Origin: Methylobacter sp.
GTDB lineage: Bacteria; Pseudomonadota; Gammaproteobacteria; Methylococcales; Methylomonadaceae
Direction: 5' to 3'
Length of the DNA: 64,000 bases
NCBI RefSeq assembly: GCF_030680395.1
Contig: NZ_JAUXVR010000010.1
Location: 1-64,000, forward strand
Below, in pieces: positions 1-64,000 of the stretch (positions are counted from its first letter, which is position 1; every line of letters starts with the position of its first letter). The position numbers and the translations under genes are program-made. The notes beneath the pieces are model-generated. The model did no database searches, had not been told where the DNA came from, and saw only the letters and a program-made list of their open reading frames with translations.

Positions 1-82
1 CTTGTGTCGATTATTTATTACAAGCATAAACAATCCATCACAAGCACCCACACAAATTATTTTGATCAGGTTTTTAAAGAGC
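1..82 (-). promoter_or_regulatory. rRNA operon leader with boxA
   Basis: Read on the minus strand, positions 82-69 give GCTCTTTAAAAACC, close to the boxA antitermination signal of bacterial rRNA leaders. Positions 53-41 give GTGTGGGTGCTTG, a stretch that commonly precedes 16S rRNA in gammaproteobacteria. Together with the three strong promoters just upstream, this indicates that a 16S rRNA gene starts shortly left of the window and is transcribed leftwards. The rRNA itself is not in the window, so this is an inference from the leader alone. Confidence 0.72.
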
Positions 83-111
83 GTGGAGTTAAACCCCGGT
101 TGAGCTGGACA

Positions 112-139
112 ATTATACAGATCCAATTCAGTTTGTCAA
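112..139 (-). promoter_or_regulatory. rrn promoter, proximal of three
   Basis: The minus strand has a perfect -35 box TTGACA (139-134) and a perfect -10 box TATAAT (117-112) separated by 16 bp. An A/T-rich block (AAAATAAAGTTAAC, around 159-146) lies immediately upstream and could act as an UP element. The sequence after the -10 box resembles that of the next promoter upstream, which suggests duplication. Confidence 0.8.
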
Positions 140-207
140 CAGCCTGTTAACTTTATTTTTCATCCCGAACTACCGAAGCCGTTTACCGAACCCCGATGAA
201 GCCGACC

Positions 208-235
208 ATTATAACCTACTCAGTCCGCTTGTCAA
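208..235 (-). promoter_or_regulatory. rrn promoter, middle of three
   Basis: The minus strand has TTGACA (235-230), a 16-bp spacer and TATAAT (213-208). The upstream A-rich block GAAATAAAGTTGGCA parallels that of the proximal promoter. Both are consensus at all twelve positions, as expected for stable-RNA promoters. Confidence 0.8.
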
Positions 236-300
236 CATCCTTGCCAACTTTATTTCTTGTTGCTGTCTCTGCCAAGGCGCCTGCCCTGAAAGAACTGCGC

Positions 301-328
301 ATTCTACAGCTTTTTCTGACTGCGTCAA
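301..328 (-). promoter_or_regulatory. rrn promoter, distal of three
   Basis: The minus strand has TTGACG (328-323), a 16-bp spacer and TAGAAT (306-301) followed by GCGC, typical of rRNA P1 promoters. It begins 26 bp after the hldD stop codon, so the rRNA operon is promoted directly downstream of the LPS operon. Confidence 0.65.
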
Positions 329-353
329 GAGGTTATTTTCTTATAAACGCTCT

Positions 354-1298
354 TTATGCATTCAACCAATCCAAGTATCTTGCGACGCCTTGCTTAACGG
401 TCAAAAAGTCCTTCGTGTAACCGGCATCTCTTAGCCCGGAAATATCAGCTTTCGTATAGCTCTGATACGCGCCCTTTAAATGCTCGGGAAACGGAATATA
501 CTCAATCTCTCCTTCTTTATGCCAATCAGTCACCGTCTGAGCGACCGCATTAAACGTTTCCGCTCGCCCCGTTCCTACGTTATAAATACCGCGTTGCTCC
601 GGATGATCCAAAAACCACAAATTTACATCCACAACATCATCAACATGAACAAAGTCCCGCTTTTGTTCGCCATTAGCCATGCCATCGCAACCCTCAAACA
701 ACTTTGCTCTTTTTTGCTCAATAACCTGCCGATTAAAATGAAATGCAGTGCTACTCATAGAGCCCTTATGCTGTTCTCTTGGTCCGTAAACATTAAAATA
801 GCGAAAACCGACAATCGGGCTTTTTGTTTTACTTAATAAAGGACGGACATATTGATCGAATTGAAATTTTGAATAGGCATACATATTGATAGGATGCTCG
901 CAGCTACGATCAACCCGAAATCCATGCTCGCCAGTCCCATAAACCGAAGCGGAAGATGCGTACATAAATGCGACATTCTTCGCGATGCACCAATGCAATA
1001 GACGCTTAGAATAATCATAATTATTCATCATCACATACTTTCCATCCCACTCCGTCGTCGCAGAACAGGCTCCCTGATGAAAAACCGCCCGCACCCCATC
1101 AAAAAAATGAGCCACGCCAATTTTCTCTAGAAACTCCTCCTTGTCCATGTAATCGGCAATATCAAGATCGGCGATATTGTGCATTTTCCGCCCATTAGCC
1201 AGATGATCGACCAGCAATATATTGCTTTCGCCGCGCTGGTTTAACGCTCGAATAATATTACTGCCGATAAAGCCGGCGCCGCCCGTAACAACAATCAT
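354..1298 (-). CDS. hldD: ADP-L-glycero-D-manno-heptose 6-epimerase
   Basis: Converts ADP-D-glycero-D-manno-heptose to the L-glycero form, the last cytoplasmic step in making the heptose donor for LPS inner core. The 314-residue protein is an extended short-chain dehydrogenase. The NAD(P)-binding motif GGAGFIG is at residues 6-12 and the catalytic pair Y140-xxx-K144 (YAYSK) is at the positions known for E. coli HldD. Length is full for the family. Its ATG overlaps the hldE stop by 4 bp (ATGA), so the two are probably translationally coupled. It is the last gene of the LPS operon and is followed directly by the rrn promoters. Confidence 0.97.
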   Translation of the reverse strand: MIVVTGGAGFIGSNIIRALNQRGESNILLVDHLANGRKMHNIADLDIADYMDKEEFLEKIGVAHFFDGVRAVFHQGACSATTEWDGKYVMMNNYDYSKRLLHWCIAKNVAFMYASSASVYGTGEHGFRVDRSCEHPINMYAYSKFQFDQYVRPLLSKTKSPIVGFRYFNVYGPREQHKGSMSSTAFHFNRQVIEQKRAKLFEGCDGMANGEQKRDFVHVDDVVDVNLWFLDHPEQRGIYNVGTGRAETFNAVAQTVTDWHKEGEIEYIPFPEHLKGAYQSYTKADISGLRDAGYTKDFLTVKQGVARYLDWLNA

Positions 1299-2719
1299 TC
1301 CAATCCCCTCGCTTTTTTTATCATCGCGGTTGTCGACTGCCCGTCAACAAACTGCAAAATCTTTACTTCACCGCCCGCCTTAATGACGCAATCCCCGCCG
1401 GCGACCTGCTCCGAACTATAATCTCCACCCTTGACGATGACATCCGGCAGCAATCTGCAATACAGTCTTTCCGGCGTTTCCTCTTCGAATGAAACCACCC
1501 AGTCGACGCAGGCTAATGCCGCCAAAACCGCCATCCGTTCCTGCAAACCATTGATAGGCCGGGACTCCCCCTTAAGCTGTCTGACCGACGCGTCCGAGTT
1601 TACGGCCACAACCAACCGATCGCCCAAGGCCTTTGCCTGCTGCAAATAAGTCACATGTCCGGCGTGTAATAAATCGAAACAGCCATTGGTCATGATGATG
1701 CGTTCATCATGGGCTTTGGCGCCAGCCATTATTTGCGCCAATTCGTCTTCCGAAACGATGCCGTATTGGGAATCCCGATCACCGTGCATTGCCCTCGTTA
1801 GCTCCTGCATTGATACGGTTGATGTACCCAGCTTTCCGACCACAATGCCTCCCGCCAGGTTAGCCAGATACATCGCATCATACAACGCCATATCCAGCGC
1901 CACGCCCAGAGCCATCACCGCAATAACCGTATCTCCGGCACCAGTCACGTCAAAGACATCCTTGGCCTGAGCCGGTAATGAATGCACTTGATCGTCTTGT
2001 ATCAAGGTCATGCCCGCCTCGCCGCGAGTCAACAAAAGTGTCGGGATTTGATACCGCTTTAACAGTCCTCGCCCTTTTTCAATCAAATTATCTTCATTTT
2101 CAGGAATACCGACCACCGCCTGCAATTCAGACAGATTCGGCGTTATCAGGTCCGCTTGCGCATATCGCTGATAATCCACCCCTTTCGGATCCACCAAGAC
2201 CTTAACTCCGGCTTGCTTGACCTTAATGATATACCTTGAAACATCCGCCAATGTTCCTTTGCCATAATCCGAGAAAACAACCGTATTATTTTCAGGCAGA
2301 TGTTCAACCAGCCTTGCCAACAACGCATCCGAATCAAACTTAAGAGACGTCTCTTCAAAATCAATACGAATGAGCTGCTGATGCTGCGCCATAACCCGTA
2401 GCTTGCAGATGCTGCGAATTTCCTGCTCGACTACAAAATCGCAGGCCACGCCTTCCGCTTCCAGCAGCCGCCTCAGTATCTCGCCTTCGGCATCATCGCC
2501 AACAACGCCCAGTAGAGTCACCTTGCCGCCTAATTTGGCAATATTGAGCGCGACATTGCCCGCGCCGCCGACGCGATCTTCAATAGTTTTAACCCTGACC
2601 ACCGGCACCGGCGCTTCCGGCGAAATACGCGCGGCCTGCCCGGACCAGTACCGGTCCAGCATCACATCGCCGATGACTATGATACGAGCTTCCCTAAACT
2701 CAGGTGTAGCTGCCAACAT
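1295..2719 (-). CDS. hldE: Bifunctional heptose-7-phosphate kinase / heptose-1-phosphate adenylyltransferase
   Basis: Makes ADP-D-glycero-D-manno-heptose in two non-consecutive steps of the LPS heptose pathway; the intervening phosphatase GmhB is not in this window. The 474-residue protein has an N-terminal PfkB/ribokinase domain (about 1-320, with the DVTGAGD signature) and a C-terminal nucleotidyltransferase domain (about 340-474) with TNGCFDLLHAGH carrying the HxGH motif. Length matches E. coli HldE (477). Its ATG shares one base with the gmhA stop (TAATG), and its end overlaps hldD, which supports a single transcript. Confidence 0.97.
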   Translation of the reverse strand: MLAATPEFREARIIVIGDVMLDRYWSGQAARISPEAPVPVVRVKTIEDRVGGAGNVALNIAKLGGKVTLLGVVGDDAEGEILRRLLEAEGVACDFVVEQEIRSICKLRVMAQHQQLIRIDFEETSLKFDSDALLARLVEHLPENNTVVFSDYGKGTLADVSRYIIKVKQAGVKVLVDPKGVDYQRYAQADLITPNLSELQAVVGIPENEDNLIEKGRGLLKRYQIPTLLLTRGEAGMTLIQDDQVHSLPAQAKDVFDVTGAGDTVIAVMALGVALDMALYDAMYLANLAGGIVVGKLGTSTVSMQELTRAMHGDRDSQYGIVSEDELAQIMAGAKAHDERIIMTNGCFDLLHAGHVTYLQQAKALGDRLVVAVNSDASVRQLKGESRPINGLQERMAVLAALACVDWVVSFEEETPERLYCRLLPDVIVKGGDYSSEQVAGGDCVIKAGGEVKILQFVDGQSTTAMIKKARGLE

Positions 2720-3276
2720 TAATAAGCCCCCTCAATCGCGCCACACCACCAGTGGCCGATCAATATATGCGCCTCCTGAATTCTTGCAGTTACATCCGAA
2801 GGAACAATCACCGAATGCGTAACTTGTCCGCTCAGCTCACCGCCTTCACACCCGGTTAACCCGATAACAGCCATACCTTTCAACCTTGCAGCGTCCACCG
2901 CGTTTAATATATTTTTGCTGGTTCCTGATGTGGAAATAGCAATCAAGCAATCTTTTTCATTGGCAATGGCTTCAATCTGCCGGGAATAGACTGTATCGAA
3001 TCCTATATCATTGCTGTGCGCCGTTAAAATCGAGCTGTCAGTGGTCAACGCAATTGCAGCCAGAGCCTTCCGGTTCTTTTCATATCTCACCACCAACTCC
3101 GCAGCGATATGCTGACAATCGGCCGCACTGCCGCCATTGCCGCACAGCAATATTTTCCCGCCCTGCCTTAATGTTTCAATCAGCAACGCTCCGGCCGCCT
3201 CAATAGCCCCGGAACAATCAGCCAAGCGCTCCATCATGGCCTTATGCTCTTCAAGCTCGGAAATAAATGTCTTCAA
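2719..3276 (-). CDS. gmhA: Phosphoheptose isomerase
   Basis: Isomerises sedoheptulose 7-phosphate to D-glycero-D-manno-heptose 7-phosphate, the first committed step of LPS heptose synthesis. The 185 residues form one SIS domain, with the phosphate-binding segment CGNGGSAADCQH and a second Ser/Thr-rich loop STSGTSKN. The metal and catalytic histidines fall in DCQH and near the C-terminal HILIGHWWC. Length is normal (E. coli 192). It lies 11 bp after msbA and abuts hldE. Confidence 0.96.
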   Translation of the reverse strand: MKTFISELEEHKAMMERLADCSGAIEAAGALLIETLRQGGKILLCGNGGSAADCQHIAAELVVRYEKNRKALAAIALTTDSSILTAHSNDIGFDTVYSRQIEAIANEKDCLIAISTSGTSKNILNAVDAARLKGMAVIGLTGCEGGELSGQVTHSVIVPSDVTARIQEAHILIGHWWCGAIEGAY

Positions 3277-3287
3277 AATAATGCCCC

Positions 3288-5081
3288 CTAGGCAATGTCT
3301 GAATTTAATGCTTCAGTAGCGGCGATCGGTTGATCGCCCTTGCGATGTTCCTTAAATTGCATGGAATGCAAACGCGCATAGGCTCCATTTTTTGCAATCA
3401 GCTCCTGATGAGAGCCTCTTTCCACGATGCGCCCGTGATCCATAACCAAAATCATATCTGCATTTTCAATAGTCGACAGCCGGTGGGCAATAACCAGCGT
3501 CGTCCTATTGCTCATTACTTTTTGGAGCGCCGCCTGTATAAACCGCTCCGATTCGGTATCGAGCGCCGATGTTGCCTCATCCAGTATCAATATGGGGGCA
3601 TCTTTCAGCAATGCCCTGGCCAAAGCCAACCTTTGCCGTTGTCCGCCTGACAGCTTGACGCCATTCTCGCCTATTTCGGTATCCAGCCCCTGTTCATACT
3701 TGGCGATAAATTCCATCGCATAAGCGTCGGTTGCAGCCTGGGTTATTTCACTTCGGGTCGCGGTCGCAAGCGACCCGTAGGCGATGTTGTTGGCTATCGT
3801 GTCATTGAATAAAGTGACTTGCTGGTTGACCAGCGCCAACTGTTTCCTCAAATTTGCCAGCTCATACGTATTAATTTCCACACCATCCAGCAATATTTCA
3901 CCGGTATCATGCGGATAAAAACGCGAAACCAAATTGGCGAGCGTACTTTTACCGCCGCCGGAAGCCCCTACCAACGCAATAGTCTGTCCCGGCTCGGCCT
4001 TAAAATTGATGTCGATAAGTGCAGGTTCATTTGCGCCTGCATATTGAAAGGTCAGATTTTTGAATTCCAGCGCACCTTTGCATCTTTCGGCTTGATACGT
4101 ACCTTCATCCAACTCGCCCGGCTCATCCAAAATCTCGAATAACGATTCGGCAGCCGCGATACCTTTTTGAATATCCCCATTTGCATCGCTCAACTGCCTG
4201 ATAGGCCTCGGCAATAAAAATGCCGCCGTCAGGTAACCGACAAACTCGCCGACACTGGCTTGCTTCATGAAAAACAAAGCCATATACATCAGGAATGACA
4301 AGGCGATGGCAATAATAAACTGCATGATCGGATTGTGTATCGCCATCGTCGTTGACAGCTTTAGCGATTGCCTCCGGTTGTATAAACTGCTTTCCAGAAA
4401 GCGCCGACGCTCGTATTCTTCACCGCCGTAACTGCGCACCACCCGGTGTCCGCCCACCAATTCCGACGTGATATGCGTCATGTCGCCAATCGATTCTTGT
4501 ATTTTTTTACTGATCCCCCGGAGACGCTTACTCACATAGCCAACCAGCACCACAATAATCGGCGCTATAGCAATAAAAACCAGCGACAACATCCAGTTTG
4601 AATAAAACAGATAGATTAACAAACCTATCGCAGTAAAACCTTCGCGTACAAAAGTGCGCACTGCATCCGTGGTGGCCTGGGTAACTTGCCCCACATTATT
4701 GGTTATCCTTGAAATCATGTAACCGCTGTTATGCGCATCAAAGTAGGCTGTCGGCAGTCGCGTATACTGATTAAAAATTTCACAGCGCAAGGCATGTACG
4801 ACATTGGTGGATACTTTGGCCAGAAAATAGTTGCCCAAATAAGCGCCAATCCCATGCACCACAATTAAACCGCTAAATAACAGCGGTAAATAACTCATAC
4901 CCTCCCGAGTCTCGGTTTGCAACGTGTCAATGATATGTTTGATTAATGCCGCAAATAAGGTCTGAGTACCTGAATACATCAGGAAGCCAACAATACTGAT
5001 TGCAAAAAGACCACGATGCGGCTTTACATAGGTCAATAATCGCTTATATATTTGAGTGCTTGCTTTGGGTGTTTTGTTCAT
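3288..5081 (-). CDS. msbA: Lipid A flippase MsbA (ABC exporter)
   Basis: ATP-driven flippase that moves the lipid A-core precursor across the inner membrane. The 597-residue protein has an N-terminal six-helix transmembrane domain (about 20-310) fused to an ATPase domain. In the ATPase are Walker A GASGGGKST, the signature LSGGQRQRLALARAL and Walker B ILILDEATSALD followed by the H-loop histidine in VIAHR. The size and domain order are those of a half-transporter acting as a homodimer. Its place between core glycosyltransferases and heptose genes argues for MsbA rather than a generic ABC exporter. Confidence 0.93.
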   Translation of the reverse strand: MNKTPKASTQIYKRLLTYVKPHRGLFAISIVGFLMYSGTQTLFAALIKHIIDTLQTETREGMSYLPLLFSGLIVVHGIGAYLGNYFLAKVSTNVVHALRCEIFNQYTRLPTAYFDAHNSGYMISRITNNVGQVTQATTDAVRTFVREGFTAIGLLIYLFYSNWMLSLVFIAIAPIIVVLVGYVSKRLRGISKKIQESIGDMTHITSELVGGHRVVRSYGGEEYERRRFLESSLYNRRQSLKLSTTMAIHNPIMQFIIAIALSFLMYMALFFMKQASVGEFVGYLTAAFLLPRPIRQLSDANGDIQKGIAAAESLFEILDEPGELDEGTYQAERCKGALEFKNLTFQYAGANEPALIDINFKAEPGQTIALVGASGGGKSTLANLVSRFYPHDTGEILLDGVEINTYELANLRKQLALVNQQVTLFNDTIANNIAYGSLATATRSEITQAATDAYAMEFIAKYEQGLDTEIGENGVKLSGGQRQRLALARALLKDAPILILDEATSALDTESERFIQAALQKVMSNRTTLVIAHRLSTIENADMILVMDHGRIVERGSHQELIAKNGAYARLHSMQFKEHRKGDQPIAATEALNSDIA

Positions 5082-5110
5082 ATTTTTGAAAAGTTCATTA
5101 ACGGTTAACG

Positions 5111-5959
5111 CTATTTGATCTTGCTCTGAGTCGAGGAGCTACTCAAAAGATACTGGGAGACGCCTTTTGTTGCGACAATAAAATCCCGCTGCTTCAGGCG
5201 GTCCAACAATCGTTGGTAATTAAGGTCTTGTTTGCTTTTGTCATTATGAGGGTGCCATAAATGCAGCACAGGCACCGCAAATCGCCCTTCCTTGCGTTTA
5301 ATGCCGGCGTGTATCAAGCGAATAACCAGGTCGGAATCCTCAAAACCCCAGCCTTCAAAAAGCTCATCAAAACCATTGGTCCGTAAAAAGTCGCTTTTCC
5401 AGAGCGCCAAATTACAGGTCATGGCTTTTTGCCACTTCTCAGGTTGAGATTTTCTTAAAAACCCTAAGGGCAGCCGAATAAAGGCGGAAATCCGGTTGAT
5501 CTTTTTTTGTACCCAAAGAGAAATGAAATAACTTAGCGGTTTTTGATGTAACGGAATATGTTTTCCAATGACGTCCTGAGTAAACGACTCGCTTAGCAGC
5601 ACCCTGTTTCCCGGCACGAAATACCCGGGCTCTGCCAGCTGCCGGTGCCGTGCGATAAAATCAGGCCCAAGAACGCAGTCGCCATCGATAAACAGCAAAT
5701 ATTCACCCTGACTGCTCGCAACCGCCTTATTCCTGATGGTTCCCGCCCTGAATCCGTGATCATCATGATGCACATATTGAATGGGCACCGGGCTTTTAGC
5801 GCAATAAACCTGGGCTTGGGCCTGGTTGACCGGTGTGGAGCCATCATCAGCGATGATGATTTCAAACGCCGGATCACGCTGGGCAAACAAGCTGTCCAGA
5901 CAGAGTTCTAATGCGGCCGGCCAGTTATAGGTGGTTACGATAACGGAGATTAAATTCAT
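5111..5959 (-). CDS. Family 2 glycosyltransferase with galactosyltransferase-like C-terminus
   Basis: A GT-A glycosyltransferase, probably adding a sugar to the LPS core. The N-terminal half opens with ISVIVTTYN and has the DDGS and DGDC (metal-binding DxD-type) motifs. Near residue 210 is WGFEDSDLVIRL, typical of the C-terminal domain shared with beta-1,4-galactosyltransferases, where the ED pair serves in acceptor binding and catalysis. There are 282 residues and no clear membrane segment. It starts 2 bp after the preceding glycosyltransferase ends. Donor and acceptor cannot be told from sequence. Confidence 0.85.
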   Translation of the reverse strand: MNLISVIVTTYNWPAALELCLDSLFAQRDPAFEIIIADDGSTPVNQAQAQVYCAKSPVPIQYVHHDDHGFRAGTIRNKAVASSQGEYLLFIDGDCVLGPDFIARHRQLAEPGYFVPGNRVLLSESFTQDVIGKHIPLHQKPLSYFISLWVQKKINRISAFIRLPLGFLRKSQPEKWQKAMTCNLALWKSDFLRTNGFDELFEGWGFEDSDLVIRLIHAGIKRKEGRFAVPVLHLWHPHNDKSKQDLNYQRLLDRLKQRDFIVATKGVSQYLLSSSSTQSKIK

Positions 5960-5961
5960 TG

Positions 5962-6708
5962 TTAACGGGACTGCCGGTTTTGCAGTTCCAGTAATTTAAG
6001 GTACTTATAATAAGCGCCTTCCGCATTGGAAATCGACAGCATCAGCCCTTCCCGCCCATCCAGAATAGCGGATTTAAGCCAATAGGTGCGTATGAATGTC
6101 CAAAGCGCTTTTAAAATGGCTTTGCTCAAAGATGAGCGAACGCCCCGTTGATAAAGCAACTCAGCACCCAAGGTCGAATAGCAATTCACTTTATGTAAAA
6201 CCTCATCCAGGTTTATAAAAGCATCGTGCAGCAACGGAGTGGTTAACTGCCCGATTTGCCCCTGAACAATAATACGCTCATGAACAACTGAATCAGTAAA
6301 CTGGCCGCAATCATGACGAAATAGCCTAAGCACATGATCCGGCCACCAGCCGCCATGGCGCATTTGCCTGCCGCAATAGCTGGAAAGACGCGGGATCTCA
6401 TAGCCGTTATAGCCTTCTTGCCGGAGCGCTGTTTCGATTTCCAACCTTAATTCCGGCGTTACAACTTCGTCGGCATCTATCGATAAAATCCAGTCGCCGC
6501 TGGCTTTATCGACAGCGCGTTGTTTCTGAATACCGAAGCCGGGCCAGTCTGTTTGATAAACCTTATCGGTGTATTGACGACAGATCGAGACCGTATCATC
6601 CTCGCTGCCCGAATCCAGAACGACAATCTCGTCGGCCCAGGAAACTGACTCAAGACAACGAGCGATATGCCCGGCTTCGTTTTTTGTAATGATGACTACA
6701 CTAAGCAT
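5962..6708 (-). CDS. Family 2 glycosyltransferase, WaaE/LgtF-like
   Basis: The 248-residue protein begins MLSVVIITKNEAGHIARCLES and has the motifs VLDSGSEDDT and SIDADEVV (DxD). This pattern is typical of the WaaE/KdtX/LgtF group, which adds beta-1,4-glucose to the first inner-core heptose. The later motif MRHGGWWPD with the downstream HE is also typical of that group. The role is inferred from family and from its position inside the LPS operon. The exact acceptor has not been shown. Confidence 0.85.
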   Translation of the reverse strand: MLSVVIITKNEAGHIARCLESVSWADEIVVLDSGSEDDTVSICRQYTDKVYQTDWPGFGIQKQRAVDKASGDWILSIDADEVVTPELRLEIETALRQEGYNGYEIPRLSSYCGRQMRHGGWWPDHVLRLFRHDCGQFTDSVVHERIIVQGQIGQLTTPLLHDAFINLDEVLHKVNCYSTLGAELLYQRGVRSSLSKAILKALWTFIRTYWLKSAILDGREGLMLSISNAEGAYYKYLKLLELQNRQSR

Positions 6709-6733
6709 GGCGTATCGATAGAAGAATAAGTTA

Positions 6734-7459
6734 TTAGCGCCATAATTGATAAATGTGTTTTCGCTTAAGCTTTTCCCAATTGAACAAGAGGCGCTGCAAC
6801 CAGACAGGCGGGGCTTTTTCGACAGCGCTCATAAACAAGCCGGCCTTACTGCCTTGCTCCACTACGGGTTCTTCGAGCCACAGCATGCTGATTCCCAGTT
6901 CCCGATCGATTTTTTCAAACTGATTGTCTATCGGCAATGAAACCTTGTTGCGGGTAATCCAGTCCAGCCGTTTTTGTGCCGTGTTGCAATCAATAATATA
7001 GGAGTCGGTAAATCGACCGCGAGAACCCACGTACAAATGCTGACCGGGTTTTCTAAGGCTTTTCGGCGTATAAAAGTTGCCGCCGCAACCGATAAAAATG
7101 ACTTTCGGCCCGTCAAAGCGAGGGCTTTCTTCCAACGCATAATGCAGGCCGTCGTTAAACCCAGGGGAAAAAATAGCATCATCTTCCAGAACCAATGCCT
7201 GTTGCTGTTTGTTTTCAACAATGCTTTCCAACGCCATGATGTGTTTTAAGGCACATGACATTTGGTTGACCGATAAGTTATCACCAATAAAATATTTGTT
7301 AATAATCTCCGCTGTCAGCTCGTCAGCATCACCGTCAAGAATAAACTCAGCCGTCATGTCATGCTTTAAAAGCTGCACCTCCATAAACGCACGACGCTCA
7401 TGGAATGCTTTTACGTTTATTACGTAAAGACCATCCAGTTGTTTTGTTGCTAAATGCAT
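6734..7459 (-). CDS. Family 25 glycosyltransferase (LPS biosynthesis)
   Basis: Resembles LgtB/LOS-type glycosyltransferases of family GT25. Near the N-terminus is GLYVINVKAFHERRAFME, the usual opening of the family. The central ALVLEDDAIF contains the conserved EDD metal site, and the protein ends in a basic C-terminus. The frame stays open upstream to a TTG at 7543, but the ATG at 7459 puts the family's first strand near residue 11 and seems the better start (241 residues). It sits 30 bp after the GT9 gene. Substrate unknown; galactosyl transfer is common in this family. Confidence 0.82.
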   Translation of the reverse strand: MHLATKQLDGLYVINVKAFHERRAFMEVQLLKHDMTAEFILDGDADELTAEIINKYFIGDNLSVNQMSCALKHIMALESIVENKQQQALVLEDDAIFSPGFNDGLHYALEESPRFDGPKVIFIGCGGNFYTPKSLRKPGQHLYVGSRGRFTDSYIIDCNTAQKRLDWITRNKVSLPIDNQFEKIDRELGISMLWLEEPVVEQGSKAGLFMSAVEKAPPVWLQRLLFNWEKLKRKHIYQLWR

Positions 7460-7572
7460 TCCGGCTATTACCTTGAAAGACTGCGGACTATATCGGGAAA
7501 CTTTACCAAAAACCGCAAGTAAAGCGAAATCAATTACGGACAAATCATTATTTATCGTTATTCAGGACAGGA

Positions 7573-8676
7573 TTACTCTTTTCCAAGCGCACGTCGAATA
7601 GCTTCTTTGACTCGCTCAGGGCTAAGCGTATCAAGACATAGGCTTCGGCTTTGCCGATGTTTATCACAGCCTTCCAAATGACAGGGAACGCAGTCGCCTT
7701 TACCTTGAATCAAGCTGATATTGTTAAGCTGCAGGCTGCCTGTTTTATGAAAGGGATTTATGTTTTGGTTATACCCGGCAGGCCAAGGCGCCCATTTTAC
7801 CGGATTGGTCGGCCCATAAAGTGCAATCACCGGGATTCCCGTTGCAGCCGCCAAGTGAGTGATACCGGTATCCGGGCCGATATATAATTTTGCCCGAGCA
7901 ATAATAGTCTCCAACTGCGCCAATGAAACCTGACCAGCCAGATTGATCGTATCTTCGGGAAGTTGACGTTGAATATTAGCGACATAATCAACTTCCTCTC
8001 GGGCCGGTCCTCCCGAAAGAACCAGTCTTAATCCCAGTTTTTTAAGATAAAAACCAATCTCTATCCAGCCTTCTACAGTCCATTGCTTGTATGTCCACTG
8101 TGGATGCGGGTGCAAAACGGCATAAGCGGTATTATCAGTTAAAAAAGGAAATTGCTGCGCCAACTGCCTGGCATCATTGATTTGCGGAGGAACCAGTGAA
8201 AAGCACTTCGGAACATTGATCAATTCCAGCAACTTCAGATGTTGCAGGACCGTATGCGTATTGTCGTCGTCAAATTCTGTCCAGTGTTGAACAAAAAAAC
8301 GCTTCCACCAGCCTGTGGTGTTTTTCGGCGGCACTACGGCAACCCGTAATGGCGCTGCAAGTAATGTATATAAAAAAGGGCGATCCCCGGCCTGCGTAGC
8401 AATGGCAAGATCATACCGCCTGAACAACTGCCGTAATAACTGCCAATAATCATGGCGCCTAGGGCGGTTAGGCGTAGTAATGATGTGACTTATATCAGGA
8501 TTGCCTTCGAGCATGGAGGCGGTATTGCGAAACACCAAGACGTCAAGCTGAGCATCAGGATAAGCCTGCCGCAACGAATGCAATAAGGGTGTTGTCAGTA
8601 GCACATCGCCGAGGTATCGCATTGCGATTACCAGAATTTTTGTTGGCTTTGGCTGTAAAGATGGGTAGCTTTTCAT
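7573..8676 (-). CDS. Family 9 heptosyltransferase, WaaQ-like
   Basis: A GT-B LPS heptosyltransferase of 367 residues. It opens with KILVIAMRYLGDVLLTTPLL, the N-terminal motif of the family with the catalytic-type aspartate, and has the C-terminal nucleotide-sugar motif IGPDTGITHLAAATGIPVIALYGPTNPVKW. It most resembles the group called heptosyltransferase III (WaaQ/RfaQ). The WaaC and WaaF homologues lie at the other end of the window, so a third enzyme here is consistent. It is the first gene of the eight-gene LPS operon. A TATAAT sequence lies only 8 bp upstream of the ATG on the minus strand, but with no good -35 box. Confidence 0.88.
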   Translation of the reverse strand: MKSYPSLQPKPTKILVIAMRYLGDVLLTTPLLHSLRQAYPDAQLDVLVFRNTASMLEGNPDISHIITTPNRPRRHDYWQLLRQLFRRYDLAIATQAGDRPFLYTLLAAPLRVAVVPPKNTTGWWKRFFVQHWTEFDDDNTHTVLQHLKLLELINVPKCFSLVPPQINDARQLAQQFPFLTDNTAYAVLHPHPQWTYKQWTVEGWIEIGFYLKKLGLRLVLSGGPAREEVDYVANIQRQLPEDTINLAGQVSLAQLETIIARAKLYIGPDTGITHLAAATGIPVIALYGPTNPVKWAPWPAGYNQNINPFHKTGSLQLNNISLIQGKGDCVPCHLEGCDKHRQSRSLCLDTLSPERVKEAIRRALGKE

Positions 8677-8784
8677 TGATTGAATTATATTACGGCGACG
8701 GCTAAGCAGATCATTGAAGTTAACGCGACTTAATGAGCTGCCTGCAATAAAATCAACGCCAAAATAATAATCTAAAGCTTATCC

Positions 8785-9210
8785 TTACACTTCTGCGCCG
8801 TTTAACCAAAGGTCATGCTTATTACACATGCTCAGCGCGTAAATCGGTCCACTGTAGTCATGCAGTGTAAATGTCGATATGGCTGCCTTGTCCTTAGTAG
8901 GGTTAAAGAGATATTCATCTATAAACTTATAGTTTTGATCCAGTAAAACATGCTTAACAATATAGTGTTCGTAACCTTTCATTTCATGTGCCGTTACGAT
9001 TTTTACAGCGATATTTCCTCCCGCTTTTTCTATTTCAATGCTGGGCAAGTGCGTTGCAACTTTATCACTCCAGCGACCGGGCGCCTCTTTTGTATAATAG
9101 ATGTTTCCTGTAGCTGCCTGTTTGCCACTGTCAGCCAGTGCAATTGCTGGCACGATTATACCGGCACCAACACCCACTACACTTAATCGAATAAAATCAC
9201 GACGTTCCAT
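8785..9210 (-). CDS. Tat-exported superoxide reductase-like (desulfoferrodoxin-type) protein
   Basis: About 141 residues. It begins MERRDFIRLSVVGVGAGIIV, a twin-arginine signal. The mature part keeps residues that match the superoxide reductase iron centre: His in THLP, His in AHEM, His in EHYI, and Cys plus His in CNKH near the C-terminus. It lacks an N-terminal rubredoxin-like domain, so it is closest to the small neelaredoxin type. The ATG at 9210 is preceded by GGTGAG and is preferred to an in-frame GTG at 9219. The likely role is periplasmic superoxide detoxification or a related redox function; activity is inferred from the ligand pattern only. Confidence 0.75.
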   Translation of the reverse strand: MERRDFIRLSVVGVGAGIIVPAIALADSGKQAATGNIYYTKEAPGRWSDKVATHLPSIEIEKAGGNIAVKIVTAHEMKGYEHYIVKHVLLDQNYKFIDEYLFNPTKDKAAISTFTLHDYSGPIYALSMCNKHDLWLNGAEV

Positions 9211-9305
9211 AACACTCACCTTTTTTGATTACTGATTCCCCTGCCTATCACAGAGGCGTTTTACTTAACTAGCAAATCCGGTCGACGCTATTTTATCTAA
9301 GCACC

Positions 9306-10091
9306 TTATTCATTCTCCGCGCCTTGATATGCGTTTTTCCGCAATTTGCCGGACTTTATCCAGTCACGGGCATTCTTCGCTCTTCTTAATACCGGTGCAG
9401 CGCCACCCATCGCTACCGCATCGACGAGGCAATACCAGGCAGCAACTCCGCTAGGCGGGTTCCCCTGAGGCAAACCGAGAACCGGATCTATTGCCGCCCA
9501 TGCCCAGGTTCCAACAGCGGTGCCAATTAACTCCAGCCATGTGGTAATAAAAAAGGCCGCCAGATAAACCATTGGCGAGCGGCCTTTAAAAAGATAGCCC
9601 AGAAAAACACAAAACAGTAGCGCGCCTACTGAATCACCCTGTTCTGCATAACCGCTGATACCCCAAATTGACCATGCGCCGCACACCAATACCACCAATG
9701 TGGCGATTTCTCTGGCATAGCGCAAGAATAATCCGGAACGCCCCAGCGCAACAGCGGTTAAATAAACCATGCCGTGACCGGGCGGCACATAAGCGGGCAC
9801 ATTCTCAAACCGATACGTGTATCCCCCCATGAAAGGGGACGCAAAATGCTCGCCGATGGTCGCGAAAATGACCGCAATGCCAACCTGCACTCTTATTTCC
9901 CTATTTTCTCCGAGCAACAATCCAATCAGAAACACCCAGCCGCATACACCGAGGGCGTTTTGCTTTTCCAAACTTGCATGTGCATCGCTGATTAAGCAGA
10001 CCGCCACGCAAAAAAAAGTAAACGCCGCTATAAAATAGTCCCGTTTTCTATGGGCGTAAGCGATGTTAACTTGTGGGAAATGGCGTAACAC
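9306..10091 (-). CDS. Integral membrane protein of unknown function
   Basis: 261 residues with roughly six to seven hydrophobic segments (about 18-38, 50-62, 68-85, 105-118, 126-148, 153-170 and 172-195). It has a conserved-looking loop PPGHGMVYL and a basic C-terminal tail. I do not recognise the family. The GTG start at 10091 is supported by GAGGTAA five bases upstream. It lies 86 bp upstream of the superoxide-reductase-like gene on the same strand. Upstream is the CACCACGAAG-type palindrome. Confidence 0.7.
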   Translation of the reverse strand: MLRHFPQVNIAYAHRKRDYFIAAFTFFCVAVCLISDAHASLEKQNALGVCGWVFLIGLLLGENREIRVQVGIAVIFATIGEHFASPFMGGYTYRFENVPAYVPPGHGMVYLTAVALGRSGLFLRYAREIATLVVLVCGAWSIWGISGYAEQGDSVGALLFCVFLGYLFKGRSPMVYLAAFFITTWLELIGTAVGTWAWAAIDPVLGLPQGNPPSGVAAWYCLVDAVAMGGAAPVLRRAKNARDWIKSGKLRKNAYQGAENE

Positions 10092-10124
10092 AATTACCTC
10101 GTATTCAATGTAAGCGGATTAATT

Positions 10125-10230
10125 AACCACGAAGAATACGAAGTTTTATCTTGGTTTTTTTCGTAACTACTCAGTGTCATCAGTATTCTATTTTTGGTTG
10201 CTAAGTAGTTATCGTTTTTCTTCGTGGTGA
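10125..10230. repeat. Palindromic repeat, CACCACGAAG family (copy A)
   Basis: Starts AACCACGAAGAATACGAAG and ends CTTCGTGGTGA, which pair as an inverted repeat. The inside contains a second inverted pair (CGTAACTACT near 10161, AGTAGTTATCG near 10205). Three related elements occur at 24342, 25168 and 63199. This copy has the longest, most diverged interior. Confidence 0.7.
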
Positions 10231-10261
10231 TATATTTTAAGTTGTTAGAAAATCCAAGCCT

Positions 10262-10687
10262 TCACACAAACATCCAGGCTATCACCGTATATCGACCCAA
10301 CTTGCCCAGCAATATGATTAAACAAGCCTGAAAGAATGGCAGTTTTAGCCATCCGCCCGCAAAACACAAGGCATCCCCCACCACCGGCAACCAGGTAAAA
10401 AACAGCGTCCAGATACCTTTTTTTCTGACTACATCCAACGCTTTCTGTTTTTTTTCCGATAAGAGCGTAGCAACCGGGAATTTTTTAGCTGCCAGCACAC
10501 CCAAGCCCCATGTGGTCATAGCCCCCAGCGTGTTGCCTATCGTGGCAACGATGACTAAAAGCTCAACCTGATAATGTCCTGCCGCTACCATATAAGCCAA
10601 GACAGCTTCAGAGCCTCCTGGCGCTATCGTTGACGATATAAATGCGCTGATAAACAGCCCGCCTATTTCAAACCCTGTGTCTTGCAC
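10262..10687 (-). CDS. yqaA: YqaA family inner-membrane protein (DedA/SNARE-associated-like)
   Basis: About 141 residues with four to five hydrophobic segments. The pattern of APGGSEAVLAYM near the N-terminus and TWLPVVGDALCFAGGWLKL near residue 105 matches E. coli YqaA closely. The family is distantly related to DedA proteins and its function is not settled. The open frame extends to a GTG at 10714, but that lies inside a transcription terminator. The GTG at 10687, with GAGAG just upstream, gives the family's normal N-terminus. Confidence 0.85.
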   Translation of the reverse strand: MQDTGFEIGGLFISAFISSTIAPGGSEAVLAYMVAAGHYQVELLVIVATIGNTLGAMTTWGLGVLAAKKFPVATLLSEKKQKALDVVRKKGIWTLFFTWLPVVGDALCFAGGWLKLPFFQACLIILLGKLGRYTVIAWMFV

Positions 10688-10700
10688 TTTTTCTCTCAAA

Positions 10701-10735
10701 AAAAACCCCTGCACTCAAAGAGCGCAGGGGTTTTT
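10701..10735. terminator. Bidirectional Rho-independent terminator
   Basis: AAAAACCCCTGC (10701-10712) pairs with GCAGGGGTTTTT (10724-10735), and an inner CTC/GAG pair tightens the loop. On the minus strand it ends the cupredoxin transcript, whose stop codon is at 10749. Confidence 0.85.
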
Positions 10736-10748
10736 GTGTTGCCCGAAT

Positions 10749-11651
10749 TTAACTCCCAGGCAATATTTTATTTTTATTGGAAATAATCAGCTTAACCAAT
10801 CTGGACAACAGCTTTACGACCAACTCAATTCCGGTTCTTAACATATCAAAAATAGTAGCTACCACTTCTGATATGCTCATACCTTTAAATTTTTTCGCTA
10901 AAAATGGGGCCAGCAGTAAGCCAATCACCAAACCGATCACAGTAACACCTGAAATAATAGAATCTTCTTTTGGCGGCTGACTTACCGGCGCAGGCTTATT
11001 GGCCACAACAGCCGCCGGTGCTGCTTCAGCTGCAGCCGAAACATCGGCCATCACTGTCGGCAGACTTCCCTTGTAATCATCGGGTATGACGTAAGCCGTC
11101 ACGCCTGGAATACTGGGCAGATCGCCATCACCTTTACCGACTTTCAACTGGGCTTTCATGCCTTTTTCCATATGCTGGGCAATGTCGCAATGCACCAGAT
11201 AGGTTTTATCGCCGGGAGGCAGGATTAATGTTCCGGAGATTTTTGCGGGACCGGATATTTCCAAATGGAACATGCCTTTAGGGTATAAATACTTGGGCAA
11301 GCCGTGCATCATCCATTGATGACGAACATTATCGTCATTGATGAAATGAACCGTCAATTTAGTGCACGGTTTAAAATTAAATTCCTGAGTATCAAACGCA
11401 AACATTCTGCCCGGAAATTTCTCAGCATATTTATGACCGGCATGCACGGTAATTTCCTTGGTCTCAGCAATGCTATCGCAGCCACCCGGCAACGTGCTGG
11501 TATTTTGACCCATAACCATACCACCGGCCATATCCATCAAATGGCCATCACCGTGATCCATGAGCATCCCATCATGATCTTCATACTCCACCGCCAATAC
11601 TGACGTAGAAAAAAGAAAAACCAGTGCCCCAGCCGATAATAACTTCACCAT
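10749..11651 (-). CDS. Membrane-anchored cupredoxin with Met/His-rich N-terminus
   Basis: 300 residues: signal peptide (1-20), a short Met/His/Asp-rich stretch (residues 22-50, likely metal-binding), a cupredoxin domain (about 65-175), an Ala/Pro-rich linker, a transmembrane helix near 235-255 and a basic amphipathic tail. The cupredoxin keeps a type-1 copper ligand set: His in VRHQW, then Cys, His and Met in HCDIAQHMEKGM. It is therefore probably a periplasmic copper or electron-transfer protein tethered to the inner membrane. A role in copper supply or respiration is inferred. A terminator follows 14 bp after the stop. Confidence 0.75.
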   Translation of the reverse strand: MVKLLSAGALVFLFSTSVLAVEYEDHDGMLMDHGDGHLMDMAGGMVMGQNTSTLPGGCDSIAETKEITVHAGHKYAEKFPGRMFAFDTQEFNFKPCTKLTVHFINDDNVRHQWMMHGLPKYLYPKGMFHLEISGPAKISGTLILPPGDKTYLVHCDIAQHMEKGMKAQLKVGKGDGDLPSIPGVTAYVIPDDYKGSLPTVMADVSAAAEAAPAAVVANKPAPVSQPPKEDSIISGVTVIGLVIGLLLAPFLAKKFKGMSISEVVATIFDMLRTGIELVVKLLSRLVKLIISNKNKILPGS

Positions 11652-11675
11652 TACTTATTTCCTCTATTGTTCAAT

Positions 11676-11735
11676 AAAATCAAAGCCTCCGCTCCTACAT
11701 CTTGCCTACGTCCATGTAAACAATGCCATTGCTTT
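11676..11735. repeat. Degenerate CATGGATG-superfamily repeat
   Basis: The segment with CCGCTCCTACATC and CCTACGTCCATGTAAACAATGCC resembles the element at 59934-60050 (CCGCTCCACCC, CCTACATTCATGTAGGCAATGC). It fills most of the gap between the cupredoxin and the next upstream gene. Confidence 0.45.
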
Positions 11736-11806
11736 TTTAAGGCCAACTCTCTACCCGTAACCAAGCAATGGCACCAACACACAACCTACCAAAAAGTCGT
11801 GCCTGC

Positions 11807-12397
11807 TTAGCTTTTAATCTTCGCTATTGCTTCATCTACCTTACTTTTGAAACCAGCGTGTGACAGATAAAGTACATATAGTCCGGCGAATGCGAAAAAT
11901 GCATATAAGAGCAGGTTATTTTTGCTCACTGCTTTACCGCCGCCTGCACTAAAACTCATATGCGCATCTAATCTATCACCCGAATCAGGAACCAGAGTAA
12001 TATGAATCAGGTATTTGCCTGCCTCTGGTACACCATTTGGGAGTTTTAACTCAACCGTACCTTTTTTATGCTTTGCAGCCGGCAAGAAGAATACGCGAGT
12101 ACCTTCAGGTTCTTTTGTCACTTCAAATTCAACCGCCATATCTCTGTATTTCATATCTTGATAGTCGAATACGAGTAAAGTCATTTCATTAGCGCGAGGA
12201 AGATTGGCACAAAAATCCTCTGCGGGAAATGCGTTAGGTTGATAAGCAGTGTAATGTAACCAATGAGTAGGTTCCAATTCAAATTTACATTGGTCGGTAT
12301 CGGTACCTGCGGCTCCACCATGCGCCCATAACGATGCAGAAAATAACAACCCAAGAAGTACCAGGAAACCCTTTCTTAAAATATGTGTACTGTTCAT
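11807..12397 (-). CDS. Periplasmic protein with C-terminal membrane anchor, uncharacterised
   Basis: 196 residues from the ATG at 12397, which has a strong GGAAGG site; the frame runs further up to 12478 without support. Signal peptide (1-24) ending before AHGG, a periplasmic domain with two cysteines (QCKFE and DFCANLP) that could form a disulfide, HWLHYTAYQP and FDYQDMKYRDM motifs, then a transmembrane helix near 163-182 and a basic tail. The HGG...C...H..YQP...FC..P pattern recalls an uncharacterised periplasmic family seen near copper proteins in ammonia and methane oxidisers; that is from memory. The layout parallels the neighbouring cupredoxin, so a joint role at the membrane is plausible. 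Confidence 0.65.
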   Translation of the reverse strand: MNSTHILRKGFLVLLGLLFSASLWAHGGAAGTDTDQCKFELEPTHWLHYTAYQPNAFPAEDFCANLPRANEMTLLVFDYQDMKYRDMAVEFEVTKEPEGTRVFFLPAAKHKKGTVELKLPNGVPEAGKYLIHITLVPDSGDRLDAHMSFSAGGGKAVSKNNLLLYAFFAFAGLYVLYLSHAGFKSKVDEAIAKIKS

Positions 12398-12673
12398 AAC
12401 GCCTTCCAGTTTTGATAAAATTATTATTATGAGAAAAATGTAGATGCTATTAATGTATTTTGAACTCATCAAAAACAAGTGTCTTGCGCTGTACTTTTGA
12501 CTAATAGCAATAAGTCACTCTAGCACATCGATTTAGCCAAATACAAGGAATTGATGGGAGTCGAATCTACAAGAGCCATTATATAAGCAAAAGGTAATGC
12601 GTTGTTGTACTATTGCTATCCTTCCCTGCTTTTCGTAGACTTAAGCCAACTTTATTTAAACGGAGCTTTACGC

Positions 12674-14329
12674 ATGTCATCCTTGACCACCTCTACAGCC
12701 TGGACAGCTTTAATAACGCATCACAACGAAACCAAAAATATCCTCCTGCGCGACAGCTTTAATGCTGATCACAACCGCCACCTCAAGTTTTCTCTTCATT
12801 TTAATGACATCCTTTTTGATTACTCCAAAAACAGAATAACCGATCAAACCTTGCCCTTGCTCATCGATCTTGCGAAACATGCAGGGCTGGAAGCAAAAAT
12901 TAAAGCCATGTTTTCCGGGGCAGAAATAAATAAGACCGAACACAGATCCGTACTGCATACCGCCTTACGTAATAGAAGCAATCAACCTGTTTATGTTGAC
13001 GGGCAGGATGTGATGCCGCAAATTAACAGCGTTCTCGCCAAAATGCGAGCTTTCAGCACTTGCGTTCGCTCAGGCGAATGGAGAGGTTATACCGGCAAGG
13101 CCATTACTGACATCGTTAACATCGGTATAGGCGGCTCCGACTTGGGACCGAAGATGGTCTCAACAGCTCTTACTCCTTATGCTTCCGAGACATTAAAAGT
13201 TCATTTCGTCTCCAATATTGACCAAGCCGACCTTGTTCAAACCCTAAAGCACCTATCCCCTGAAACGACACTATTTCTTATTGCGTCCAAAACATTTACT
13301 ACGCAAGAGACCATGACCAATGCAAAATCAGCAAGAAGCTGGTTTCTTGATAGTGCGCAAGATCAGCAAGCTATTGCCAAACATTTTGTTGCCATTTCTA
13401 CCAGCACCAAGAATGTCGCCGAATTCGGCATAGATACCAACAACATGTTTGAATTCAGGCATTGGGTCGGCGGACGTTATTCATTATGGTCGGCGATAGG
13501 GCTGTCTATCGCTTTATATGTAGGCATGGATAATTTCGAGGAGCTTTTACAAGGCGCTTATGAAGTTGACGAGCATTTTCGCGCCACGCCTTTTGAGGAA
13601 AACATCCCTTTAATCATGGGCTTGCTTGGCATCTGGTATAACAATTTCTATAATGCCGAATCCCACGCCCTTTTACCTTACGACCAATCCATGCTTTATT
13701 TTGCTGATTATTTTCAGCAAGGCGACATGGAAAGTAATGGTAAAAGCATAGATCTTAATGGTGATAAAGTAGATTATAGCACTGGCCAGATTATCTGGGG
13801 GCAACCCGGTACCAATGGACAACATGCTTTTTTTCAGCTGATCCATCAGGGCACCAAACTCATACCCTGCGACTTTTTGGCCGCCGCAAACAGTCACTAC
13901 AAACTGCCCGAACATCATGATATTTTGATTTCAAACTTTCTCGCCCAACCCGAAGCCTTGATGAAAGGTAAAACAGCCGAAGAAGTTAAGCGGGAATTGT
14001 CTCCCGAAGACCAGGCCGATGCCGTACTGGTCGCCTCCAAAATATTTGACGGCAATAAACCGTCCAATTCATTTTTGTTTAGCAAACTGACGCCCAAGAC
14101 CTTAGGCTCGCTCATTGCATTTTATGAACATAAAATTTATGTACAGGGCGTTATCTGGAATATCAACTCATTTGATCAGATGGGCGTGGAATTAGGAAAA
14201 ACTTTAGCCAAGATCATCCTGCCGGAACTTCAAAATGACAAGATCATTGATAGCCACGATTGCTCAACCAATGCATTGATTAATGCCTACAAACAATCAC
14301 GACTGTCAGGGACAGTGGAAGCATCGTAA
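12674..14329 (+). CDS. pgi: Glucose-6-phosphate isomerase
   Basis: Interconverts glucose 6-phosphate and fructose 6-phosphate. From the ATG at 12674 there are 551 residues, the normal bacterial length (E. coli 549); the frame is open to 12602, but without conservation. Family motifs are present: GIGGSDLGP, the substrate-loop segment [28 protein letters not shown] with the catalytic His, and the signature [18 protein letters not shown]. It stands alone, divergent from the copper-related genes. Confidence 0.96.
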
Positions 14330-14354
14330 CCGGTACGGCTGTATGGACAGATTT

Positions 14355-14521
14355 TTGCTCCTCGGTAATCGCTCCTGCATTACCCTACTACACGCCATCC
14401 ATGGCGTTAATGCAAAATCTGCCTTGCCTGCATGAATGCAGGAGGTACGACCACAAGGATGAGGGCGGTAGAATCGCGTCTGGAACAGCAATCGAGAGCA
14501 ACGCAGGAGCAGTTGCCGAGA
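14355..14521. repeat. Composite CATGGATG-superfamily repeat upstream of mltF
   Basis: A unit with CTCGGTAATCGCTCCTGCAT and ACGCCATCCATGGCG (14361-14406) faces inverted segments: CCTGCATGAATGCAGGAGG (14428-14446) and GCAGGAGCAGTTGCCGAG (near 14504-14521). The parts match the units at 24401, 45488 and 59934. The stretch reads open in the mltF frame but appears to be repeat DNA rather than protein-coding. Confidence 0.6.
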
Positions 14522-14527
14522 AAACTG

Positions 14528-15982
14528 ATGCGATCGGCAATCTTGATCCGCCTGCCCAGACTGATTATTGGCTTTATTTTCACCATTACGCTGACGACTT
14601 GCGATAGCGGATTCCTGTCGTTTAATAAGCTGGAGCAGGTTAAACGGGCAGGAATCTTGCACGTATTAACCAGAAACGACCCAACAACCTATTACGAAAG
14701 CCCGGAAGGCTTTACCGGACTGGAGTATGATCTGGTTATACTTTTCGCCAACCAGTTAGGCGTCAAAGTAAAGTTTGAAACCCCCAGTACCTTTGATGAC
14801 ATTCTAAATCGCATTTCCAAAGACAAGGCCGACATTGCCGCCGCAGGCTTGACCGTCACCGAACAGCGTAACAAAAAAATGCGCTTTGCCCCTGCCTATC
14901 ATGAAATAACCGAACAGCTCATTTACCGGTCGAGTACTCGCCGCCCCAATAATATCAGCAGTCTGACCCACGGCATTATCGAGGTCGCCAAAAGCACCAG
15001 CCACATCGACAGCCTGATCTATCTACAGAAGGATACGCCTGACCTGACCTGGAATGTCAACGATGAGTTGGATACCGATGGCTTGCTGTATCTGGTTAAC
15101 GAAGGACTTATCGATTACACCGTAGCCGACTCGAACCAGACCGCTTTAATCCGCCGCTTTTATCCCAAACTTAACATTGCCTTCGACATTTCCGAACCCC
15201 GTCAACTGGCCTGGGCGTTAAGCCCATCGGACGACAACAGCTTATACAATGAAGTGGTGCATTTTTTCGAGCGCATAAAAAAGGATAAGACGCTCGATCA
15301 ACTCATTGAAAAACATTACGGACATACCAGTAGTTTGAGCTATATCGGCAACTGCAAATTCCGTCAGCAACAAAAAAGCAGACTTCCCCTGTATCAGAAA
15401 TATTTTAACGCAGCGGCAACGCAATACAATATAGACTGGCGCTTACTGGCCGCAATCGGCTATCAGGAATCCCACTGGCTGGATAAAGCGGTTTCCCCGA
15501 CCGGTGTCGAAGGCATTATGATGTTAACCAACGACACGGCCGCCGAACTCGGCATCAAAAATCGTGCCGATCCGGCACAAAGCATCGCCGGCGGTGCGCG
15601 ATATTTTCAACAAAGAATCCAGACTATCTCCGCGCAAATTCCGGAACCGGATCGCACCTGGTTTGCATTAGCCTCATACAATGTCGGCCTGGGTCATCTT
15701 GATGACGCCAGAGCGTTAACAAAGAAGCAAGGCGGCAATCCCGATAAATGGATGGATGTCAAGCAGAGGCTGCCATTGCTCACCCAGCAAAAGTGGCATC
15801 AACAAACCAAACACGGCTACGCCCGAGGCCAGGAACCGGTTGAATTTGTAGAAAATATCCGCAGCTATTACGATTTGCTGGTCTGGTTGACCGAGGAAAA
15901 CCAGATAAAGAAAAATGCCATGAAAGCAGATAGCGAAGATACTGAGCATGAAGCGGTAACTGTTGATCTATTGGCGCTTTAA
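14528..15982 (+). CDS. mltF: Membrane-bound lytic transglycosylase F
   Basis: Cleaves the glycan strand of peptidoglycan to 1,6-anhydro products from the outer membrane. Starting at the ATG at 14528 gives 484 residues. The signal ends at a lipobox-like TLTTC, so it is a likely lipoprotein. An extracellular solute-binding type 3 domain (about 30-260) precedes a lysozyme-like SLT domain (about 290-440), where GYQESHW holds the catalytic Glu and TGVEGIMMLT is the usual follow-up motif. The frame stays open back to 14432, but that part lies in a repeat, so the internal start is preferred. It converges on tadA with 7 bp between stops. Confidence 0.92.
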   Translation: MRSAILIRLPRLIIGFIFTITLTTCDSGFLSFNKLEQVKRAGILHVLTRNDPTTYYESPEGFTGLEYDLVILFANQLGVKVKFETPSTFDDILNRISKDKADIAAAGLTVTEQRNKKMRFAPAYHEITEQLIYRSSTRRPNNISSLTHGIIEVAKSTSHIDSLIYLQKDTPDLTWNVNDELDTDGLLYLVNEGLIDYTVADSNQTALIRRFYPKLNIAFDISEPRQLAWALSPSDDNSLYNEVVHFFERIKKDKTLDQLIEKHYGHTSSLSYIGNCKFRQQQKSRLPLYQKYFNAAATQYNIDWRLLAAIGYQESHWLDKAVSPTGVEGIMMLTNDTAAELGIKNRADPAQSIAGGARYFQQRIQTISAQIPEPDRTWFALASYNVGLGHLDDARALTKKQGGNPDKWMDVKQRLPLLTQQKWHQQTKHGYARGQEPVEFVENIRSYYDLLVWLTEENQIKKNAMKADSEDTEHEAVTVDLLAL

Positions 15983-15989
15983 AACGCTT

Positions 15990-16451
15990 TCACCGTCTGG
16001 CTTTAAAAAAATCCCTCAACATTTCCGAGCATTCCGTTTCCAGCACGCCGCCGTCCCAGCTGATCCGGTGATTTAAAAAACTCGCATCGGTCAGGCTCAA
16101 TGCATTGCACACCGCGCCCCGTTTGAGATCGTACGCGCCGAACACCAGCCGCTTAATTCGTGCATGGCTCATAGCGCCTATGCACATCACGCAAGGCTCC
16201 AAAGTCACGTACAAGGTCGCATCATTCAGCCGATAATTTTCCATGACCACGCCAGCGCCACGCATTGCAACCACTTCGGCATGGGCTGTCGGGTCATGGC
16301 TGGTTATCGGAATATTCCAACCTTCCGCGATACATCGATTATCCCTGACCACGATAGCGCCAACCGGGACTTCACCCTGCTGCTCGGCTCTTTGCGCCAG
16401 CCTGATGGCATGACGCATCCATGCTTCATCCGTTGTACTGCTTATTCCCAT
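15990..16451 (-). CDS. tadA: tRNA-specific adenosine deaminase
   Basis: Deaminates A34 to inosine in tRNA-Arg(ACG), needed for decoding. The 153 residues carry the zinc-dependent cytidine/deoxycytidylate deaminase fold. HAEVVAM supplies the zinc His and the catalytic Glu, and PCVMCIGAM supplies the two zinc cysteines. The ATG overlaps the guaA stop codon by about 10 bp, so the pair is probably co-transcribed. Confidence 0.95.
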
Positions 16452-18028
16452 TCGATAGTTGCGGGAGGCTTGCCACTGATATCGTAAGCTACACGGGAAA
16501 TACCCGGAACTTCATTGATAATGCGCCGGGAAATCAAATCCAAAAACTCATAAGGCAGATGCGCCCAGCGAGCGGTCATAAAATCGATAGTTTCGACCGC
16601 GCGGATAGCGATCACATAATCATAACGTCGACCGTCGCCCATCACGCCGACCGACTTGACCGGCAAAAATACCGCAAATGCCTGACTGACCTTGTCATAA
16701 AGATCATGGCGATACAGTTCTTCAATAAAAATAGCATCGGCCTGACGCAGTAAATCGGCGAATTCTTTTTTCACTTCACCCAAAATTCTGACGCCCAAAC
16801 CGGGACCTGGAAACGGATGGCGGTAAACCATATCAGCAGGCAAACCCAACTCGACGCCCAGCTTTCTAACTTCGTCCTTGAACAGCTCACGTAACGGTTC
16901 AACCAACTTTAAAAGCATATTTTCCGGTAAACCGCCGACATTGTGATGCGACTTGATCAAATGCGCTTTGCCGCTTTTGGAACCGGCCGACTCGATCACA
17001 TCCGGATAAATCGTACCTTGCGCCAACCATTTTGCATCGGTGATTTTCGCGGCTTCCTCGTCAAAAATATCAATAAACAAGCCGCCGATGATTTTGCGTT
17101 TTTGTTCCGGGTCGGTGATGCCGCTCAAGGCATCCAGATAGCGCTTCTCGGCGTCCACCCGGATAACTTTAACGCCCATGTGCTCGGCGAAAGTCGCCAT
17201 CACTTGGTCGCCTTCGTGCAGGCGCAGCAAACCGGTATCGACAAAAACGCAGGTCAACTGGTCTTCAATAGCTTTGTGCAGTAGCGCCGCAACGACCGAT
17301 GAATCAACGCCGCCGGACAAACCCAAAACCACATGATCGGTACCGACCGTTTTACGAACGACTTCGATGCTGTCTTCTATAATATTGCTGGATGTCCACA
17401 ATGCTTCGCAGCCGCAAATTTCCAGCACAAACCGCGACAATATCCGCCCGCCTTGTTTGGTATGGGTTACTTCGGGATGAAACTGCAAGCCGTAAAAGCC
17501 CTTGTCTTCATTGGCGATACCGGCAATCGGCGCACCGTCCGAGCTGGCAATCAGACTAAAACCGCTCGGCAAATCGACCACGCGGTCGCCATGGCTCATC
17601 CAAACATCCAACAGGCCGAAACCTTCCGGCGATAAATGATCCTCGATATCGGCCAATAATTTCGAATGGCCGCGCGCCCTGATTTGCGCATAACCGAACT
17701 CCCTGTGATCGGAGCTTTCAACCTTGCCGCCCAGTTGCTCGGTCATGGTTTGCAGACCGTAGCAAATACCCAGCACCGGAACGCCCAACTCGAAAACGAT
17801 TTGCGGCGCTCTTGGCGTATCGCCGCTGGTTACCGTTTCCGGGCCACCGGATAAAATAATGCCGTTGGGCGCAAATTTTTCGATTTGTTCAGCACTACAT
17901 TCGCAGGAATAAATTTCGCAATAAACGCCGATTTCACGAATGCGTCGTGCGATTAATTGAGTGTATTGCGAGCCGAAATCCAGGATTAGGATTTTATGAG
18001 TGTGGATGTTTGGGGATTGTTGATTCAC
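16442..18028 (-). CDS. guaA: GMP synthase (glutamine-hydrolysing)
   Basis: Converts XMP to GMP with glutamine and ATP. The 528 residues contain an N-terminal class I glutamine amidotransferase (about 10-210; nucleophile in GICYGLQ, His/Glu in FHPEVTHT), a PP-loop ATP pyrophosphatase (LSGGVDSSV near 240) and the C-terminal dimerisation domain ending in ATIEWE. The start is a GTG at 18028. guaB lies upstream on the same strand, separated by a palindromic repeat. Confidence 0.97.
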
Positions 18029-18047
18029 GATAGAACTCTTTTAGATC

Positions 18048-18149
18048 AGGCGAAAGGTCAAGGGCGAAAGGCAAAGGACGAAAGGCGAAAAAAACCGAGC
18101 TTCAAAATTAGGTCAACCTTTAGCCCTTCGCCTTTCGTCTTTCGCCTAA
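18048..18149. repeat. Palindromic repeat, GGCGAAAGG family
   Basis: The left arm (18048-18090, repeats of GGCGAAAGG and GGACGAAAGG) pairs with the right arm (18116-18148, CCCTTCGCCTTTCGTCTTTCGCCT), giving a long hairpin in the guaB-guaA gap. It starts three bases from the guaB stop. Related single arms lie at 52774-52806 and 53223-53255 in the gsp operon. Confidence 0.75.
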
Positions 18150-18151
18150 AC

Positions 18152-20059
<1,908 letters not shown>

Positions 20060-20169
20060 GTAGGCCGGAATAAGCTGGTTCAAGCGACAGCGAGAACTGG
20101 CGTTTCCCCCCCGGATCACCGGAAACGCCACCTCGCGCTACGCGCTTGGATGGTCTTATTCCGGCCTAC
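20060..20169. repeat. REP-like palindrome (GTAGGCCGGAATAAG)
   Basis: GTAGGCCGGAATAAG (20060-20074) pairs with CTTATTCCGGCCTAC (20155-20169). Inside is a second stem, GGCGTTTCC with GGAAACGCC (about 20099-20128). The whole forms a branched palindrome typical of REP/BIME-type repeats. It lies downstream of rnfB. Confidence 0.75.
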
Positions 20170-20227
20170 GCCATTTTGATCGAATTGGGGTGACGGGAGG
20201 ATCGCGCGCGCCAATCCGATCTCCGTC

Positions 20228-20800
20228 CTATTTCTTCGCCGCTTGCAGCTTCAGCAATGCCAGTTTTCTCTTTTTCGTACGCTCCGCTTTTTCAGCCTCT
20301 TCCATTTCCTTGCGCAAACAACGCGCATCGTAGCGTCGCTTTGCCTGCACGGATTTTTGCGCCCGACTCCCTTCGGTATTGTTGACCGGTGCGGGTTGCA
20401 TGATGATGCAATCGACCGGGCAAGGCGCTATACACAATTCACAACCTGTACATTCCGAAGCTATGACCGTGTGCATGAATTTTGCAGCGCCCAATATCGC
20501 ATCGACCGGACAGGCTGCGATACATTTAACGCAACCGATACAGTCTTCCTCAATAATCAACGCGACGCTTGGGGGTTTGTGGAGGCCGAATTCGGTATTC
20601 AGCGGCTTGGGAGGGACGGCTAATAAATCGGCCAGATCGCGTATGCCTTCGTCTCCGCCCGGCGGGCACTGGTTGATGTCCGCCACGCCCGAGACGATGG
20701 CCTCGGCGTAAGGGCGGCAGCCTTGGAAGCTGCATTGCCCGCATTGGGTCTGCGGCAGTAAGGCATTGATTTGGTCAATTAAGATGGGGGTTTCAAGCAT
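20228..20800 (-). CDS. rnfB: RnfB-like ferredoxin, lacking the membrane anchor
   Basis: 190 residues from the ATG at 20800. Order: a Cys-rich Fe-S domain (CGQCSFQGC and CPPGG, about 18-60), then two 4Fe-4S motifs, [16 protein letters not shown] and [16 protein letters not shown], then a Lys/Arg-rich tail. In RnfB/RsxB proteins the first domain follows an N-terminal hydrophobic helix; here it starts almost at the first Met, so the protein is probably soluble. The frame is open to 21064, but the extra 88 codons are read through a palindromic repeat. No other rnf genes are nearby. It may be an electron carrier independent of a full Rnf complex. Confidence 0.82.
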
Positions 20801-20823
20801 GGGCACTACGCAAGCCATGTCGC

Positions 20824-20971
20824 TGTCATTCCGGCAGGGATTGCCGGAATCCAGATTACAAGGATGTGAAAAATAGATACAAAAGATTTCATTTGGATAA
20901 AAAACAGTCTGCGAAATGCGGTGTTTGCCATCCATGGCTTCTGGATCCCGGCAATCCCTGCCGGGATGACG
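20824..20971. repeat. Palindromic repeat, CCGGCAGGGAT family
   Basis: GTCATTCCGGCAGGGATTGC starts the left arm and GCAATCCCTGCCGGGATGAC ends the right arm, about 30 bp paired, with an 88-bp interior. Just before the right arm is CCATCCATGGC followed by CTGGATCCCGGC, as in the element at 62987. The same arm also appears inside the two MITE copies. Confidence 0.75.
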
Positions 20972-21029
20972 TGCTTTAAAATACTTGTGTATAACAATGA
21001 ACGCCGGAGCGTGGGAATGATAACGTAAG

Positions 21030-23048
21030 TTATTTAACCCGCATCCCAGGCTCGGCGCCTTCATCCGGGCTCAAAATCCAAATATCCTTGCCGCCGGGAC
21101 CTGCGGCCAGCACCATGCCTTCGGACAGGCCGAAACGCATTTTCCGGGGTGCAAGATTGGCGATGACCAAGGTCAATTTTCCTTCCAGATCTTCCGGCTT
21201 GTAGGCGGATTTAATCCCGGCAAAGATATTGCGGGTTTCATCGCCGATATCGACGGTCAGTTGCAATAACTTGTCCGCGCCTTCGACATGATCGGCCTTG
21301 ATGATTCTGGCGATACGCAAATCCAGTTTGGCAAAATCTTCAAATTCGATGGTGTCGGCAATCGGTTCGCATTTTTTAGCTTTCACAAGCTCGGCGGTTT
21401 TTTCCAGGTTTTCTTTGGACGCTTCTACAATCGCCTCGATTTTATCCGCCTCAACGCGCGTCATCAACGGCTTAAATTCATTGATCGCGTGATTTAACAA
21501 AGGTTTGGCATCAACCGGCCAAGCTTGCGCTTCGATGTTTAAAAAGCTTTCCGCATTACCAGCCAAAACAGGAAGAACCGGCTTCAAATAAACGGCCAGC
21601 AACCGGAACAGGTTGAGTCCCATGGTGCAGACTTCGTGCAGTTCCTTGTCTTTGCCTTCTTCCTTGGCGATTAGCCACGGCTTAAGCTCGTCGATATATT
21701 GATTGGCTTTATCGGCCAGCGCCATGATTTCGCGCATGGCCTTGCCGAATTCGCGTGCTTCGTAAAGTTCGGCAATTTGTGCATTGGCGGTAACGAACTC
21801 ATGAAACAAAGCTTGTTCCGAACATTGCTCTGACAACTTGTTATCAAAGCGTTTGGCGATAAATCCGCTGCAACGGCTGGCGATGTTGACCACTTTTCCG
21901 ACCAGGTCGGAATTGACCCGCTGACTGAAATCGTCAAAATTCAGGTCGATATCATCGACCCCGGCGCTGAGTTTGGCGGCAAAATAATAGCGCAGGTATT
22001 CTGGGTTCAAATGATCCAGATAAGTTCTTGCTTTGATAAACGTACCGCGCGATTTGGACATTTTTTCGCCGTTCACGGTTAAAAAGCCGTGCGCAAAAAT
22101 CGCGCTGGGCGTCCTGAAATGCGCACCGCTCAGCATCGCAGGCCAGAACAAGGCGTGGAAATAGATGATGTCCTTGCCGATAAAATGGTACAGCTCGGCG
22201 TCGCTGTTTTTTGACCAGAATTCATTAAAATCGAGTCCCTGTTTATCGCACAGGTTTTTAAAGCTGGCCATGTAGCCGATCGGCGCATCCAGCCAGACAT
22301 AGAAGTATTTGCCCGGCGCATCAGGGATTTCAAAGCCGAAATACGGCGCATCGCGACTTATGTCCCATTGCTGCAAGCCGCCATCCAGCCATTCGGCTAA
22401 TTTGTTGCTGACTTCGGGCTGCAAGTGACCGGCGTTGGTCCAGTCGCGCAACATGTCGCTAAAGTTAGCCAGATCGAAAAAATAATGTACGGAATCTTTA
22501 TCGATAGGTTTTGCGCCTGAAATCGCGGAAACCGCGTTTTTCAGTTCGGTCGGCGCATAAGTCGCACCGCACGCTTCGCAGCTGTCGCCATATTGATCGG
22601 CCGCGCCGCATTTGGGGCATTCGCCTTTGATAAAACGGTCGGACAAGAACATGTTCTTAACCGGGTCAAAAGCCTGGGTAATGCTGCGTGAGCTGATATG
22701 CCCGGCATCGCGCAAGCGTTCGTAAACCAGCGATGACAGCGCTTTATTTTCTTCGGAATGGGTGCTGTGATAATTATCGAAGGCCACGCCGAATTCGATA
22801 AAGTCAGCCAGATGTTCCTTGCCGACCTGCGCGATAAGTTGTTCCGGGGTAATGCCTTCCCGATCCGCCCTGAGCATGATCGGCGTACCGTGCGTGTCGT
22901 CCGCACAGACGTAATAGCAGAGGTTGCCGCGTTGTTTCTGGAAACGCACCCAAATATCGGTTTGAATATATTCAACCAGATGGCCGAGATGAATGGGGCC
23001 GTTGGCATAAGGTAGCGCGCTGGTGACGAGAATTTTTCTATCTGACAT
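21030..23048 (-). CDS. metG: Methionyl-tRNA synthetase
   Basis: Charges tRNA-Met; cytoplasmic class I enzyme. 672 residues. HLGH at the N-terminus is the HIGH motif, the zinc knuckle is [18 protein letters not shown] (about 140-160), and KMSKS lies in [11 protein letters not shown]. The C-terminal 100 residues form an EMAP-type tRNA-binding domain ([20 protein letters not shown]) that supports dimerisation. The length equals the long bacterial form (E. coli 677). It overlaps the spurious upstream frame of rnfB and is divergent from apbC. Confidence 0.97.
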
Positions 23049-23237
23049 AGTGTAAAAAGTTCAAACAATCCGAAGGCAAAAACAGCCTTGTATTATGGCA
23101 TAAAATAAATGCAACCTGTGATTATCAGCCATCTAAAAAGTGCAATATAGCAGGGGAGCCGGTAAAATGTTTTTATCTTGAGCTAAATGCTTGGTTATTG
23201 ATCAGGCGCATTTTATTGACAACTATGGAGCATGGAC

Positions 23238-24329
23238 ATGGCAAGCATCGAAAAAACTGATGTAGAAGACCTTCTGCAAACATTTATCGACCCCAATAAT
23301 GGAACCGATCTGGTTTCGGCAAAATCGGTTAAAGCCATTGTTATAGAGGGTAACAACGTCAGCGTTAAACTGGAATTGGGCTATCCTGCCAAGAGCTATA
23401 TCCCCGAACTCAAAGCCGCAGTTGAAGAGCATTTAAAAACATTGGCGGGCATCGGCGATATCAGCGTTGAAGTCAGCGTAAAAATCCTTTCCCATGCCGT
23501 ACAACAGGCGTTAAAACCGCTGCCCAACATCAAAAACATTATCGCCGTGGCATCCGGCAAAGGCGGTGTCGGCAAATCGACGACGGCAGTCAATCTGGCT
23601 CTGGCTCTGGCCGCAGAAGGCGCTAATGTGGGCATTCTGGATGCGGACATTTACGGACCCAGTATTCCTACGATGTTGGGACTCTATGGTTATCCTGAAA
23701 GTAAAGACAATAAAACCATGATGCCTAAAGTCGCTTACGGCGTGCAGACTATTTCTATCGGCTATCTGGTAGAAGCCGGTCAAGCCATGATCTGGCGCGG
23801 CCCGATGGTCACCACCGCTTTACAGCAATTGCTTAAAGACACCAACTGGGACAACCTGGATTATCTGGTTGTCGATTTACCGCCCGGTACCGGCGATATT
23901 CAACTCACCCTGTCGCAACAGATTCCGGTCAGCGGCGCGATTATCGTCACTACGCCGCAGGATATTGCGCTGATTGACGCCCAGCGCGGCTTAGGCATGT
24001 TCGAGAAAGTCAACGTGCCGGTACTGGGCCTGGTTGAAAATATGAGCATGCATATTTGCAGCAACTGCGGCCATGAAGAGGCTATTTTCGGCGCAGGCGG
24101 CGGGCTTGCGATGGCTGAGCGCAACAGGATTGAGTTTCTTGGCTCCCTGCCTCTGGATATTAACATCCGCCAATTTGCAGATTCCGGCAGACCAACTGTC
24201 GTTGCCGACCCCGACGGGCGGCCTGCGCAAATTTACAAACAAATTGCTCGCAAAGCAGCGGCCAGACTGGCGTTAAAGGCTAGGGATTTCACTACAAAAT
24301 TCCCCAAGATCGTCGTGCAGAATACGTAA
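23238..24329 (+). CDS. apbC: Iron-sulfur cluster carrier ATPase (Mrp/ApbC)
   Basis: Scaffold/carrier P-loop protein delivering Fe-S clusters. 363 residues: an N-terminal MIP18/DUF59-type domain (about 1-85), then a ParA/MinD-like ATPase with the deviant Walker A GKGGVGKST near residue 110 and the cluster-binding CSNC (CxxC) near 276. The ATG at 23238 is chosen because GGAG lies seven bases upstream; the ATG at 23232 is only one base from that site. The order apbC-dcd divergent from metG is conserved in several gammaproteobacteria such as Pseudomonas. Confidence 0.95.
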   Translation: MASIEKTDVEDLLQTFIDPNNGTDLVSAKSVKAIVIEGNNVSVKLELGYPAKSYIPELKAAVEEHLKTLAGIGDISVEVSVKILSHAVQQALKPLPNIKNIIAVASGKGGVGKSTTAVNLALALAAEGANVGILDADIYGPSIPTMLGLYGYPESKDNKTMMPKVAYGVQTISIGYLVEAGQAMIWRGPMVTTALQQLLKDTNWDNLDYLVVDLPPGTGDIQLTLSQQIPVSGAIIVTTPQDIALIDAQRGLGMFEKVNVPVLGLVENMSMHICSNCGHEEAIFGAGGGLAMAERNRIEFLGSLPLDINIRQFADSGRPTVVADPDGRPAQIYKQIARKAAARLALKARDFTTKFPKIVVQNT

Positions 24330-24341
24330 TATAAAAAGCTT

Positions 24342-24458
24342 TTCACCACGAAGGCACGAAGGACACGAAGTTTTATTTTTTTCTTCGTGTCCTTCGTGCC
24401 TCGGCAATTGCTCCTGCATTGCTCTACCTCCTGCATCCATGCAGTCGTTCGTGGTGAA
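24342..24458. repeat. CACCACGAAG palindrome (copy B), split by another repeat
   Basis: The left arm TTCACCACGAAGGCACGAAGGACACGAAG (24342-24370, shown in parts here) pairs with CTTCGTGTCCTTCGTGCC (24383-24400) and TTCGTGGTGAA (24448-24458). The right arm is interrupted by 47 bp (24401-24447). Removing those bases restores the perfect arm. Confidence 0.85.
24401..24447. mobile_element. CATGGATG-superfamily unit inserted in a palindrome arm
   Basis: The 47-bp unit contains TCGGCAATTGCTCCTGCATT and CTGCATCCATGCAG. It matches the units at 14361 and 59934 and lies inside the otherwise perfect right arm of the surrounding hairpin. TCG occurs at both ends, which may be a short target duplication. 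This is the clearest sign that the unit moves. Confidence 0.7.
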
Positions 24459-24584
24459 TAAAAAACTTTTAACCTGGATGTTTACTTAACTTCCGCGCTT
24501 AACTCTTGCTCCGCCTGTGGATGAGAAGTTACTCGGTTCTGTGTTAAAATCCGCCTTTTTAAATCAATCAGGTAGTAATACTCC

Positions 24585-25151
24585 ATGAGCATTAAGTCGG
24601 ACAAGTGGATACGCCGCATGGCGGAACAACAGGGCATGATCGAGCCGTTTGAAAGCGGCCAGGTCAGGGATTCGGAACGCGGCCGGGTCATTTCCTACGG
24701 TACATCCAGTTACGGCTATGATGTCCGGTGTTCAGACGAATTCAAGATTTTCACCAATATCAACTCCGCCATCGTCGATCCCAAAGACTTCGATTCGAAC
24801 AGTTTTGTCGATGTTAAATCCGATGTCTGCATTATTCCGCCTAACTCATTTGCCTTGGCCAGAACGGTTGAATTCTTCCGTATTCCCCGCGACGTCTTGA
24901 CGATTTGCCTTGGCAAATCCACCTATGCAAGATGCGGCATTATTGTGAATGTAACGCCTTTAGAGCCCGAATGGGAAGGTCATGTGACGCTGGAGTTTTC
25001 CAATACCACAACGCTGCCCGCAAAAATCTATGCCAATGAAGGCGTTGCGCAGATGCTGTTTTTCGGCGGCGATGAAATTTGCGAAACCTCTTACAAAGAC
25101 CGGGGCGGCAAGTATCAGGGGCAGACCGGCGTTACCTTGCCGAAAGCGTAA
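24585..25151 (+). CDS. dcd: dCTP deaminase
   Basis: Deaminates dCTP to dUTP, the main dTMP precursor route in many gammaproteobacteria. The 188 residues form the trimeric dUTPase-like fold. Motifs include GKSTYARCG with the substrate-binding Ser/Arg and [14 protein letters not shown] with the catalytic Glu. The C-terminus [12 protein letters not shown] is typical of the family. Length is near E. coli Dcd (193). A TTAAAAT lies upstream at about 24544-24550 as a possible -10 box. Confidence 0.96.
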
Positions 25152-25167
25152 GCAGCAGGTTTAATAA

Positions 25168-25225
25168 TTCACCACGAAGACACGAAGAAAATTCAAGGTA
25201 AAAAACTTCGTGTCTTCGTGGTTTA
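25168..25225. repeat. CACCACGAAG palindrome (copy C)
   Basis: TTCACCACGAAGACACGAAG pairs with CTTCGTGTCTTCGTGG around a short A-rich loop. It sits between the convergent dcd and ycgL genes and could act as a terminator-like hairpin for either, though there is no long T-run. Confidence 0.8.
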
Positions 25226-25238
25226 AGTTTTTATAAAC

Positions 25239-25496
25239 TTACTGTATTTTCAATGGCGCAGGCAAATTGGTCGGCGGCAGCTGCACAAAAAAACCTTTCA
25301 CCTTCAGGCTGTCAATCACTTTTTCGACATCTTCTTTGGCCAGTTTGCGCTCCGGCGTCAATTCCAAATCCATCACAAATTCCATTTTGCCAAAGCTGTT
25401 GAAAAGCGCTTCCGGTACCTTTGAAAAATCGTCTTTTTTATCGATATACAGATAAAGATGTTCTTTTTTCAGGCTTTTATAAATAAAACACAGCAT
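25239..25496 (-). CDS. ycgL: YcgL domain protein
   Basis: 85 residues of the YcgL family: an N-terminal segment CFIYKSLKKEHLYLYIDKKDDFSKVPEAL and a C-terminal FFVQLPPT motif, both as in E. coli YcgL. The family is small, soluble and of unknown function; a small structured alpha/beta fold is known. It lies alone, convergent with dcd. Confidence 0.88.
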   Translation of the reverse strand: MLCFIYKSLKKEHLYLYIDKKDDFSKVPEALFNSFGKMEFVMDLELTPERKLAKEDVEKVIDSLKVKGFFVQLPPTNLPAPLKIQ

Positions 25497-25590
25497 AAGG
25501 TCAGTCGCAGTAGTGAATCAAAACGGCTATTTTAACCATTTTTGATTAGAATGTGGTTTTCTTACTGCGCTGACTGCACCCATAAAACCC

Positions 25591-26196
25591 ATGGATAAAT
25601 CTTCGTTCAACCCCGACGATTTTTTTAAAAAGGCCTGTTCTTTTGAAGCGACGCTGATTCCGGTTGCGATAGCGTTAGGCTGGCTCGCCAACATCAATCC
25701 TTTTGCTTACCTGCATTTTTCAGAAACCGCCATCGCTTACGGCGTAATAGGGGCTATACCTTTATTTTTATTGCTGTTAAGCCTGGAGCAGATGCGGATA
25801 GAATCGGTAATCAAGATTAAAAACCTGCTGTTTGAAACCTTAGGCCCCAGCTTGCAGCGTTATCACTGGGCTGATTTATTGATGCTGGCATCGATTGCAG
25901 GGCTTTCCGAAGAGCTGCTGTTTCGCGGCGTTATCCAGCCCTGGATAGAATCGTCCTGGGGAATGACCGCCGGCCTGATCGGCAGCAATATTATTTTTGG
26001 ACTGGCTCATGCCGTGACCCCGCTTTATGCGGTGCTGGCAGCTTTAGTGGGGATTTATTTAAGCCTGGCGATGGATTATAGCGGCGACAGGAATTTATTA
26101 ATTCCCATAGTGATTCACGGCTTGTACGATTTTCTGATCTCTATTGCCTTAATACGAGCCTATCGAGCCAATCAATTAACTAATTCAAAAGAGTAG
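25591..26196 (+). CDS. CPBP family intramembrane metalloprotease
   Basis: 201 residues with about five to six membrane helices. The three family motifs are present in order: EELLFRG (paired Glu), FGLAHA (His) and HGLYDF (His). These form the putative intramembrane zinc site of CAAX/ABI (Abi) proteins. The substrate is not known. It is divergent from ycgL and convergent with the cassette that follows. Confidence 0.88.
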   Translation: MDKSSFNPDDFFKKACSFEATLIPVAIALGWLANINPFAYLHFSETAIAYGVIGAIPLFLLLLSLEQMRIESVIKIKNLLFETLGPSLQRYHWADLLMLASIAGLSEELLFRGVIQPWIESSWGMTAGLIGSNIIFGLAHAVTPLYAVLAALVGIYLSLAMDYSGDRNLLIPIVIHGLYDFLISIALIRAYRANQLTNSKE

Positions 26197-26205
26197 CAAA
26201 ATATA

Positions 26206-26487
26206 TTATTTTGTTTCCTTGTTAATACAATTCTTTAAAAGCTCTTCACAGGCTTTTTGATTGACTGTTACAAATTCAGACCAAACAAAACTATTTTTAT
26301 AGTGTTTGTCATACATTATTCGGACATTACAAACTTCAGGGCGGTTTTCATAAATGGTGCAAGTATTGTGTGTATCATCAAAATACTTGCACACGCCATC
26401 CCCTCTATCTAGCCAATCGGTCAGTGTTGATAGGCGTATAGATTTACAACACGCGCCACAGCTATTACAGGGGAAAACTTCATTCAT
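26206..26487 (-). CDS. YkgJ family cysteine-cluster protein
   Basis: 93 residues with the CNSCGACC motif at the N-terminus, then a further Cys in GVCKYF, NTCTIYENRPEVC and KACEELLKNC. This is the Fe-S or zinc-binding pattern of the YkgJ/UPF0153 family, of unknown function. Its ATG overlaps the stop of the upstream gene (ATGA, 26484-26487), so translation is coupled. Base composition is AT-rich like the two genes above it, and it forms the third member of the cassette. Confidence 0.85.
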   Translation of the reverse strand: MNEVFPCNSCGACCKSIRLSTLTDWLDRGDGVCKYFDDTHNTCTIYENRPEVCNVRIMYDKHYKNSFVWSEFVTVNQKACEELLKNCINKETK

Positions 26488-26897
26488 ATTTCAATCATTG
26501 TTACGTTGGGATTGTGATAATTGGCGATTAATTCTTTGGCTGCTGTTAAAGGTGATTGTTTAGTAATATCTACGATAGCACCAATAGTTAATGCAATCAC
26601 TTCGGTATTACCCGATTCTAAGCCTTTGTCTAAGCGATCAAACATTTCTTGAATGGTATAAGCTCGTTCGGCAAAGGTTTTTTCTAGGTAAAGTTTTAAA
26701 ATAGCTGAGTTTTCTTCGATAGCTTTGACGTTTATATCGCGATAAGCTCTTATATCTTCTCGTTTAGTTTGTTCTTGTTCAGAAATAATCGAGCATTCTT
26801 TCCATGCGTTCACTAAATTATTAAATGCTAGAACAGCTGGATTAGATATGGGAAGCGGTGATTTAGGTATTTTAGTAATCACTTTTTTAATATCCAT
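26484..26897 (-). CDS. Small helical protein of unknown function (cassette gene 2)
   Basis: 137 residues, mostly predicted helix, no signal or membrane segment. Segments such as NVKAIEENSAILKLYLEKTFAERAYTIQEMFDRLDKGLE and VIALTIGAIVDITKQSP are amphipathic. The pattern of a Glu/Lys-rich helix followed by FxRLDKxLE and IVxIxKxSP recalls small partners found beside large glycine-zipper proteins; that is from memory. It lies 14 bp after the 309-residue gene and overlaps the YkgJ gene, so all three probably make one transcript. Function unknown. Confidence 0.72.
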   Translation of the reverse strand: MDIKKVITKIPKSPLPISNPAVLAFNNLVNAWKECSIISEQEQTKREDIRAYRDINVKAIEENSAILKLYLEKTFAERAYTIQEMFDRLDKGLESGNTEVIALTIGAIVDITKQSPLTAAKELIANYHNPNVTMIEI

Positions 26898-26911
26898 AGA
26901 AGCCCCTTGCG

Positions 26912-27841
26912 TTAAATTTCTAAGTAACCCGAAATTTTGGCTTTTATATTTTTCGACGCACCGCCATCTTGTTCCATGATAGCGGTATCCAATACGCTTT
27001 TAAGTCCTTTAGCCACAATTATCATTTGATTGAACGCTTGGCTATTACTATCGTCATGTACTTTGATGGCATCAAAGCGTTTTGCCATTTGACTTAAGAC
27101 ATTACTCACTTCTCTTGCATTAGCTTGCAGAGCTAACAGTACAATTTCCATTTTATCTATTTCAGCAATGGCAATATCTACTTCTGCTCTGTATTTATGC
27201 GCTTGGGTTAATGCTTCTTCGGCTTTACTTGCCAACATAAAACCGCCAACCGCAAGCGCGGGACCGAGAACAATGCCACCTAAGGCAAGTGCACCACCCG
27301 CCATACCGAAACCACCCGCGCTTAATGCACCACCGCCCAGCCATGCTAGTGTGGCATTGGTCGCGGCTACACCACTTAACCCAGCGATTGCCGTGCCTGT
27401 TGACGCGCTGGCTAACAATCCTACACTACCGTAAGCCCCCCATGCTGCAAGCGCACCTGTTACCGCACCCGTACCTAGACCTTTTTCTATTTCTAACGAT
27501 GTTAAAACCAGCCGTTCCATCTCTTTTAATTCGTCAGGGCTGATGCTTACATCAAAATCCTTTAGTTTAGAAGAGGCTTGTTTAGATTTTTTGATGACAG
27601 TAATGAGGTGATTAATTTGATTTTTGAAAATCGACACTTTAACCTTACCCAGTGCTTCAAACTCCGAATTAGTCTTATCACGGGAACTTTGTAAGCTAGA
27701 TTCAGTGTTTTCATAGCGGCTACGCGCTGATTCGCCAATAGATTTAGCTTCATCAAAATCGTTTTTTGCGCCAATACCTTTTACAACCCCTGTACCTGCA
27801 AGTAGAGCTGCTGCGCCCCACAAAATAAATGGTAAAGCCAT
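26912..27841 (-). CDS. Glycine-zipper-like membrane protein of unknown function (cassette gene 1)
   Basis: 309 residues in four parts: a hydrophobic N-terminus (1-25); a coiled-coil-like region (30-120); a long Gly/Ala-rich hydrophobic core (about 122-210) with AWGAYGSVGLL, STGTAIAGLSG, ATNATLAWLGGG and GGIVLGPALAVGGF; and a helical C-terminus (215-309). The core could insert in membranes as a glycine-zipper hairpin. The motif STGTAIA.LSG.AATNATLA.LGGG recalls a widespread uncharacterised bacterial family. The start has AAGGAAA upstream. Codon use is AT-richer than in flanking genes, which suggests acquisition by transfer. Its structure resembles pore-forming or membrane-remodelling proteins, but no function is established. 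Confidence 0.72.
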   Translation of the reverse strand: MALPFILWGAAALLAGTGVVKGIGAKNDFDEAKSIGESARSRYENTESSLQSSRDKTNSEFEALGKVKVSIFKNQINHLITVIKKSKQASSKLKDFDVSISPDELKEMERLVLTSLEIEKGLGTGAVTGALAAWGAYGSVGLLASASTGTAIAGLSGVAATNATLAWLGGGALSAGGFGMAGGALALGGIVLGPALAVGGFMLASKAEEALTQAHKYRAEVDIAIAEIDKMEIVLLALQANAREVSNVLSQMAKRFDAIKVHDDSNSQAFNQMIIVAKGLKSVLDTAIMEQDGGASKNIKAKISGYLEI

Positions 27842-28029
27842 GATTTTTCCTTGTCTAGTTAAAAAACATCAGTTGATTTTTCAAAAATATACTTAAGTTG
27901 AACTTAAAACTCAAGTTTTTAATTGTCACAAAGAGTAGTATTAAAAACATACTGTGATATTCAACGCAAAAGTGCATTCACCCACTACCCCCACTTCCCA
28001 TTCAATTGCAAGCGGCCAGACAATTCAAC

Positions 28030-28977
28030 ATGCAATATAAAGATTACTACAAGATCATGGGGCTCTCCAGAAACTCCACTCAGGACGAAATTAAGCGCGC
28101 CTATCGTAAGCTGGCGCGCAAGTACCATCCCGATGTCAGCAAGGAACGGGATGCCGAAGCAAAATTCAAGGAACTGGGAGAGGCCTACGAAGTGCTTAAG
28201 GACCCGCAAAAAAGAGCCGCTTACGATAGATTGGGCACCAACTGGAAAGCCGGTGAAGATTTCAGGCCGCCACCAAACTGGGATGAAGGCTTCGAATTCA
28301 AAGGCGGCGGTTTTGCCGGTGGCGACGCCGGCGCTTTTAGCGATTTCTTTGAGCAATTGTTCGGACGCGCCGGATTTCGTCCATCCGGTCACGAACCGCA
28401 CCAATTCCATGCACGAGGACAGGATACCCATGCAAAAATATATGTTGATCTGGAAGACAGCGTCCGGGGTACGACGCGCAATATTTCCCTGAGTGCGCCG
28501 GAAATGGATGCGCAAGGCCATGTACAGGTTAAGCATAGAAGCCTGAATATCAAAATTCCCAAAGGCGTAAAACCCGGACAACACATCCGGCTGTCAGGTC
28601 AGGGCGATCCCGGCTCAGGCGGCGGAAAATCCGGTGATCTGCTGCTTGAAATAGCCTTTAACGCCCACTCGCTGTACCGGGTTTCCGAAACCGACATTTA
28701 TCTGGATCTGCCGGTCACGCCGTGGGAAGCCGCGTTAGGCGCAAAAATCAAAGTACCCACGCCGGAAGGAAATATTGACCTGAAAATACCGCCCAATTCC
28801 CGGCAGGGCAGCAAACTGCGCTTAAAAGGACGCGGCTTACCGGCCAAAACACCGGGTGATTTTTTTGTAGTACTGCAAATCGCCCTGCCGCCTGCAAGCA
28901 CCGAACGCGCCAAAGCGATCTACCGGACCATGCAACAGGAACTTGATTTTAACCCGCGCCTATCTCTGGGAGTATAA
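28030..28977 (+). CDS. cbpA: DnaJ-class co-chaperone CbpA
   Basis: J-domain co-chaperone of DnaK that in E. coli also binds curved DNA. 315 residues from the ATG at 28030. The J domain (about 1-70) holds the HPD motif in YHPDVS. A Gly/Phe-rich linker follows (about 75-130, lacking the zinc-finger cysteines of DnaJ), then two C-terminal beta-sandwich substrate domains. The TTG at 28006 is not supported. cbpM starts 5 bp downstream. Confidence 0.94.
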   Translation: MQYKDYYKIMGLSRNSTQDEIKRAYRKLARKYHPDVSKERDAEAKFKELGEAYEVLKDPQKRAAYDRLGTNWKAGEDFRPPPNWDEGFEFKGGGFAGGDAGAFSDFFEQLFGRAGFRPSGHEPHQFHARGQDTHAKIYVDLEDSVRGTTRNISLSAPEMDAQGHVQVKHRSLNIKIPKGVKPGQHIRLSGQGDPGSGGGKSGDLLLEIAFNAHSLYRVSETDIYLDLPVTPWEAALGAKIKVPTPEGNIDLKIPPNSRQGSKLRLKGRGLPAKTPGDFFVVLQIALPPASTERAKAIYRTMQQELDFNPRLSLGV

Positions 28978-28982
28978 AACCG

Positions 28983-29300
28983 ATGAGTTCACATGACTTA
29001 TTGCCAGTGCATACCGGAACAGTCATTGAAGACGATAGCCTGACCCTGGAGCAATTGTGCCATGCTTGCGGCGTCCATGCAGACTGGGTTATCAGCCTGG
29101 TCGAAGAAAGCATTATCGAGCCGCAAGGGGATGAAATACATGTATGGCGCTTTTCAGGAGCAAGCCTGGTACGGGTACGCTCTGCGCTAAGATTACAGCG
29201 CGATCTGGGCGTAAATCTGGCCGGTATCGCGCTGGCGCTGGATTTGATGGAAGAACTTGAAAACTTGCGTACCCAACTAAAAGTAAGGGGGCATGATTGA
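28983..29300 (+). CDS. cbpM: Chaperone modulator CbpM
   Basis: 105 residues of the CbpM/MerR-like family that binds and inhibits the J domain of CbpA. It has the pattern LTLEQLCHACGVHADWVISLVEESIIEP followed by RVRSALRLQRDLGVNLAGIALALDLMEEL. The position directly after cbpA is the usual one. Likely co-translated with cbpA. Confidence 0.9.
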   Translation: MSSHDLLPVHTGTVIEDDSLTLEQLCHACGVHADWVISLVEESIIEPQGDEIHVWRFSGASLVRVRSALRLQRDLGVNLAGIALALDLMEELENLRTQLKVRGHD

Positions 29301-29335
29301 GAATATCGGAGTTATAGATAGTCAGTCGAGACCTT

Positions 29336-29366
29336 GGCACCGCAAACTTCTGGATTATGCGGTGCC
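29336..29366. terminator. Hairpin between convergent cbpM and lipoprotein genes
   Basis: GGCACCGCA pairs with TGCGGTGCC around a 13-base loop. The downstream plus-strand sequence is only moderately T-rich, so it may be a weak or Rho-assisted terminator. Confidence 0.5.
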
Positions 29367-29441
29367 TGCTTTAACGCCTTTTCAGTTAAAAACTCTTTCC
29401 TAATCCAGCTTGTTTCAAAAAGCACATTACATAAACAAGAG

Positions 29442-31016
29442 CTACTGGTATTCACTGCCTTGCCGAACGATTTTAAAACACTCAACGGTTCCGCTCATTT
29501 CATTGGCCGTAAGCAGATAATGCTCGCCGTTCACGACAAAATGAGCCATTCCTTCCGGCGATTTGTCTTCATCGCCGCCGATCTTGCCCAGAGCAACCAC
29601 TTTAGGATGAAAGGGATCGGCCAGGGAAATCAACTCAACCGAACCGGCTCTTTCCATGCCGACGGCAACATACGGTATGCCGTCCAGTTCCAGGGGAACC
29701 AGCATTTCCGGTTCCGAGCCTTTTTTGCCGCTGCGCCGCTCCGGGTAGACTTTATTGGCGAATGCAACCTCATCGAGCTGGCTGCCGGTGTCGCCCAGCA
29801 AAGTACCTGTCGCCGCATCGAAAACGCTGACCGAACGCCCGCCGCTGGTCGGCTGGTTGTCCGCTGGAAGAGCATTATCCGAGTCGGTATCGCCCTCATC
29901 GGCAGTCACGAAATAACGCCCGTTGGCTACCGTGGTTATCCCGTCGGGTTCGCGCAGCCCCGTCATCGATTGGTCGAATTTCACCCAGCCGTCGTAACGG
30001 GCGTCGGTTTTATGCTGGCTCGCTCCCAACCCGTAATAGCCGATGACCTGTTCACTGACTAAATCGACAACCGCGACCGCATCGTCTTCCTGCAAGGTTA
30101 CATAGGCTTTCTTTGCATCCGGCGAAATGGCGATATATTCCGGCTCTAATAAGGCTGGGGAATGGGTTTTTATCGGGATCAATATTTTCTGCTCGCCTTT
30201 GGTTTCCGTGCCGAACACATCCTGCCCTTCAAAGCATCCCAAGTAAATTTTTTTCTTTTCAATCTTGCCGTTACCGTCGAAATCCATGCTTTTGCTGATA
30301 ATGCCGTCGCCATTCCAGTCGATTTCTCGTTCCATAAACCGGCCTTCCCTGCTGATCACAAAGCCTTCATAATTGATCGCGTTAGCCAGCTCCAGATTTT
30401 TGTGGCTCACAATATGCCCGGATTGACTCAAACGAACCATGGAAATACTGCCTTCCGGGGTAAAAAATTGCTTGCTTGACGGCTCAAACAAAAAATCCTC
30501 CCCTTCATTGGCGATCATGGCAAGGTTGCCGTCTTCGGAAAAAACCACTGCATCAGGCCCAAAGCCAACCACGATACGATCGATCAATGCCCCCGTTGTT
30601 GCCGAACGAATCTCCAGCCTGCCGGGGCGGTTACCGACATCGATAACTGCCGCAAACAGATCCAAGTCAGGATGAAACGCAACCGAGGTCAGCTCTTCGC
30701 CCTTGCTTAGTTTAAGATTGAACCGCTCTTTTCTGTGCATGTGCTGAGGTTGGCTGACATCCAGTACATCAACCTCGCCCGTTGCGAAGTTGCTGAGTAC
30801 CGCCCGCAACGTGGATTGCTGCACACTGACGATTTCCGTGCCTTTGTCATAACCCGAGTCATAGAGACTGACCGGCTCTATTCCCCAATGACCGGTAGCG
30901 GACGGGGCAGGCGCCAATGCGCAACCGGCCAGCCATAAAACCGGTAAAAATTTAATGATGTGACTAACTTTCAAAACTAACCTCATTTGATGACAGGTTT
31001 TTAATACGCTCATCAT
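29442..31016 (-). CDS. Choice-of-anchor-I-type beta-propeller lipoprotein
   Basis: About 515-524 residues. The signal ends in LWLAGC, a lipobox, so the mature protein is probably a lipoprotein. The body has repeated strands like a beta-propeller (SVAFHPDLDLFAAVIDVG, AISPDAKKAYVTLQEDDAVAVVD, FVTADEGDTDSDN) and two EF-hand-like calcium loops (DWNGDGIIS and DFDGNGKIE, near residues 235-255). This family often occurs with alkaline phosphatases and may hydrolyse phosphoesters, but catalytic residues cannot be assigned here. It lies just downstream of a PHO-box porin gene, so a role in phosphate scavenging is possible. The ATG at 30986 is an alternative start. Confidence 0.72.
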   Translation of the reverse strand: MMSVLKTCHQMRLVLKVSHIIKFLPVLWLAGCALAPAPSATGHWGIEPVSLYDSGYDKGTEIVSVQQSTLRAVLSNFATGEVDVLDVSQPQHMHRKERFNLKLSKGEELTSVAFHPDLDLFAAVIDVGNRPGRLEIRSATTGALIDRIVVGFGPDAVVFSEDGNLAMIANEGEDFLFEPSSKQFFTPEGSISMVRLSQSGHIVSHKNLELANAINYEGFVISREGRFMEREIDWNGDGIISKSMDFDGNGKIEKKKIYLGCFEGQDVFGTETKGEQKILIPIKTHSPALLEPEYIAISPDAKKAYVTLQEDDAVAVVDLVSEQVIGYYGLGASQHKTDARYDGWVKFDQSMTGLREPDGITTVANGRYFVTADEGDTDSDNALPADNQPTSGGRSVSVFDAATGTLLGDTGSQLDEVAFANKVYPERRSGKKGSEPEMLVPLELDGIPYVAVGMERAGSVELISLADPFHPKVVALGKIGGDEDKSPEGMAHFVVNGEHYLLTANEMSGTVECFKIVRQGSEYQ

Positions 31017-31033
31017 ATATGAATTTTCGACAA

Positions 31034-31068
31034 TAAAAAAAGCCGCACTGGAAATCCAGCGCGGCTTT
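31034..31068 (-). terminator. Rho-independent terminator of the porin gene
   Basis: On the minus strand AAAGCCGC and GCGGCTTT pair with an inner CTGG/CCAG stem, followed by a T-run (plus-strand A-run at 31034-31040). It lies 30 bp after the porin stop and before the lipoprotein gene, so the latter needs its own promoter or read-through. Confidence 0.88.
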
Positions 31069-31097
31069 GAATGCTAATAAAAAACTATAGCTGGGTT

Positions 31098-32591
31098 TTA
31101 GAACGCCAATTGTCCGCGCAGCATAAAGACATCCAGATTATCAGGCTTTCCACCTGTGACTGTAGTCACTTGTGGATTCTTAACTTCCAACACTTTATTG
31201 TAATCTGCCATGAAGCGGATATTGTTGTTTACATACCAGTTAAGCGCAACAGTCAAGTTGCTCATCCGTCCGCCGTTAATAGAACCACTGTTTAAATCAG
31301 CTTCCGCATAACGTGTCGCCAGTTCCCATGCGCCCCATCCGCCATTTTTAAAGCTGAAATTCTTGTTGGGTTCAACTTTATAGAATTTGCCTGTCTTATA
31401 CTTGCGCGATTCGCCGGTTATTGTCCATGATGCTTCGCCATACCACCCATCAAACTCCACATTAGCCGAGTTTCTTTCTCGATCCAGCCATGTGTGGGTA
31501 TACTCACCACCCAAGGTGAAAGGCCCGTACATACCGTTAGCTTCCAGCCCCACCATTTTGATGTTGTTAATGCCAGTGATAGCGTGCGTATCAAGCACCT
31601 TCAGGTTAGACATATGAGAGGTTTCATATGAATAACTCAGAGCTTTATCATTGACTGAATCTGCAGCGTTCGGAGCCCGGTAATTACCGGCAACGCCTAA
31701 GTGAATCAGCTTGGTTTTTTCGTTAATCGGCGCAACAGTCCAACGGGAGTTAATCCCCCAGCCTTCATCCGCTGTAGTGTTTGAAGTATTAGCAGTGACT
31801 GTATCCCCATAAATGCCGACTTGCCCAGTCCAGTCTTTGTTGAGCGTTGCAACATTAAGACCGATGGCGCGATCTACGGTCGGTTCGTTAAGCACATTCA
31901 TTAACGAACGTTCCATAAACATCATATCGTTAGAACTTTCCTGCAACTCGCGACTGAATGCCTGCTTTTGCGATCCAAACGTGATCGCTAAAGGAAGGGA
32001 TGCAACCTTTAAGCCGTTATATTGCACAAACATGTCCTTGATTGCGACTAGGTTGTCGGCGAAATCAACCTGGCTTTTAAACTCCCAGTCTTTATAGAAA
32101 GTGCCTAAAAACTCCAAACGTCCGCGACGGATTTCGGTGCCGTCATTGGCTTCAACATGGGTTCTTGTGCCTCTGGCAACAAGACTATCATCGTTGCTGT
32201 ATGAGGCGTCGGCATGAATACGACCGCCCAATCTGAAATTGAAGTTTTTATCCGCTGTTTCAAACTGTATGCCTTTTTCATTCAGCTTGAGATTCACTGA
32301 TTTCGGCCCAGTTGATTCTTCTTTGTGCTCTTGTAATGCTTTGATTGCATTATCTTTTAATGCCAAGTCTTCACGAATGGCTTTAATTTCCGCTGTGTCT
32401 AATTTCTCGGCTGTTTTCGCTGGAGCACCTTGAACCTTCTCGAAAGAACCCATCAGTTCCCGGCCACGGCCCGGTTCCGCATAAATCTGCTTGGTTTTGG
32501 TATCTACATAAAGATCCATGGCAAAAGCGCCGGATGTTGCGCTCGCACCTAAAACGGTAGCGATTGCCAATGTAAGTTTAGATATTTTCAT
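31098..32591 (-). CDS. OprP/OprO-like phosphate-selective porin
   Basis: Outer-membrane beta-barrel of about 497 residues from the ATG at 32591. The signal peptide ends in GAFA. A short coiled-coil follows (AEIKAIREDLALKDNAIKALQEH, about 65-95), typical of the periplasmic trimerisation segment of OprP/OprO. Then come alternating barrel strands (FRLGGRIHADASY, GRLEFLGTFYKDWEFKSQVDF) and a C-terminal phenylalanine after RGQLAF, the BAM signal. Four PHO-box repeats lie 50-90 bp upstream, which supports a phosphate-starvation porin. Polyphosphate versus phosphate preference cannot be judged. Confidence 0.88.
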   Translation of the reverse strand: MKISKLTLAIATVLGASATSGAFAMDLYVDTKTKQIYAEPGRGRELMGSFEKVQGAPAKTAEKLDTAEIKAIREDLALKDNAIKALQEHKEESTGPKSVNLKLNEKGIQFETADKNFNFRLGGRIHADASYSNDDSLVARGTRTHVEANDGTEIRRGRLEFLGTFYKDWEFKSQVDFADNLVAIKDMFVQYNGLKVASLPLAITFGSQKQAFSRELQESSNDMMFMERSLMNVLNEPTVDRAIGLNVATLNKDWTGQVGIYGDTVTANTSNTTADEGWGINSRWTVAPINEKTKLIHLGVAGNYRAPNAADSVNDKALSYSYETSHMSNLKVLDTHAITGINNIKMVGLEANGMYGPFTLGGEYTHTWLDRERNSANVEFDGWYGEASWTITGESRKYKTGKFYKVEPNKNFSFKNGGWGAWELATRYAEADLNSGSINGGRMSNLTVALNWYVNNNIRFMADYNKVLEVKNPQVTTVTGGKPDNLDVFMLRGQLAF

Positions 32592-32642
32592 GTTTTGCTC
32601 TGGTTGTTGTCGAAAAGGTCCGGGCAAGAATAAGAAAATAAA

Positions 32643-32682
32643 ATGACAGCTTAATGACAGCTTTATTACAGTTTCATGACAG
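32643..32682 (-). promoter_or_regulatory. Four tandem PhoB half-sites (PHO boxes)
   Basis: On the minus strand four copies of CTGTCAT or CTGTAAT follow each other at exact 11-bp steps (plus-strand ATGACAG at 32643, 32654 and 32676, ATTACAG at 32665). The 7-bp direct repeat with a 4-bp spacer is the known PhoB half-site arrangement; two adjacent PHO boxes are present. A possible -10 box (TATTCT) follows at about 32632-32627. Confidence 0.88.
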
Positions 32683-32820
32683 CGCAACAAAAGCGATACA
32701 CGGTTGCGGATCTACAAAGAATTTAAGACATCGTTAGATCTTGGCGAAATTTTCAATAAAATCCAGCAGGTTACCGATTATCTTTTTAGCAACAAAAATA
32801 CCGCATAATTGATCAAAGCC

Positions 32821-33142
32821 TGAGGTATCCCCACGAATTTCCCAAGCTCGTCGTTCCGGCAGGGACAGATATTTGCTCCTGCAATATCTGCATTCCCCAC
32901 ATCCCTGTGGGTTATGCCGGAATTCAGTGCCATGCCTGTCCTGAGCGTAGTCGAAGGGGATGGTAACTTTGGTGACTTTCCGGGTGCTTAATAAAAGCGA
33001 GTGGTATTTTAAAGTTTCACATCCTTGTGACTGGATACTGGCATCCCTGCCGGCATGACGACTTTTCGGCTATGTTGTATATATTGAATGCGCAAAATAT
33101 CAAAACCTGTTGTTTTATAAACTTATTTTATGAGGATACCTC
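32821..33142. mobile_element. MITE-like element, copy 1 (322 bp, with two inner insertions)
   Basis: Ends are TGAGGTATCCCCA (left) and TGAGGATACCTC (right), a slightly decayed inverted repeat. GATCAAAG flanks both sides (32811-32818 and 33145-33152), a likely target-site duplication. No open frame codes for a transposase. Compared with copy 2 it carries two extra segments: 32866-32914, which holds a CAGATATT/AATATCTG hairpin, and 32934-32957, with GTCCTGAGCGTAGTCGAAGG, a motif of another dispersed repeat. Confidence 0.85.
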
Positions 33143-33392
33143 CGGATCAAAGTATATTTTGACCGCCAAAAACCACAGATACCGACGTTCAAAGCTTGCT
33201 TTGCCTGAATAAATGAGAACCGTGAACACACCACTATAGATGCAGACAAAAAGATAAAACACCCAAAGCAGATGCTTTGCGACCCGCCACTATCTCCATC
33301 CTTGAGAAAATTTATCCGATATTGTCATCATATTGCACAGTCTGTTGCTTTATACTCAAGCCCACTAAAACAATCAATTTAACGGATTTATA
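33143..33392. other. Intergenic region upstream of flippase, no gene seen
   Basis: Contains a short palindrome (CAAAGCAGATGCTTTG near 33267-33282) and no credible coding frame. A promoter for the flippase gene should lie here but no clear boxes were found. Confidence 0.3.
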
Positions 33393-34685
33393 TTGAACCC
33401 CGGCTTTTCCGTTCATCCCAATAACTTCAGTTCCCTGATGCTGTTTAGCTTAAGCCTGAGCAATTATGCGCTGATGTATTGGGCGAATATTTTTCTGGCC
33501 AGACATCTTACTATCGGGGCTTTCGGTGATTACAGCGTGGCAATATCCATCGTCACTTTGCTATCGACGCTGGCAACATTAGGCCTCGAAAAATACGCCC
33601 TGCGTCTGGTTTCCCTGTATATCGAGCGCGAAAACTGGCCGCGTCTGCGTGGCTTCTGGCTGTTTTCGTTGCGCACGATCATACTGTTCAGTATTTTGCT
33701 GATGGGTTTGCTCAGCTTGGGGCTGGGCGCCTTTTTGCCCTTGCATAAGACCGATTATCACGCAGTAACTATTGTCTACTCGGGCTTTCTGCCCGTGATT
33801 GCGCTTTGCCTGTTTTTGGTTGAAGTCATTACCGTCTACGGTGTGCGGATTCTGGCTTTTGCTTTATATCGCTTTTTTCTGCCTGCGGTATTTTTGCTGC
33901 TGATTACCGGTTTACACAATTTTCAATTTGAGCTGACAGCTGTTTCGGCGGTGCTGTGTTTTGGTATAGCCTGGTGTTTGACGCTGATACTAATGATAAT
34001 CACGGCGCGAATGGCCAGTCCAAGAGCACTCAGACAGGCAGAAGCCAACTCAAAAGGCCGACGCTGGTGGCTGATAAATTCGCTGCCGTTGTTGATCAGC
34101 AGTGTGATGATGACCGTACTCACCAGCGCAGGCATTATCATCCTGGAAGTGTTGCACCCGTCCCAAGCGGTGGTCGGAACTTACGCTGTTGCCATGAAAA
34201 CATCGGCCTTGATTTCGCTGATCGGCACATCGACCAATCGCTATTATCTGCCTATGCTGGTGGTTTTGCTGGAGCGCAAAGACCAACGCGGCATCAAAGC
34301 CCTACTCGATAAACGCATGCGCTTGATCGCGGGCTTTATCGCAGTTTTTCTGAGTATTATCGGCGTTTGGGGGCAAGAAATACTCGACCTGTTCGGCTCC
34401 GATTTTTCCCAAGGTTACCAAGCCTTATTCATCACCGCGACCGGAGCCGCTTTTAGCACCCTGTTTTCCGACTCGCCCTACTATCTGCAATTCATGGGCC
34501 GCAATCGCGTGGTCGTCAGCTTAATGTCATTGGCTGCGATCAGCATGATAGGCTTGAGCTATATGTTGGGCTCCTACTACGGTGCAACCGGCGTTGCATT
34601 GGCTTACGCCATGCCGACCATGCTGCTATTTGTCAGCCTGAAATGGCTAGCCAATCGGCATATGCGTAATTTGTTCGGCAAATAA
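33393..34685 (+). CDS. Wzx-like polysaccharide flippase
   Basis: 430 residues with about twelve to fourteen predicted membrane helices and few charges, as in the MOP superfamily (oligosaccharidyl-lipid/polysaccharide transporters). The N-terminal LARHLTIGAFGDYSVAISIVTLLSTLATLGLEKYALR resembles the opening of Wzx/RfbX proteins. It probably flips a lipid-linked saccharide across the inner membrane, but no glycosyltransferases lie beside it. The start is a TTG at 33393; an internal ATG at 33438 is an alternative. The substrate is unknown. Confidence 0.82.
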   Translation: MNPGFSVHPNNFSSLMLFSLSLSNYALMYWANIFLARHLTIGAFGDYSVAISIVTLLSTLATLGLEKYALRLVSLYIERENWPRLRGFWLFSLRTIILFSILLMGLLSLGLGAFLPLHKTDYHAVTIVYSGFLPVIALCLFLVEVITVYGVRILAFALYRFFLPAVFLLLITGLHNFQFELTAVSAVLCFGIAWCLTLILMIITARMASPRALRQAEANSKGRRWWLINSLPLLISSVMMTVLTSAGIIILEVLHPSQAVVGTYAVAMKTSALISLIGTSTNRYYLPMLVVLLERKDQRGIKALLDKRMRLIAGFIAVFLSIIGVWGQEILDLFGSDFSQGYQALFITATGAAFSTLFSDSPYYLQFMGRNRVVVSLMSLAAISMIGLSYMLGSYYGATGVALAYAMPTMLLFVSLKWLANRHMRNLFGK

Positions 34686-34766
34686 CGCGCCACTGGAAAC
34701 GGGTATTATTTTTCAGCGCGTACCCAGGCTATCTAAAGTATAAACTCAACTCGGCCGGGTTTATGT

Positions 34767-36140
34767 TCACGTCTCCTTAAAAATAAGGTTAATCCGGGTT
34801 CCGCCTGTCGCACTGGCGCGGTTTAACTCAAGCCGCGCTTTATGCAGATCGGCAATCTCATTGACGATTGCCAACCCCAGCCCGCAACCGTCGCCGGGGC
34901 TGCCGGGGATACGGTAAAACCGTTCGAAAACCTTGCCCGTTTCAAGCTCGGGTATGCCGGGTCCATCATCTTCGACGATCAGACAGGGCGACGGCTGACT
35001 CTCGACTTTGACTACAATATTGCCCTGGTCATGACCGTAACAGATGGCGTTATCCAGCAAGTTAGCCAGCAGTTCCCGCAACAGAACCTCGTCGCCGCGC
35101 ACGTATAGCGCCTGCTTCGAGCCTTCAAAGCTAAGCTCCATGTGCCGCTGCAATGCTTTAGGCACCCAGTCCATGCAGGTTTCCCTGGCAAGTTTGCACA
35201 AATCGACCGGCCGTAACTCATAATCGCCATCGATGGGTTCCGATCTGGCTAAAATCAATAATTGCGTGGTCAGGTGCGACATACGATCGGCGCAACCTTG
35301 AATATGCATCAGGGCGGGTTTCATAGCGGGCAAATCTTGTTCACGCTGCGCACGTTCAACTTGCAACTTCAAGCCCGCCAACGGGGTGCGCAATTGATGC
35401 GCGGCATTGGCAATAAAACGTTGCTGGGTAGCGATGGCCAACTCCAGACGCGCCAATAAATCATTGATAGTATTGGTCAGTGCCCGCACTTCCAAAAAAA
35501 CATGTTGTTCAGGAATGGGCCGCAAATCGCGTGACGAACGCTGAGCAATTTCATCGGCCAATACATGCAACGGTTGCAAACCGCGTTTTACTCCCGCTAC
35601 CAGGTAAATACCCGCCAGAAAAACCAGCGCCATCTGCGGTACAAGGTCGGCCAGCAAAATATCCAACATCATGTTTCGTCGTTTATTCAAGGTCTCCGCA
35701 ACGTGGACAAAAACCTTTTCCGTGGTGTGCTCGGGCGCAATGAGCATAGACACGACCCTGACCGGTTCGCCATACATTTCGTCGTTAAAATAGACGGGCC
35801 GCGTCCAATCGGTTTCCACGTCGAACGGCTCGGGAACGAATTTATCGCCCGTTATCATGCCTTTTTGTTCCGAGATGATTTTAAAATAGGTTTTGTCCGA
35901 CTCATCCCATTTAAAAATCTCCAAAGCGGCGGGCGGCAATTCCACAACCACCTCGCCTTTATGCACCTTGATTTCCTGGGTTAATGACCGCGCGGAATCG
36001 AGTAACCAGCGATCGTAAGCGACATTGACATGGTGCAAGGTAACAAAATAGGACAGCACCGACTCGATGCTTATAAAAAAAATCAACGGAATGGCTAATC
36101 GTAAAAGAATTTCCGTTTTGAGGCTGCGCTGTTTATTCAT
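34767..36140 (-). CDS. Two-component sensor histidine kinase (TctE/QseC-like)
   Basis: 457 residues: a transmembrane helix near 15-35, a periplasmic sensor of the 2CSK_N type (about 35-165), a second helix near 165-185, a HAMP-like region, then the kinase core. The H-box is HQLRTPL (His about 247), the N-box LLANLLDNAICYG, the G1-box VEDDGPGIP and the G2-box GCGLGLAIV. The start overlaps the regulator stop by 8 bp. It probably responds to a small anion such as a carboxylate in relatives; the ligand here is unknown. The neighbouring transporter is a SulP protein. Confidence 0.9.
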   Translation of the reverse strand: MNKQRSLKTEILLRLAIPLIFFISIESVLSYFVTLHHVNVAYDRWLLDSARSLTQEIKVHKGEVVVELPPAALEIFKWDESDKTYFKIISEQKGMITGDKFVPEPFDVETDWTRPVYFNDEMYGEPVRVVSMLIAPEHTTEKVFVHVAETLNKRRNMMLDILLADLVPQMALVFLAGIYLVAGVKRGLQPLHVLADEIAQRSSRDLRPIPEQHVFLEVRALTNTINDLLARLELAIATQQRFIANAAHQLRTPLAGLKLQVERAQREQDLPAMKPALMHIQGCADRMSHLTTQLLILARSEPIDGDYELRPVDLCKLARETCMDWVPKALQRHMELSFEGSKQALYVRGDEVLLRELLANLLDNAICYGHDQGNIVVKVESQPSPCLIVEDDGPGIPELETGKVFERFYRIPGSPGDGCGLGLAIVNEIADLHKARLELNRASATGGTRINLIFKET

Positions 36141-36807
36141 CGTCTGCCCGCTCCAGTAAATAACCCAGTCCGCGCACCGTTCTGATCACCGCGCCATAGG
36201 GTTCGATACGTTTGCGCAACCTGTGCACGTAAATTTCAACGGCATTATCGGTCAGCGCGTCGCCGTCAACAGCCAGACGCTGGGCAATGCGGTCTTTGCT
36301 GACGACTTTTCCGGCCTGAATCAGCAATATTTCCAATACGCCGTATTCCCGCGCCGACAGGTTAATGGTCTGTCCGTCGACCAAAACCTGATGATTATGG
36401 GTATCCAGCGCCAGGCGCCCGATCACAATATCGTTATTAAAGCCGCCGTAACAACGCCGAATCAGCGCGTGAACCCGGGCTTCCAATTCTCTCAGCTCAA
36501 AGGGTTTGGTCATGTAGTCGTCAGCGCCCTGTTCAATACCGTTAATCCTGTCGTTGACACCGTCACGCGCCGTCAAAATTAAAATCGGCAACGGAATTTT
36601 CCGGCTGCGAAGTTTGCGCAACAATTCCAGTCCATCCATATCCGGCAGTCCCAAATCCAATACGACCAAATCGAAGCCTTGCGCCAGCAGCAACTGTTCG
36701 GCGTATGTGCCGGTGGTGGCGGATGTCACCGAATAACCGCTGCCGCTCAAGGTGTGAGTCAAACCATCGGCCAGAACGGCGTCGTCTTCTATCAATAAAA
36801 TGTTCAT
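36133..36807 (-). CDS. OmpR-family response regulator
   Basis: 224 residues. The receiver domain (1-115) has the acidic pair at the N-terminus, the phospho-accepting Asp51 in LVVLDLGLPDMDG, the Thr in ILTARD and the Lys in YMTKPF. The winged-helix DNA-binding domain (125-222) ends in TVRGLGYLLE. It resembles QseB/TctD/PmrA. It is transcribed divergently from the SulP gene, with an 11-bp-phased direct repeat in between that may be its site. Confidence 0.93.
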   Translation of the reverse strand: MNILLIEDDAVLADGLTHTLSGSGYSVTSATTGTYAEQLLLAQGFDLVVLDLGLPDMDGLELLRKLRSRKIPLPILILTARDGVNDRINGIEQGADDYMTKPFELRELEARVHALIRRCYGGFNNDIVIGRLALDTHNHQVLVDGQTINLSAREYGVLEILLIQAGKVVSKDRIAQRLAVDGDALTDNAVEIYVHRLRKRIEPYGAVIRTVRGLGYLLERADDE

Positions 36808-36822
36808 GTCTCAGGGTGCTGC

Positions 36823-36841
36823 GAAAGGTTCTTGAAAGGTT
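36823..36841. promoter_or_regulatory. Direct repeat, candidate response-regulator site
   Basis: GAAAGGTT occurs at 36823-36830 and again at 36834-36841, 11 bp apart centre to centre. Such one-helical-turn spacing is typical for OmpR-family regulators. It lies 16 bp upstream of the regulator start and 122 bp upstream of the SulP start. Binding is an inference from spacing. Confidence 0.45.
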
Positions 36842-36962
36842 AAGGGACTAGGATAACAACGTATTCAATGGTTGCCGACCAAAGACTCACTGCCGTTAAA
36901 GTTAAGGGTTATGGGTCGGACAGACAAAGGAATAGCATGTCCCATTCATGAGGAAATCACCA

Positions 36963-39278
36963 ATGATTTTGCAACGATTAAAACTTTTCAACACCTTTTT
37001 TGACAGTCGCTGGGAGGATTTAACCCGCGAAACCTGGATACAGACGACCTATCGGGACTTTAGCGCCGGATTGATCGTAGCGCTGACCGCAATTCCGATG
37101 GCCATGGGTTTTTCAATGGCGATGGGGCTTCGTCCTGAGCAAGGCATTATTGCCGGTGCTTTGGCCTGTGCGGTAGGCCGAACCTGGGGCGGCTCCAAAT
37201 ATCAGGTTTACGGCCCTACCGCGGCCTTTATTCCGTTAATTGCCGGGCTAATGGCCAAGTACGGCGAAGCAGGCGGCGGCACCTTTCCGGAAGCCCATGG
37301 GTTTCTGGTGTTGGTGTCGATCATAGCCGGTGTGATATTAATGCTGATGGGCGTATTCGGCCTCGGCAAATACGCCAAACTGGTGCCGAATTCGATCGTC
37401 GTCGGTTTTACCGTCGGCATTGCGGCCGTTATCGCGCTCACCAATGTCGAGGATATTCTGGGTTTGGAGAATTTCAAGGACTTGCTCGGCCAGGATGAGA
37501 ATATAACCGGCGGTTTTGTTCATAATATTACACTCGCCTTCGCCAATCTGAACCTAATAAACGGCTGGTCTGTGCTCATAGGCTTGGGTACCTTTGTCTT
37601 GACCAAGTATCTGTTGCGCGTTTCGATATTTATTCCGGCCCCGCTGATCGCTATCGCAACATCGACTGTGGTGTCGGCAACATTATTAGGCGATAAGGGT
37701 ATTATCGTCGTCGGCGATATTTACGGCTCAATCCCTAATCATTTTTTCGTCTTTACGCCGCCTGTTCTGCCGGGCATGACTTCGGGCGTTATCATCGATA
37801 TTATCTATTTCGCCTTAGCCATCGTCTTCGTTTCCGGAGTCGAGAGCCTGCTTTGTTCGTCGATGGCCGACCGTCTTGCCGATAACCGCAAAACCCCGTT
37901 CAATCCCGACAAGGAATTTTGGGGCCAGGGTTTGGTGCAAATTATTGTACCGTTGGTCAACGGCTTTCCCTGCACCGGCGCTCTGGCCCGGACTGCAACC
38001 AGTATCAAGGCTGGAGCCGTCACTCCGCTGGCGGGTTATTTCAAGTCGATCCTCAAACTGGCTTTGGCTTATTATATAGCCAGCTATCTGGAACTTGTAC
38101 CGATGGCCTGTATCGGCGGCATTCTACTGTGGGTGGCGAGCAACATGTTTAAACCGGCTGAAATCAAAGAAGTCTTGAATCACAACAAATTTCATGCAAG
38201 CTTGATGCTTTATACCGCGATTATGGTGCCCATGACCGACTTTTTGACCGGCGTACTTTCAGCGTTGATTCTTTATGCCGTGCTGTTTAAATTTCTGGAT
38301 AAACCGGTTAAGCGCGAAGAACATCTCGTGGAAATTACCGGCGAAGCGCAAAAAATCATGGCTTCGCCCGGACAATTTAATTGCGTTACCGTTCCCTTGT
38401 CGATGACCGATGAAGATGCTGAATTACTGCATTATGCCTCCACGCTTGCAGCGCGGGACATTGCTAGGGAATTCCATTTCGTGCATGTGATTCCGCCGCA
38501 AAAGCAACCGATGCGGCCAAAACAGGAAGAAGCCATCAAACGGCGCATTTACGATGAAGTCGAAAAATGTTTCGATGCGGCTGCTATAGAAGGGCTGACA
38601 TTAAGCGCTCACGTCATGAGCGGTGCATCGCGTCTCGACAAGCTGATTGAATATACGGTTACCTCCAACTCAGACCTGATTCTGCTGGGTCATCGTAAAA
38701 GCCGCACCGGGCAACGTTCGTTGGGCCGCCGCTTAGCGATGGTCACCAACGCCTCGGTCTGGATGGTTCCTGAGGACACAGCCCGCGACATCAAGCGGAT
38801 TATGGTTCCCATCGATTTTTCCAAACCTTCGGCAGACAGTTTATCGCAGGCGGCTGCGCTGGCGAAACTGCACGGCTTGAGCGAGATAACGGCGGTACAT
38901 GTCTATTTCGACGATTCGACGGTACGCTACGAGGAGCATATTAGCGAGATCAAATGGCATGAGGTGCATGCCTTTGAGGAGTTCCTGTCCAGTATCGACA
39001 CGCACGGCATAACCATCAAACCTGACTTTGTCGAGAGCAGCATCCCAGCCAAGGCGATTTTGCGCAGAGCCAAGGAACTTGAAGCCGATCTGATCGTCAT
39101 CAGTACCCGCGGTCACAGCAGCGCTGTGACTATTCTGCTCGGCAGTGTAACCTCGGAACTGATGGCGGATTCGCCGATTCCAATTGTTGCCATTAAACAT
39201 TTCGGCGATAAATTGGGCCTTTTTGATACTTTAATCGCCAACCGGTTCTGGGAACATTCCGAACCTAAAACCAGCTAA
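36963..39278 (+). CDS. SulP family anion transporter with C-terminal universal stress domains
   Basis: 771 residues from the ATG at 36963, preceded by GAGGAAA; the ATG at 36948 has no such site. The first 450 residues form the SulP transmembrane domain (sulfate permease / bicarbonate family), with the conserved VYGPTAAF and GFPCTGALARTATSIKAGAVTPLAG segments. Instead of the usual STAS domain, the C-terminal 300 residues contain two UspA-like units, the second ending in VISTRGHSSAVTILLGSVTSELM with the nucleotide-binding G-x2-G-x9-G pattern. Likely an inner-membrane transporter of bicarbonate, sulfate or another anion. Confidence 0.88.
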   Translation: MILQRLKLFNTFFDSRWEDLTRETWIQTTYRDFSAGLIVALTAIPMAMGFSMAMGLRPEQGIIAGALACAVGRTWGGSKYQVYGPTAAFIPLIAGLMAKYGEAGGGTFPEAHGFLVLVSIIAGVILMLMGVFGLGKYAKLVPNSIVVGFTVGIAAVIALTNVEDILGLENFKDLLGQDENITGGFVHNITLAFANLNLINGWSVLIGLGTFVLTKYLLRVSIFIPAPLIAIATSTVVSATLLGDKGIIVVGDIYGSIPNHFFVFTPPVLPGMTSGVIIDIIYFALAIVFVSGVESLLCSSMADRLADNRKTPFNPDKEFWGQGLVQIIVPLVNGFPCTGALARTATSIKAGAVTPLAGYFKSILKLALAYYIASYLELVPMACIGGILLWVASNMFKPAEIKEVLNHNKFHASLMLYTAIMVPMTDFLTGVLSALILYAVLFKFLDKPVKREEHLVEITGEAQKIMASPGQFNCVTVPLSMTDEDAELLHYASTLAARDIAREFHFVHVIPPQKQPMRPKQEEAIKRRIYDEVEKCFDAAAIEGLTLSAHVMSGASRLDKLIEYTVTSNSDLILLGHRKSRTGQRSLGRRLAMVTNASVWMVPEDTARDIKRIMVPIDFSKPSADSLSQAAALAKLHGLSEITAVHVYFDDSTVRYEEHISEIKWHEVHAFEEFLSSIDTHGITIKPDFVESSIPAKAILRRAKELEADLIVISTRGHSSAVTILLGSVTSELMADSPIPIVAIKHFGDKLGLFDTLIANRFWEHSEPKTS

Positions 39279-39292
39279 ATTTTCCTTCTGCA

Positions 39293-39328
39293 AATACCGG
39301 CCTGTGATTATCAGACCGGTATTCTTTT
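39293..39328 (+). terminator. Terminator of the SulP gene
   Basis: AATACCGG pairs with CCGGTATT (39316-39323), with an inner CTG/CAG pair, followed by CTTTT. Confidence 0.7.
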
Positions 39329-39536
39329 GGGGGTATTTACCACAAACAAGTTGCGCATCTGCCGATTGTTCAGCCATTTTGTGTATGAGTATCCCTGTTT
39401 TTTTGTCATCAAAACCAAATTTATCGATCATGACATTCTGGAAACAGTCGAGGATTTTCGGCTGGGCGCCGGATGGCGACATGACAGATTTATGCGGCAA
39501 GGAAAAGATCAAAAAACATGAGGCTTTAGGATATAG

Positions 39537-39722
39537 TCAGTAATAACTTCCCGATATTGATTGAACGGAATTTTTCCGTTCGCCCTGAGTAAAGTAAGCC
39601 CCTTGATGAAAACCAGTCGTTGCCGTCTTGTCTTCTAGCGACAGCGCATCCACGCGCGCCAAATGACCTTGACGCTTGTCTTCCTGGCTGAGGGCGACGG
39701 TCCGGTTGCTGTTCAGGGCCAT
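39537..39722 (-). CDS. Small hypothetical protein (61 residues)
   Basis: From the ATG at 39722, preceded by AAGGA eight bases upstream, it encodes 61 polar residues with no signal peptide or motif (MALNSNRTVALSQEDKR at the start). The balanced composition and ribosome site make it more credible than the overlapping frames. I do not recognise it, and it may not be real. Confidence 0.32.
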   Translation of the reverse strand: MALNSNRTVALSQEDKRQGHLARVDALSLEDKTATTGFHQGAYFTQGERKNSVQSISGSYY

Positions 39723-39839
39723 GACGAAATCCTTGTTCACCGAGCACTCTCTAAGCTCAGATTATTTTAGAGTGTGCGTCCGGTTTAGTGTAGCCACATC
39801 AGTAGGTGGCTCGTCAATAAAGTGGACCGCTTTAGAGCA

Positions 39840-40388
39840 TCAATGAGCGACAGTTCCGGGGAAATCCTGGACGATTTTTTCAACAGCTTCCCGAATGCGT
39901 TTGGCATTGGTTTCCGGATCGCTGATAGTGCCGGTGCCAATACCGCGAAACACCAGTTTTTGCGTCTTGGTATCGACGAAATCCAGTATTAGCGTACCCT
40001 CAGTATATTGCGATACATCGGTGTAAGTGCGTGGTGCGCCTTGCCACATGCCGTAATGACCATAGCCGTATGGCATGCCGGTATAAGCCCAATCGGTCGA
40101 ATGATGAACAGCCAGCTTTTCCTTGCTCGACACATGTCCTATCACATGCAGGTCGGCATTCTCGGCGACCTCGCTGAGACCGCGCTTCAAAAGATTTGCA
40201 CGCAAGGCATCGCGGAGGGCTGCTTCGCCAGAAGGCGACAGCGGAATTTTGTCGGTAGAAGGAGCCAAAGTATAGCTTCGGTATTGGGAAAAAGATGCCG
40301 ATTTGTCATAGTCGGTGGAGACAGAAACAGTAGAACAGGCTGTCAGTAGGCTAATAGCGACAATCGTGCATCGGCGTAGTGATTTCAA
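39840..40388 (-). CDS. DUF4136 lipoprotein
   Basis: 182 residues. The signal peptide ends in LLTACS, a lipobox. The body has the DUF4136 pattern: YDKSASFSQYRSYTLAP near the N-terminus, then a Tyr/Gly/Met-rich loop (YTGMPYGYGHYGMWQG), YTEGTLILDFVDTKTQKLVFRGIGTG and a C-terminal helix. Members are outer-envelope lipoproteins of unknown role. Confidence 0.88.
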   Translation of the reverse strand: MKSLRRCTIVAISLLTACSTVSVSTDYDKSASFSQYRSYTLAPSTDKIPLSPSGEAALRDALRANLLKRGLSEVAENADLHVIGHVSSKEKLAVHHSTDWAYTGMPYGYGHYGMWQGAPRTYTDVSQYTEGTLILDFVDTKTQKLVFRGIGTGTISDPETNAKRIREAVEKIVQDFPGTVAH

Positions 40389-40559
40389 TAGGGTTCTCCA
40401 TATGATTGCGGGATTAGGGAATAATTGTTTATTCCGCTTTTACCGCTACGCCTTAAAAGGACTTCTAAAAGCTCATAAAGAAGTATTTCCTGTTTGCATA
40501 TCGAAGTAAATACGCATAACTACCAGTCAAATAATCACCGGTTTCTGACCCCTCATACA
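40389..40559. other. Intergenic region, no gene seen
   Basis: Between the DUF4136 gene and the gene fragment at 40560 nothing coding or repeated was recognised. Confidence 0.3.
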
Positions 40560-40887
40560 ATGGCTTTGACGAAAATGCCGAGCTTCTATTTTCGGTGCAT
40601 GGAGAGGCACAAGTGCGTTTAAACTCACTTTACGAGTTTGAGCAAAAATGGCTGCGCGGCACAGCACTGCCTGATGAGCAGCTTATCGGCAGCAGTGATA
40701 TTCAGCCCTTGAACGACCTAGCCGGCAGCTTTGAAGCGCTTCGCAGGATGCGGGCATTTCCGTTCGACAAGACCATTGTGTTGAAAACAGTTAGGCGGTG
40801 CCGGCACCATTGCTGCCACTGACATTGACAATGATTCCCCAGGCAGACTTAAGAAACTTTTATACACATTAGCGCAAACAAGGTAGT
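40560..40887 (+). pseudogene. Remnant of a membrane protein gene, C-terminal part
   Basis: One frame reads RLNSLYEFEQKWLRG, LIGSSDIQPLNDLAGSFEALRRMRAFPFDK and then meets a stop. A one-base shift near 40793 continues as AVPAPLLPLTLTMIPQADL. The joined sequence resembles the C-terminal end of a membrane protein family (GS.DIQ.L.DL..SF...R.MR..PF...LAV...LP..PL.LT). The rest of the gene is absent. The reading of this as a frameshifted fragment is an inference from that remembered pattern. Confidence 0.5.
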
Positions 40888-40920
40888 AAGCGTATATTGA
40901 TTTTTTACTAGGAGTAAACC

Positions 40921-41430
40921 ATGCAGCAATTTACCTTGAAAATGAGTTACACGTTGGTCCTTGCGGTCGCCGTAATACTAACGACCGGCCCGGCGCTCGC
41001 AGATAAGCCGTCACGGAATAATCATGATAAAGCCGGGAAACATGAGCAACGGGAAAAACAAAATCACGACCGGGATCGCGATGATCGGGCGTATCATTCA
41101 AAAGATGCAGACAACCAGCGCCGCTATTTCGATGACCGGCATCAAACCATTGTCCATGACTACTATAATGAGCAGTTCCGTACCGGCCGCTGTCCTCCAG
41201 GCCTGCTCAAGAAGCACAATGGCTGCATGCCGCCCGGACAGGCAAAACAGTGGCAGATAGGCCGGCCGCTGCCTCGTAACGTGATTTACTACGATCTGCC
41301 GCCGAATATCCTTGCGCAACTGGGACAACCGCAACCCGGATACCGTTACGCACGCGTGGGAGCCGACGTTCTGCTGCTCAGAATAGGAACGGGGCTGGTC
41401 GTGGACGCACTTTTGGGCATGAACCGCTAA
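40921..41430 (+). CDS. RcnB/CigR-like periplasmic protein
   Basis: 169 residues. The signal peptide ends in PALA. A highly charged His/Asp/Lys/Arg region follows (residues 30-75), then GRCPPGLLKKHNGCMPPGQAKQW, typical of the RcnB/CigR group, and a C-terminal domain with YRYARVGADVLLL. In E. coli, RcnB helps nickel/cobalt homeostasis. Metal binding here is inferred from the charged stretch. AGGAG lies just upstream of the ATG. Confidence 0.8.
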   Translation: MQQFTLKMSYTLVLAVAVILTTGPALADKPSRNNHDKAGKHEQREKQNHDRDRDDRAYHSKDADNQRRYFDDRHQTIVHDYYNEQFRTGRCPPGLLKKHNGCMPPGQAKQWQIGRPLPRNVIYYDLPPNILAQLGQPQPGYRYARVGADVLLLRIGTGLVVDALLGMNR

Positions 41431-41501
41431 TAGCTGCGTTAGGCCGTTTAATTAATCACCGCGATGAATGCAAAAAACAGCGTGTCCTTTCAGGCCTTAA
41501 G

Positions 41502-44500
41502 TTAATGCGTTGCATTCCAAACCGGTTGCAGGAGACTTTGGCATTGCCGCTCAAACGATTCGCCCAGCACCAGTCCGATGTCCGCCGCATTGGCGTAAAG
41601 TCGCCTGAGTTCCGGCTCGTATGGCTGTTGGGCGGCTCTGGACAATTGTTCTATTGCGGCATCAAGCGCAGACTTTGACGCCCGGCTGCTGGTTGCCAAC
41701 TTATAGGCCTGCTTAATGTACGCCAAGGCAGGATCGACAAAAAATGCATCGGGCTGTTTTCGGCCGAGTCGGTATATTTCTATCAATTCGGCCAGATGCT
41801 CCGGCTGATAATGTTCAGGCAACAAACCTAAGTCTTCATCGGTACTGAGCAAAAACGTCGACTGTTCTTGAACCTGATTAATAATGAGGTGATGCAACAG
41901 GGCGCAGATAAAATCCCTGCCCTTAAGATCGGCATAGCGATAAAACAGGCTGCCGCATTGATAACGGTTGCCGAGTTTGCCTACCAAGCGATAGCTGTTG
42001 ACGGTTATGTCTATCGGCAAATCGTCCAAAGGCGCGCCCAGATTTTTGGCCTTTATTCGTTCGACAAATTCATTAATCACTCGCTGTTGGCGCTCAAACT
42101 CCAGCTCGCCCGGTATACCCGCCAGCCACCGTCCCTGCGCCTGAAGTTTCTTCACCAATAGCGGTTTGCCGTTTAACGCTTCGTGTATCCATTCATGGTA
42201 AATGGCATAACCCTCCAGCTTGGCAATGCTAAACGGCTCCCGCTCTTCGGCTGCGGCCTCCATGCGACTAAAGCGCAAGTCCATTTGTCGCTGCATGAAA
42301 TGACGTTGAGGATGCCGAAAGAAACTGAACAATTCGTTCAGGTCGATCACTTCCGTTTCTACAGTATCGCTAGGGATTGTTCCTTGCCACCATAAACCCG
42401 TAGGGGCTAGCGATTGAGTGTTCCTGCCGGATAGTGCCCTGGCGGTTTCGCAATCGGCCTCCGAAAAACTGAACAAATTTTCTGTCCCGTCAAAATAGCG
42501 GCGACTGAACGCTTGCAACGGATGCCGGGTAATCAGGTCGCCGCCGTACTGTAAAACTTCCAGCAATTCGCTGATGACTACCGACGGCGGAATAGGGTCG
42601 TTATGGCAGATCGATTGGCCGACATAGGTCATAATCAGCTGCTGCCTGGCCGATAACAGGATTTCCAAAAACTGGTAGCGGTCGTCGGCGCGATGCGAGC
42701 GGTCGCCTTTGCGAAAGTTATGCGCCAGCAAATCAAAGGTTGGATGGCGATCTATTTTGGGAAATTCGCCATCATTCATACCCAACAGCGCAATCACCTT
42801 GAACGGGATGGAGCGCATCGGCAGCATCGAACAAAAGGTCAGTTGGCCGCGTAAAAAACCGTTCGCTGATTTGCGTTCGGCAACCATGCCTTTCAGCCAG
42901 CTGGTAATCACTTGCAGTTCCACATCATCACTATGCACTAAGGCCGACTCGGCGGACAATTCCGCCAATAATTCGTTAAGCTGCTGACGTTCGACCGGTT
43001 CCGCCTTCGCCAATAACTGGTCGGCGTAATAATAAAGCTGTGCGCTCCAGCTTTTTAGCGGTTTCGCCTGTTTAAGTTCCTTGCTGGCTTTAAACAGCAG
43101 TTGCATAAAATCGCACAAACCGCCCAAGGCCAGCGCAGAGGAGCCTTCAATATCCTTGTAAGGGAGCACATCGCCTACAGGATGCAGGTGCTTGGCGGCA
43201 GCGGCGGCAACAAAATCCCGGTCGCTGCCTATAGCATAGCCCATCAGCAATCGGTCCAAGGTTGCCTGCCAGGTATTTTCGCTCAGTTCGGGCAGGCCGA
43301 GTTCCTGCTTGTGTTGCGCTGACCTGCCCCAACGCACACGGGTATCCCGCACCCAATGTTTGATCAATTCCAGGTCAGCCTCGGATAAACCGAACCCCGG
43401 ATACACCACCGGCTGTTCCAGCAAATCCAGCACAGCCTGCCAGCCGAAACGGCTTTGGCTTAAGTCTAGAAAACGAATGAATGCGTCCAGAGCATTGTTG
43501 CTCAGGCGTAAGCTCCGGTCGGCGATGGCATGTTGAATATCGTCAAAAACGGCAGAAATAAACGGCTCATACACTTGAATATCCGGCGCCATCACCACAA
43601 TATCGCGCAGCTCCAGCGTTGGCTCATTTTCCAACGTTTGCAGCAACTGGTTTTTTAATACCTCCACCTCGCGCATTCTGGAGTGACACGCATGAATGCT
43701 GATGGAGTTATCTTGTTGCAGAGGCTTAATATTCTGCGTCTCTACCGCTTCACCCAGCCGGTTATTTAAAATATCGTTTTGTAACTGTTGCAGATTATTT
43801 AGCGCTTCGCTAGCCTCAAAACTTTCCGGTTCATAATCGAACTGTGCCTGTTCCAGCAACATCTCCTGAAATTCCCGTCCCTGCTGGCCTAATGTCGACA
43901 ACAAGGGATGTCCGGTAAAATCCTCATCATTCGCTCTCTGCCGTTTGCTTGCCAGATCGGCCCAAAACTCCTGCGCCGGATTAAGCAAATAAAGATGCAG
44001 CTGACAATGTTTGGACAGGCCATCCAAATAACTTAAAAATAACGGCGGCATGGTATTAAGCCCGAACACTGAAATCCGTTCCGGTAACTGCTCGCTAAAC
44101 TCGCCTTGCTCTGCGTTATTCAATTTGGCGATTACGTCCAGCCATAACGAGCCCCGGTGCTTATTGCCGGTCTGCTCGGTTATTTGCAGCCATAGCGCTT
44201 GCTGCCAACGTTCGGTTGCCGTTTGGTACAAAAACCGGCCCTTTTGCCAGGCCTCCAGCATATCCGGCCGCATCATCTGATATTGGTCGAAAATCTGCGC
44301 CAGCTGCTGGGCTAACTGATAACGCTTTAAGGCGATATTTTCGCCCGACAGATATTGCGTTAACGGCAAGAACACATCGCCGTCCAGCCTGCGGAACAAT
44401 GCTTCAATCCGCCAGAGCATCAAATTACGCTCAAAAGCCGCATCGCTTAAACGGCTGTCGATGCTCTGCGCCAGAGAGCTGAAAAACTTGCCGGGAAATA

Positions 44501-44687
44501 AAAATTCGTAATTGCCCCAGACTTTAAATTGACTGGCTAACTGCTGCGATAGCCATCGCTCCATGCCCTGACTTTGAATCAAAAAAACTTCTTTTGCAAA
44601 AGGCGATGCCAACGGTGAGTTTTCAATGACTGTGGTCAGGTGAAAGACCAGGTTTTCGGTTTTATTGGAGCTGTGCAGGATGAACAT
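41502..44687 (-). CDS. recC: Exodeoxyribonuclease V gamma subunit
   Basis: 1061 residues, near the family length (E. coli RecC 1122). RecC recognises Chi in the RecBCD helicase-nuclease that repairs double-strand breaks and degrades foreign linear DNA. The N-terminus has FLIQSQGMERWLSQQLASQF, and later ALLGMNDGEFPKIDRHPTFDL, both typical of RecC. recB and recD do not follow, so they must lie elsewhere if the complex is complete. It ends 71 bp from the convergent RcnB-like gene. Confidence 0.93.
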   Translation of the reverse strand: MFILHSSNKTENLVFHLTTVIENSPLASPFAKEVFLIQSQGMERWLSQQLASQFKVWGNYEFLFPGKFFSSLAQSIDSRLSDAAFERNLMLWRIEALFRRLDGDVFLPLTQYLSGENIALKRYQLAQQLAQIFDQYQMMRPDMLEAWQKGRFLYQTATERWQQALWLQITEQTGNKHRGSLWLDVIAKLNNAEQGEFSEQLPERISVFGLNTMPPLFLSYLDGLSKHCQLHLYLLNPAQEFWADLASKRQRANDEDFTGHPLLSTLGQQGREFQEMLLEQAQFDYEPESFEASEALNNLQQLQNDILNNRLGEAVETQNIKPLQQDNSISIHACHSRMREVEVLKNQLLQTLENEPTLELRDIVVMAPDIQVYEPFISAVFDDIQHAIADRSLRLSNNALDAFIRFLDLSQSRFGWQAVLDLLEQPVVYPGFGLSEADLELIKHWVRDTRVRWGRSAQHKQELGLPELSENTWQATLDRLLMGYAIGSDRDFVAAAAAKHLHPVGDVLPYKDIEGSSALALGGLCDFMQLLFKASKELKQAKPLKSWSAQLYYYADQLLAKAEPVERQQLNELLAELSAESALVHSDDVELQVITSWLKGMVAERKSANGFLRGQLTFCSMLPMRSIPFKVIALLGMNDGEFPKIDRHPTFDLLAHNFRKGDRSHRADDRYQFLEILLSARQQLIMTYVGQSICHNDPIPPSVVISELLEVLQYGGDLITRHPLQAFSRRYFDGTENLFSFSEADCETARALSGRNTQSLAPTGLWWQGTIPSDTVETEVIDLNELFSFFRHPQRHFMQRQMDLRFSRMEAAAEEREPFSIAKLEGYAIYHEWIHEALNGKPLLVKKLQAQGRWLAGIPGELEFERQQRVINEFVERIKAKNLGAPLDDLPIDITVNSYRLVGKLGNRYQCGSLFYRYADLKGRDFICALLHHLIINQVQEQSTFLLSTDEDLGLLPEHYQPEHLAELIEIYRLGRKQPDAFFVDPALAYIKQAYKLATSSRASKSALDAAIEQLSRAAQQPYEPELRRLYANAADIGLVLGESFERQCQSLLQPVWNATH

Positions 44688-44800
44688 GAGGGCTTTAATT
44701 TATCGTAGCGGCATTTTTCAAAAATCAGCTGAGTAATCTTTGTATCTGCTGTATTATCACACACCCTCTACATACCTATAACTAAAATCAGGATAACTCT

Positions 44801-45454
44801 ATGACTCAAGATGAATTAAAGCAAAAAGTAGCTCAAGCCGCTTTACATTATATTAAAGATGTTGCCATTATCGGCGTAGGCACGGGCTCAACCGTTAATC
44901 ACTTTATTGATTATTTGGTCGATTTTAGGGCCGATATTGAGGGCGCTGTTTCCAGTTCGATCGCAAGTACCGAACGCTTAAAAAAAATCGGCATTCCGGT
45001 GCTTGATTTAAATGCGGTGGGTACGCTGGATGTTTATGTCGACGGAGCGGACGAAATCAATCCCCGTAAACAGCTGGTTAAAGGCGGCGGCGGTGCATTG
45101 ACTCGCGAAAAGATTATCGCTGCAGCCAGCAAAAAATTCGTCTGTATTGCCGACGAAACCAAATGCGTCGATGTAATGGGTAAATTTCCTTTACCGGTTG
45201 AAGTCGTTCCCATGGCCAGAAGTTATGTTGCCAGAGAGCTTGTTAAATTGGGCGGTCAGCCGGTGTGGCGGGAAAATTTTATTACCGATAACCACAACGT
45301 GATTCTCGATGTGCATAATCTGGATATCATCGAGCCGATCAAACTGGAACAAATTATCAACAACATTACCGGCGTGGTCACTGTCGGTATTTTTGCGATG
45401 CGCCCTGCGGATGTCGTGTTAATCGGCAAAGGTAACGAAGTAACTACGCTTTAA
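44801..45454 (+). CDS. rpiA: Ribose-5-phosphate isomerase A
   Basis: Interconverts ribose 5-phosphate and ribulose 5-phosphate in the pentose phosphate pathway. 217 residues, as in E. coli (219). The motifs [35 protein letters not shown] and the catalytic Glu within them are intact. Divergent from recC. Confidence 0.96.
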
Positions 45455-45487
45455 AACAGTTGGCCGCCGGGTTCGCACTGTACCCGG

Positions 45488-45552
45488 CTTGCCCCTGCAT
45501 AACACACGCTTGTGATCTTGGATAACGCCATGGATGGCGTGTAGCAGGCGCT
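45488..45552. repeat. CATGGATG-superfamily repeat between rpiA and gspD
   Basis: Contains CCCCTGCATAACACACGC and GCCATGGATGGCGTGTAGCAGG. The GCCATGGATGGC(G/T)TGTA core equals that of the element inserted in waaF at 62373. Confidence 0.6.
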
Positions 45553-45590
45553 TCACCTTGTCGTCGTTTGTGTGTTTAAGTTTTCATCAA

Positions 45591-47735
45591 TTATTCTATT
45601 ACCGAACCTGTTGAAACAACGGGTCTACTCTCGTAAATTCCGGTTAGTTTACGTTTGAATTCGTCAGAAATCAGCCTGGAATCCTGCTTGCTTTTTACAA
45701 CACGCGGTGTGATCAGGACAACCAATTCAGTTTTGGCTCTCGTAAAGGTTTTACCGCCAAATAAGGACCCTATCCATGGAATATCTTGTAAATAAGGAAT
45801 CCCTGCATTACCTTCAGCATTATTATCATCAATTAAACCGCCTAGCACTATCGTTTCCCCATCATGTACAGCCACGGAACTTTCAATTTCTTTTTTTGCA
45901 ATCGTAACCGTCGTTGTAACACCGGTCGTTGACGGTTTTGCATTGCTGACTATTTGCTTGATTTCCATAATGACCATACCGTTTGCATTAACTCTGGGCG
46001 TAACTTCAAGGGTAACACCGGTATCTATATATTGTATCGAACTGGATTGAGCTATGCTGGGTTCCGTTCCACCCGATATAGGGAGCTGTGTGGTGCTGGT
46101 TTGTACAGGTACTTGATCGCCTACATTTATCTTCGCTTGCTGGTTGTTTAATACCATTAACGACGGAGAAGAAATTACATTCAGGTTATTAGCGGTGGCT
46201 TGCGCATTTAAAAGAGCTTTCACCGATCCCGAGCTGTATATAGCGCTAAATCCGCCTGTTGCAGCGGCAGCGGCAGCTTGAGCGGCAGTTCCTAATATAT
46301 CCGCCACTTTGCCGGGAGGCGCCGAGGTGCTGGCAAGCGCATCGTTCCCTTGAGATAAATACCATGATATTCCGTACCTTAAGTCACCGGTTAAAGCAAC
46401 CGAGACTATTGTTGCGTCAATCAGCACTTGCAACGGTAATACATCGAGCTGTTTAATGACAGGAAGTATCACTTCGTAATCCTGCGGAGTGGCAACAATA
46501 ACTACCGAATTATTGGCCGCGTCCGAAATAATTCTTACATCGCCCACATCGGCAACTTCCACATCTCCGGTTGGCCCTGATATTTTTTGAACCTTTTGTT
46601 TTTCAGGCGCTTTATTACTTAACTCAGCCGCTTGTTGCCCAGGCGCGACTTTTGCAGATTTTTCTTTCTTGGCGGCACCGGTAAAAATCTCATTTAACGT
46701 GGACGCCAGTTCTTCTGCATCGACATGTTGAACCCGATAGACATTAACGCCGCCGCCGGACGCTGTGTTTGCGCGATCCAGACGAAATATCCAGCTTTCA
46801 ATATCCTTCAAGTAACTGGCCCGATGCGTAATCGCCATAACCGCATTCAATCTTTCAACCGCAATAAACCGAAAAAAATTATCCTCTCCTTCCTTGCCGT
46901 CTTTACTAAAAACCTCTTCCAATTCTTTAATAATAGTATCCGGCTCAACATGGGCTAATGGAAACAGGCCGAAAGATTGTCCTTTCAACACATCGACATC
47001 AAAAGTGCTGACCATGTCCATGACCCGTCCCAGTTCATCAGGAGTACCGGAAACGATCAGCATATTGCGCGTGCTATCGACATTGAGAATGGTCTTTTCC
47101 TGCACCAACGGTTTGATCACATCGACAATATTTTGTACGGCGACATTTCTAACCGGAATAACCCTGACCTGAAAGCCGGCTCTTCCGGCAGTGCTGGGAG
47201 TGGCAAAACTGGAGCTGTACAGAGCCTCGCTGGCGGGTTCGATATGGTAAATGCTGGCGTCCTTAATCAGGACGGCATTGTTCATGCGCAGCAGCATTTC
47301 AAGGGTGGGAATTAGCTCCTCTTTGCTTAAAGGATCGGTAGTTTGCAGGGTGACCTTGCCTGCCACCTTGGGACTGAGTACGTAGTTTTGTCCAAGGATG
47401 TCGCTTAATATTACTTTGGCCACTTCCCCCAAATCGGCTTCATCAAAGTTGAGACTGTATTCGCCTTCGCCGCGGCCCTTGATTTTTCTATGCTGCGTTG
47501 TCGTATCCGGTACAAACCGGTTGGTACCGGGAAATAGCTCAGGTTGTGTCGGCGTTGCCACAGTAACTGGCGCTTTATTTTGCAGTTGCTCAATAGTGAC
47601 ATCGGCTTGCTCCTTTTTCACCGGCGTCAACGGCAATTTAGCGGCGCGCTTGGGCGCGAGCGATTCGCAGCTTGACAGCGTTAAACCGACGACCACCAGA
47701 CAGGAGGCTGTTATTATTTTTTTTACATTAGTCAT
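45591..47735 (-). CDS. gspD: Type II secretion secretin GspD
   Basis: Outer-membrane channel of the T2SS. 714 residues. Lipobox LTLSSC puts the lipid on Cys23, so it may reach the outer membrane without a separate pilotin. N0-N3 periplasmic domains cover about 90-440, with the N0 segment YSLNFDEADLGEVAKVILSDIL. The secretin barrel covers about 460-690, with the signature VPVQTSTTQ and VVLITPRVV near the end. Its ATG overlaps the gspN stop by 4 bp. It is the last gene of the operon, as in the Xps arrangement. Confidence 0.95.
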   Translation of the reverse strand: MTNVKKIITASCLVVVGLTLSSCESLAPKRAAKLPLTPVKKEQADVTIEQLQNKAPVTVATPTQPELFPGTNRFVPDTTTQHRKIKGRGEGEYSLNFDEADLGEVAKVILSDILGQNYVLSPKVAGKVTLQTTDPLSKEELIPTLEMLLRMNNAVLIKDASIYHIEPASEALYSSSFATPSTAGRAGFQVRVIPVRNVAVQNIVDVIKPLVQEKTILNVDSTRNMLIVSGTPDELGRVMDMVSTFDVDVLKGQSFGLFPLAHVEPDTIIKELEEVFSKDGKEGEDNFFRFIAVERLNAVMAITHRASYLKDIESWIFRLDRANTASGGGVNVYRVQHVDAEELASTLNEIFTGAAKKEKSAKVAPGQQAAELSNKAPEKQKVQKISGPTGDVEVADVGDVRIISDAANNSVVIVATPQDYEVILPVIKQLDVLPLQVLIDATIVSVALTGDLRYGISWYLSQGNDALASTSAPPGKVADILGTAAQAAAAAATGGFSAIYSSGSVKALLNAQATANNLNVISSPSLMVLNNQQAKINVGDQVPVQTSTTQLPISGGTEPSIAQSSSIQYIDTGVTLEVTPRVNANGMVIMEIKQIVSNAKPSTTGVTTTVTIAKKEIESSVAVHDGETIVLGGLIDDNNAEGNAGIPYLQDIPWIGSLFGGKTFTRAKTELVVLITPRVVKSKQDSRLISDEFKRKLTGIYESRPVVSTGSVIE

Positions 47736-48355
47736 CGTTTACCCTCAGATGTGTCTCCAGTAGTGTCTGATGGAGGTTCAGGAATAGCTGCCGGGACAGG
47801 CGCAGGAGCCGGTGTAACCGGTGTTGCGCCGTTTGTTCCATGTGGTAATACTTTTAATTTCGGTTTTCGAAGCAATAGTTCTTTTTCGTTACTGCCTTGT
47901 TTAAACACAGCTCTGTCCTTGTTTATTTCGATCAGTTTCCAGCCGTCAATATCATCGCCCAGGGTTATTTTTCGATGATTGTCTTTGGCAACCCTTGACT
48001 TGGAACGACTGAATAATGCCGATACGGTTTTTTTTGTACTGTAAACTCCGGTCAACTGCCAATCGAAGCCCTCCGATTTAGAAGCGCCTTGCGCTGCATC
48101 CGAACTCGGCTCATCTACAGCCCTTCTGCCTTTAATAAATAACGGCCTGGCAACCAGATCAGCGTAATTTTCTTCCGGCTGTTTGGTCAGCTCTATTTCG
48201 GGCAACTCGTCTGCTTTATAGTCTTGCGGTGTTGCCGAGGTGATCGATGTCAGCAAACGATGTCGCATGTAACTTGCATACAGCCACTCTCCGGCTATAA
48301 CCAAACACAGGCTAATACAGACAACTGCCAGCAATTTTATAAGTTTACTGTTCAT
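47732..48355 (-). CDS. gspN: Type II secretion protein N/C-like (XpsN-like)
   Basis: 207 residues: a membrane helix at 5-25, a periplasmic linker, then a region like the HR domain of GspC (EFDWQLTGVYSTKKTVSALF to GWKLIEINKDRAVF), and a Pro/Ala-rich tail. It probably links the inner-membrane assembly to the secretin. The order M-N-D resembles the Xanthomonas Xps cluster, where XpsN takes the place of GspC. No separate gspC exists in the cluster. Overlaps both neighbours by ATGA. Confidence 0.78.
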   Translation of the reverse strand: MNSKLIKLLAVVCISLCLVIAGEWLYASYMRHRLLTSITSATPQDYKADELPEIELTKQPEENYADLVARPLFIKGRRAVDEPSSDAAQGASKSEGFDWQLTGVYSTKKTVSALFSRSKSRVAKDNHRKITLGDDIDGWKLIEINKDRAVFKQGSNEKELLLRKPKLKVLPHGTNGATPVTPAPAPVPAAIPEPPSDTTGDTSEGKR

Positions 48356-48984
48356 CCCGGCTGCTTTCTCATAAAACTAACCGCTTGAAAACTAATATCC
48401 AGTTCGTTACTCAGTTCCATCTGATGCGATGTCCTGCTTCTTACGCCACGTACCGGCCTTATCTCTATCTGATTGACAATAATCAGCGGAGTTGATGTTT
48501 CTATCTTGTACAGCACCGCCCGTAACACTTTACTATTACCCGTCATCCTTACGCTGACGGTTATCCGGCTAAGCTCATTCCCGGCGCCCGACTGCATGGA
48601 TGCAGAAGCCGTATTGCCGGGAACAAATGTCGAGACAGGAAGCGCCTGAGTGCTGCTCAGCTGTCCGCCAGCCTCTACAATCGTTTTTTTAATAAACTCC
48701 TGAACCTCCGCGGACGCTAAAGCGTCGGTACTTTGCCTGTTCAAAAGTCCACGCTTTTGATACTGCTCTTTTATCACACTCATGCTTTCGATGACCGCGT
48801 CTTTTCTTGCCAGAATCCGCTCGTATTGTTGTAGCCTGAAAACAAGGTTATTTTTGACCTCGTGCAATTCCAAACCTTTGTTAACCACAGGTACGATAAC
48901 GACCAGGATGACAATCAGTATCGCTGCAACTAACAGGGCAACAGCCAGCCATCGCTGCATTTGCTGACTACCTGTCTTGACCAT
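48352..48984 (-). CDS. gspM: Type II secretion protein GspM
   Basis: About 210 residues from the ATG at 48984, which has a strong GGGAGGGG site; the frame goes up to 49113, inside gspL. One membrane helix (15-40), then a coiled-coil and a ferredoxin-like periplasmic domain. Works with GspL at the inner-membrane platform. Around residue 128, the segment SASMQSGAGNE is encoded by a palindromic repeat (CTGCATGGATGCAG) discussed separately. Confidence 0.82.
   Translation of the reverse strand: MVKTGSQQMQRWLAVALLVAAILIVILVVIVPVVNKGLELHEVKNNLVFRLQQYERILARKDAVIESMSVIKEQYQKRGLLNRQSTDALASAEVQEFIKKTIVEAGGQLSSTQALPVSTFVPGNTASASMQSGAGNELSRITVSVRMTGNSKVLRAVLYKIETSTPLIIVNQIEIRPVRGVRSRTSHQMELSNELDISFQAVSFMRKQPG
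48588..48612. repeat. Repeat-like palindrome inside gspM
   Basis: CGACTGCATGGATGCAGAAG occurs on the plus strand. It agrees in 19 of 20 bases with the minus-strand reading of the mobile unit at 24401-24447 (CGACTGCATGGATGCAGGAG). The gene stays in frame. Confidence 0.5.
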
Positions 48985-50113
48985 TGGCCCCTCCCTGTTT
49001 CGACGGCACGGAGGGCGGTTCAGCTGTCGGGATAACGTCAACAGTAATCTGGAACCGCTCCTGTCCAGTAATCCTGTCCTGAGTGACCGGCGACACGAAG
49101 CGGGCATTGGCAAACAACTTAGAGTCTTCCAAAACGCCGATCAATGCTGAAGCCGCGGGCGACTCGCCCTGTAGTTGCAGATGCCCGTCCGAGTATTGCG
49201 CATAGGACAGCCAGGTATCGTCTTTTATTAACGTGCTTAAGGTATTCAGCATATCAACCAGGGTTGGAACCGCATTTTTCTCCGCTATTAATAGTCGTGT
49301 TTCGTCTATTATCGAATCAACCTCCAACTGCAAGGCCTTAACTTCCTTGGCATCCTTTTCTATGGCATCGATTTTTTCCTGTAAAGTATTGATCGTCTGA
49401 TATTCAAACCAGACCGGCAGCACCAGCACGGCGCCCAGCAGTAAAAATATCGCTGCAATCAATCCGGTATAAATCAAACGCTGTGCATTTGCAGGTTTTT
49501 CCCTGAGGTTTTCCGGTAATAAATTGTAGCCGTCATAACGTTGCCCAAGATCATTTGGCGCGGCCTCATAATCGACGAATAACGGCGACATATCCATTGT
49601 CTTGATGTCTTCATACAAGGCATCAAGTGTTTCTCTTGGCGTTAACACCAGCATGACCCTGATTTGACCAGGCTCATGCTCGCCTTCCAGCAGCTTAACC
49701 GCAAAATAAACCTGTTCCGCCTTAAACGGCGTATAGCGATCAAGTTCGTAGGCAACAACCTGCGACAGGTTCTCTTTTACGGCGATCGGCAAGGCAAGCT
49801 CTTTTTGAATCGCTTCGGTTCCTGTTAGTCGTAGTATTAAGTTTGCTTTAGCCACCCGTTCATCTTTGGCTCGCAAGGCTTTATATTGCTCGATACCCGA
49901 GGCGTTGCGCTCCAGTATTGCCAAAGGCTCGGCTTGCTCATTAAGCATGTAGGTCAACGCTAACTGATTGTTTTCGGGACGAACGATAATGAAGCCCTGC
50001 TTCTCGTTAACCAGCTGCCTGATTTTTTCGGGCACCAAAAAGTCAAGCTCGCGCAGCCACCAGCGGAAGAACTTTTTAACATCCAAATCAATTGTCGAAT
50101 TCAGGCTCGGCAT
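48968..50113 (-). CDS. gspL: Type II secretion protein GspL (PilN-type)
   Basis: 381 residues: an N-terminal cytoplasmic actin-like domain (about 1-215) that docks on GspE, one membrane helix near 230-250 (LIYTGLIAAIFLLLGAVLVLP), a coiled-coil and a C-terminal PilN-like ferredoxin fold. Shows the fused GspL form with PilM- and PilN-like halves. Overlaps gspK by 26 bp and gspM by 17 bp. Confidence 0.85.
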   Translation of the reverse strand: MPSLNSTIDLDVKKFFRWWLRELDFLVPEKIRQLVNEKQGFIIVRPENNQLALTYMLNEQAEPLAILERNASGIEQYKALRAKDERVAKANLILRLTGTEAIQKELALPIAVKENLSQVVAYELDRYTPFKAEQVYFAVKLLEGEHEPGQIRVMLVLTPRETLDALYEDIKTMDMSPLFVDYEAAPNDLGQRYDGYNLLPENLREKPANAQRLIYTGLIAAIFLLLGAVLVLPVWFEYQTINTLQEKIDAIEKDAKEVKALQLEVDSIIDETRLLIAEKNAVPTLVDMLNTLSTLIKDDTWLSYAQYSDGHLQLQGESPAASALIGVLEDSKLFANARFVSPVTQDRITGQERFQITVDVIPTAEPPSVPSKQGGANGQDR

Positions 50114-51095
50114 ACTGTCTCACTAGCAACTCATCTTGTTCATCTACAAACAATGAACCGTCAACTGCGGTATTGCGCTGCCATTTCAGTATCTGAAACG
50201 GCGACGTCCCCGTCGGACTATCCGGTCTTTTTATCAGCGCTTTGAGGGTGGCTGTTGTGCCATCCTCCAACTGCGCTTCGGTAACAACCGTAAGCACCCC
50301 TTTTTGTTCTGTTCCGTCATTGATCGCTATTGCAGGTGCGTTCTCACCCGTTTGCCCGGACGCCATACCGGGATCAGAGGCTACCGGAATTACCGGCACG
50401 GGCAAGCCGGTTATCGCGCTTACACGCCGGGCCGCAATATATTGGTCTATCAATCGGACATCCATTCCCGGCAATACATATAAAACTTCTTTGGCCGCCT
50501 GAGTCACATCAACCTTGGGCTGTCCCGAGTAGACCGTGACCAGGCTGTCAATCCACTTGAAGACCTGTTCATTCATGCCCAATACCAGCTGTAATTCCTC
50601 AATAGACTGAAACGGCTTATTGCGCGGCTGGTAGCTTAAGCCTGCGTCTTTATATTCTTCTTTCTCCGCGCCCTCTATATGCACCAGATCATCCGCATCG
50701 CGCCAATCGAGAATCGCATTCACCAACCGGGTTTGCAACTGGGCATCAACAGGCGCATGAACCATGAGCCCTTTTAACAGGGTCTGGTCGGCACTATTTA
50801 AATCCACTTTGCCTGTTTCAGATAGCAGCCGGATGCGGACTTTCGAATCCGCGTAATTTATTTGGTAAATACTGCCATCGGTACGCCACCGTTGTAGTTG
50901 ATCGGGATGCATTGCCATCAATTCGGCAATGGCAAGGCCTGATTCTGCGACCGCCGCGGCCTTGGCATTATTACTGCTGCCGGTCACAATGCCCGCTTCC
51001 CGCCGCATGCTAAGAGCAAAACTACCGGCCATAATGGTCAGCAGGCTCAGCACCCACAAAACCAGAACAAGGGCAAAGCCGCCAGACCTGATCAA
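50088..51095 (-). CDS. gspK: Minor pseudopilin GspK
   Basis: 335 residues. The prepilin leader is short (MIRSGG before FALVLVLWVLSLLTIMAGSF). The large globular part has a helix-hairpin-helix-like segment, GKVDLNSADQTLLKGL. GspK lacks the conserved Glu5 of the other pseudopilins and here too the position is not Glu, as expected for the tip subunit. ATGA overlap with gspJ. Confidence 0.88.
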   Translation of the reverse strand: MIRSGGFALVLVLWVLSLLTIMAGSFALSMRREAGIVTGSSNNAKAAAVAESGLAIAELMAMHPDQLQRWRTDGSIYQINYADSKVRIRLLSETGKVDLNSADQTLLKGLMVHAPVDAQLQTRLVNAILDWRDADDLVHIEGAEKEEYKDAGLSYQPRNKPFQSIEELQLVLGMNEQVFKWIDSLVTVYSGQPKVDVTQAAKEVLYVLPGMDVRLIDQYIAARRVSAITGLPVPVIPVASDPGMASGQTGENAPAIAINDGTEQKGVLTVVTEAQLEDGTTATLKALIKRPDSPTGTSPFQILKWQRNTAVDGSLFVDEQDELLVRQYAEPEFDN

Positions 51096-51910
51096 TTGCC
51101 AGCCTCTAACGGCGCCGCGTTTACTCCAGTCTCTGCACCTGCAACTTTAAGCGCTATAATCATTTCCGGCCAAAAAACGCCATTTGTAGTGCTGATGTTG
51201 ATTTTGACCAATTTGGGTTGAACATCTTTTTCCAACCACTCCTTCTGCCAACTGTTTTTGCCCGCATTACCGGCATCATCCGCATCATCGGTAGCACCAA
51301 AATAAGCAAGCTCAAAATCGCTTACATGCCTTAGCAAAATCACCTCTTCCTGATTCCATTCTTCGCCCTCGGTTACCGGAAAAAACGGCGTTAGCGTCAC
51401 TTTGATAACCTGCTCTTTATCTTGTTTTTGCAGCTGTATTGAAAACAGCTGCATACCTGCTCTACCGACGCTTGCAGGAAAAACCGAGACAAACTGCAAG
51501 GACTCCTTTTTGCCTTGAAAAGAGAATGTTTTGTCCTTGTTTCCCGCCGCCGCGGCATTCCCATCATCCCTGCCGATCGCCGCGCCGGTTCCCGACTGGC
51601 TTGAGACATCCGCATCATCCCCGTCGGTAAAATCATCCCATAAAGGGGTGGCTGAGGATAAATGCCGCTGAAAAAAGTTAGAGACTACGGCGACCTCATT
51701 CACTTCGGCTATTTTATTTTCTCCCTGCTCCCAGCTTTGGGCGCAAATTCCCAAGCTACTGAACAATAACACCACCATAATGCTTAATAATGTCATTGCT
51801 ATAAGAACCTCAATCAGCGTGAAGCCCGTCGCATATCTTAACCCCGGCGCGGCACTGATGACATGGTGTGCAATACGTACCTTGCCAGCTTGAACCTGAG
51901 CTTTCCTCAT
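51092..51910 (-). CDS. gspJ: Minor pseudopilin GspJ
   Basis: 272 residues. The prepilin segment ATGFTLIEVLIAMTLLSIMVVLLF has the cleavage Gly before Phe and Glu5, but the leader before it is long (about 29 residues). A low-complexity insert rich in Asp/Gly/Ala (about 88-120: DDADVSS, QSGTGAA, GRDDGNAAAAGN) contains 27 bp identical to a segment in waaC. GspJ forms the tip with I and K. It is longer than usual for the family (about 200), partly because of that insert. Confidence 0.86.
   Translation of the reverse strand: MRKAQVQAGKVRIAHHVISAAPGLRYATGFTLIEVLIAMTLLSIMVVLLFSSLGICAQSWEQGENKIAEVNEVAVVSNFFQRHLSSATPLWDDFTDGDDADVSSQSGTGAAIGRDDGNAAAAGNKDKTFSFQGKKESLQFVSVFPASVGRAGMQLFSIQLQKQDKEQVIKVTLTPFFPVTEGEEWNQEEVILLRHVSDFELAYFGATDDADDAGNAGKNSWQKEWLEKDVQPKLVKINISTTNGVFWPEMIIALKVAGAETGVNAAPLEAGN
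51577..51603. mobile_element. Short mobile-like repeat inside gspJ
   Basis: These 27 bases are identical to 61521-61547 in waaC. On the minus strand they contain AAGCCAGTCGGGAACCGG. Here they are read as SQSGTGAA, in waaC in another frame as QASREPARR. Related, less exact copies are in gspE and waaF. Confidence 0.75.
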
Positions 51911-52320
51911 AACATTTTATTCGTCAGTTTCAAGGTTATTAACTCAACCTGCCTGCCGGCGGCTCTGGCATCATCACCCCAGCTTACACTAACCTTAACC
52001 TTAAAAAGTACCACCGGTATGATTGTGACATCCAAATTTTCAGCCGTAAACTGAAACGGGCTAACAGATACCCGCCAATGGTATTTCCCATTTTCCAGTC
52101 CGGTCGCTTCGCCTTGCTGCAAGGGCGCTTCCACGCCTGTTTGGGCTATTAAAGACTCGGCAACCTGAACGGCTGCGGTATATTCCTCGGCTACGCTGGC
52201 GGTATTGACGCCGGCAGAAAATATCTTCAGCAAAATCCCTAATGCCAGCGCCAGAATTGAAAATGCAATCAGGATTTCCAGTAAAGAAAAGCCGCGCTGT
52301 TTATTCATTTTCAAGTTCAA
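51907..52320 (-). CDS. gspI: Minor pseudopilin GspI
   Basis: 137 residues. Prepilin leader MNLKMNKQRG and FSLLEILIAFSILALALGILLK with Glu5. Typical size for GspI. The internal ATG at 52308 gives the common MNKQRG leader and is an equal alternative. Overlaps gspJ by ATGA. Confidence 0.88.
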   Translation of the reverse strand: MNLKMNKQRGFSLLEILIAFSILALALGILLKIFSAGVNTASVAEEYTAAVQVAESLIAQTGVEAPLQQGEATGLENGKYHWRVSVSPFQFTAENLDVTIIPVVLFKVKVSVSWGDDARAAGRQVELITLKLTNKML

Positions 52321-52813
52321 CCTGGCCGGTTAACCAGTTTATGTCCATTTTCCACACTGTCTGCCCCCGCTCCAGGGTGATTCTTCCTCCCGTGGAGGAG
52401 CCGTCGGCAAAAAAACGGATGTTTGCCGTGCCTTTTCCGGTTAATTCGCTTTGCGCAGTCACCACGGTGATATCAATACCCTCGGGTATTTGATAAAGCT
52501 TGTCCCGACCGCTGACCCTGTAGTTGTTGTTGCCAAGATCAAGAGCAACCGTGGTTTCCTGGTGGGTCATTAAAGCCTGCCCTCTGGCATAACGCAGCGC
52601 TGAAACTATATCTCTTGCCGCCGCCTTTATTTCTGTAGAGTCGCTTCCCGATGACAGGTTAAGGCCGATAACCGAAAAACCCAGCACCACAACAAAAAGC
52701 ACCACGACCAGTTCCAGCAGAGTAAAGCCTCGCTGAGACTGCATTGCCACGCAGCGCGTAGGAATGAGACGAACCTTTTGCCTTTCGTCCTTCGCCTTGC
52801 GTCTTACTCCCAA
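52301..52813 (-). CDS. gspH: Minor pseudopilin GspH
   Basis: 170 residues from the upstream ATG, or 147 from the ATG at 52744, which gives the standard leader MQSQRG before FTLLELVVVLFVVVLGFSVIG. The extra N-terminal part (RRKAKDERQKV) is encoded by the GGCGAAAGG repeat, so the shorter form is more natural. The body has the H-type pseudopilin fold with a C-terminal WKMDINWLTGQVELENE. Confidence 0.85.
   Translation of the reverse strand: MGVRRKAKDERQKVRLIPTRCVAMQSQRGFTLLELVVVLFVVVLGFSVIGLNLSSGSDSTEIKAAARDIVSALRYARGQALMTHQETTVALDLGNNNYRVSGRDKLYQIPEGIDITVVTAQSELTGKGTANIRFFADGSSTGGRITLERGQTVWKMDINWLTGQVELENE
52774..52806. repeat. GGCGAAAGG-family repeat at the gspG end / gspH start
   Basis: CCTTTTGCCTTTCGTCC and TTCGCCTTGCGTCTTA. 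It differs from 53223-53255 at only 5 of 33 bases and covers the gspG stop and the upstream gspH start codon region. Confidence 0.65.
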
Positions 52814-53268
52814 CTAACAATATCCTGATCTTCGCCTTCGCCGCCTTCCTTGCCATCCGCCCCCAAGGTGAACAAATCAAACTTCCCGTGCTCGCCGGGA
52901 GCAACATAATGATATTCCTGTTGCCATGGATCCAGCGGCATTTTGGCTTTGCGTAAATAAGGGCCATTCCAGCGTTTGGCGTTGTCGGGCGATTCAATTA
53001 GCGACTTCAGGCCTTGTGCGGTGGTCGGATAGTTGCCCAAGTCCAGTTTGTACATATCCAGGGCGGCCGACAGGTCTTCAATTTGCACTTTGGCCGCTTT
53101 GGTTTTGGATTCGCCCATATGCTTCATGACCTGAGGTCCGACTATTCCGGCCAGCATCGCAATAATGCCCAGCACGACCAACAACTCAAGCAAGGTAAAA
53201 CCCCGCTGATGCAAAGCCCCGGCCTTTTGCCCTTCGCCTTTCGCCTTGAATCTTAATATCTGTTTCAT
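52804..53268 (-). CDS. gspG: Major pseudopilin GspG
   Basis: 154 residues. The T2SS pseudopilus main subunit. Prepilin site RG before FTLLELLVVLGIIAMLAGIVGPQVM with Glu5, then the calcium-binding C-terminal part with DPWQQEYHY and FDLFTLGADGKEGGEG. The start MKQILR has GAGGAAA upstream. The leader is about 24 residues, longer than the usual 6-10, because residues 7-17 (FKAKGEGQKAG) are encoded by a dispersed repeat. Confidence 0.95.
   Translation of the reverse strand: MKQILRFKAKGEGQKAGALHQRGFTLLELLVVLGIIAMLAGIVGPQVMKHMGESKTKAAKVQIEDLSAALDMYKLDLGNYPTTAQGLKSLIESPDNAKRWNGPYLRKAKMPLDPWQQEYHYVAPGEHGKFDLFTLGADGKEGGEGEDQDIVSWE
53223..53255. repeat. GGCGAAAGG-family repeat inside the gspG leader
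   Basis: CCTTTTGCCCTTCGCC and TTTCGCCTTGAATCTTA lie in frame between the GspG start codon and the prepilin cleavage site. The same repeat ends gspG at 52774-52806, so the gspG gene is flanked by direct copies. Confidence 0.65.
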
Positions 53269-53286
53269 AATGTAGTATTTCCTCGT

Positions 53287-54501
53287 TTAAAAAGCCAAAT
53301 CGTTAACACTCAGAATAGCCAGCAGAATCGATACGATGATGCCCGCAATCATCAGTCCTAATGAAATTATCAACGCCGGTTCCAGCAACGCCAGCATGCG
53401 CTGTATCGCCACCCTAAGCTGCTTATCGTAAATAGTTGCCACTCGCAGCAGCATTTCTTCCAGACGTCCTGTCTCTTCACCCATTTTTATCATTTGCATG
53501 GCCATTTTGGGGAATATTCCTTTTTCCAGTAGCGCATCCGACATGTTTTTGCCCTGCCTTAACTGCTCTTCGGTATCCTGAATGGCCGCCGCCAAAACCA
53601 GGTTATCCACTGTTTCGCGGACAATCACCAGAGCCGCCAGTATCGAAACGCCATTACCCAATAAAGTGCCCAGCGTTCGGCTGATGTTGGCGGTCTCCTT
53701 GTTCAAAATAATCGTCCCGGCCAGAGGCAGTTTTAAAAAACGGGCGTCCCAGACCTTCTTTTTTACCGGATCGGCCATCTGGAGATTCATATAACCGGTG
53801 ATGAATACAACACCCAAAATCAATACCCACCAATAGCTTTGCAGCCATTCGGCCAGTCCCACCACGATCTGCGTCGATACCGGCAGCGCCTTGCCCGCGC
53901 TTTCAAACATTTCGGAAAATTGCGGCACCACAAAAGTCAGCATCACAAACAAAGAGGCCAATGACATAACCAGCAAGATGGCCGGATAGATCAATGCGGT
54001 GCTGACCGTTTCTTTTAATTCCCGGGAGCGCTCCAGATATTCGGACAAACGCACTAATACTTCGCCCAAACTCCCCCCCGCCTCACCGGCGCGTATCATG
54101 TTCAGATAAAACTTGCTGAAAATGCCGGACTGCTTTTCCAGCGCATCGGCCAAGGTGGAGCCGCCTTTGACTTTATCCAGAACTCTGCCGATCAACCTGG
54201 TCACCCGTTCGTTGTCTTCGGTCAAGTCCATCAATACCAGCAAAGACTTATCCAAAGGCAAACCGGACTCCAGCAACGTTGCCAATTCGCCGGTGAACAA
54301 GGAAATATCTTTTTGCGATAGTCTGGACTGTTTTAAACCCAGCCTTAAGCCCAAAAACGACTTGGCGCTGGCCGGTATCACACGAATAGGGATATAGCCT
54401 TCCGTCTGCAAAGTTGCAATCAGCTGCCGATCGTTAACCGCGTCCCTGACGCCTTCTTCAGTCTCGCCCAGACTATTAATCGCTTTATACGCAAATAACA
54501 T
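53287..54501 (-). CDS. gspF: Type II secretion inner-membrane protein GspF
   Basis: 404 residues with two GspF cytoplasmic domains (about 70-190 and 270-390) and three membrane helices (near 170, 220 and 375). Signature features are LLESGLPLDKSL and the repeated MIRAGEAGGSLGEVL / MIKMGEETGRLEEML. Platform protein working with GspE. TAATG junction with gspE. Confidence 0.95.
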   Translation of the reverse strand: MLFAYKAINSLGETEEGVRDAVNDRQLIATLQTEGYIPIRVIPASAKSFLGLRLGLKQSRLSQKDISLFTGELATLLESGLPLDKSLLVLMDLTEDNERVTRLIGRVLDKVKGGSTLADALEKQSGIFSKFYLNMIRAGEAGGSLGEVLVRLSEYLERSRELKETVSTALIYPAILLVMSLASLFVMLTFVVPQFSEMFESAGKALPVSTQIVVGLAEWLQSYWWVLILGVVFITGYMNLQMADPVKKKVWDARFLKLPLAGTIILNKETANISRTLGTLLGNGVSILAALVIVRETVDNLVLAAAIQDTEEQLRQGKNMSDALLEKGIFPKMAMQMIKMGEETGRLEEMLLRVATIYDKQLRVAIQRMLALLEPALIISLGLMIAGIIVSILLAILSVNDLAF

Positions 54502-56291
54502 TATGTTTCCGACGTTACCCGCAACACTTCTTCCAGGGTTGTAATACCTTGCAGGGCTTTGACCAAGCCGTTTTCATACATCGTGGTCATGCCTTCTTCA
54601 ATAGCGAGCCTCTGAATAGCCCCGGCTTCTTCATGCGCCATAATCAATTTACGGAGCGGATCGGTCATTTGCAGAAATTCAATGATCGCCAGCCGTCCAC
54701 GGTAGCCCAAGCCCCCGCAAGACGCACAGCCGACCGGCTTGTACAAGACAATATCGCCTTCCGCGCCAGTTCCCGGCTGACTTGCGGTATATCCACCCTC
54801 CTTGGCGATATTCGAAGCAAACCGTCGTAACTTCATGCCCTCAATGATGTCCGAGGGAGGTGTATAGGGTTGCTTGCATTCAGGACACAGTTTTCTTACC
54901 AGACGTTGCGCCAATATGCCGTTGACGGTGGAAGTGAGCAGGTATTCTTCCAGCCCCATATCCAGCAACCGGGTGACACCGCCGGCCGCGTCGTTAGTAT
55001 GCAGCGTCGATAACACCAAATGCCCGGTTAACGCCGATTGCACGGCGATTCTTGCGGTCTCCAGATCGCGCATCTCGCCGATCATAATCACGTCGGGATC
55101 TTGCCGCACGATAGAACGCAACGCCGAGGCAAAGGTCAGGCCTATTTGCGGCTTGGCCTGAATCTGGTTGACCCCTTCCATCTGGTATTCCACCGGGTCT
55201 TCAACGGTGATGATTTTTCGCTCGGACGTATTGAGCTGCTTTAGCGCGGCATACATCGTGGTCGATTTTCCGCTACCGGTCGGACCGGTAATCAGGATGA
55301 TGCCGTGCGGCTGAGACAGTACCTCGATAAACTGCTGTAGATGCTTGCCGGAAAAGCCCAGCGCGGCAAAATCCAGCACCGTCGTTTCCTTGTCCAGCAA
55401 ACGGATCACCACGCTTTCGCCGTACATCGTCGGTATCGTCGAAACCCGCAAATCCAGCTCTTTGCCCAACATTTGCACCTTGATGCGGCCGTCCTGAGGC
55501 AGGCGGCGCTCGGCGATGTTCAGCTTGGCCATGATCTTGATACGTGAAATCACTGCTGCCGTCGATTTGACCGACGGCGCATCAATATCTTTCAATACGC
55601 CATCGACGCGCAGCCTGACTTTCAGGGATTGTTCAAAAGGCTCAATGTGGATGTCCGAGGCTCGGGTTTCAATCGCCCGTTGCATGATCAAATTGACCAT
55701 TTTGATCACCGGCGCTTCACTGGCCAAGTCTTTCAAATGCTCCAGATCTTCTTCGCGCAGATCATCGACGCTCAGATCGTCGGCCAGCTTGTCCGTTTGC
55801 GGGTGGCTTTCGCCATACTGCACTTCCAGCGCGGCATCAATCTCCGAAAGCAGACCGACTCTGGGGATAATGTTTTTTCCGGTCGCCAATTTTAACGCAT
55901 CAATGACAAACCGGTCTTCCGGATCCATCAAGGCAACGGTAATGTTGTTGTTGTTATTCAAACCGATAACATGATAATTTTTTAAAAAGCGCAACGGCAC
56001 GGTTTCCGGCAATTGCATTTCCAGCGGATATTGATCCGGCGCAACCTTTTCAAACCGGCCCGATTCAACAAAAGCATCGGCTACGTCCAGCTCCGAACAC
56101 AGCCCGAGCTTAACCAGTAACTGCGGCACAGTTTCCGATACCGATGTTTTTTGCACGCGCTCAACTTTTTTTAATTCTGTGACGGAAAGTTTCTGCTTAT
56201 CCTGCAAAACACTTAGCAACGATTCATATGCCATTATTCTGGAAAAGCCGGTAGGTATTGTATTAGTGTATAAAGAATAGAGTGTTAGCAT
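54501..56291 (-). CDS. gspE: Type II secretion ATPase GspE
   Basis: Cytoplasmic hexameric ATPase that drives pseudopilus assembly. 596 residues (577 if it begins at the ATG at 56234). N1/N2 domains (about 20-190), then the ATPase with Walker A GPTGSGKST, Asp box and Walker B VIMIGEMRDLET, and the zinc domain with CPEC and CASC. Between the two CxxC pairs is an insert (KEGGYTASQPGTGAEGD) encoded by a copy of a repeat. First gene of the operon. The genes F to D follow on the same strand. Confidence 0.95.
   Translation of the reverse strand: MLTLYSLYTNTIPTGFSRIMAYESLLSVLQDKQKLSVTELKKVERVQKTSVSETVPQLLVKLGLCSELDVADAFVESGRFEKVAPDQYPLEMQLPETVPLRFLKNYHVIGLNNNNNITVALMDPEDRFVIDALKLATGKNIIPRVGLLSEIDAALEVQYGESHPQTDKLADDLSVDDLREEDLEHLKDLASEAPVIKMVNLIMQRAIETRASDIHIEPFEQSLKVRLRVDGVLKDIDAPSVKSTAAVISRIKIMAKLNIAERRLPQDGRIKVQMLGKELDLRVSTIPTMYGESVVIRLLDKETTVLDFAALGFSGKHLQQFIEVLSQPHGIILITGPTGSGKSTTMYAALKQLNTSERKIITVEDPVEYQMEGVNQIQAKPQIGLTFASALRSIVRQDPDVIMIGEMRDLETARIAVQSALTGHLVLSTLHTNDAAGGVTRLLDMGLEEYLLTSTVNGILAQRLVRKLCPECKQPYTPPSDIIEGMKLRRFASNIAKEGGYTASQPGTGAEGDIVLYKPVGCASCGGLGYRGRLAIIEFLQMTDPLRKLIMAHEEAGAIQRLAIEEGMTTMYENGLVKALQGITTLEEVLRVTSET
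54753..54809. mobile_element. Short mobile-like repeat inside gspE
   Basis: Read on the minus strand it gives CCAAGGAGGGTGGATATACC and GCAAGTCAGCCGGGAACTGG, aligning with the copy in waaC. It is bounded by AATATCGCC and GGCGATATT, a 9-bp inverted repeat. The gene remains open. Confidence 0.65.
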
Positions 56292-56959
56292 TATCCAATC
56301 AATAGGCGTTACTACCTATCAAATGAACCTGCTATTTAGAGGAATACTCGATATTAAAATCTCAGGTATCTTTTAATTCCAAGTGATTCTCTTTGGGATT
56401 AAAGCTTTCTGTTTTTAGCTTGGACTGTCTTGTTGTGGAGCCAAAACCCTGTTTTTTGTTCATAACGACCATAAAAAATTTGCCTGCTCTGATGCCTTAG
56501 TCGAATAATATTTATATAGATTAATGATTAAGTCCGGCTTAAGCGCATTGTTGATACCAAAACGCGCCACCTGTCCCTGTCCCATCTTGCGTCTCTTATC
56601 CGAACGGATATTTCCAACTTTTCCGCGCATTACCGGGCCTGGTTTTGTGCCGTCTCCGGGAAAAAATCCGGTATTATCGTCAGGGTTATCATCGAATCCA
56701 AAGAACGACGTCAGGTTACATTACTGCAAAAGAAAAAGTAATCTGATCAATCTGCCCCCTTTTACCCTTCAAATAAACAAACACGTACGCTTGTTGAAAT
56801 TGCCGCGCAGCCGGCAAGTAGACTTGACAAGCCATAATCAGAGGGCGTAAAAATCAAGCTCTCGCGTCATTACGCTCCGTTAGGGTAATGATCGTTTACT
56901 GGATACGTAGGTCACCCGATAATCCGGTGACTGTTCAAACAGTTAAGGAGAAAGCGATC
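56292..56959. other. Intergenic region between gspE and the epimerase fusion
   Basis: 668 bp. Nothing here looks coding; the plus-strand frame at 56524-56850 has poor composition. Both flanking genes are divergent, so their promoters should lie here. No clear boxes or repeats were recognised. Confidence 0.35.
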
Positions 56960-59467
56960 ATGAGTAAAAAAGACGACATCGTTTTGCGAAGAAACGAAGA
57001 CCCGATAAAAGAAAAAACTGTCGGTGCCGCAAAAGACATCCTATTAATTACCGGCATCGGCGGCTTCCTCGGGCTTTCACTCAGCAAAGCACTGGCACAA
57101 GATTATTGTGTAGTCGGTTTAGATCGGGAATCCGATTGCGCAAAATATCCTGATTGCATTCCCTGCGATTTAACCTCGGACAGTTCGGTCGGAAAGGCCA
57201 TGGACACGTTGCGAAAGCGCTTCGGCAAACGCTTCATCTCGGTCATACACTTGTCCGGTTATTATGATTTCACCGGCGAACCTAATCCGCTCTATGAAGA
57301 GGTCAATGTCAAAGGCACCCGCCGCCTGCTACAGGCTCTGCAAGACTTCGAGATCGAACAGTTCATTTATGCCAGCACCATGCTGGTTCACGCTCCCACC
57401 GAACCCGGCGTACCGATCACCGAAGATTGGCCGTTACAGCCCAAGTGGGCCTATCCGCAGTCAAAGCTTGAGACGGAGCACGTCGTCCAAAACGAGCATG
57501 GCGCCATCCACTATGTGCTGCCCCGCATCGCAGGCGTATACACGGATCATGTCCAGCCGCCCACACTGGCGCATCAGATACAGCGGATTTACGAACGCCA
57601 GTTTACCAGCCGTGTGTTCGCCGGCGATATCTCGCACGGGCAAGCGTTTATTCATATCGACGACCTGATTGACGCTGTCGTCTGTATCGTCCGGCGGCGT
57701 AATGAATTACCTGCTGAAACCCCATTGCTGCTGGGTGAACCATCGACGATGGGCTATGAAGCGCTGCAAAATGAACTTGGGTTTCTGATTCACGGCGAAA
57801 CATGGGCAACGGAAACGCTGCCGAAAATGTTTGCCAAAGTCGGCGCTCATTTGCAAGAGCACATGGAGATTGTTATCCCGGATTCTATCGACAAAGGCGA
57901 AAAACCTTTTATCAAGCCGTTTATGGTTGACCTGGCTGATGATCATTATGAGCTGGATATATCCAGGGCTCGTCAGCTGCTGGATTGGGAACCGAAACAT
58001 TCGCTACGCGACGCCCTGCCGTCGATTATCAAAGAGCTCAAAACCGACCCCTTGGGCTGGTATAAGCGCAATAGACTGACGCCGCCCGAATGGGTCGAAA
58101 CCATGATCGCACAGACTGAGTCTGCCGATCATTTCATCGAAGCCTATAACCAATCGTTGCGCGATGAGCGGCGGCAAAATCTTTGGGCGCATTTTCTCAA
58201 CATGAGCATGGGTACCTGGCTGATGACCAGTCCGCCCATTTTGGGTTATCAGGACCGGGCCATGATAATCAACGATCTGGCAAGCGGCGCCCTGGTGTTT
58301 CTGTTCGGAGCGCTGTCGCTGTCGCCGCGCATGGCCTGGGCGCGTATCGCTAACGCAGCGGTAGGGCTGTGGCTATTGTTCGCGCCCCTGGTGTTCTGGA
58401 CGCCAAGCGCTTCGGCTTATCTGAACGATACTTTGGCAGGTTTCCTGGTGATCGGCTTCGCAATTCTGTCGCGCCCCATGCCCGGCATCGGCCTTGTGGC
58501 ACGTATGGCCGGTCCCGACGTCCCGCCTGGCTGGGATTACTGCCCGTCGTCGTGGACCCAGCGCATACCGATCATCTTCCTGGCATTCATAGGGTTTTAT
58601 ATATCCCGCTATCTTGCTGCCTACCAATTGGGGCATATCGGAAACGTCTGGGATCCCTATTTCGGCGATGGCACTGAACGCATCATCACTTCCGATATAT
58701 CAAAAGCATGGCCGGTTCCCGACGCCGGTCTCGGCGCTGTGACTTATGCACTGGAGATACTCACCGGCATTATAGGAGGCCGCGATCGCTGGCGCACCAT
58801 GCCCTGGCTGGTGGTTCTGTTCGGCGTGATGATTGTGCCCTTGGGCATCGTCAGCATCTTCTTCATCATCATCCAGCCCATTCTGATCGGAACCTGGTGC
58901 ACACTGTGCCTGATTGCTGCTGCGGCAATGCTCATCCAGATTCCTTACTCTGTCGATGAACTGGTTGCCACCGGCCAGTTTCTGGCGGAACGCCGACGCA
59001 AAGGCAAGTCGGTTATCCTGGCCTTCTTGCGCGGCGACACCATGGAAGGCGGTCGCAAAATGGAGGCTGAGAATTTTGAAAAGTCGCCTTGGACTGTGCT
59101 CAAGGACATGCTCGGCGGCGGCGTCAATGTTCCTTGGTCGTTGGTTTTAAGTATGGCCATCGGGGTTTGGTTAATGTGCACCCGGCTGATTTTCGCTACC
59201 CAAGGCGAGCAGGCAAACAGCGATCATTTGATCGGTGCTCTGGTCATTACGGTTGCTATTACCGCGCTGGCGGAATCCGCCCGCCCTGCACGCTTTATCA
59301 ATATACTGTTGGCTATTCCTCTAATGACCGCTCCCTGGATGCTCGACGGCGGCAGCCTTGGCGCCGATTGGGCTGGCCTCGTGGCAGGTTTGCTGCTAAT
59401 TCTCTTGAGCATACCTCGCGGCAAGATCGAGAACCGCTACGGGGACTGGAGCCGGTATCTGGTTTAA
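56960..59467 (+). CDS. Epimerase / SPW-repeat / VKOR-like fusion membrane protein
   Basis: 835 residues from the ATG at 56960, with AAGGAG nine bases upstream. The first 350 residues are an NAD-dependent epimerase (TGIGGFLG near 32, YASTMLVH, YPQSK). From about 415 on it is membrane-bound: an SPW-type repeat (GTWLMTSPPILGY and NDLASGALVFLFGAL), then a VKOR-like helical part with the redox motif CTLC (residues 647-650), and a second SPW-type repeat (GVWLMCTRLIF). The second cysteine pair usual in VKOR is not seen in the SDISKAWPVPDAGLG loop. Possibly a thiol-redox or lipid-linked sugar enzyme; substrate unknown. Confidence 0.82.
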   Translation: MSKKDDIVLRRNEDPIKEKTVGAAKDILLITGIGGFLGLSLSKALAQDYCVVGLDRESDCAKYPDCIPCDLTSDSSVGKAMDTLRKRFGKRFISVIHLSGYYDFTGEPNPLYEEVNVKGTRRLLQALQDFEIEQFIYASTMLVHAPTEPGVPITEDWPLQPKWAYPQSKLETEHVVQNEHGAIHYVLPRIAGVYTDHVQPPTLAHQIQRIYERQFTSRVFAGDISHGQAFIHIDDLIDAVVCIVRRRNELPAETPLLLGEPSTMGYEALQNELGFLIHGETWATETLPKMFAKVGAHLQEHMEIVIPDSIDKGEKPFIKPFMVDLADDHYELDISRARQLLDWEPKHSLRDALPSIIKELKTDPLGWYKRNRLTPPEWVETMIAQTESADHFIEAYNQSLRDERRQNLWAHFLNMSMGTWLMTSPPILGYQDRAMIINDLASGALVFLFGALSLSPRMAWARIANAAVGLWLLFAPLVFWTPSASAYLNDTLAGFLVIGFAILSRPMPGIGLVARMAGPDVPPGWDYCPSSWTQRIPIIFLAFIGFYISRYLAAYQLGHIGNVWDPYFGDGTERIITSDISKAWPVPDAGLGAVTYALEILTGIIGGRDRWRTMPWLVVLFGVMIVPLGIVSIFFIIIQPILIGTWCTLCLIAAAAMLIQIPYSVDELVATGQFLAERRRKGKSVILAFLRGDTMEGGRKMEAENFEKSPWTVLKDMLGGGVNVPWSLVLSMAIGVWLMCTRLIFATQGEQANSDHLIGALVITVAITALAESARPARFINILLAIPLMTAPWMLDGGSLGADWAGLVAGLLLILLSIPRGKIENRYGDWSRYLV

Positions 59468-59566
59468 GCGGGGGCTTCGGCGATTGTTTCAGTAATTCAG
59501 GGATAATCGTCGGTGCAGGGAATTTTAATCTTTACCCCGCATGAGACTGGCAAGCGAATCCGGTCA

Positions 59567-59819
59567 TGAGGTATCCCCACAAATTTCCCAAGCTCGTCGT
59601 TCCGGCAGGGATGCCGGAATCCAGTGCCATGGATGGTATAACTTTGGTGACTTTCCAGGTGCTTAATAAAAGCGAGTGGTATTTTAAAGTTTCACATCCT
59701 TGTGACTGGATACTGGCATCCCTGCCAGCATGACGACTTTTCGGCTATGTTGTATAAATTGAATGCGCAAAATATCAAAAACCGATTGTTTTATAAACTT
59801 ATTTTATGGGGATACCTCA
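59567..59819. mobile_element. MITE-like element, copy 2 (253 bp, intact ends)
   Basis: Perfect 13-bp terminal inverted repeats: TGAGGTATCCCCA (59567-59579) and TGGGGATACCTCA (59807-59819). A 10-bp direct repeat GAATCCGGTC flanks it (59556-59565 and 59820-59829), the expected target-site duplication. The interior is non-coding and includes the CCGGCAGGGAT palindrome. It is the undisturbed form of the copy at 32821. Confidence 0.92.
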
Positions 59820-59933
59820 GAATCCGGTCTATATGAAATGCCGGGCATAAAAAATCATGCCCGATTTACCCGGCTGGCAACAGCCTCTCATAGTAAGGCC
59901 GCTTGCTGCGGCACACTGTTATGCTGCTCCTGC

Positions 59934-60050
59934 ATAAGCCATAGGACATGGTAAAAGCTTCCGCTCCACCCTTAATACCTACATTCATGTAGGCAATGCA
60001 GATATTGACAACGCCATGGATGGCGGGGAATAGAATAATGCAGGAGCAAA
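59934..60050. repeat. CATGGATG-superfamily repeat, inverted pair
   Basis: GCTCCTGCAT near 59936 faces ATGCAGGAGC near 60038. In between are CCTACATTCATGTAGG and GCCATGGATGGC. It follows MITE copy 2 and precedes the small membrane protein gene. Confidence 0.65.
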
Positions 60051-60121
60051 TACTTTCGATGCAACCGTAGCAGCGAATCTACGCTACGCCTTACCACTTT
60101 AAAACCTGATTGGAGGTATGT

Positions 60122-60457
60122 ATGTTCTCGTTCTTTGCACATCTAATTTTATCAGCAGGCATGTTGCTGCTCATGGCCCATTTCGTCCGCGGCGTTCAGG
60201 TGGAGGGCTGGGGGGCCGCGCTCATTGGCGCGGTGGTTCTCGGTTTCGTGAATGCCGTCGTCCGACCGGTCATGGTTTTTCTTACCTTGCCACTCACGGT
60301 TATCAGCTTCGGGCTCTTTCTGCTGGTGATCAACGCGCTCATGCTTTGGTTGATGGCGGCACTGGTTCCGGGCATCCGTGTTCAAGGATTTTGGCCCGCA
60401 TTGATGGGAAGCCTGGTACTCACGTTACTCAATCTTGCCGTTGAACTTTTCACATAG
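60122..60457 (+). CDS. Small four-helix membrane protein, phage-holin-like family
   Basis: 111 residues from the ATG at 60122 with GGAGGT upstream; a TTG at 60110 is unlikely. Four hydrophobic segments (about 4-22, 28-48, 55-78, 88-110), with GFVNAVVRPVMVFLTLPLTVISFGLFLLVINALMLWL, matches the family described as 4-TMS phage holin superfamily IV. Such proteins are mostly chromosomal and of unknown role; no phage genes are near. Confidence 0.85.
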   Translation: MFSFFAHLILSAGMLLLMAHFVRGVQVEGWGAALIGAVVLGFVNAVVRPVMVFLTLPLTVISFGLFLLVINALMLWLMAALVPGIRVQGFWPALMGSLVLTLLNLAVELFT

Positions 60458-60830
60458 CTCCTTAGACCGGGCAACAGTTTTTCGTTGCCCGACGTTCCGG
60501 CGCTTGGCAATCGGATAGGGTGATAAATGTCGAGTATAAGCAGCATGCCTGACCGACTGAGTGGACTATGTTTTTTGTCATGCGCATGATTCAGAGCGTT
60601 TATAAACATCACTCGGGCTGTTACCCCAAGTCAGGAGCTTTCCAGCCCGGCCGTTTCCTTTTACCGGCCGAGAGCCGGAGCTTCAACACAAGGCGCGTAG
60701 CGGAGCGATCGGATTTTACTTTTAAATTTATTACACATTCAAACGCCTACATTTTAAATTAAGCGTGATAAGTAAAATAATTTATAAGAGATTTCTGGCG
60801 TAGCGCGATTGCCCTGAAGTTCTTCTTTAT
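60458..60830. other. Intergenic region with a weak hairpin
   Basis: CGGGCAAC (60468-60475) pairs with GTTGCCCG (60484-60491) just after the small membrane protein gene, without a T-run behind it. The rest shows no credible coding frame. Confidence 0.4.
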
Positions 60831-61880
60831 TCATGTCGACAACAAAGACCTCGCCTGCTCAATAATCGCCTGTTCATCAATATCCTTAATCGAATAATCC
60901 TGCTTGTTGAGTTTATATGGATTAACGATTGAAGCGGACTTAATCACCTTGTTGATGTCGGTCTGGTAAACCCGGCTGACCGGCGTCGGGCCGAAGATGG
61001 TGATTGACGGCCTGTTTAATCCCCAGGCCATGTGGGTCGGGCCGGTATCGTTGCCGATCAGTAGATCGGCCTTGGCTATCAACGCTTTAAGGCTGTTCAA
61101 ATCCAGTTTGGGCATGACTTTGATCCGCTCGGATTGCGTCGCCATCCACTCTGCGGCGACTTTTTCCTGCTCGCTGCCCCAGATGACCAGGCAGTTTTGC
61201 TGCAAGGCCTCTGCTATTTTGACAAACTTGGCGGCCGGATAATTGCGGCTGTCCCAGGTTGAACCGATCACCAGCACAATATTGCTCCGGTCTTTTGACA
61301 GGAAATCGTATATGTGCGGGTCTTCGTTGTTAAAAAACAAAAACGGCTGTTTGTTAAGGATGTGCTCTGTGGTGATGTTAATGCCTAAAGGGCTGGACAA
61401 TATCAACGCATTTCTGTCGATGGTGTTGGCATCGTATGCGCAGGCCACTTTGACATCGTAAAACCATGATGCGGCTTTTTCCCTGATCGAATCGGCATCG
61501 AATCCGGCGATGCGTGTTCCTCGCCGCGCCGGTTCCCGACTGGCTTGCGGCATGCACACCCTCCATGGCGATACCAGTTTGGCGGTGACCGCCGATTTAA
61601 TCAGCCCCTGGGCATCAATCACCAGGTCATAGTTATTGCTTGCATGGCTGCGTATCTTTTTAAGCTGCGCAACTATACCGGCCTTGTTGGTTTTCAAGGC
61701 TTTCAGGTTAACCGTCAGAATGTTATCGATGTCGGGATTGTTTTTTAAAACTTCGGAGAAGCGTTCTTCAACGATCCAGTCGATCTGAATTTCCGGGGAA
61801 TGCGCCTTGATAAACTGCAACGCAACCATCGCATGAACGATGTCTCCCAGAGCCGAGAGTTTTACGATCGCAATTTTCAC
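60831..61880 (-). CDS. waaC: LPS heptosyltransferase I
   Basis: Adds the first heptose to Kdo2-lipid A. 349 residues, family GT9. N-terminal KIAIVKLSALGDIVHAM contains the catalytic Asp; the C-terminal DTGPTHMAWGLNRPSITIFGPTPVSRVYQT is the ADP-heptose site. Around residues 104-118 an insert (WRVCMPQASREPARR) breaks the usual LVS-GTRIAGFD run and is encoded by the short mobile-like repeat. The gene is still in frame. ATGA overlap with waaF, which comes first. Confidence 0.92.
   Translation of the reverse strand: MKIAIVKLSALGDIVHAMVALQFIKAHSPEIQIDWIVEERFSEVLKNNPDIDNILTVNLKALKTNKAGIVAQLKKIRSHASNNYDLVIDAQGLIKSAVTAKLVSPWRVCMPQASREPARRGTRIAGFDADSIREKAASWFYDVKVACAYDANTIDRNALILSSPLGINITTEHILNKQPFLFFNNEDPHIYDFLSKDRSNIVLVIGSTWDSRNYPAAKFVKIAEALQQNCLVIWGSEQEKVAAEWMATQSERIKVMPKLDLNSLKALIAKADLLIGNDTGPTHMAWGLNRPSITIFGPTPVSRVYQTDINKVIKSASIVNPYKLNKQDYSIKDIDEQAIIEQARSLLST
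61520..61572. mobile_element. Short mobile-like repeat inside waaC
   Basis: On the minus strand it reads ATCGCCATGGAGGGTGTGC, then ATGCCGCAAGCCAGTCGGG and AACCGGCGCGGCG. Bases 61521-61547 are identical to 51577-51603 in gspJ. Flanked by ATCGCC on both sides. Confidence 0.75.
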
Positions 61881-62980
61881 TTACGCCCTGACTGGGTAAC
61901 TGTTATATATTCAAGCACTTGATCCGGCGTGATACCGGTCAGGCAATGGCTATGCCCTAAGGGGCATTCGCGCTTGAAGCAGGGCGCGCAATCGAGGTTC
62001 AACGAGATAATCCGGGCCTTGTCGTTCAGCGGCGGCGTAAAGCCCGGATCCGATGAGCCGTAAATGGCGATGATTTTTTTGTCCAACGCGGCGGCGACAT
62101 GCATCAGGCCGGAATCGTTGCTCACTACGGTATTAGCCAGCGACATCAAATCGACCGCCTCGGCCAATGAGGTTCTGCCGGTAAAGTCGGTACAAAATCC
62201 TGAGGCTTCTCTGTTGATTTGTGCGGCGTCGGCTTTATCCTTATCGGAGCCGAACAGCCAAACCTGCCAGCCCTGGTCGATTTTATGCCGGGCGACTTCG
62301 GCGTAATACTCGATCGGCCAGCGCTTTGCCGGGCCGTACTCGGCACCGGGGCATAAGGCCAGGATTTTTATCGCCATGGATGGTGTGTATGCCGTAAGTC
62401 TGTCGGGAGCAGACTCGGCGGCTGATGGTGTTAATTTGAATTTATCGATGACTGCCTGTTGCCGGTCTTTGCTGATCGTTAGCGCAGGCTTTGGGCATAC
62501 CGGCGGCAGAGCTGCATCAACTGGCAGACCCAACGCGACGAAACGCTGCACAGTCATGGTCAGCAGGCTTTTATCCAGCTTTCTGGCATCGTTAAGCAGT
62601 CCCCAGCGGCATTCGCCGATATACCCGGTACGGACGGGAATATTGGCGAAGAAAGGAGGTAATGCCGACTTCCATGAGTTCGGCAGCAGGATGGCTTGGT
62701 CGTAGCTTTCCGAACGCAGGCTCAAGCCCAGTTTGATGCGCTCCATCAGGCCAAGCTTACCGCGCGGTAATGGCATGGCGATAGCTTTGGTCACTTCGGG
62801 CATTCTTTCCAGCAGGGATAATGTCCATGACGGAGCCAGTACGTCAATCCGGCAATTCGGGTGGGTATTTTTCAAGGCGATAAACAGGCTTTGCGCCATC
62901 ACCATATCGCCGACCCAGGAGGGACCGACGACTAAGATTTTTTTTGTGCCGTTGGGGGCATTTGTATTTACGCTAGTCAT
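61877..62980 (-). CDS. waaF: LPS heptosyltransferase II
   Basis: Adds the second heptose of the inner core. 367 residues. KILVVGPSWVGDMVMAQSLF at the N-terminus and LALCPGAEYGPAKRWP plus NDSGLMHVAAALDKKIIAIYGSSDPGFTPP are family hallmarks. Around 187-203 an insert (SAAESAPDRLTAYTPSMA) is encoded by a repeat in the opposite orientation to that in waaC. With ilvE upstream, the order ilvE-waaF-waaC is known from other gammaproteobacteria. Confidence 0.94.
   Translation of the reverse strand: MTSVNTNAPNGTKKILVVGPSWVGDMVMAQSLFIALKNTHPNCRIDVLAPSWTLSLLERMPEVTKAIAMPLPRGKLGLMERIKLGLSLRSESYDQAILLPNSWKSALPPFFANIPVRTGYIGECRWGLLNDARKLDKSLLTMTVQRFVALGLPVDAALPPVCPKPALTISKDRQQAVIDKFKLTPSAAESAPDRLTAYTPSMAIKILALCPGAEYGPAKRWPIEYYAEVARHKIDQGWQVWLFGSDKDKADAAQINREASGFCTDFTGRTSLAEAVDLMSLANTVVSNDSGLMHVAAALDKKIIAIYGSSDPGFTPPLNDKARIISLNLDCAPCFKRECPLGHSHCLTGITPDQVLEYITVTQSGRK
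62370..62425. mobile_element. Short mobile-like repeat inside waaF (inverted orientation)
   Basis: The plus strand reads TCGCCATGGATGGTGTGTAT, then GCCGTAAGTCTGTCGGGAGC and AGACTCGGCGG. This aligns with the minus-strand copy in waaC, so the element here is reversed relative to the gene. Confidence 0.65.
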
Positions 62981-62986
62981 TTCGCC

Positions 62987-63169
62987 GTCATTCCGGCAGG
63001 TATTAAAAACAGATCAAAGAGTGTCTTCATGTAGCTAAAAACGGTTAGCGAAATCTGAAGTTACCATCCATGGCAACTGGATCCCGGCACAAATCTGTCT
63101 GGAACAGATTTGCATTAACTCGAAGGACGTCAGGCAGGATAGCCTGACGTGATTCCCTGCCGAGATGAC
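62987..63169. repeat. CCGGCAGGGAT-family palindrome, second copy
   Basis: The left arm GTCATTCCGGCAGG and the right arm GATTCCCTGCCGAGATGAC are imperfect. The middle has CCATCCATGGCAACTGGATC as in the copy at 20824, plus extra hairpins (CAAATCTG/CAGATTTG and CGTCAGGC/GCCTGACG). Confidence 0.65.
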
Positions 63170-63198
63170 GCGTTGTTGAAATACCGACGCCTTGCTTT

Positions 63199-63264
63199 TT
63201 CACCACGAAGATCACGAAGAAAGAAACATAAAACTTCGTGATCTTCGTGTCTTCGTGGTTAAAT
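63199..63264. repeat. CACCACGAAG palindrome (copy D)
   Basis: TTCACCACGAAGATCACGAAG pairs with CTTCGTGATCTTCGTG and CTTCGTGGTTAA around an A-rich loop. It lies 16 bp past the ilvE stop. Confidence 0.8.
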
Positions 63265-63279
63265 TTTTTAATCCAATTA

Positions 63280-63999
63280 TTAGGCGACGTAAGTCAACCA
63301 ATCGGCATGATCGTCTCTGCGTCCATGCACATAGTCGAAATACAACGATTGCAGTTGCTCGGTGATCGGCCCACGACTGCCGGAACCGATTTCGCGATTA
63401 TCCAGTTCCCTGATCGGCGTCACTTCGGCCGCAGAACCGGTAAAGAACGCTTCATCGGCAACGTAAATCTCATCGCGGGTAATGCGTTTTTCAATCACTT
63501 CATAGCCCTGCTCTCTGGCAACGGTCATGACCGTATCGCGGGTAATGCCTTCCAATGCGGAAGTGGTTTCGGGCGTGTAAATTTTACCGTTACGCACGAT
63601 AAACAGGTTTTCGGCGCTGCCTTCCGCCGCGAAGCCTTCATGATCCAGCATCAATGCTTCATCGTAGCCATTGGCGCGCGCTTCTTGTAACGCCAAAATG
63701 GAATTGATGTAATTGCCGTTGGCTTTGGCTTTGCACATGGTGCTGTTGTGATGGTTGCGGGTATAAGATGACGTGCGGATACGGATGCCCTGCTCTATAC
63801 TTTCCGCGCCCAAATACGCGCCCCACGACCATGCGGCAACCATGACATGCACTTTCAGGTTATCGGCTCTCAAGCCCATGCCTTCAGAGCCTAAAAAACA
63901 CATGCTGCGGATATAGGCGCTGTCCAGGTTGTTCTTGGCGACCGCATCGCGCTGAACTTGATTCAGCTCGTCTTTGCCGTAAGGCATTTTCATATTCAT
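63280..63999 (-). CDS. ilvE: Branched-chain amino acid aminotransferase (5' end outside window)
   Basis: PLP-dependent last step of valine, leucine and isoleucine synthesis. At least 239 residues are present; the family has about 305, so the N-terminus lies beyond the right edge. The segment MCKAKANGNYINSILALQEARANGYDEALMLDHEGFAAEGSAENLF includes the PLP-lysine region and the class IV signature. C-terminal TGSAAEVTPIRELDNREIG is also typical. Confidence 0.92.
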   Translation of the reverse strand: MNMKMPYGKDELNQVQRDAVAKNNLDSAYIRSMCFLGSEGMGLRADNLKVHVMVAAWSWGAYLGAESIEQGIRIRTSSYTRNHHNSTMCKAKANGNYINSILALQEARANGYDEALMLDHEGFAAEGSAENLFIVRNGKIYTPETTSALEGITRDTVMTVAREQGYEVIEKRITRDEIYVADEAFFTGSAAEVTPIRELDNREIGSGSRGPITEQLQSLYFDYVHGRRDDHADWLTYVA

Positions 64000-64000
64000 G

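Follow-up and report, generated by a model that had tools for sequence, protein, structure and literature searches.

Short Repeats in Bacterial Genes

Rickettsia palindromic elements (RPE) are short palindromic repeats that lie in frame in many unrelated genes, conserved ones included, as well as between genes (PMC2229807; PMC10969869). They measure 105–146 bp and carry a 12-bp terminal repeat (PMC2229807); what moves them is, to our knowledge, not known. The palindromic elements of Wolbachia, cited in those RPE papers, are grouped with RPE as in-frame repeats. Other small repeats resemble the unit described here in single features: the open frames of ERIC/RU-1, RU-2, RU-3 and Correia/NEMIS elements are sometimes fused to genes (Delihas, 2007; PMC2759123; PMC2229807), and these elements, of 103–168 bp, are mainly intergenic as a group and have a terminal TA, with target duplication in several (PMC2759123; PMC2229807). 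REP and REPIN sequences are small hairpin repeats that occur in dozens per genome and in tandem arrays (PMC3733652; PMC3116915). REPs are tied to a RAYT gene. Cyanobacterial small dispersed repeats are very short and mobile, and they nest into one another. No description of a 51-bp unit such as the one below was found in the literature searched.

A Short Repeat in Four Genes

The window analyzed here is a stretch of 64,000 nucleotides from Methylobacter sp. (contig NZ_JAUXVR010000010.1). A preliminary description, made from the sequence alone, claimed that one short repeat had entered four of its genes in frame; all four copies are real, and the finding is larger than first stated. At exactly 51 bp, a length given by the spacing of tandem copies and by empty sites, the unit spans 17 codons; it has two hairpins, and together with a preceding TA forms full copies of 53 bp at 51577–51629 (−), 54758–54810 (−), 61521–61573 (−) and 62369–62421 (+). 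The host genes, gspJ (51092–51910, − strand, 272 aa), gspE (54501–56291, −, 596 aa), waaC (60831–61880, −, 349 aa) and waaF (61877–62980, −, 367 aa), whose names are based on the preliminary description and on homology, all remain open, as had been claimed. In gspJ, the unit occupies 51577–51627 (−; TA at 51628–51629), is read in frame as ..DADVSSQSGTGAAI and has a decayed left half. The gspE copy (54758–54808, −; TA at 54809–54810) lies in frame between two Cys pairs and is read ..IAKEGGYTASQPGTGAEG; the waaC copy (61521–61571, −; TA at 61572–61573) lies in frame ahead of TRIAGFD and is read SPWRVCMPQASREPARR; and the waaF copy (62371–62421, +; TA at 62369–62370) is antisense to its gene, in frame, and read AAESAPDRLTAYTPSMAI. 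The claims that 51577–51603 in gspJ and 61521–61547 in waaC are identical over 27 bases, that these two genes use different frames of the unit, that the waaF copy is reversed, and that the inserts in GspE and WaaC have the positions just given all held, whereas the extents assigned to the copies held only in part, the full copies running beyond them. When the window was scanned with a 57-bp stretch of waaC, 44 identities were obtained at gspJ, 43 at gspE and 44 at waaF, compared to 32 at the next best place and at most 29 in the reversed (uncomplemented) window.

The unit, termed family A, has the rough consensus TCGCCAGGGATGGTGTGTATGCCGCAAGCCnGyCGGGAACnGGCGCGGCGA, in which only 5 bp form a terminal repeat (TCGCC/GGCGA) and which folds into two separate hairpins. 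Across 62 distinct copies, a set that excludes five family C copies present in an earlier run, covariation at the right-hairpin pairs 30-46, 31-45, 33-43 and 35-41 exceeds that of all 1000 column shuffles, and the value of the left-hairpin pair 5-16 was reached in one shuffle out of 1000. A search of positions 50001–64000 against Rfam gave no match. The consensus is free of stop codons in all six frames, so that, with a length of 17 codons, a landing in any frame and orientation can lengthen a protein by 17 residues without truncating it; however, six stop-free frames are also found in 9.4% of shuffles. We consider it very likely that the four window copies are a non-autonomous mobile DNA element, with the reservation that no insertion was observed and no protein was measured.

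Filled and Empty Sites in Related Genomes

In the Methylobacter-like genome that contains the window, 54 matches reach E ≤ 0.01 when families A, B and C are counted jointly. Two of them were left uninspected; of the remainder, 47/52 fall within open reading frames, where they occupy several frames and both orientations. All 22 other genomes of the genus have matches as well, between 3 and 107 each, with dozens of copies in most. No match was found by blastn with one consensus in phages, plasmids and E. coli, or with one exact pattern in viral contigs.

Orthologues that lack exactly the insert were found for GspE, WaaC and WaaF. The GspE site is covered by 14 relatives, one of which (L111) is filled, while 12 lack exactly 17 residues and one (L117) lacks 16; at the DNA level, the site is empty by 51 bp in L106, L107, L110, L116 and L131. 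For WaaC, two of three relatives (L111, L131) are exactly 51 bp shorter than the window, and L106 is 45 bp shorter. For WaaF, it is L106 and L131 that are exactly 51 bp short, and the third relative, L111, has two tandem copies. In the two closest relatives, the GspJ linker contains degenerate copies; more distant relatives have none there. Further absences of exactly 51 bp occur in other orthologues, e.g., those of DUF58 and valyl-tRNA synthetase (ValRS). One of the 25 candidate loci of relatives (L079) fell below the identity cut.

A joined-flank search over the genus, in which “empty” means a length within 3 bases, yielded at least six sites with both empty and filled relatives among nine usable ones; a tenth, RapA, was left out because its right flank is missing, and the counts are lower bounds, with single-flank rows mostly omitted. 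Filled relatives match our own length, i.e., exactly 51 bp, at five of these six sites and carry +54 at ValRS. At GshB, six of seven empty relatives exceed our own sequence minus the unit by one base and the seventh falls two bases short of it, and the net difference is therefore 50 (or 53) rather than 51. For about a dozen sites altogether, one species is shown to carry the unit and another to lack it. It is very likely that family A has dispersed through one genus and is polymorphic between the species of that genus, again without an observed insertion event.

These data bear directly on the alternative that the segments are ancestral protein sequence, i.e., old low-complexity linkers that converged on similar DNA. 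The repetitive look of the GspJ linker in the window and in two relatives speaks for this view. Against it, identical DNA is read in different frames, on both strands and in unrelated genes, the hairpin columns covary, and the empty sites of exactly 51 bp contradict it. The same residues in distant relatives would have pointed to ancestral sequence, and none were seen at GspE, WaaC or WaaF. The ancestral reading is all but excluded, and the preliminary claim of a tiny mobile palindromic unit that adds peptides to proteins is supported by the empty orthologues and the many further copies.

Target Choice and Placement

Merging of shared flanks reduced 105 raw copies to 47 independent family A sites. 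The tandem-partner filter removed none of these, and at least one (L068) is a second tandem copy. TA directly precedes the unit in 45/47 sites, and the third base after it is G in 45/47 (41/43 without those that continue into a second unit), compared to a background of 33% G at that position after TA in genes. TA is found on the left only; the right end of the unit has none. In DUF58, TA and G are already present in 5/5 empty sites. Exceptions are the empty sites of IscS, GshB and CapD, which lack TA, and locus L050, where TA occurs in 3/6 and G in 2/6 empties. Empty sites and copy flanks show that the element inserts between TA and NNG (target TA^NNG) and leaves the target unduplicated. Tandem copies, as inferred from their junctions, probably arise when a new unit enters an older one at its TA^TCG.

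Family A lies in open reading frames at 42 of the 47 sites, about as often as random blocks do (86.5% of 2705), and hence shows no gene avoidance. Among these 42, the unit is in sense orientation in 21 and antisense in 21, and frame usage does not clearly depart from what the available TA..G sites offer (p 0.074). An apparent frame bias (p 7e-5) was rejected, as it came from mixed families and orthologous sites; after cleaning, p was 0.057, and 0.074 without two family C sites, and no frame selection is therefore claimed.

The balance of orientations is relevant to a further alternative, namely that the unit is a functional RNA or protein-binding motif under selection in many mRNAs. In its favor, the left hairpin has a conserved NGGA loop (CANGGATG), which we take to resemble a CsrA/RsmA site. 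On the other hand, the sites are polymorphic between species, and with 21 sense and 21 antisense sites, half of the mRNAs hold the reverse complement. This explanation is very unlikely.

Sister Families and Outside Relatives

Two further families accompany family A. Family B is also exactly 51 bp long and has a near-perfect empty site; a C precedes the unit in 42/42 copies, and a 1-bp duplication of this C is not excluded. Just 29/42 family B copies lie in open reading frames. The structure in model R2 was mis-registered, and the R2 matches rest on sequence; with the correct structure, 1/17 pairs is changed on both sides, no more than in shuffles. Family C is a 51-bp insertion nested inside B. 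The copy numbers of A and B correlate with a rho of 0.82, an inflated value, because R1 also detects B and C copies. Related units elsewhere in Gammaproteobacteria give matches of 50–66 bp, 12 of 31 covering the same 53 columns, and mostly have no long frame across them; an exception outside the genus is an isoleucyl-tRNA synthetase with a tandem pair of 17-residue units.

Mobilization and Effect on Host Proteins

The mobilizing enzyme is inferred to act in trans, and no gene for it was identified. One-sided target choice, the lack of duplication and the two hairpins resemble what a single-strand (HUH-type) transposase might produce, yet no such gene is linked. A possible but less likely explanation is an IS200/IS605-like miniature element mobilized as single-stranded DNA, for which a Y1 (HUH) transposase in trans would recognize the two hairpins, cut after TA and join without duplication. 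Consistent with this, target choice is confined to the left flank in both A (TA) and B (C, 42/42), no duplication is seen, and hairpins lie close to both unit ends. Y1_Tnp is found in 21/23 genomes of the genus, the two without it (G004, G014) being copy-poor, and the copy number of family B correlates with the Y1 count (rho 0.51, p 0.014), a relationship that is left open. For family A, however, there is no such correlation (rho 0.23, p 0.28), and 3/50 Y1_Tnp loci have a copy, compared to about 1.9 expected from copy density. Genome G016 has six Y1 matches and yet just 3 R1 matches, and G274 has an element match but lacks Y1_Tnp matches at E ≤ 0.001. An orientation bias (lagging-strand) would be expected of a single-strand transposon, whereas orientations in G019 are mixed without a clear strand bias, as judged by eye with replichores not cleanly resolved. 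The IS200/IS605 class is not known to call for a G at the third base downstream. RAYT (Y1_Tnp) as the cognate mover of A was rejected, given the lack of proximity and of copy-number correlation. As a separate observation, hairpin arrays with a different sequence occur at some Y1 loci (L229, L239).

Within our preferred reading of a non-autonomous mobile element, host proteins can probably accommodate the extra residues as a disordered loop or as a tail at a terminus, which is predicted for GspE only: residues 499–509 have a predicted pLDDT below 50 between confident flanks. The single-sequence fold of WaaC (pLDDT 35.6) was uninformative. In a bolder reading, this would be a class of elements adapted to life inside protein genes, in which three related, frame-neutral 51-bp families (A, B and C) add 17-residue peptides throughout the genomes of one free-living genus, essential proteins included, perhaps via an undescribed mechanism that recognizes two hairpins and TA^NNG. 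The balance at present tips slightly against this reading, which was weakened because the length contrast with the outside relatives became smaller on recount.

Comparison With Known Systems

Rickettsia and Wolbachia are the best-known hosts of in-frame palindromic elements, and comparable behavior is now seen in free-living methanotrophs. Two questions become testable: how tiny elements move, and how large a share of random 17-residue insertions is tolerated by proteins in nature, at which positions of which folds. For annotation, a gap of precisely 17 residues in an alignment of Methylobacter orthologues may reflect mobile DNA.

The miniature elements derived from IS200/IS605 share with family A the absence of target duplication, the left-flank choice and hairpins close to both ends. 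No parent transposon with shared ends was found for family A in its own genome, nor a confident half-element or an autonomous parent (partial R1 matches had E 0.26 or weaker). Unlike ERIC, Correia or RUP-type MITEs, family A has no TA duplicated at both ends, and 42/47 of its sites lie in open reading frames; REP and REPIN sequences, by comparison, are extragenic, whereas the independent sites of family A are mostly genic and not linked to Y1 genes. Cyanobacterial small dispersed repeats are not known to have a 51-bp frame-neutral design.

The preliminary description had likened the unit to RPE, which holds as a behavioral analogy, while its size, architecture and host exclude membership. Family A has 51 bp, a 5-bp terminal repeat, two hairpins rather than a long stem, and a Methylobacter-like host, and for it a target rule (TA^NNG), empty sites of exact length and polymorphism between species are shown. 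Family A acts like an RPE without being one: it occurs in another lineage, has a two-hairpin architecture, is a third to half as long as RPE-type elements, follows a target rule in its insertion, and is accompanied by two sister families.

Copies in the window and structure of the unit

The preliminary description had claimed copies of one short repeat in the gspJ, gspE, waaC and waaF genes of the window, and this held: all four were confirmed as real. Their alignment with ten other copies from the same genome (4.36 Mb) yields a consensus of 53 columns, i.e., TA followed by a unit of 51 bp, and tandem copies of this repeat, here called family A, are likewise spaced by 51 bp. The consensus is free of stop codons in all six frames, a property found in 9.4% of dinucleotide shuffles.

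Two hairpins are predicted for the unit. In the 14-sequence alignment, 5 of the 10 pairs of the right hairpin show changes on both sides, and both the number of paired cells and the covariation lie above all 500 shuffles. Among 62 distinct family A copies, the right-hairpin pairs 30-46, 31-45, 33-43 and 35-41 exceed all 1000 shuffles, and pair 5-16 of the left hairpin is matched or surpassed by 1 of 1000; the remaining 11 of the 16 pairs, most of them nearly invariant, did not exceed all shuffles in this set. Since the copies are related, these figures are not probabilities. The left hairpin is less well supported than the right one.

Other repeats occur in the window as well. A different repeat, at 14384-14409 and 45523-45548, has the left-hairpin core in common with family A (ACGCCATGGATGGCGTGTAG) and could conceivably be a modular half or an ancestor of it. 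The stretches 20825-20970, 32821-33148, 59567-59824 and 62969-63089 hold further dispersed repeats (TCATTCCGGCAGGGAT.. type) and a 153-bp repeat, the latter at 32964-33116 and 59639-59791 with 95% identity.

Empty and filled sites

Judged by GspE, which is 90-92% identical to that of the window, the nearest named relatives are represented by the loci L106 (Methylobacter sp.) and L111 (Ca. Methylobacter titanis), both from metagenome-assembled genomes; the assignment of our genome to this genus is an inference from them. The 17 GspE residues are present in the window and in L111, and exactly 17 are absent in 12 of the 13 other relatives covering the site; L117 is shorter by 16 residues. At the DNA level, 51 bp are absent from gspE in L106, L131, L110, L107 and L116. 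The WaaC insert occurs in the window only (exactly 51 bp absent in L111 and L131, 45 in L106), and WaaF carries one copy in the window, two in tandem in L111 and none in L106 and L131. Degenerate copies are found in the GspJ linker of the window, L106 and L111; they are absent in L131 and in more distant species.

The genus was also searched with joined flanks at six well-covered sites, which gives lower bounds: uninterrupted sequence was found in at least 12 genomes for the IscS-like gene, 8 for DUF58, 7 for GshB, 15 for ValRS, 6 for CapD and 11 for L050. Insertions in filled genomes measure 51 bp, except 54 in ValRS of G021, and the other length differences at these sites (9, 15, 18, 21, 24, 30, 39 and 87) are all multiples of three. 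Filled and empty states were confirmed by fetched sequences. At the GshB site, which lies at the C-terminus, six of the seven empty relatives are longer than our own joined flanks by one base and one is shorter by two, and the net insertion at this site therefore differs from 51 bp. G021, a close relative that has most other filled sites in common with our genome, is empty in gshB (L246), and G007, G018, G005, G020 and G011 are filled; the G021 locus appears to reflect loss of the unit by deletion, with a few extra bases remaining.

Target preference and tandem growth

Family A is preceded by TA at 45 of 47 independent sites (GA and TG once each), and the third base 3' of the unit is G in 45 of 47, or in 41 of 43 without a second unit following; G occupies this place after 33% of TA in genes. 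The target is written TA^NNG. DUF58 empty sites already contain TTTA^CCG (5/5), those of ValRS have TA in 5/6 and G in 6/6, and those of L050 have TA in 3/6 and G in 2/6. TA was not found in IscS, GshB and CapD empty sites, nor was a TA duplication found on the right side of the unit. Family A itself starts with TA^TCG, a TA^NNG site, and a new unit may therefore be inserted there in an older copy, which would yield the observed tandem with GA preceding the older copy. The tandem junction (e.g., L008), GGCGATCGCC, includes GCGATCGC, the cyanobacterial HIP1 octamer (PMC4390886), which is probably a coincidence.

Location in genes and host proteins

Open reading frames (ORFs) with coding-like codon use contain 47 of 52 inspected copies of all families in our genome and 23 of 24 in relatives. 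For family A alone, with orthologous sites merged and families B and C excluded, 42 of 47 independent sites lie in ORFs, compared to 86.5% of 2705 random blocks from the same loci; family A therefore neither seeks nor avoids genes. These 42 sites comprise 28 internal ones, 9 in the first 45 codons and 5 in the last 15. Frame usage (+,1: 19; -,2: 11; -,1: 7; -,0: 3; +,0: 2; +,2: 0) was compared with the frames offered by TA..G sites in genes (p 0.074).

A Pfam scan of 40 further ORFs at copies found a family at E<=0.001 for 38, including ValRS, RapA, SLT transglycosylase, ComEC, squalene-hopene cyclase, glutathione synthetase and a CapD-like enzyme, as well as Mur ligase, CobS and ScpA for copies of families B or C. 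A few host genes, such as the IscS-like one of L028, have the copy at their likely start or beyond it. In an AlphaFold2 model of the window GspE (34 orthologues; mean pLDDT 79.6), insert residues 499-509 have pLDDT <50 within confident surroundings, flanked by a helix that ends at 497 and by a strand at 516, and the prediction is consistent with a tolerated disordered loop.

Spread among genomes

A covariance model built from family A (R1), whose counts include some members of families B and C, matches our genome 54 times at E<=0.01 and is matched in all 22 other genomes of the genus, with 3 each in G016 and G004 (weak in the latter, best E 3.1e-7), 7 in G014 and up to 107 in G011. Contig C2 of G019 (1.54 of 4.85 Mb, ~32% of the genome) holds only 4 of 51 matches. 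The same search also covered two genomes that represent other genera in the family and gave 4 matches in G023 (best E 5e-17) and none in G024; a third genus (G288) has one (E 5.5e-7), and the rest of the order four (E 0.006-0.01). Across the class sample, 11 of 369 genomes, our own included, match at E<=1e-5, and the 31 matches beyond our genome span 50-66 bases, 12 of them 53, as does family A with TA. No matches were found in plasmids, phages, viral contigs and E. coli at the sensitivity used.

Two of 14 inspected blocks from this wider kin lie in frames of >=500 codons (L189 and a pair in G185, L424), the rest in frames of <=281; the L189 block may be upstream of the true start. The G185 gene (L424:2856-5783), from a distant gammaproteobacterial family, carries two tandem 17-residue units in frame between QWFI and TMDRAGLRD, and its product reads, without family-search support, as a probable isoleucyl-tRNA synthetase. 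Related two-hairpin units of ~51-54 bp, some in tandem, occur without a long frame across them in G151, G267 and G366 (L186-L188, L425-L427, L429), and these are probably arrays between genes that belong to an older family or to a sister family.

Sister families and movement

Family B (GACTGCC..GCGACC), also spaced by 51 bp in tandem, is carried by 22 of the 23 genomes of the genus, our own among them, and by G023. A C precedes it in 42/42 copies, 29 of which lie in ORFs; 8 of the 13 others belong to two tandem arrays. A clean empty site is provided by L096 versus L277 (24/25 bases identical per side). As read from the search, the family B sites in MurE and an NDH-like gene are each uninterrupted in 17 genomes, with an 18th, G012, differing by 3 at MurE; the MurE insert is present in G019. 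In the NDH-like gene of G021 (L444), a family B unit is split by 51 bp of family C (hand count), and CobS of our genome (L098) has family C within family B at apparently the same place, which might mean either that this site is preferred or that the two form a 102-bp composite moving as one.

Comparison shows that the units insert precisely and with a target preference, that they have spread, and that they grow into tandems and nest. The units are inferred to be moved in trans by an unknown enzyme. A Y1 (RAYT) transposase as the mover is suggested by formal resemblance, but no genetic link was found.

Comparison with known elements

The literature searched, which mostly did not extend to subscription papers, yielded no description of an element of this kind in Methylobacter. 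In-frame fusions are known for enterobacterial repeats (PMC2759123). Rickettsia palindromic elements, of 105-146 bp (about 150 bp in review) with 12-bp terminal repeats, are in frame in many genes (PMC2229807, PMC10969869); family A behaves in the same way, but both element and host are different.
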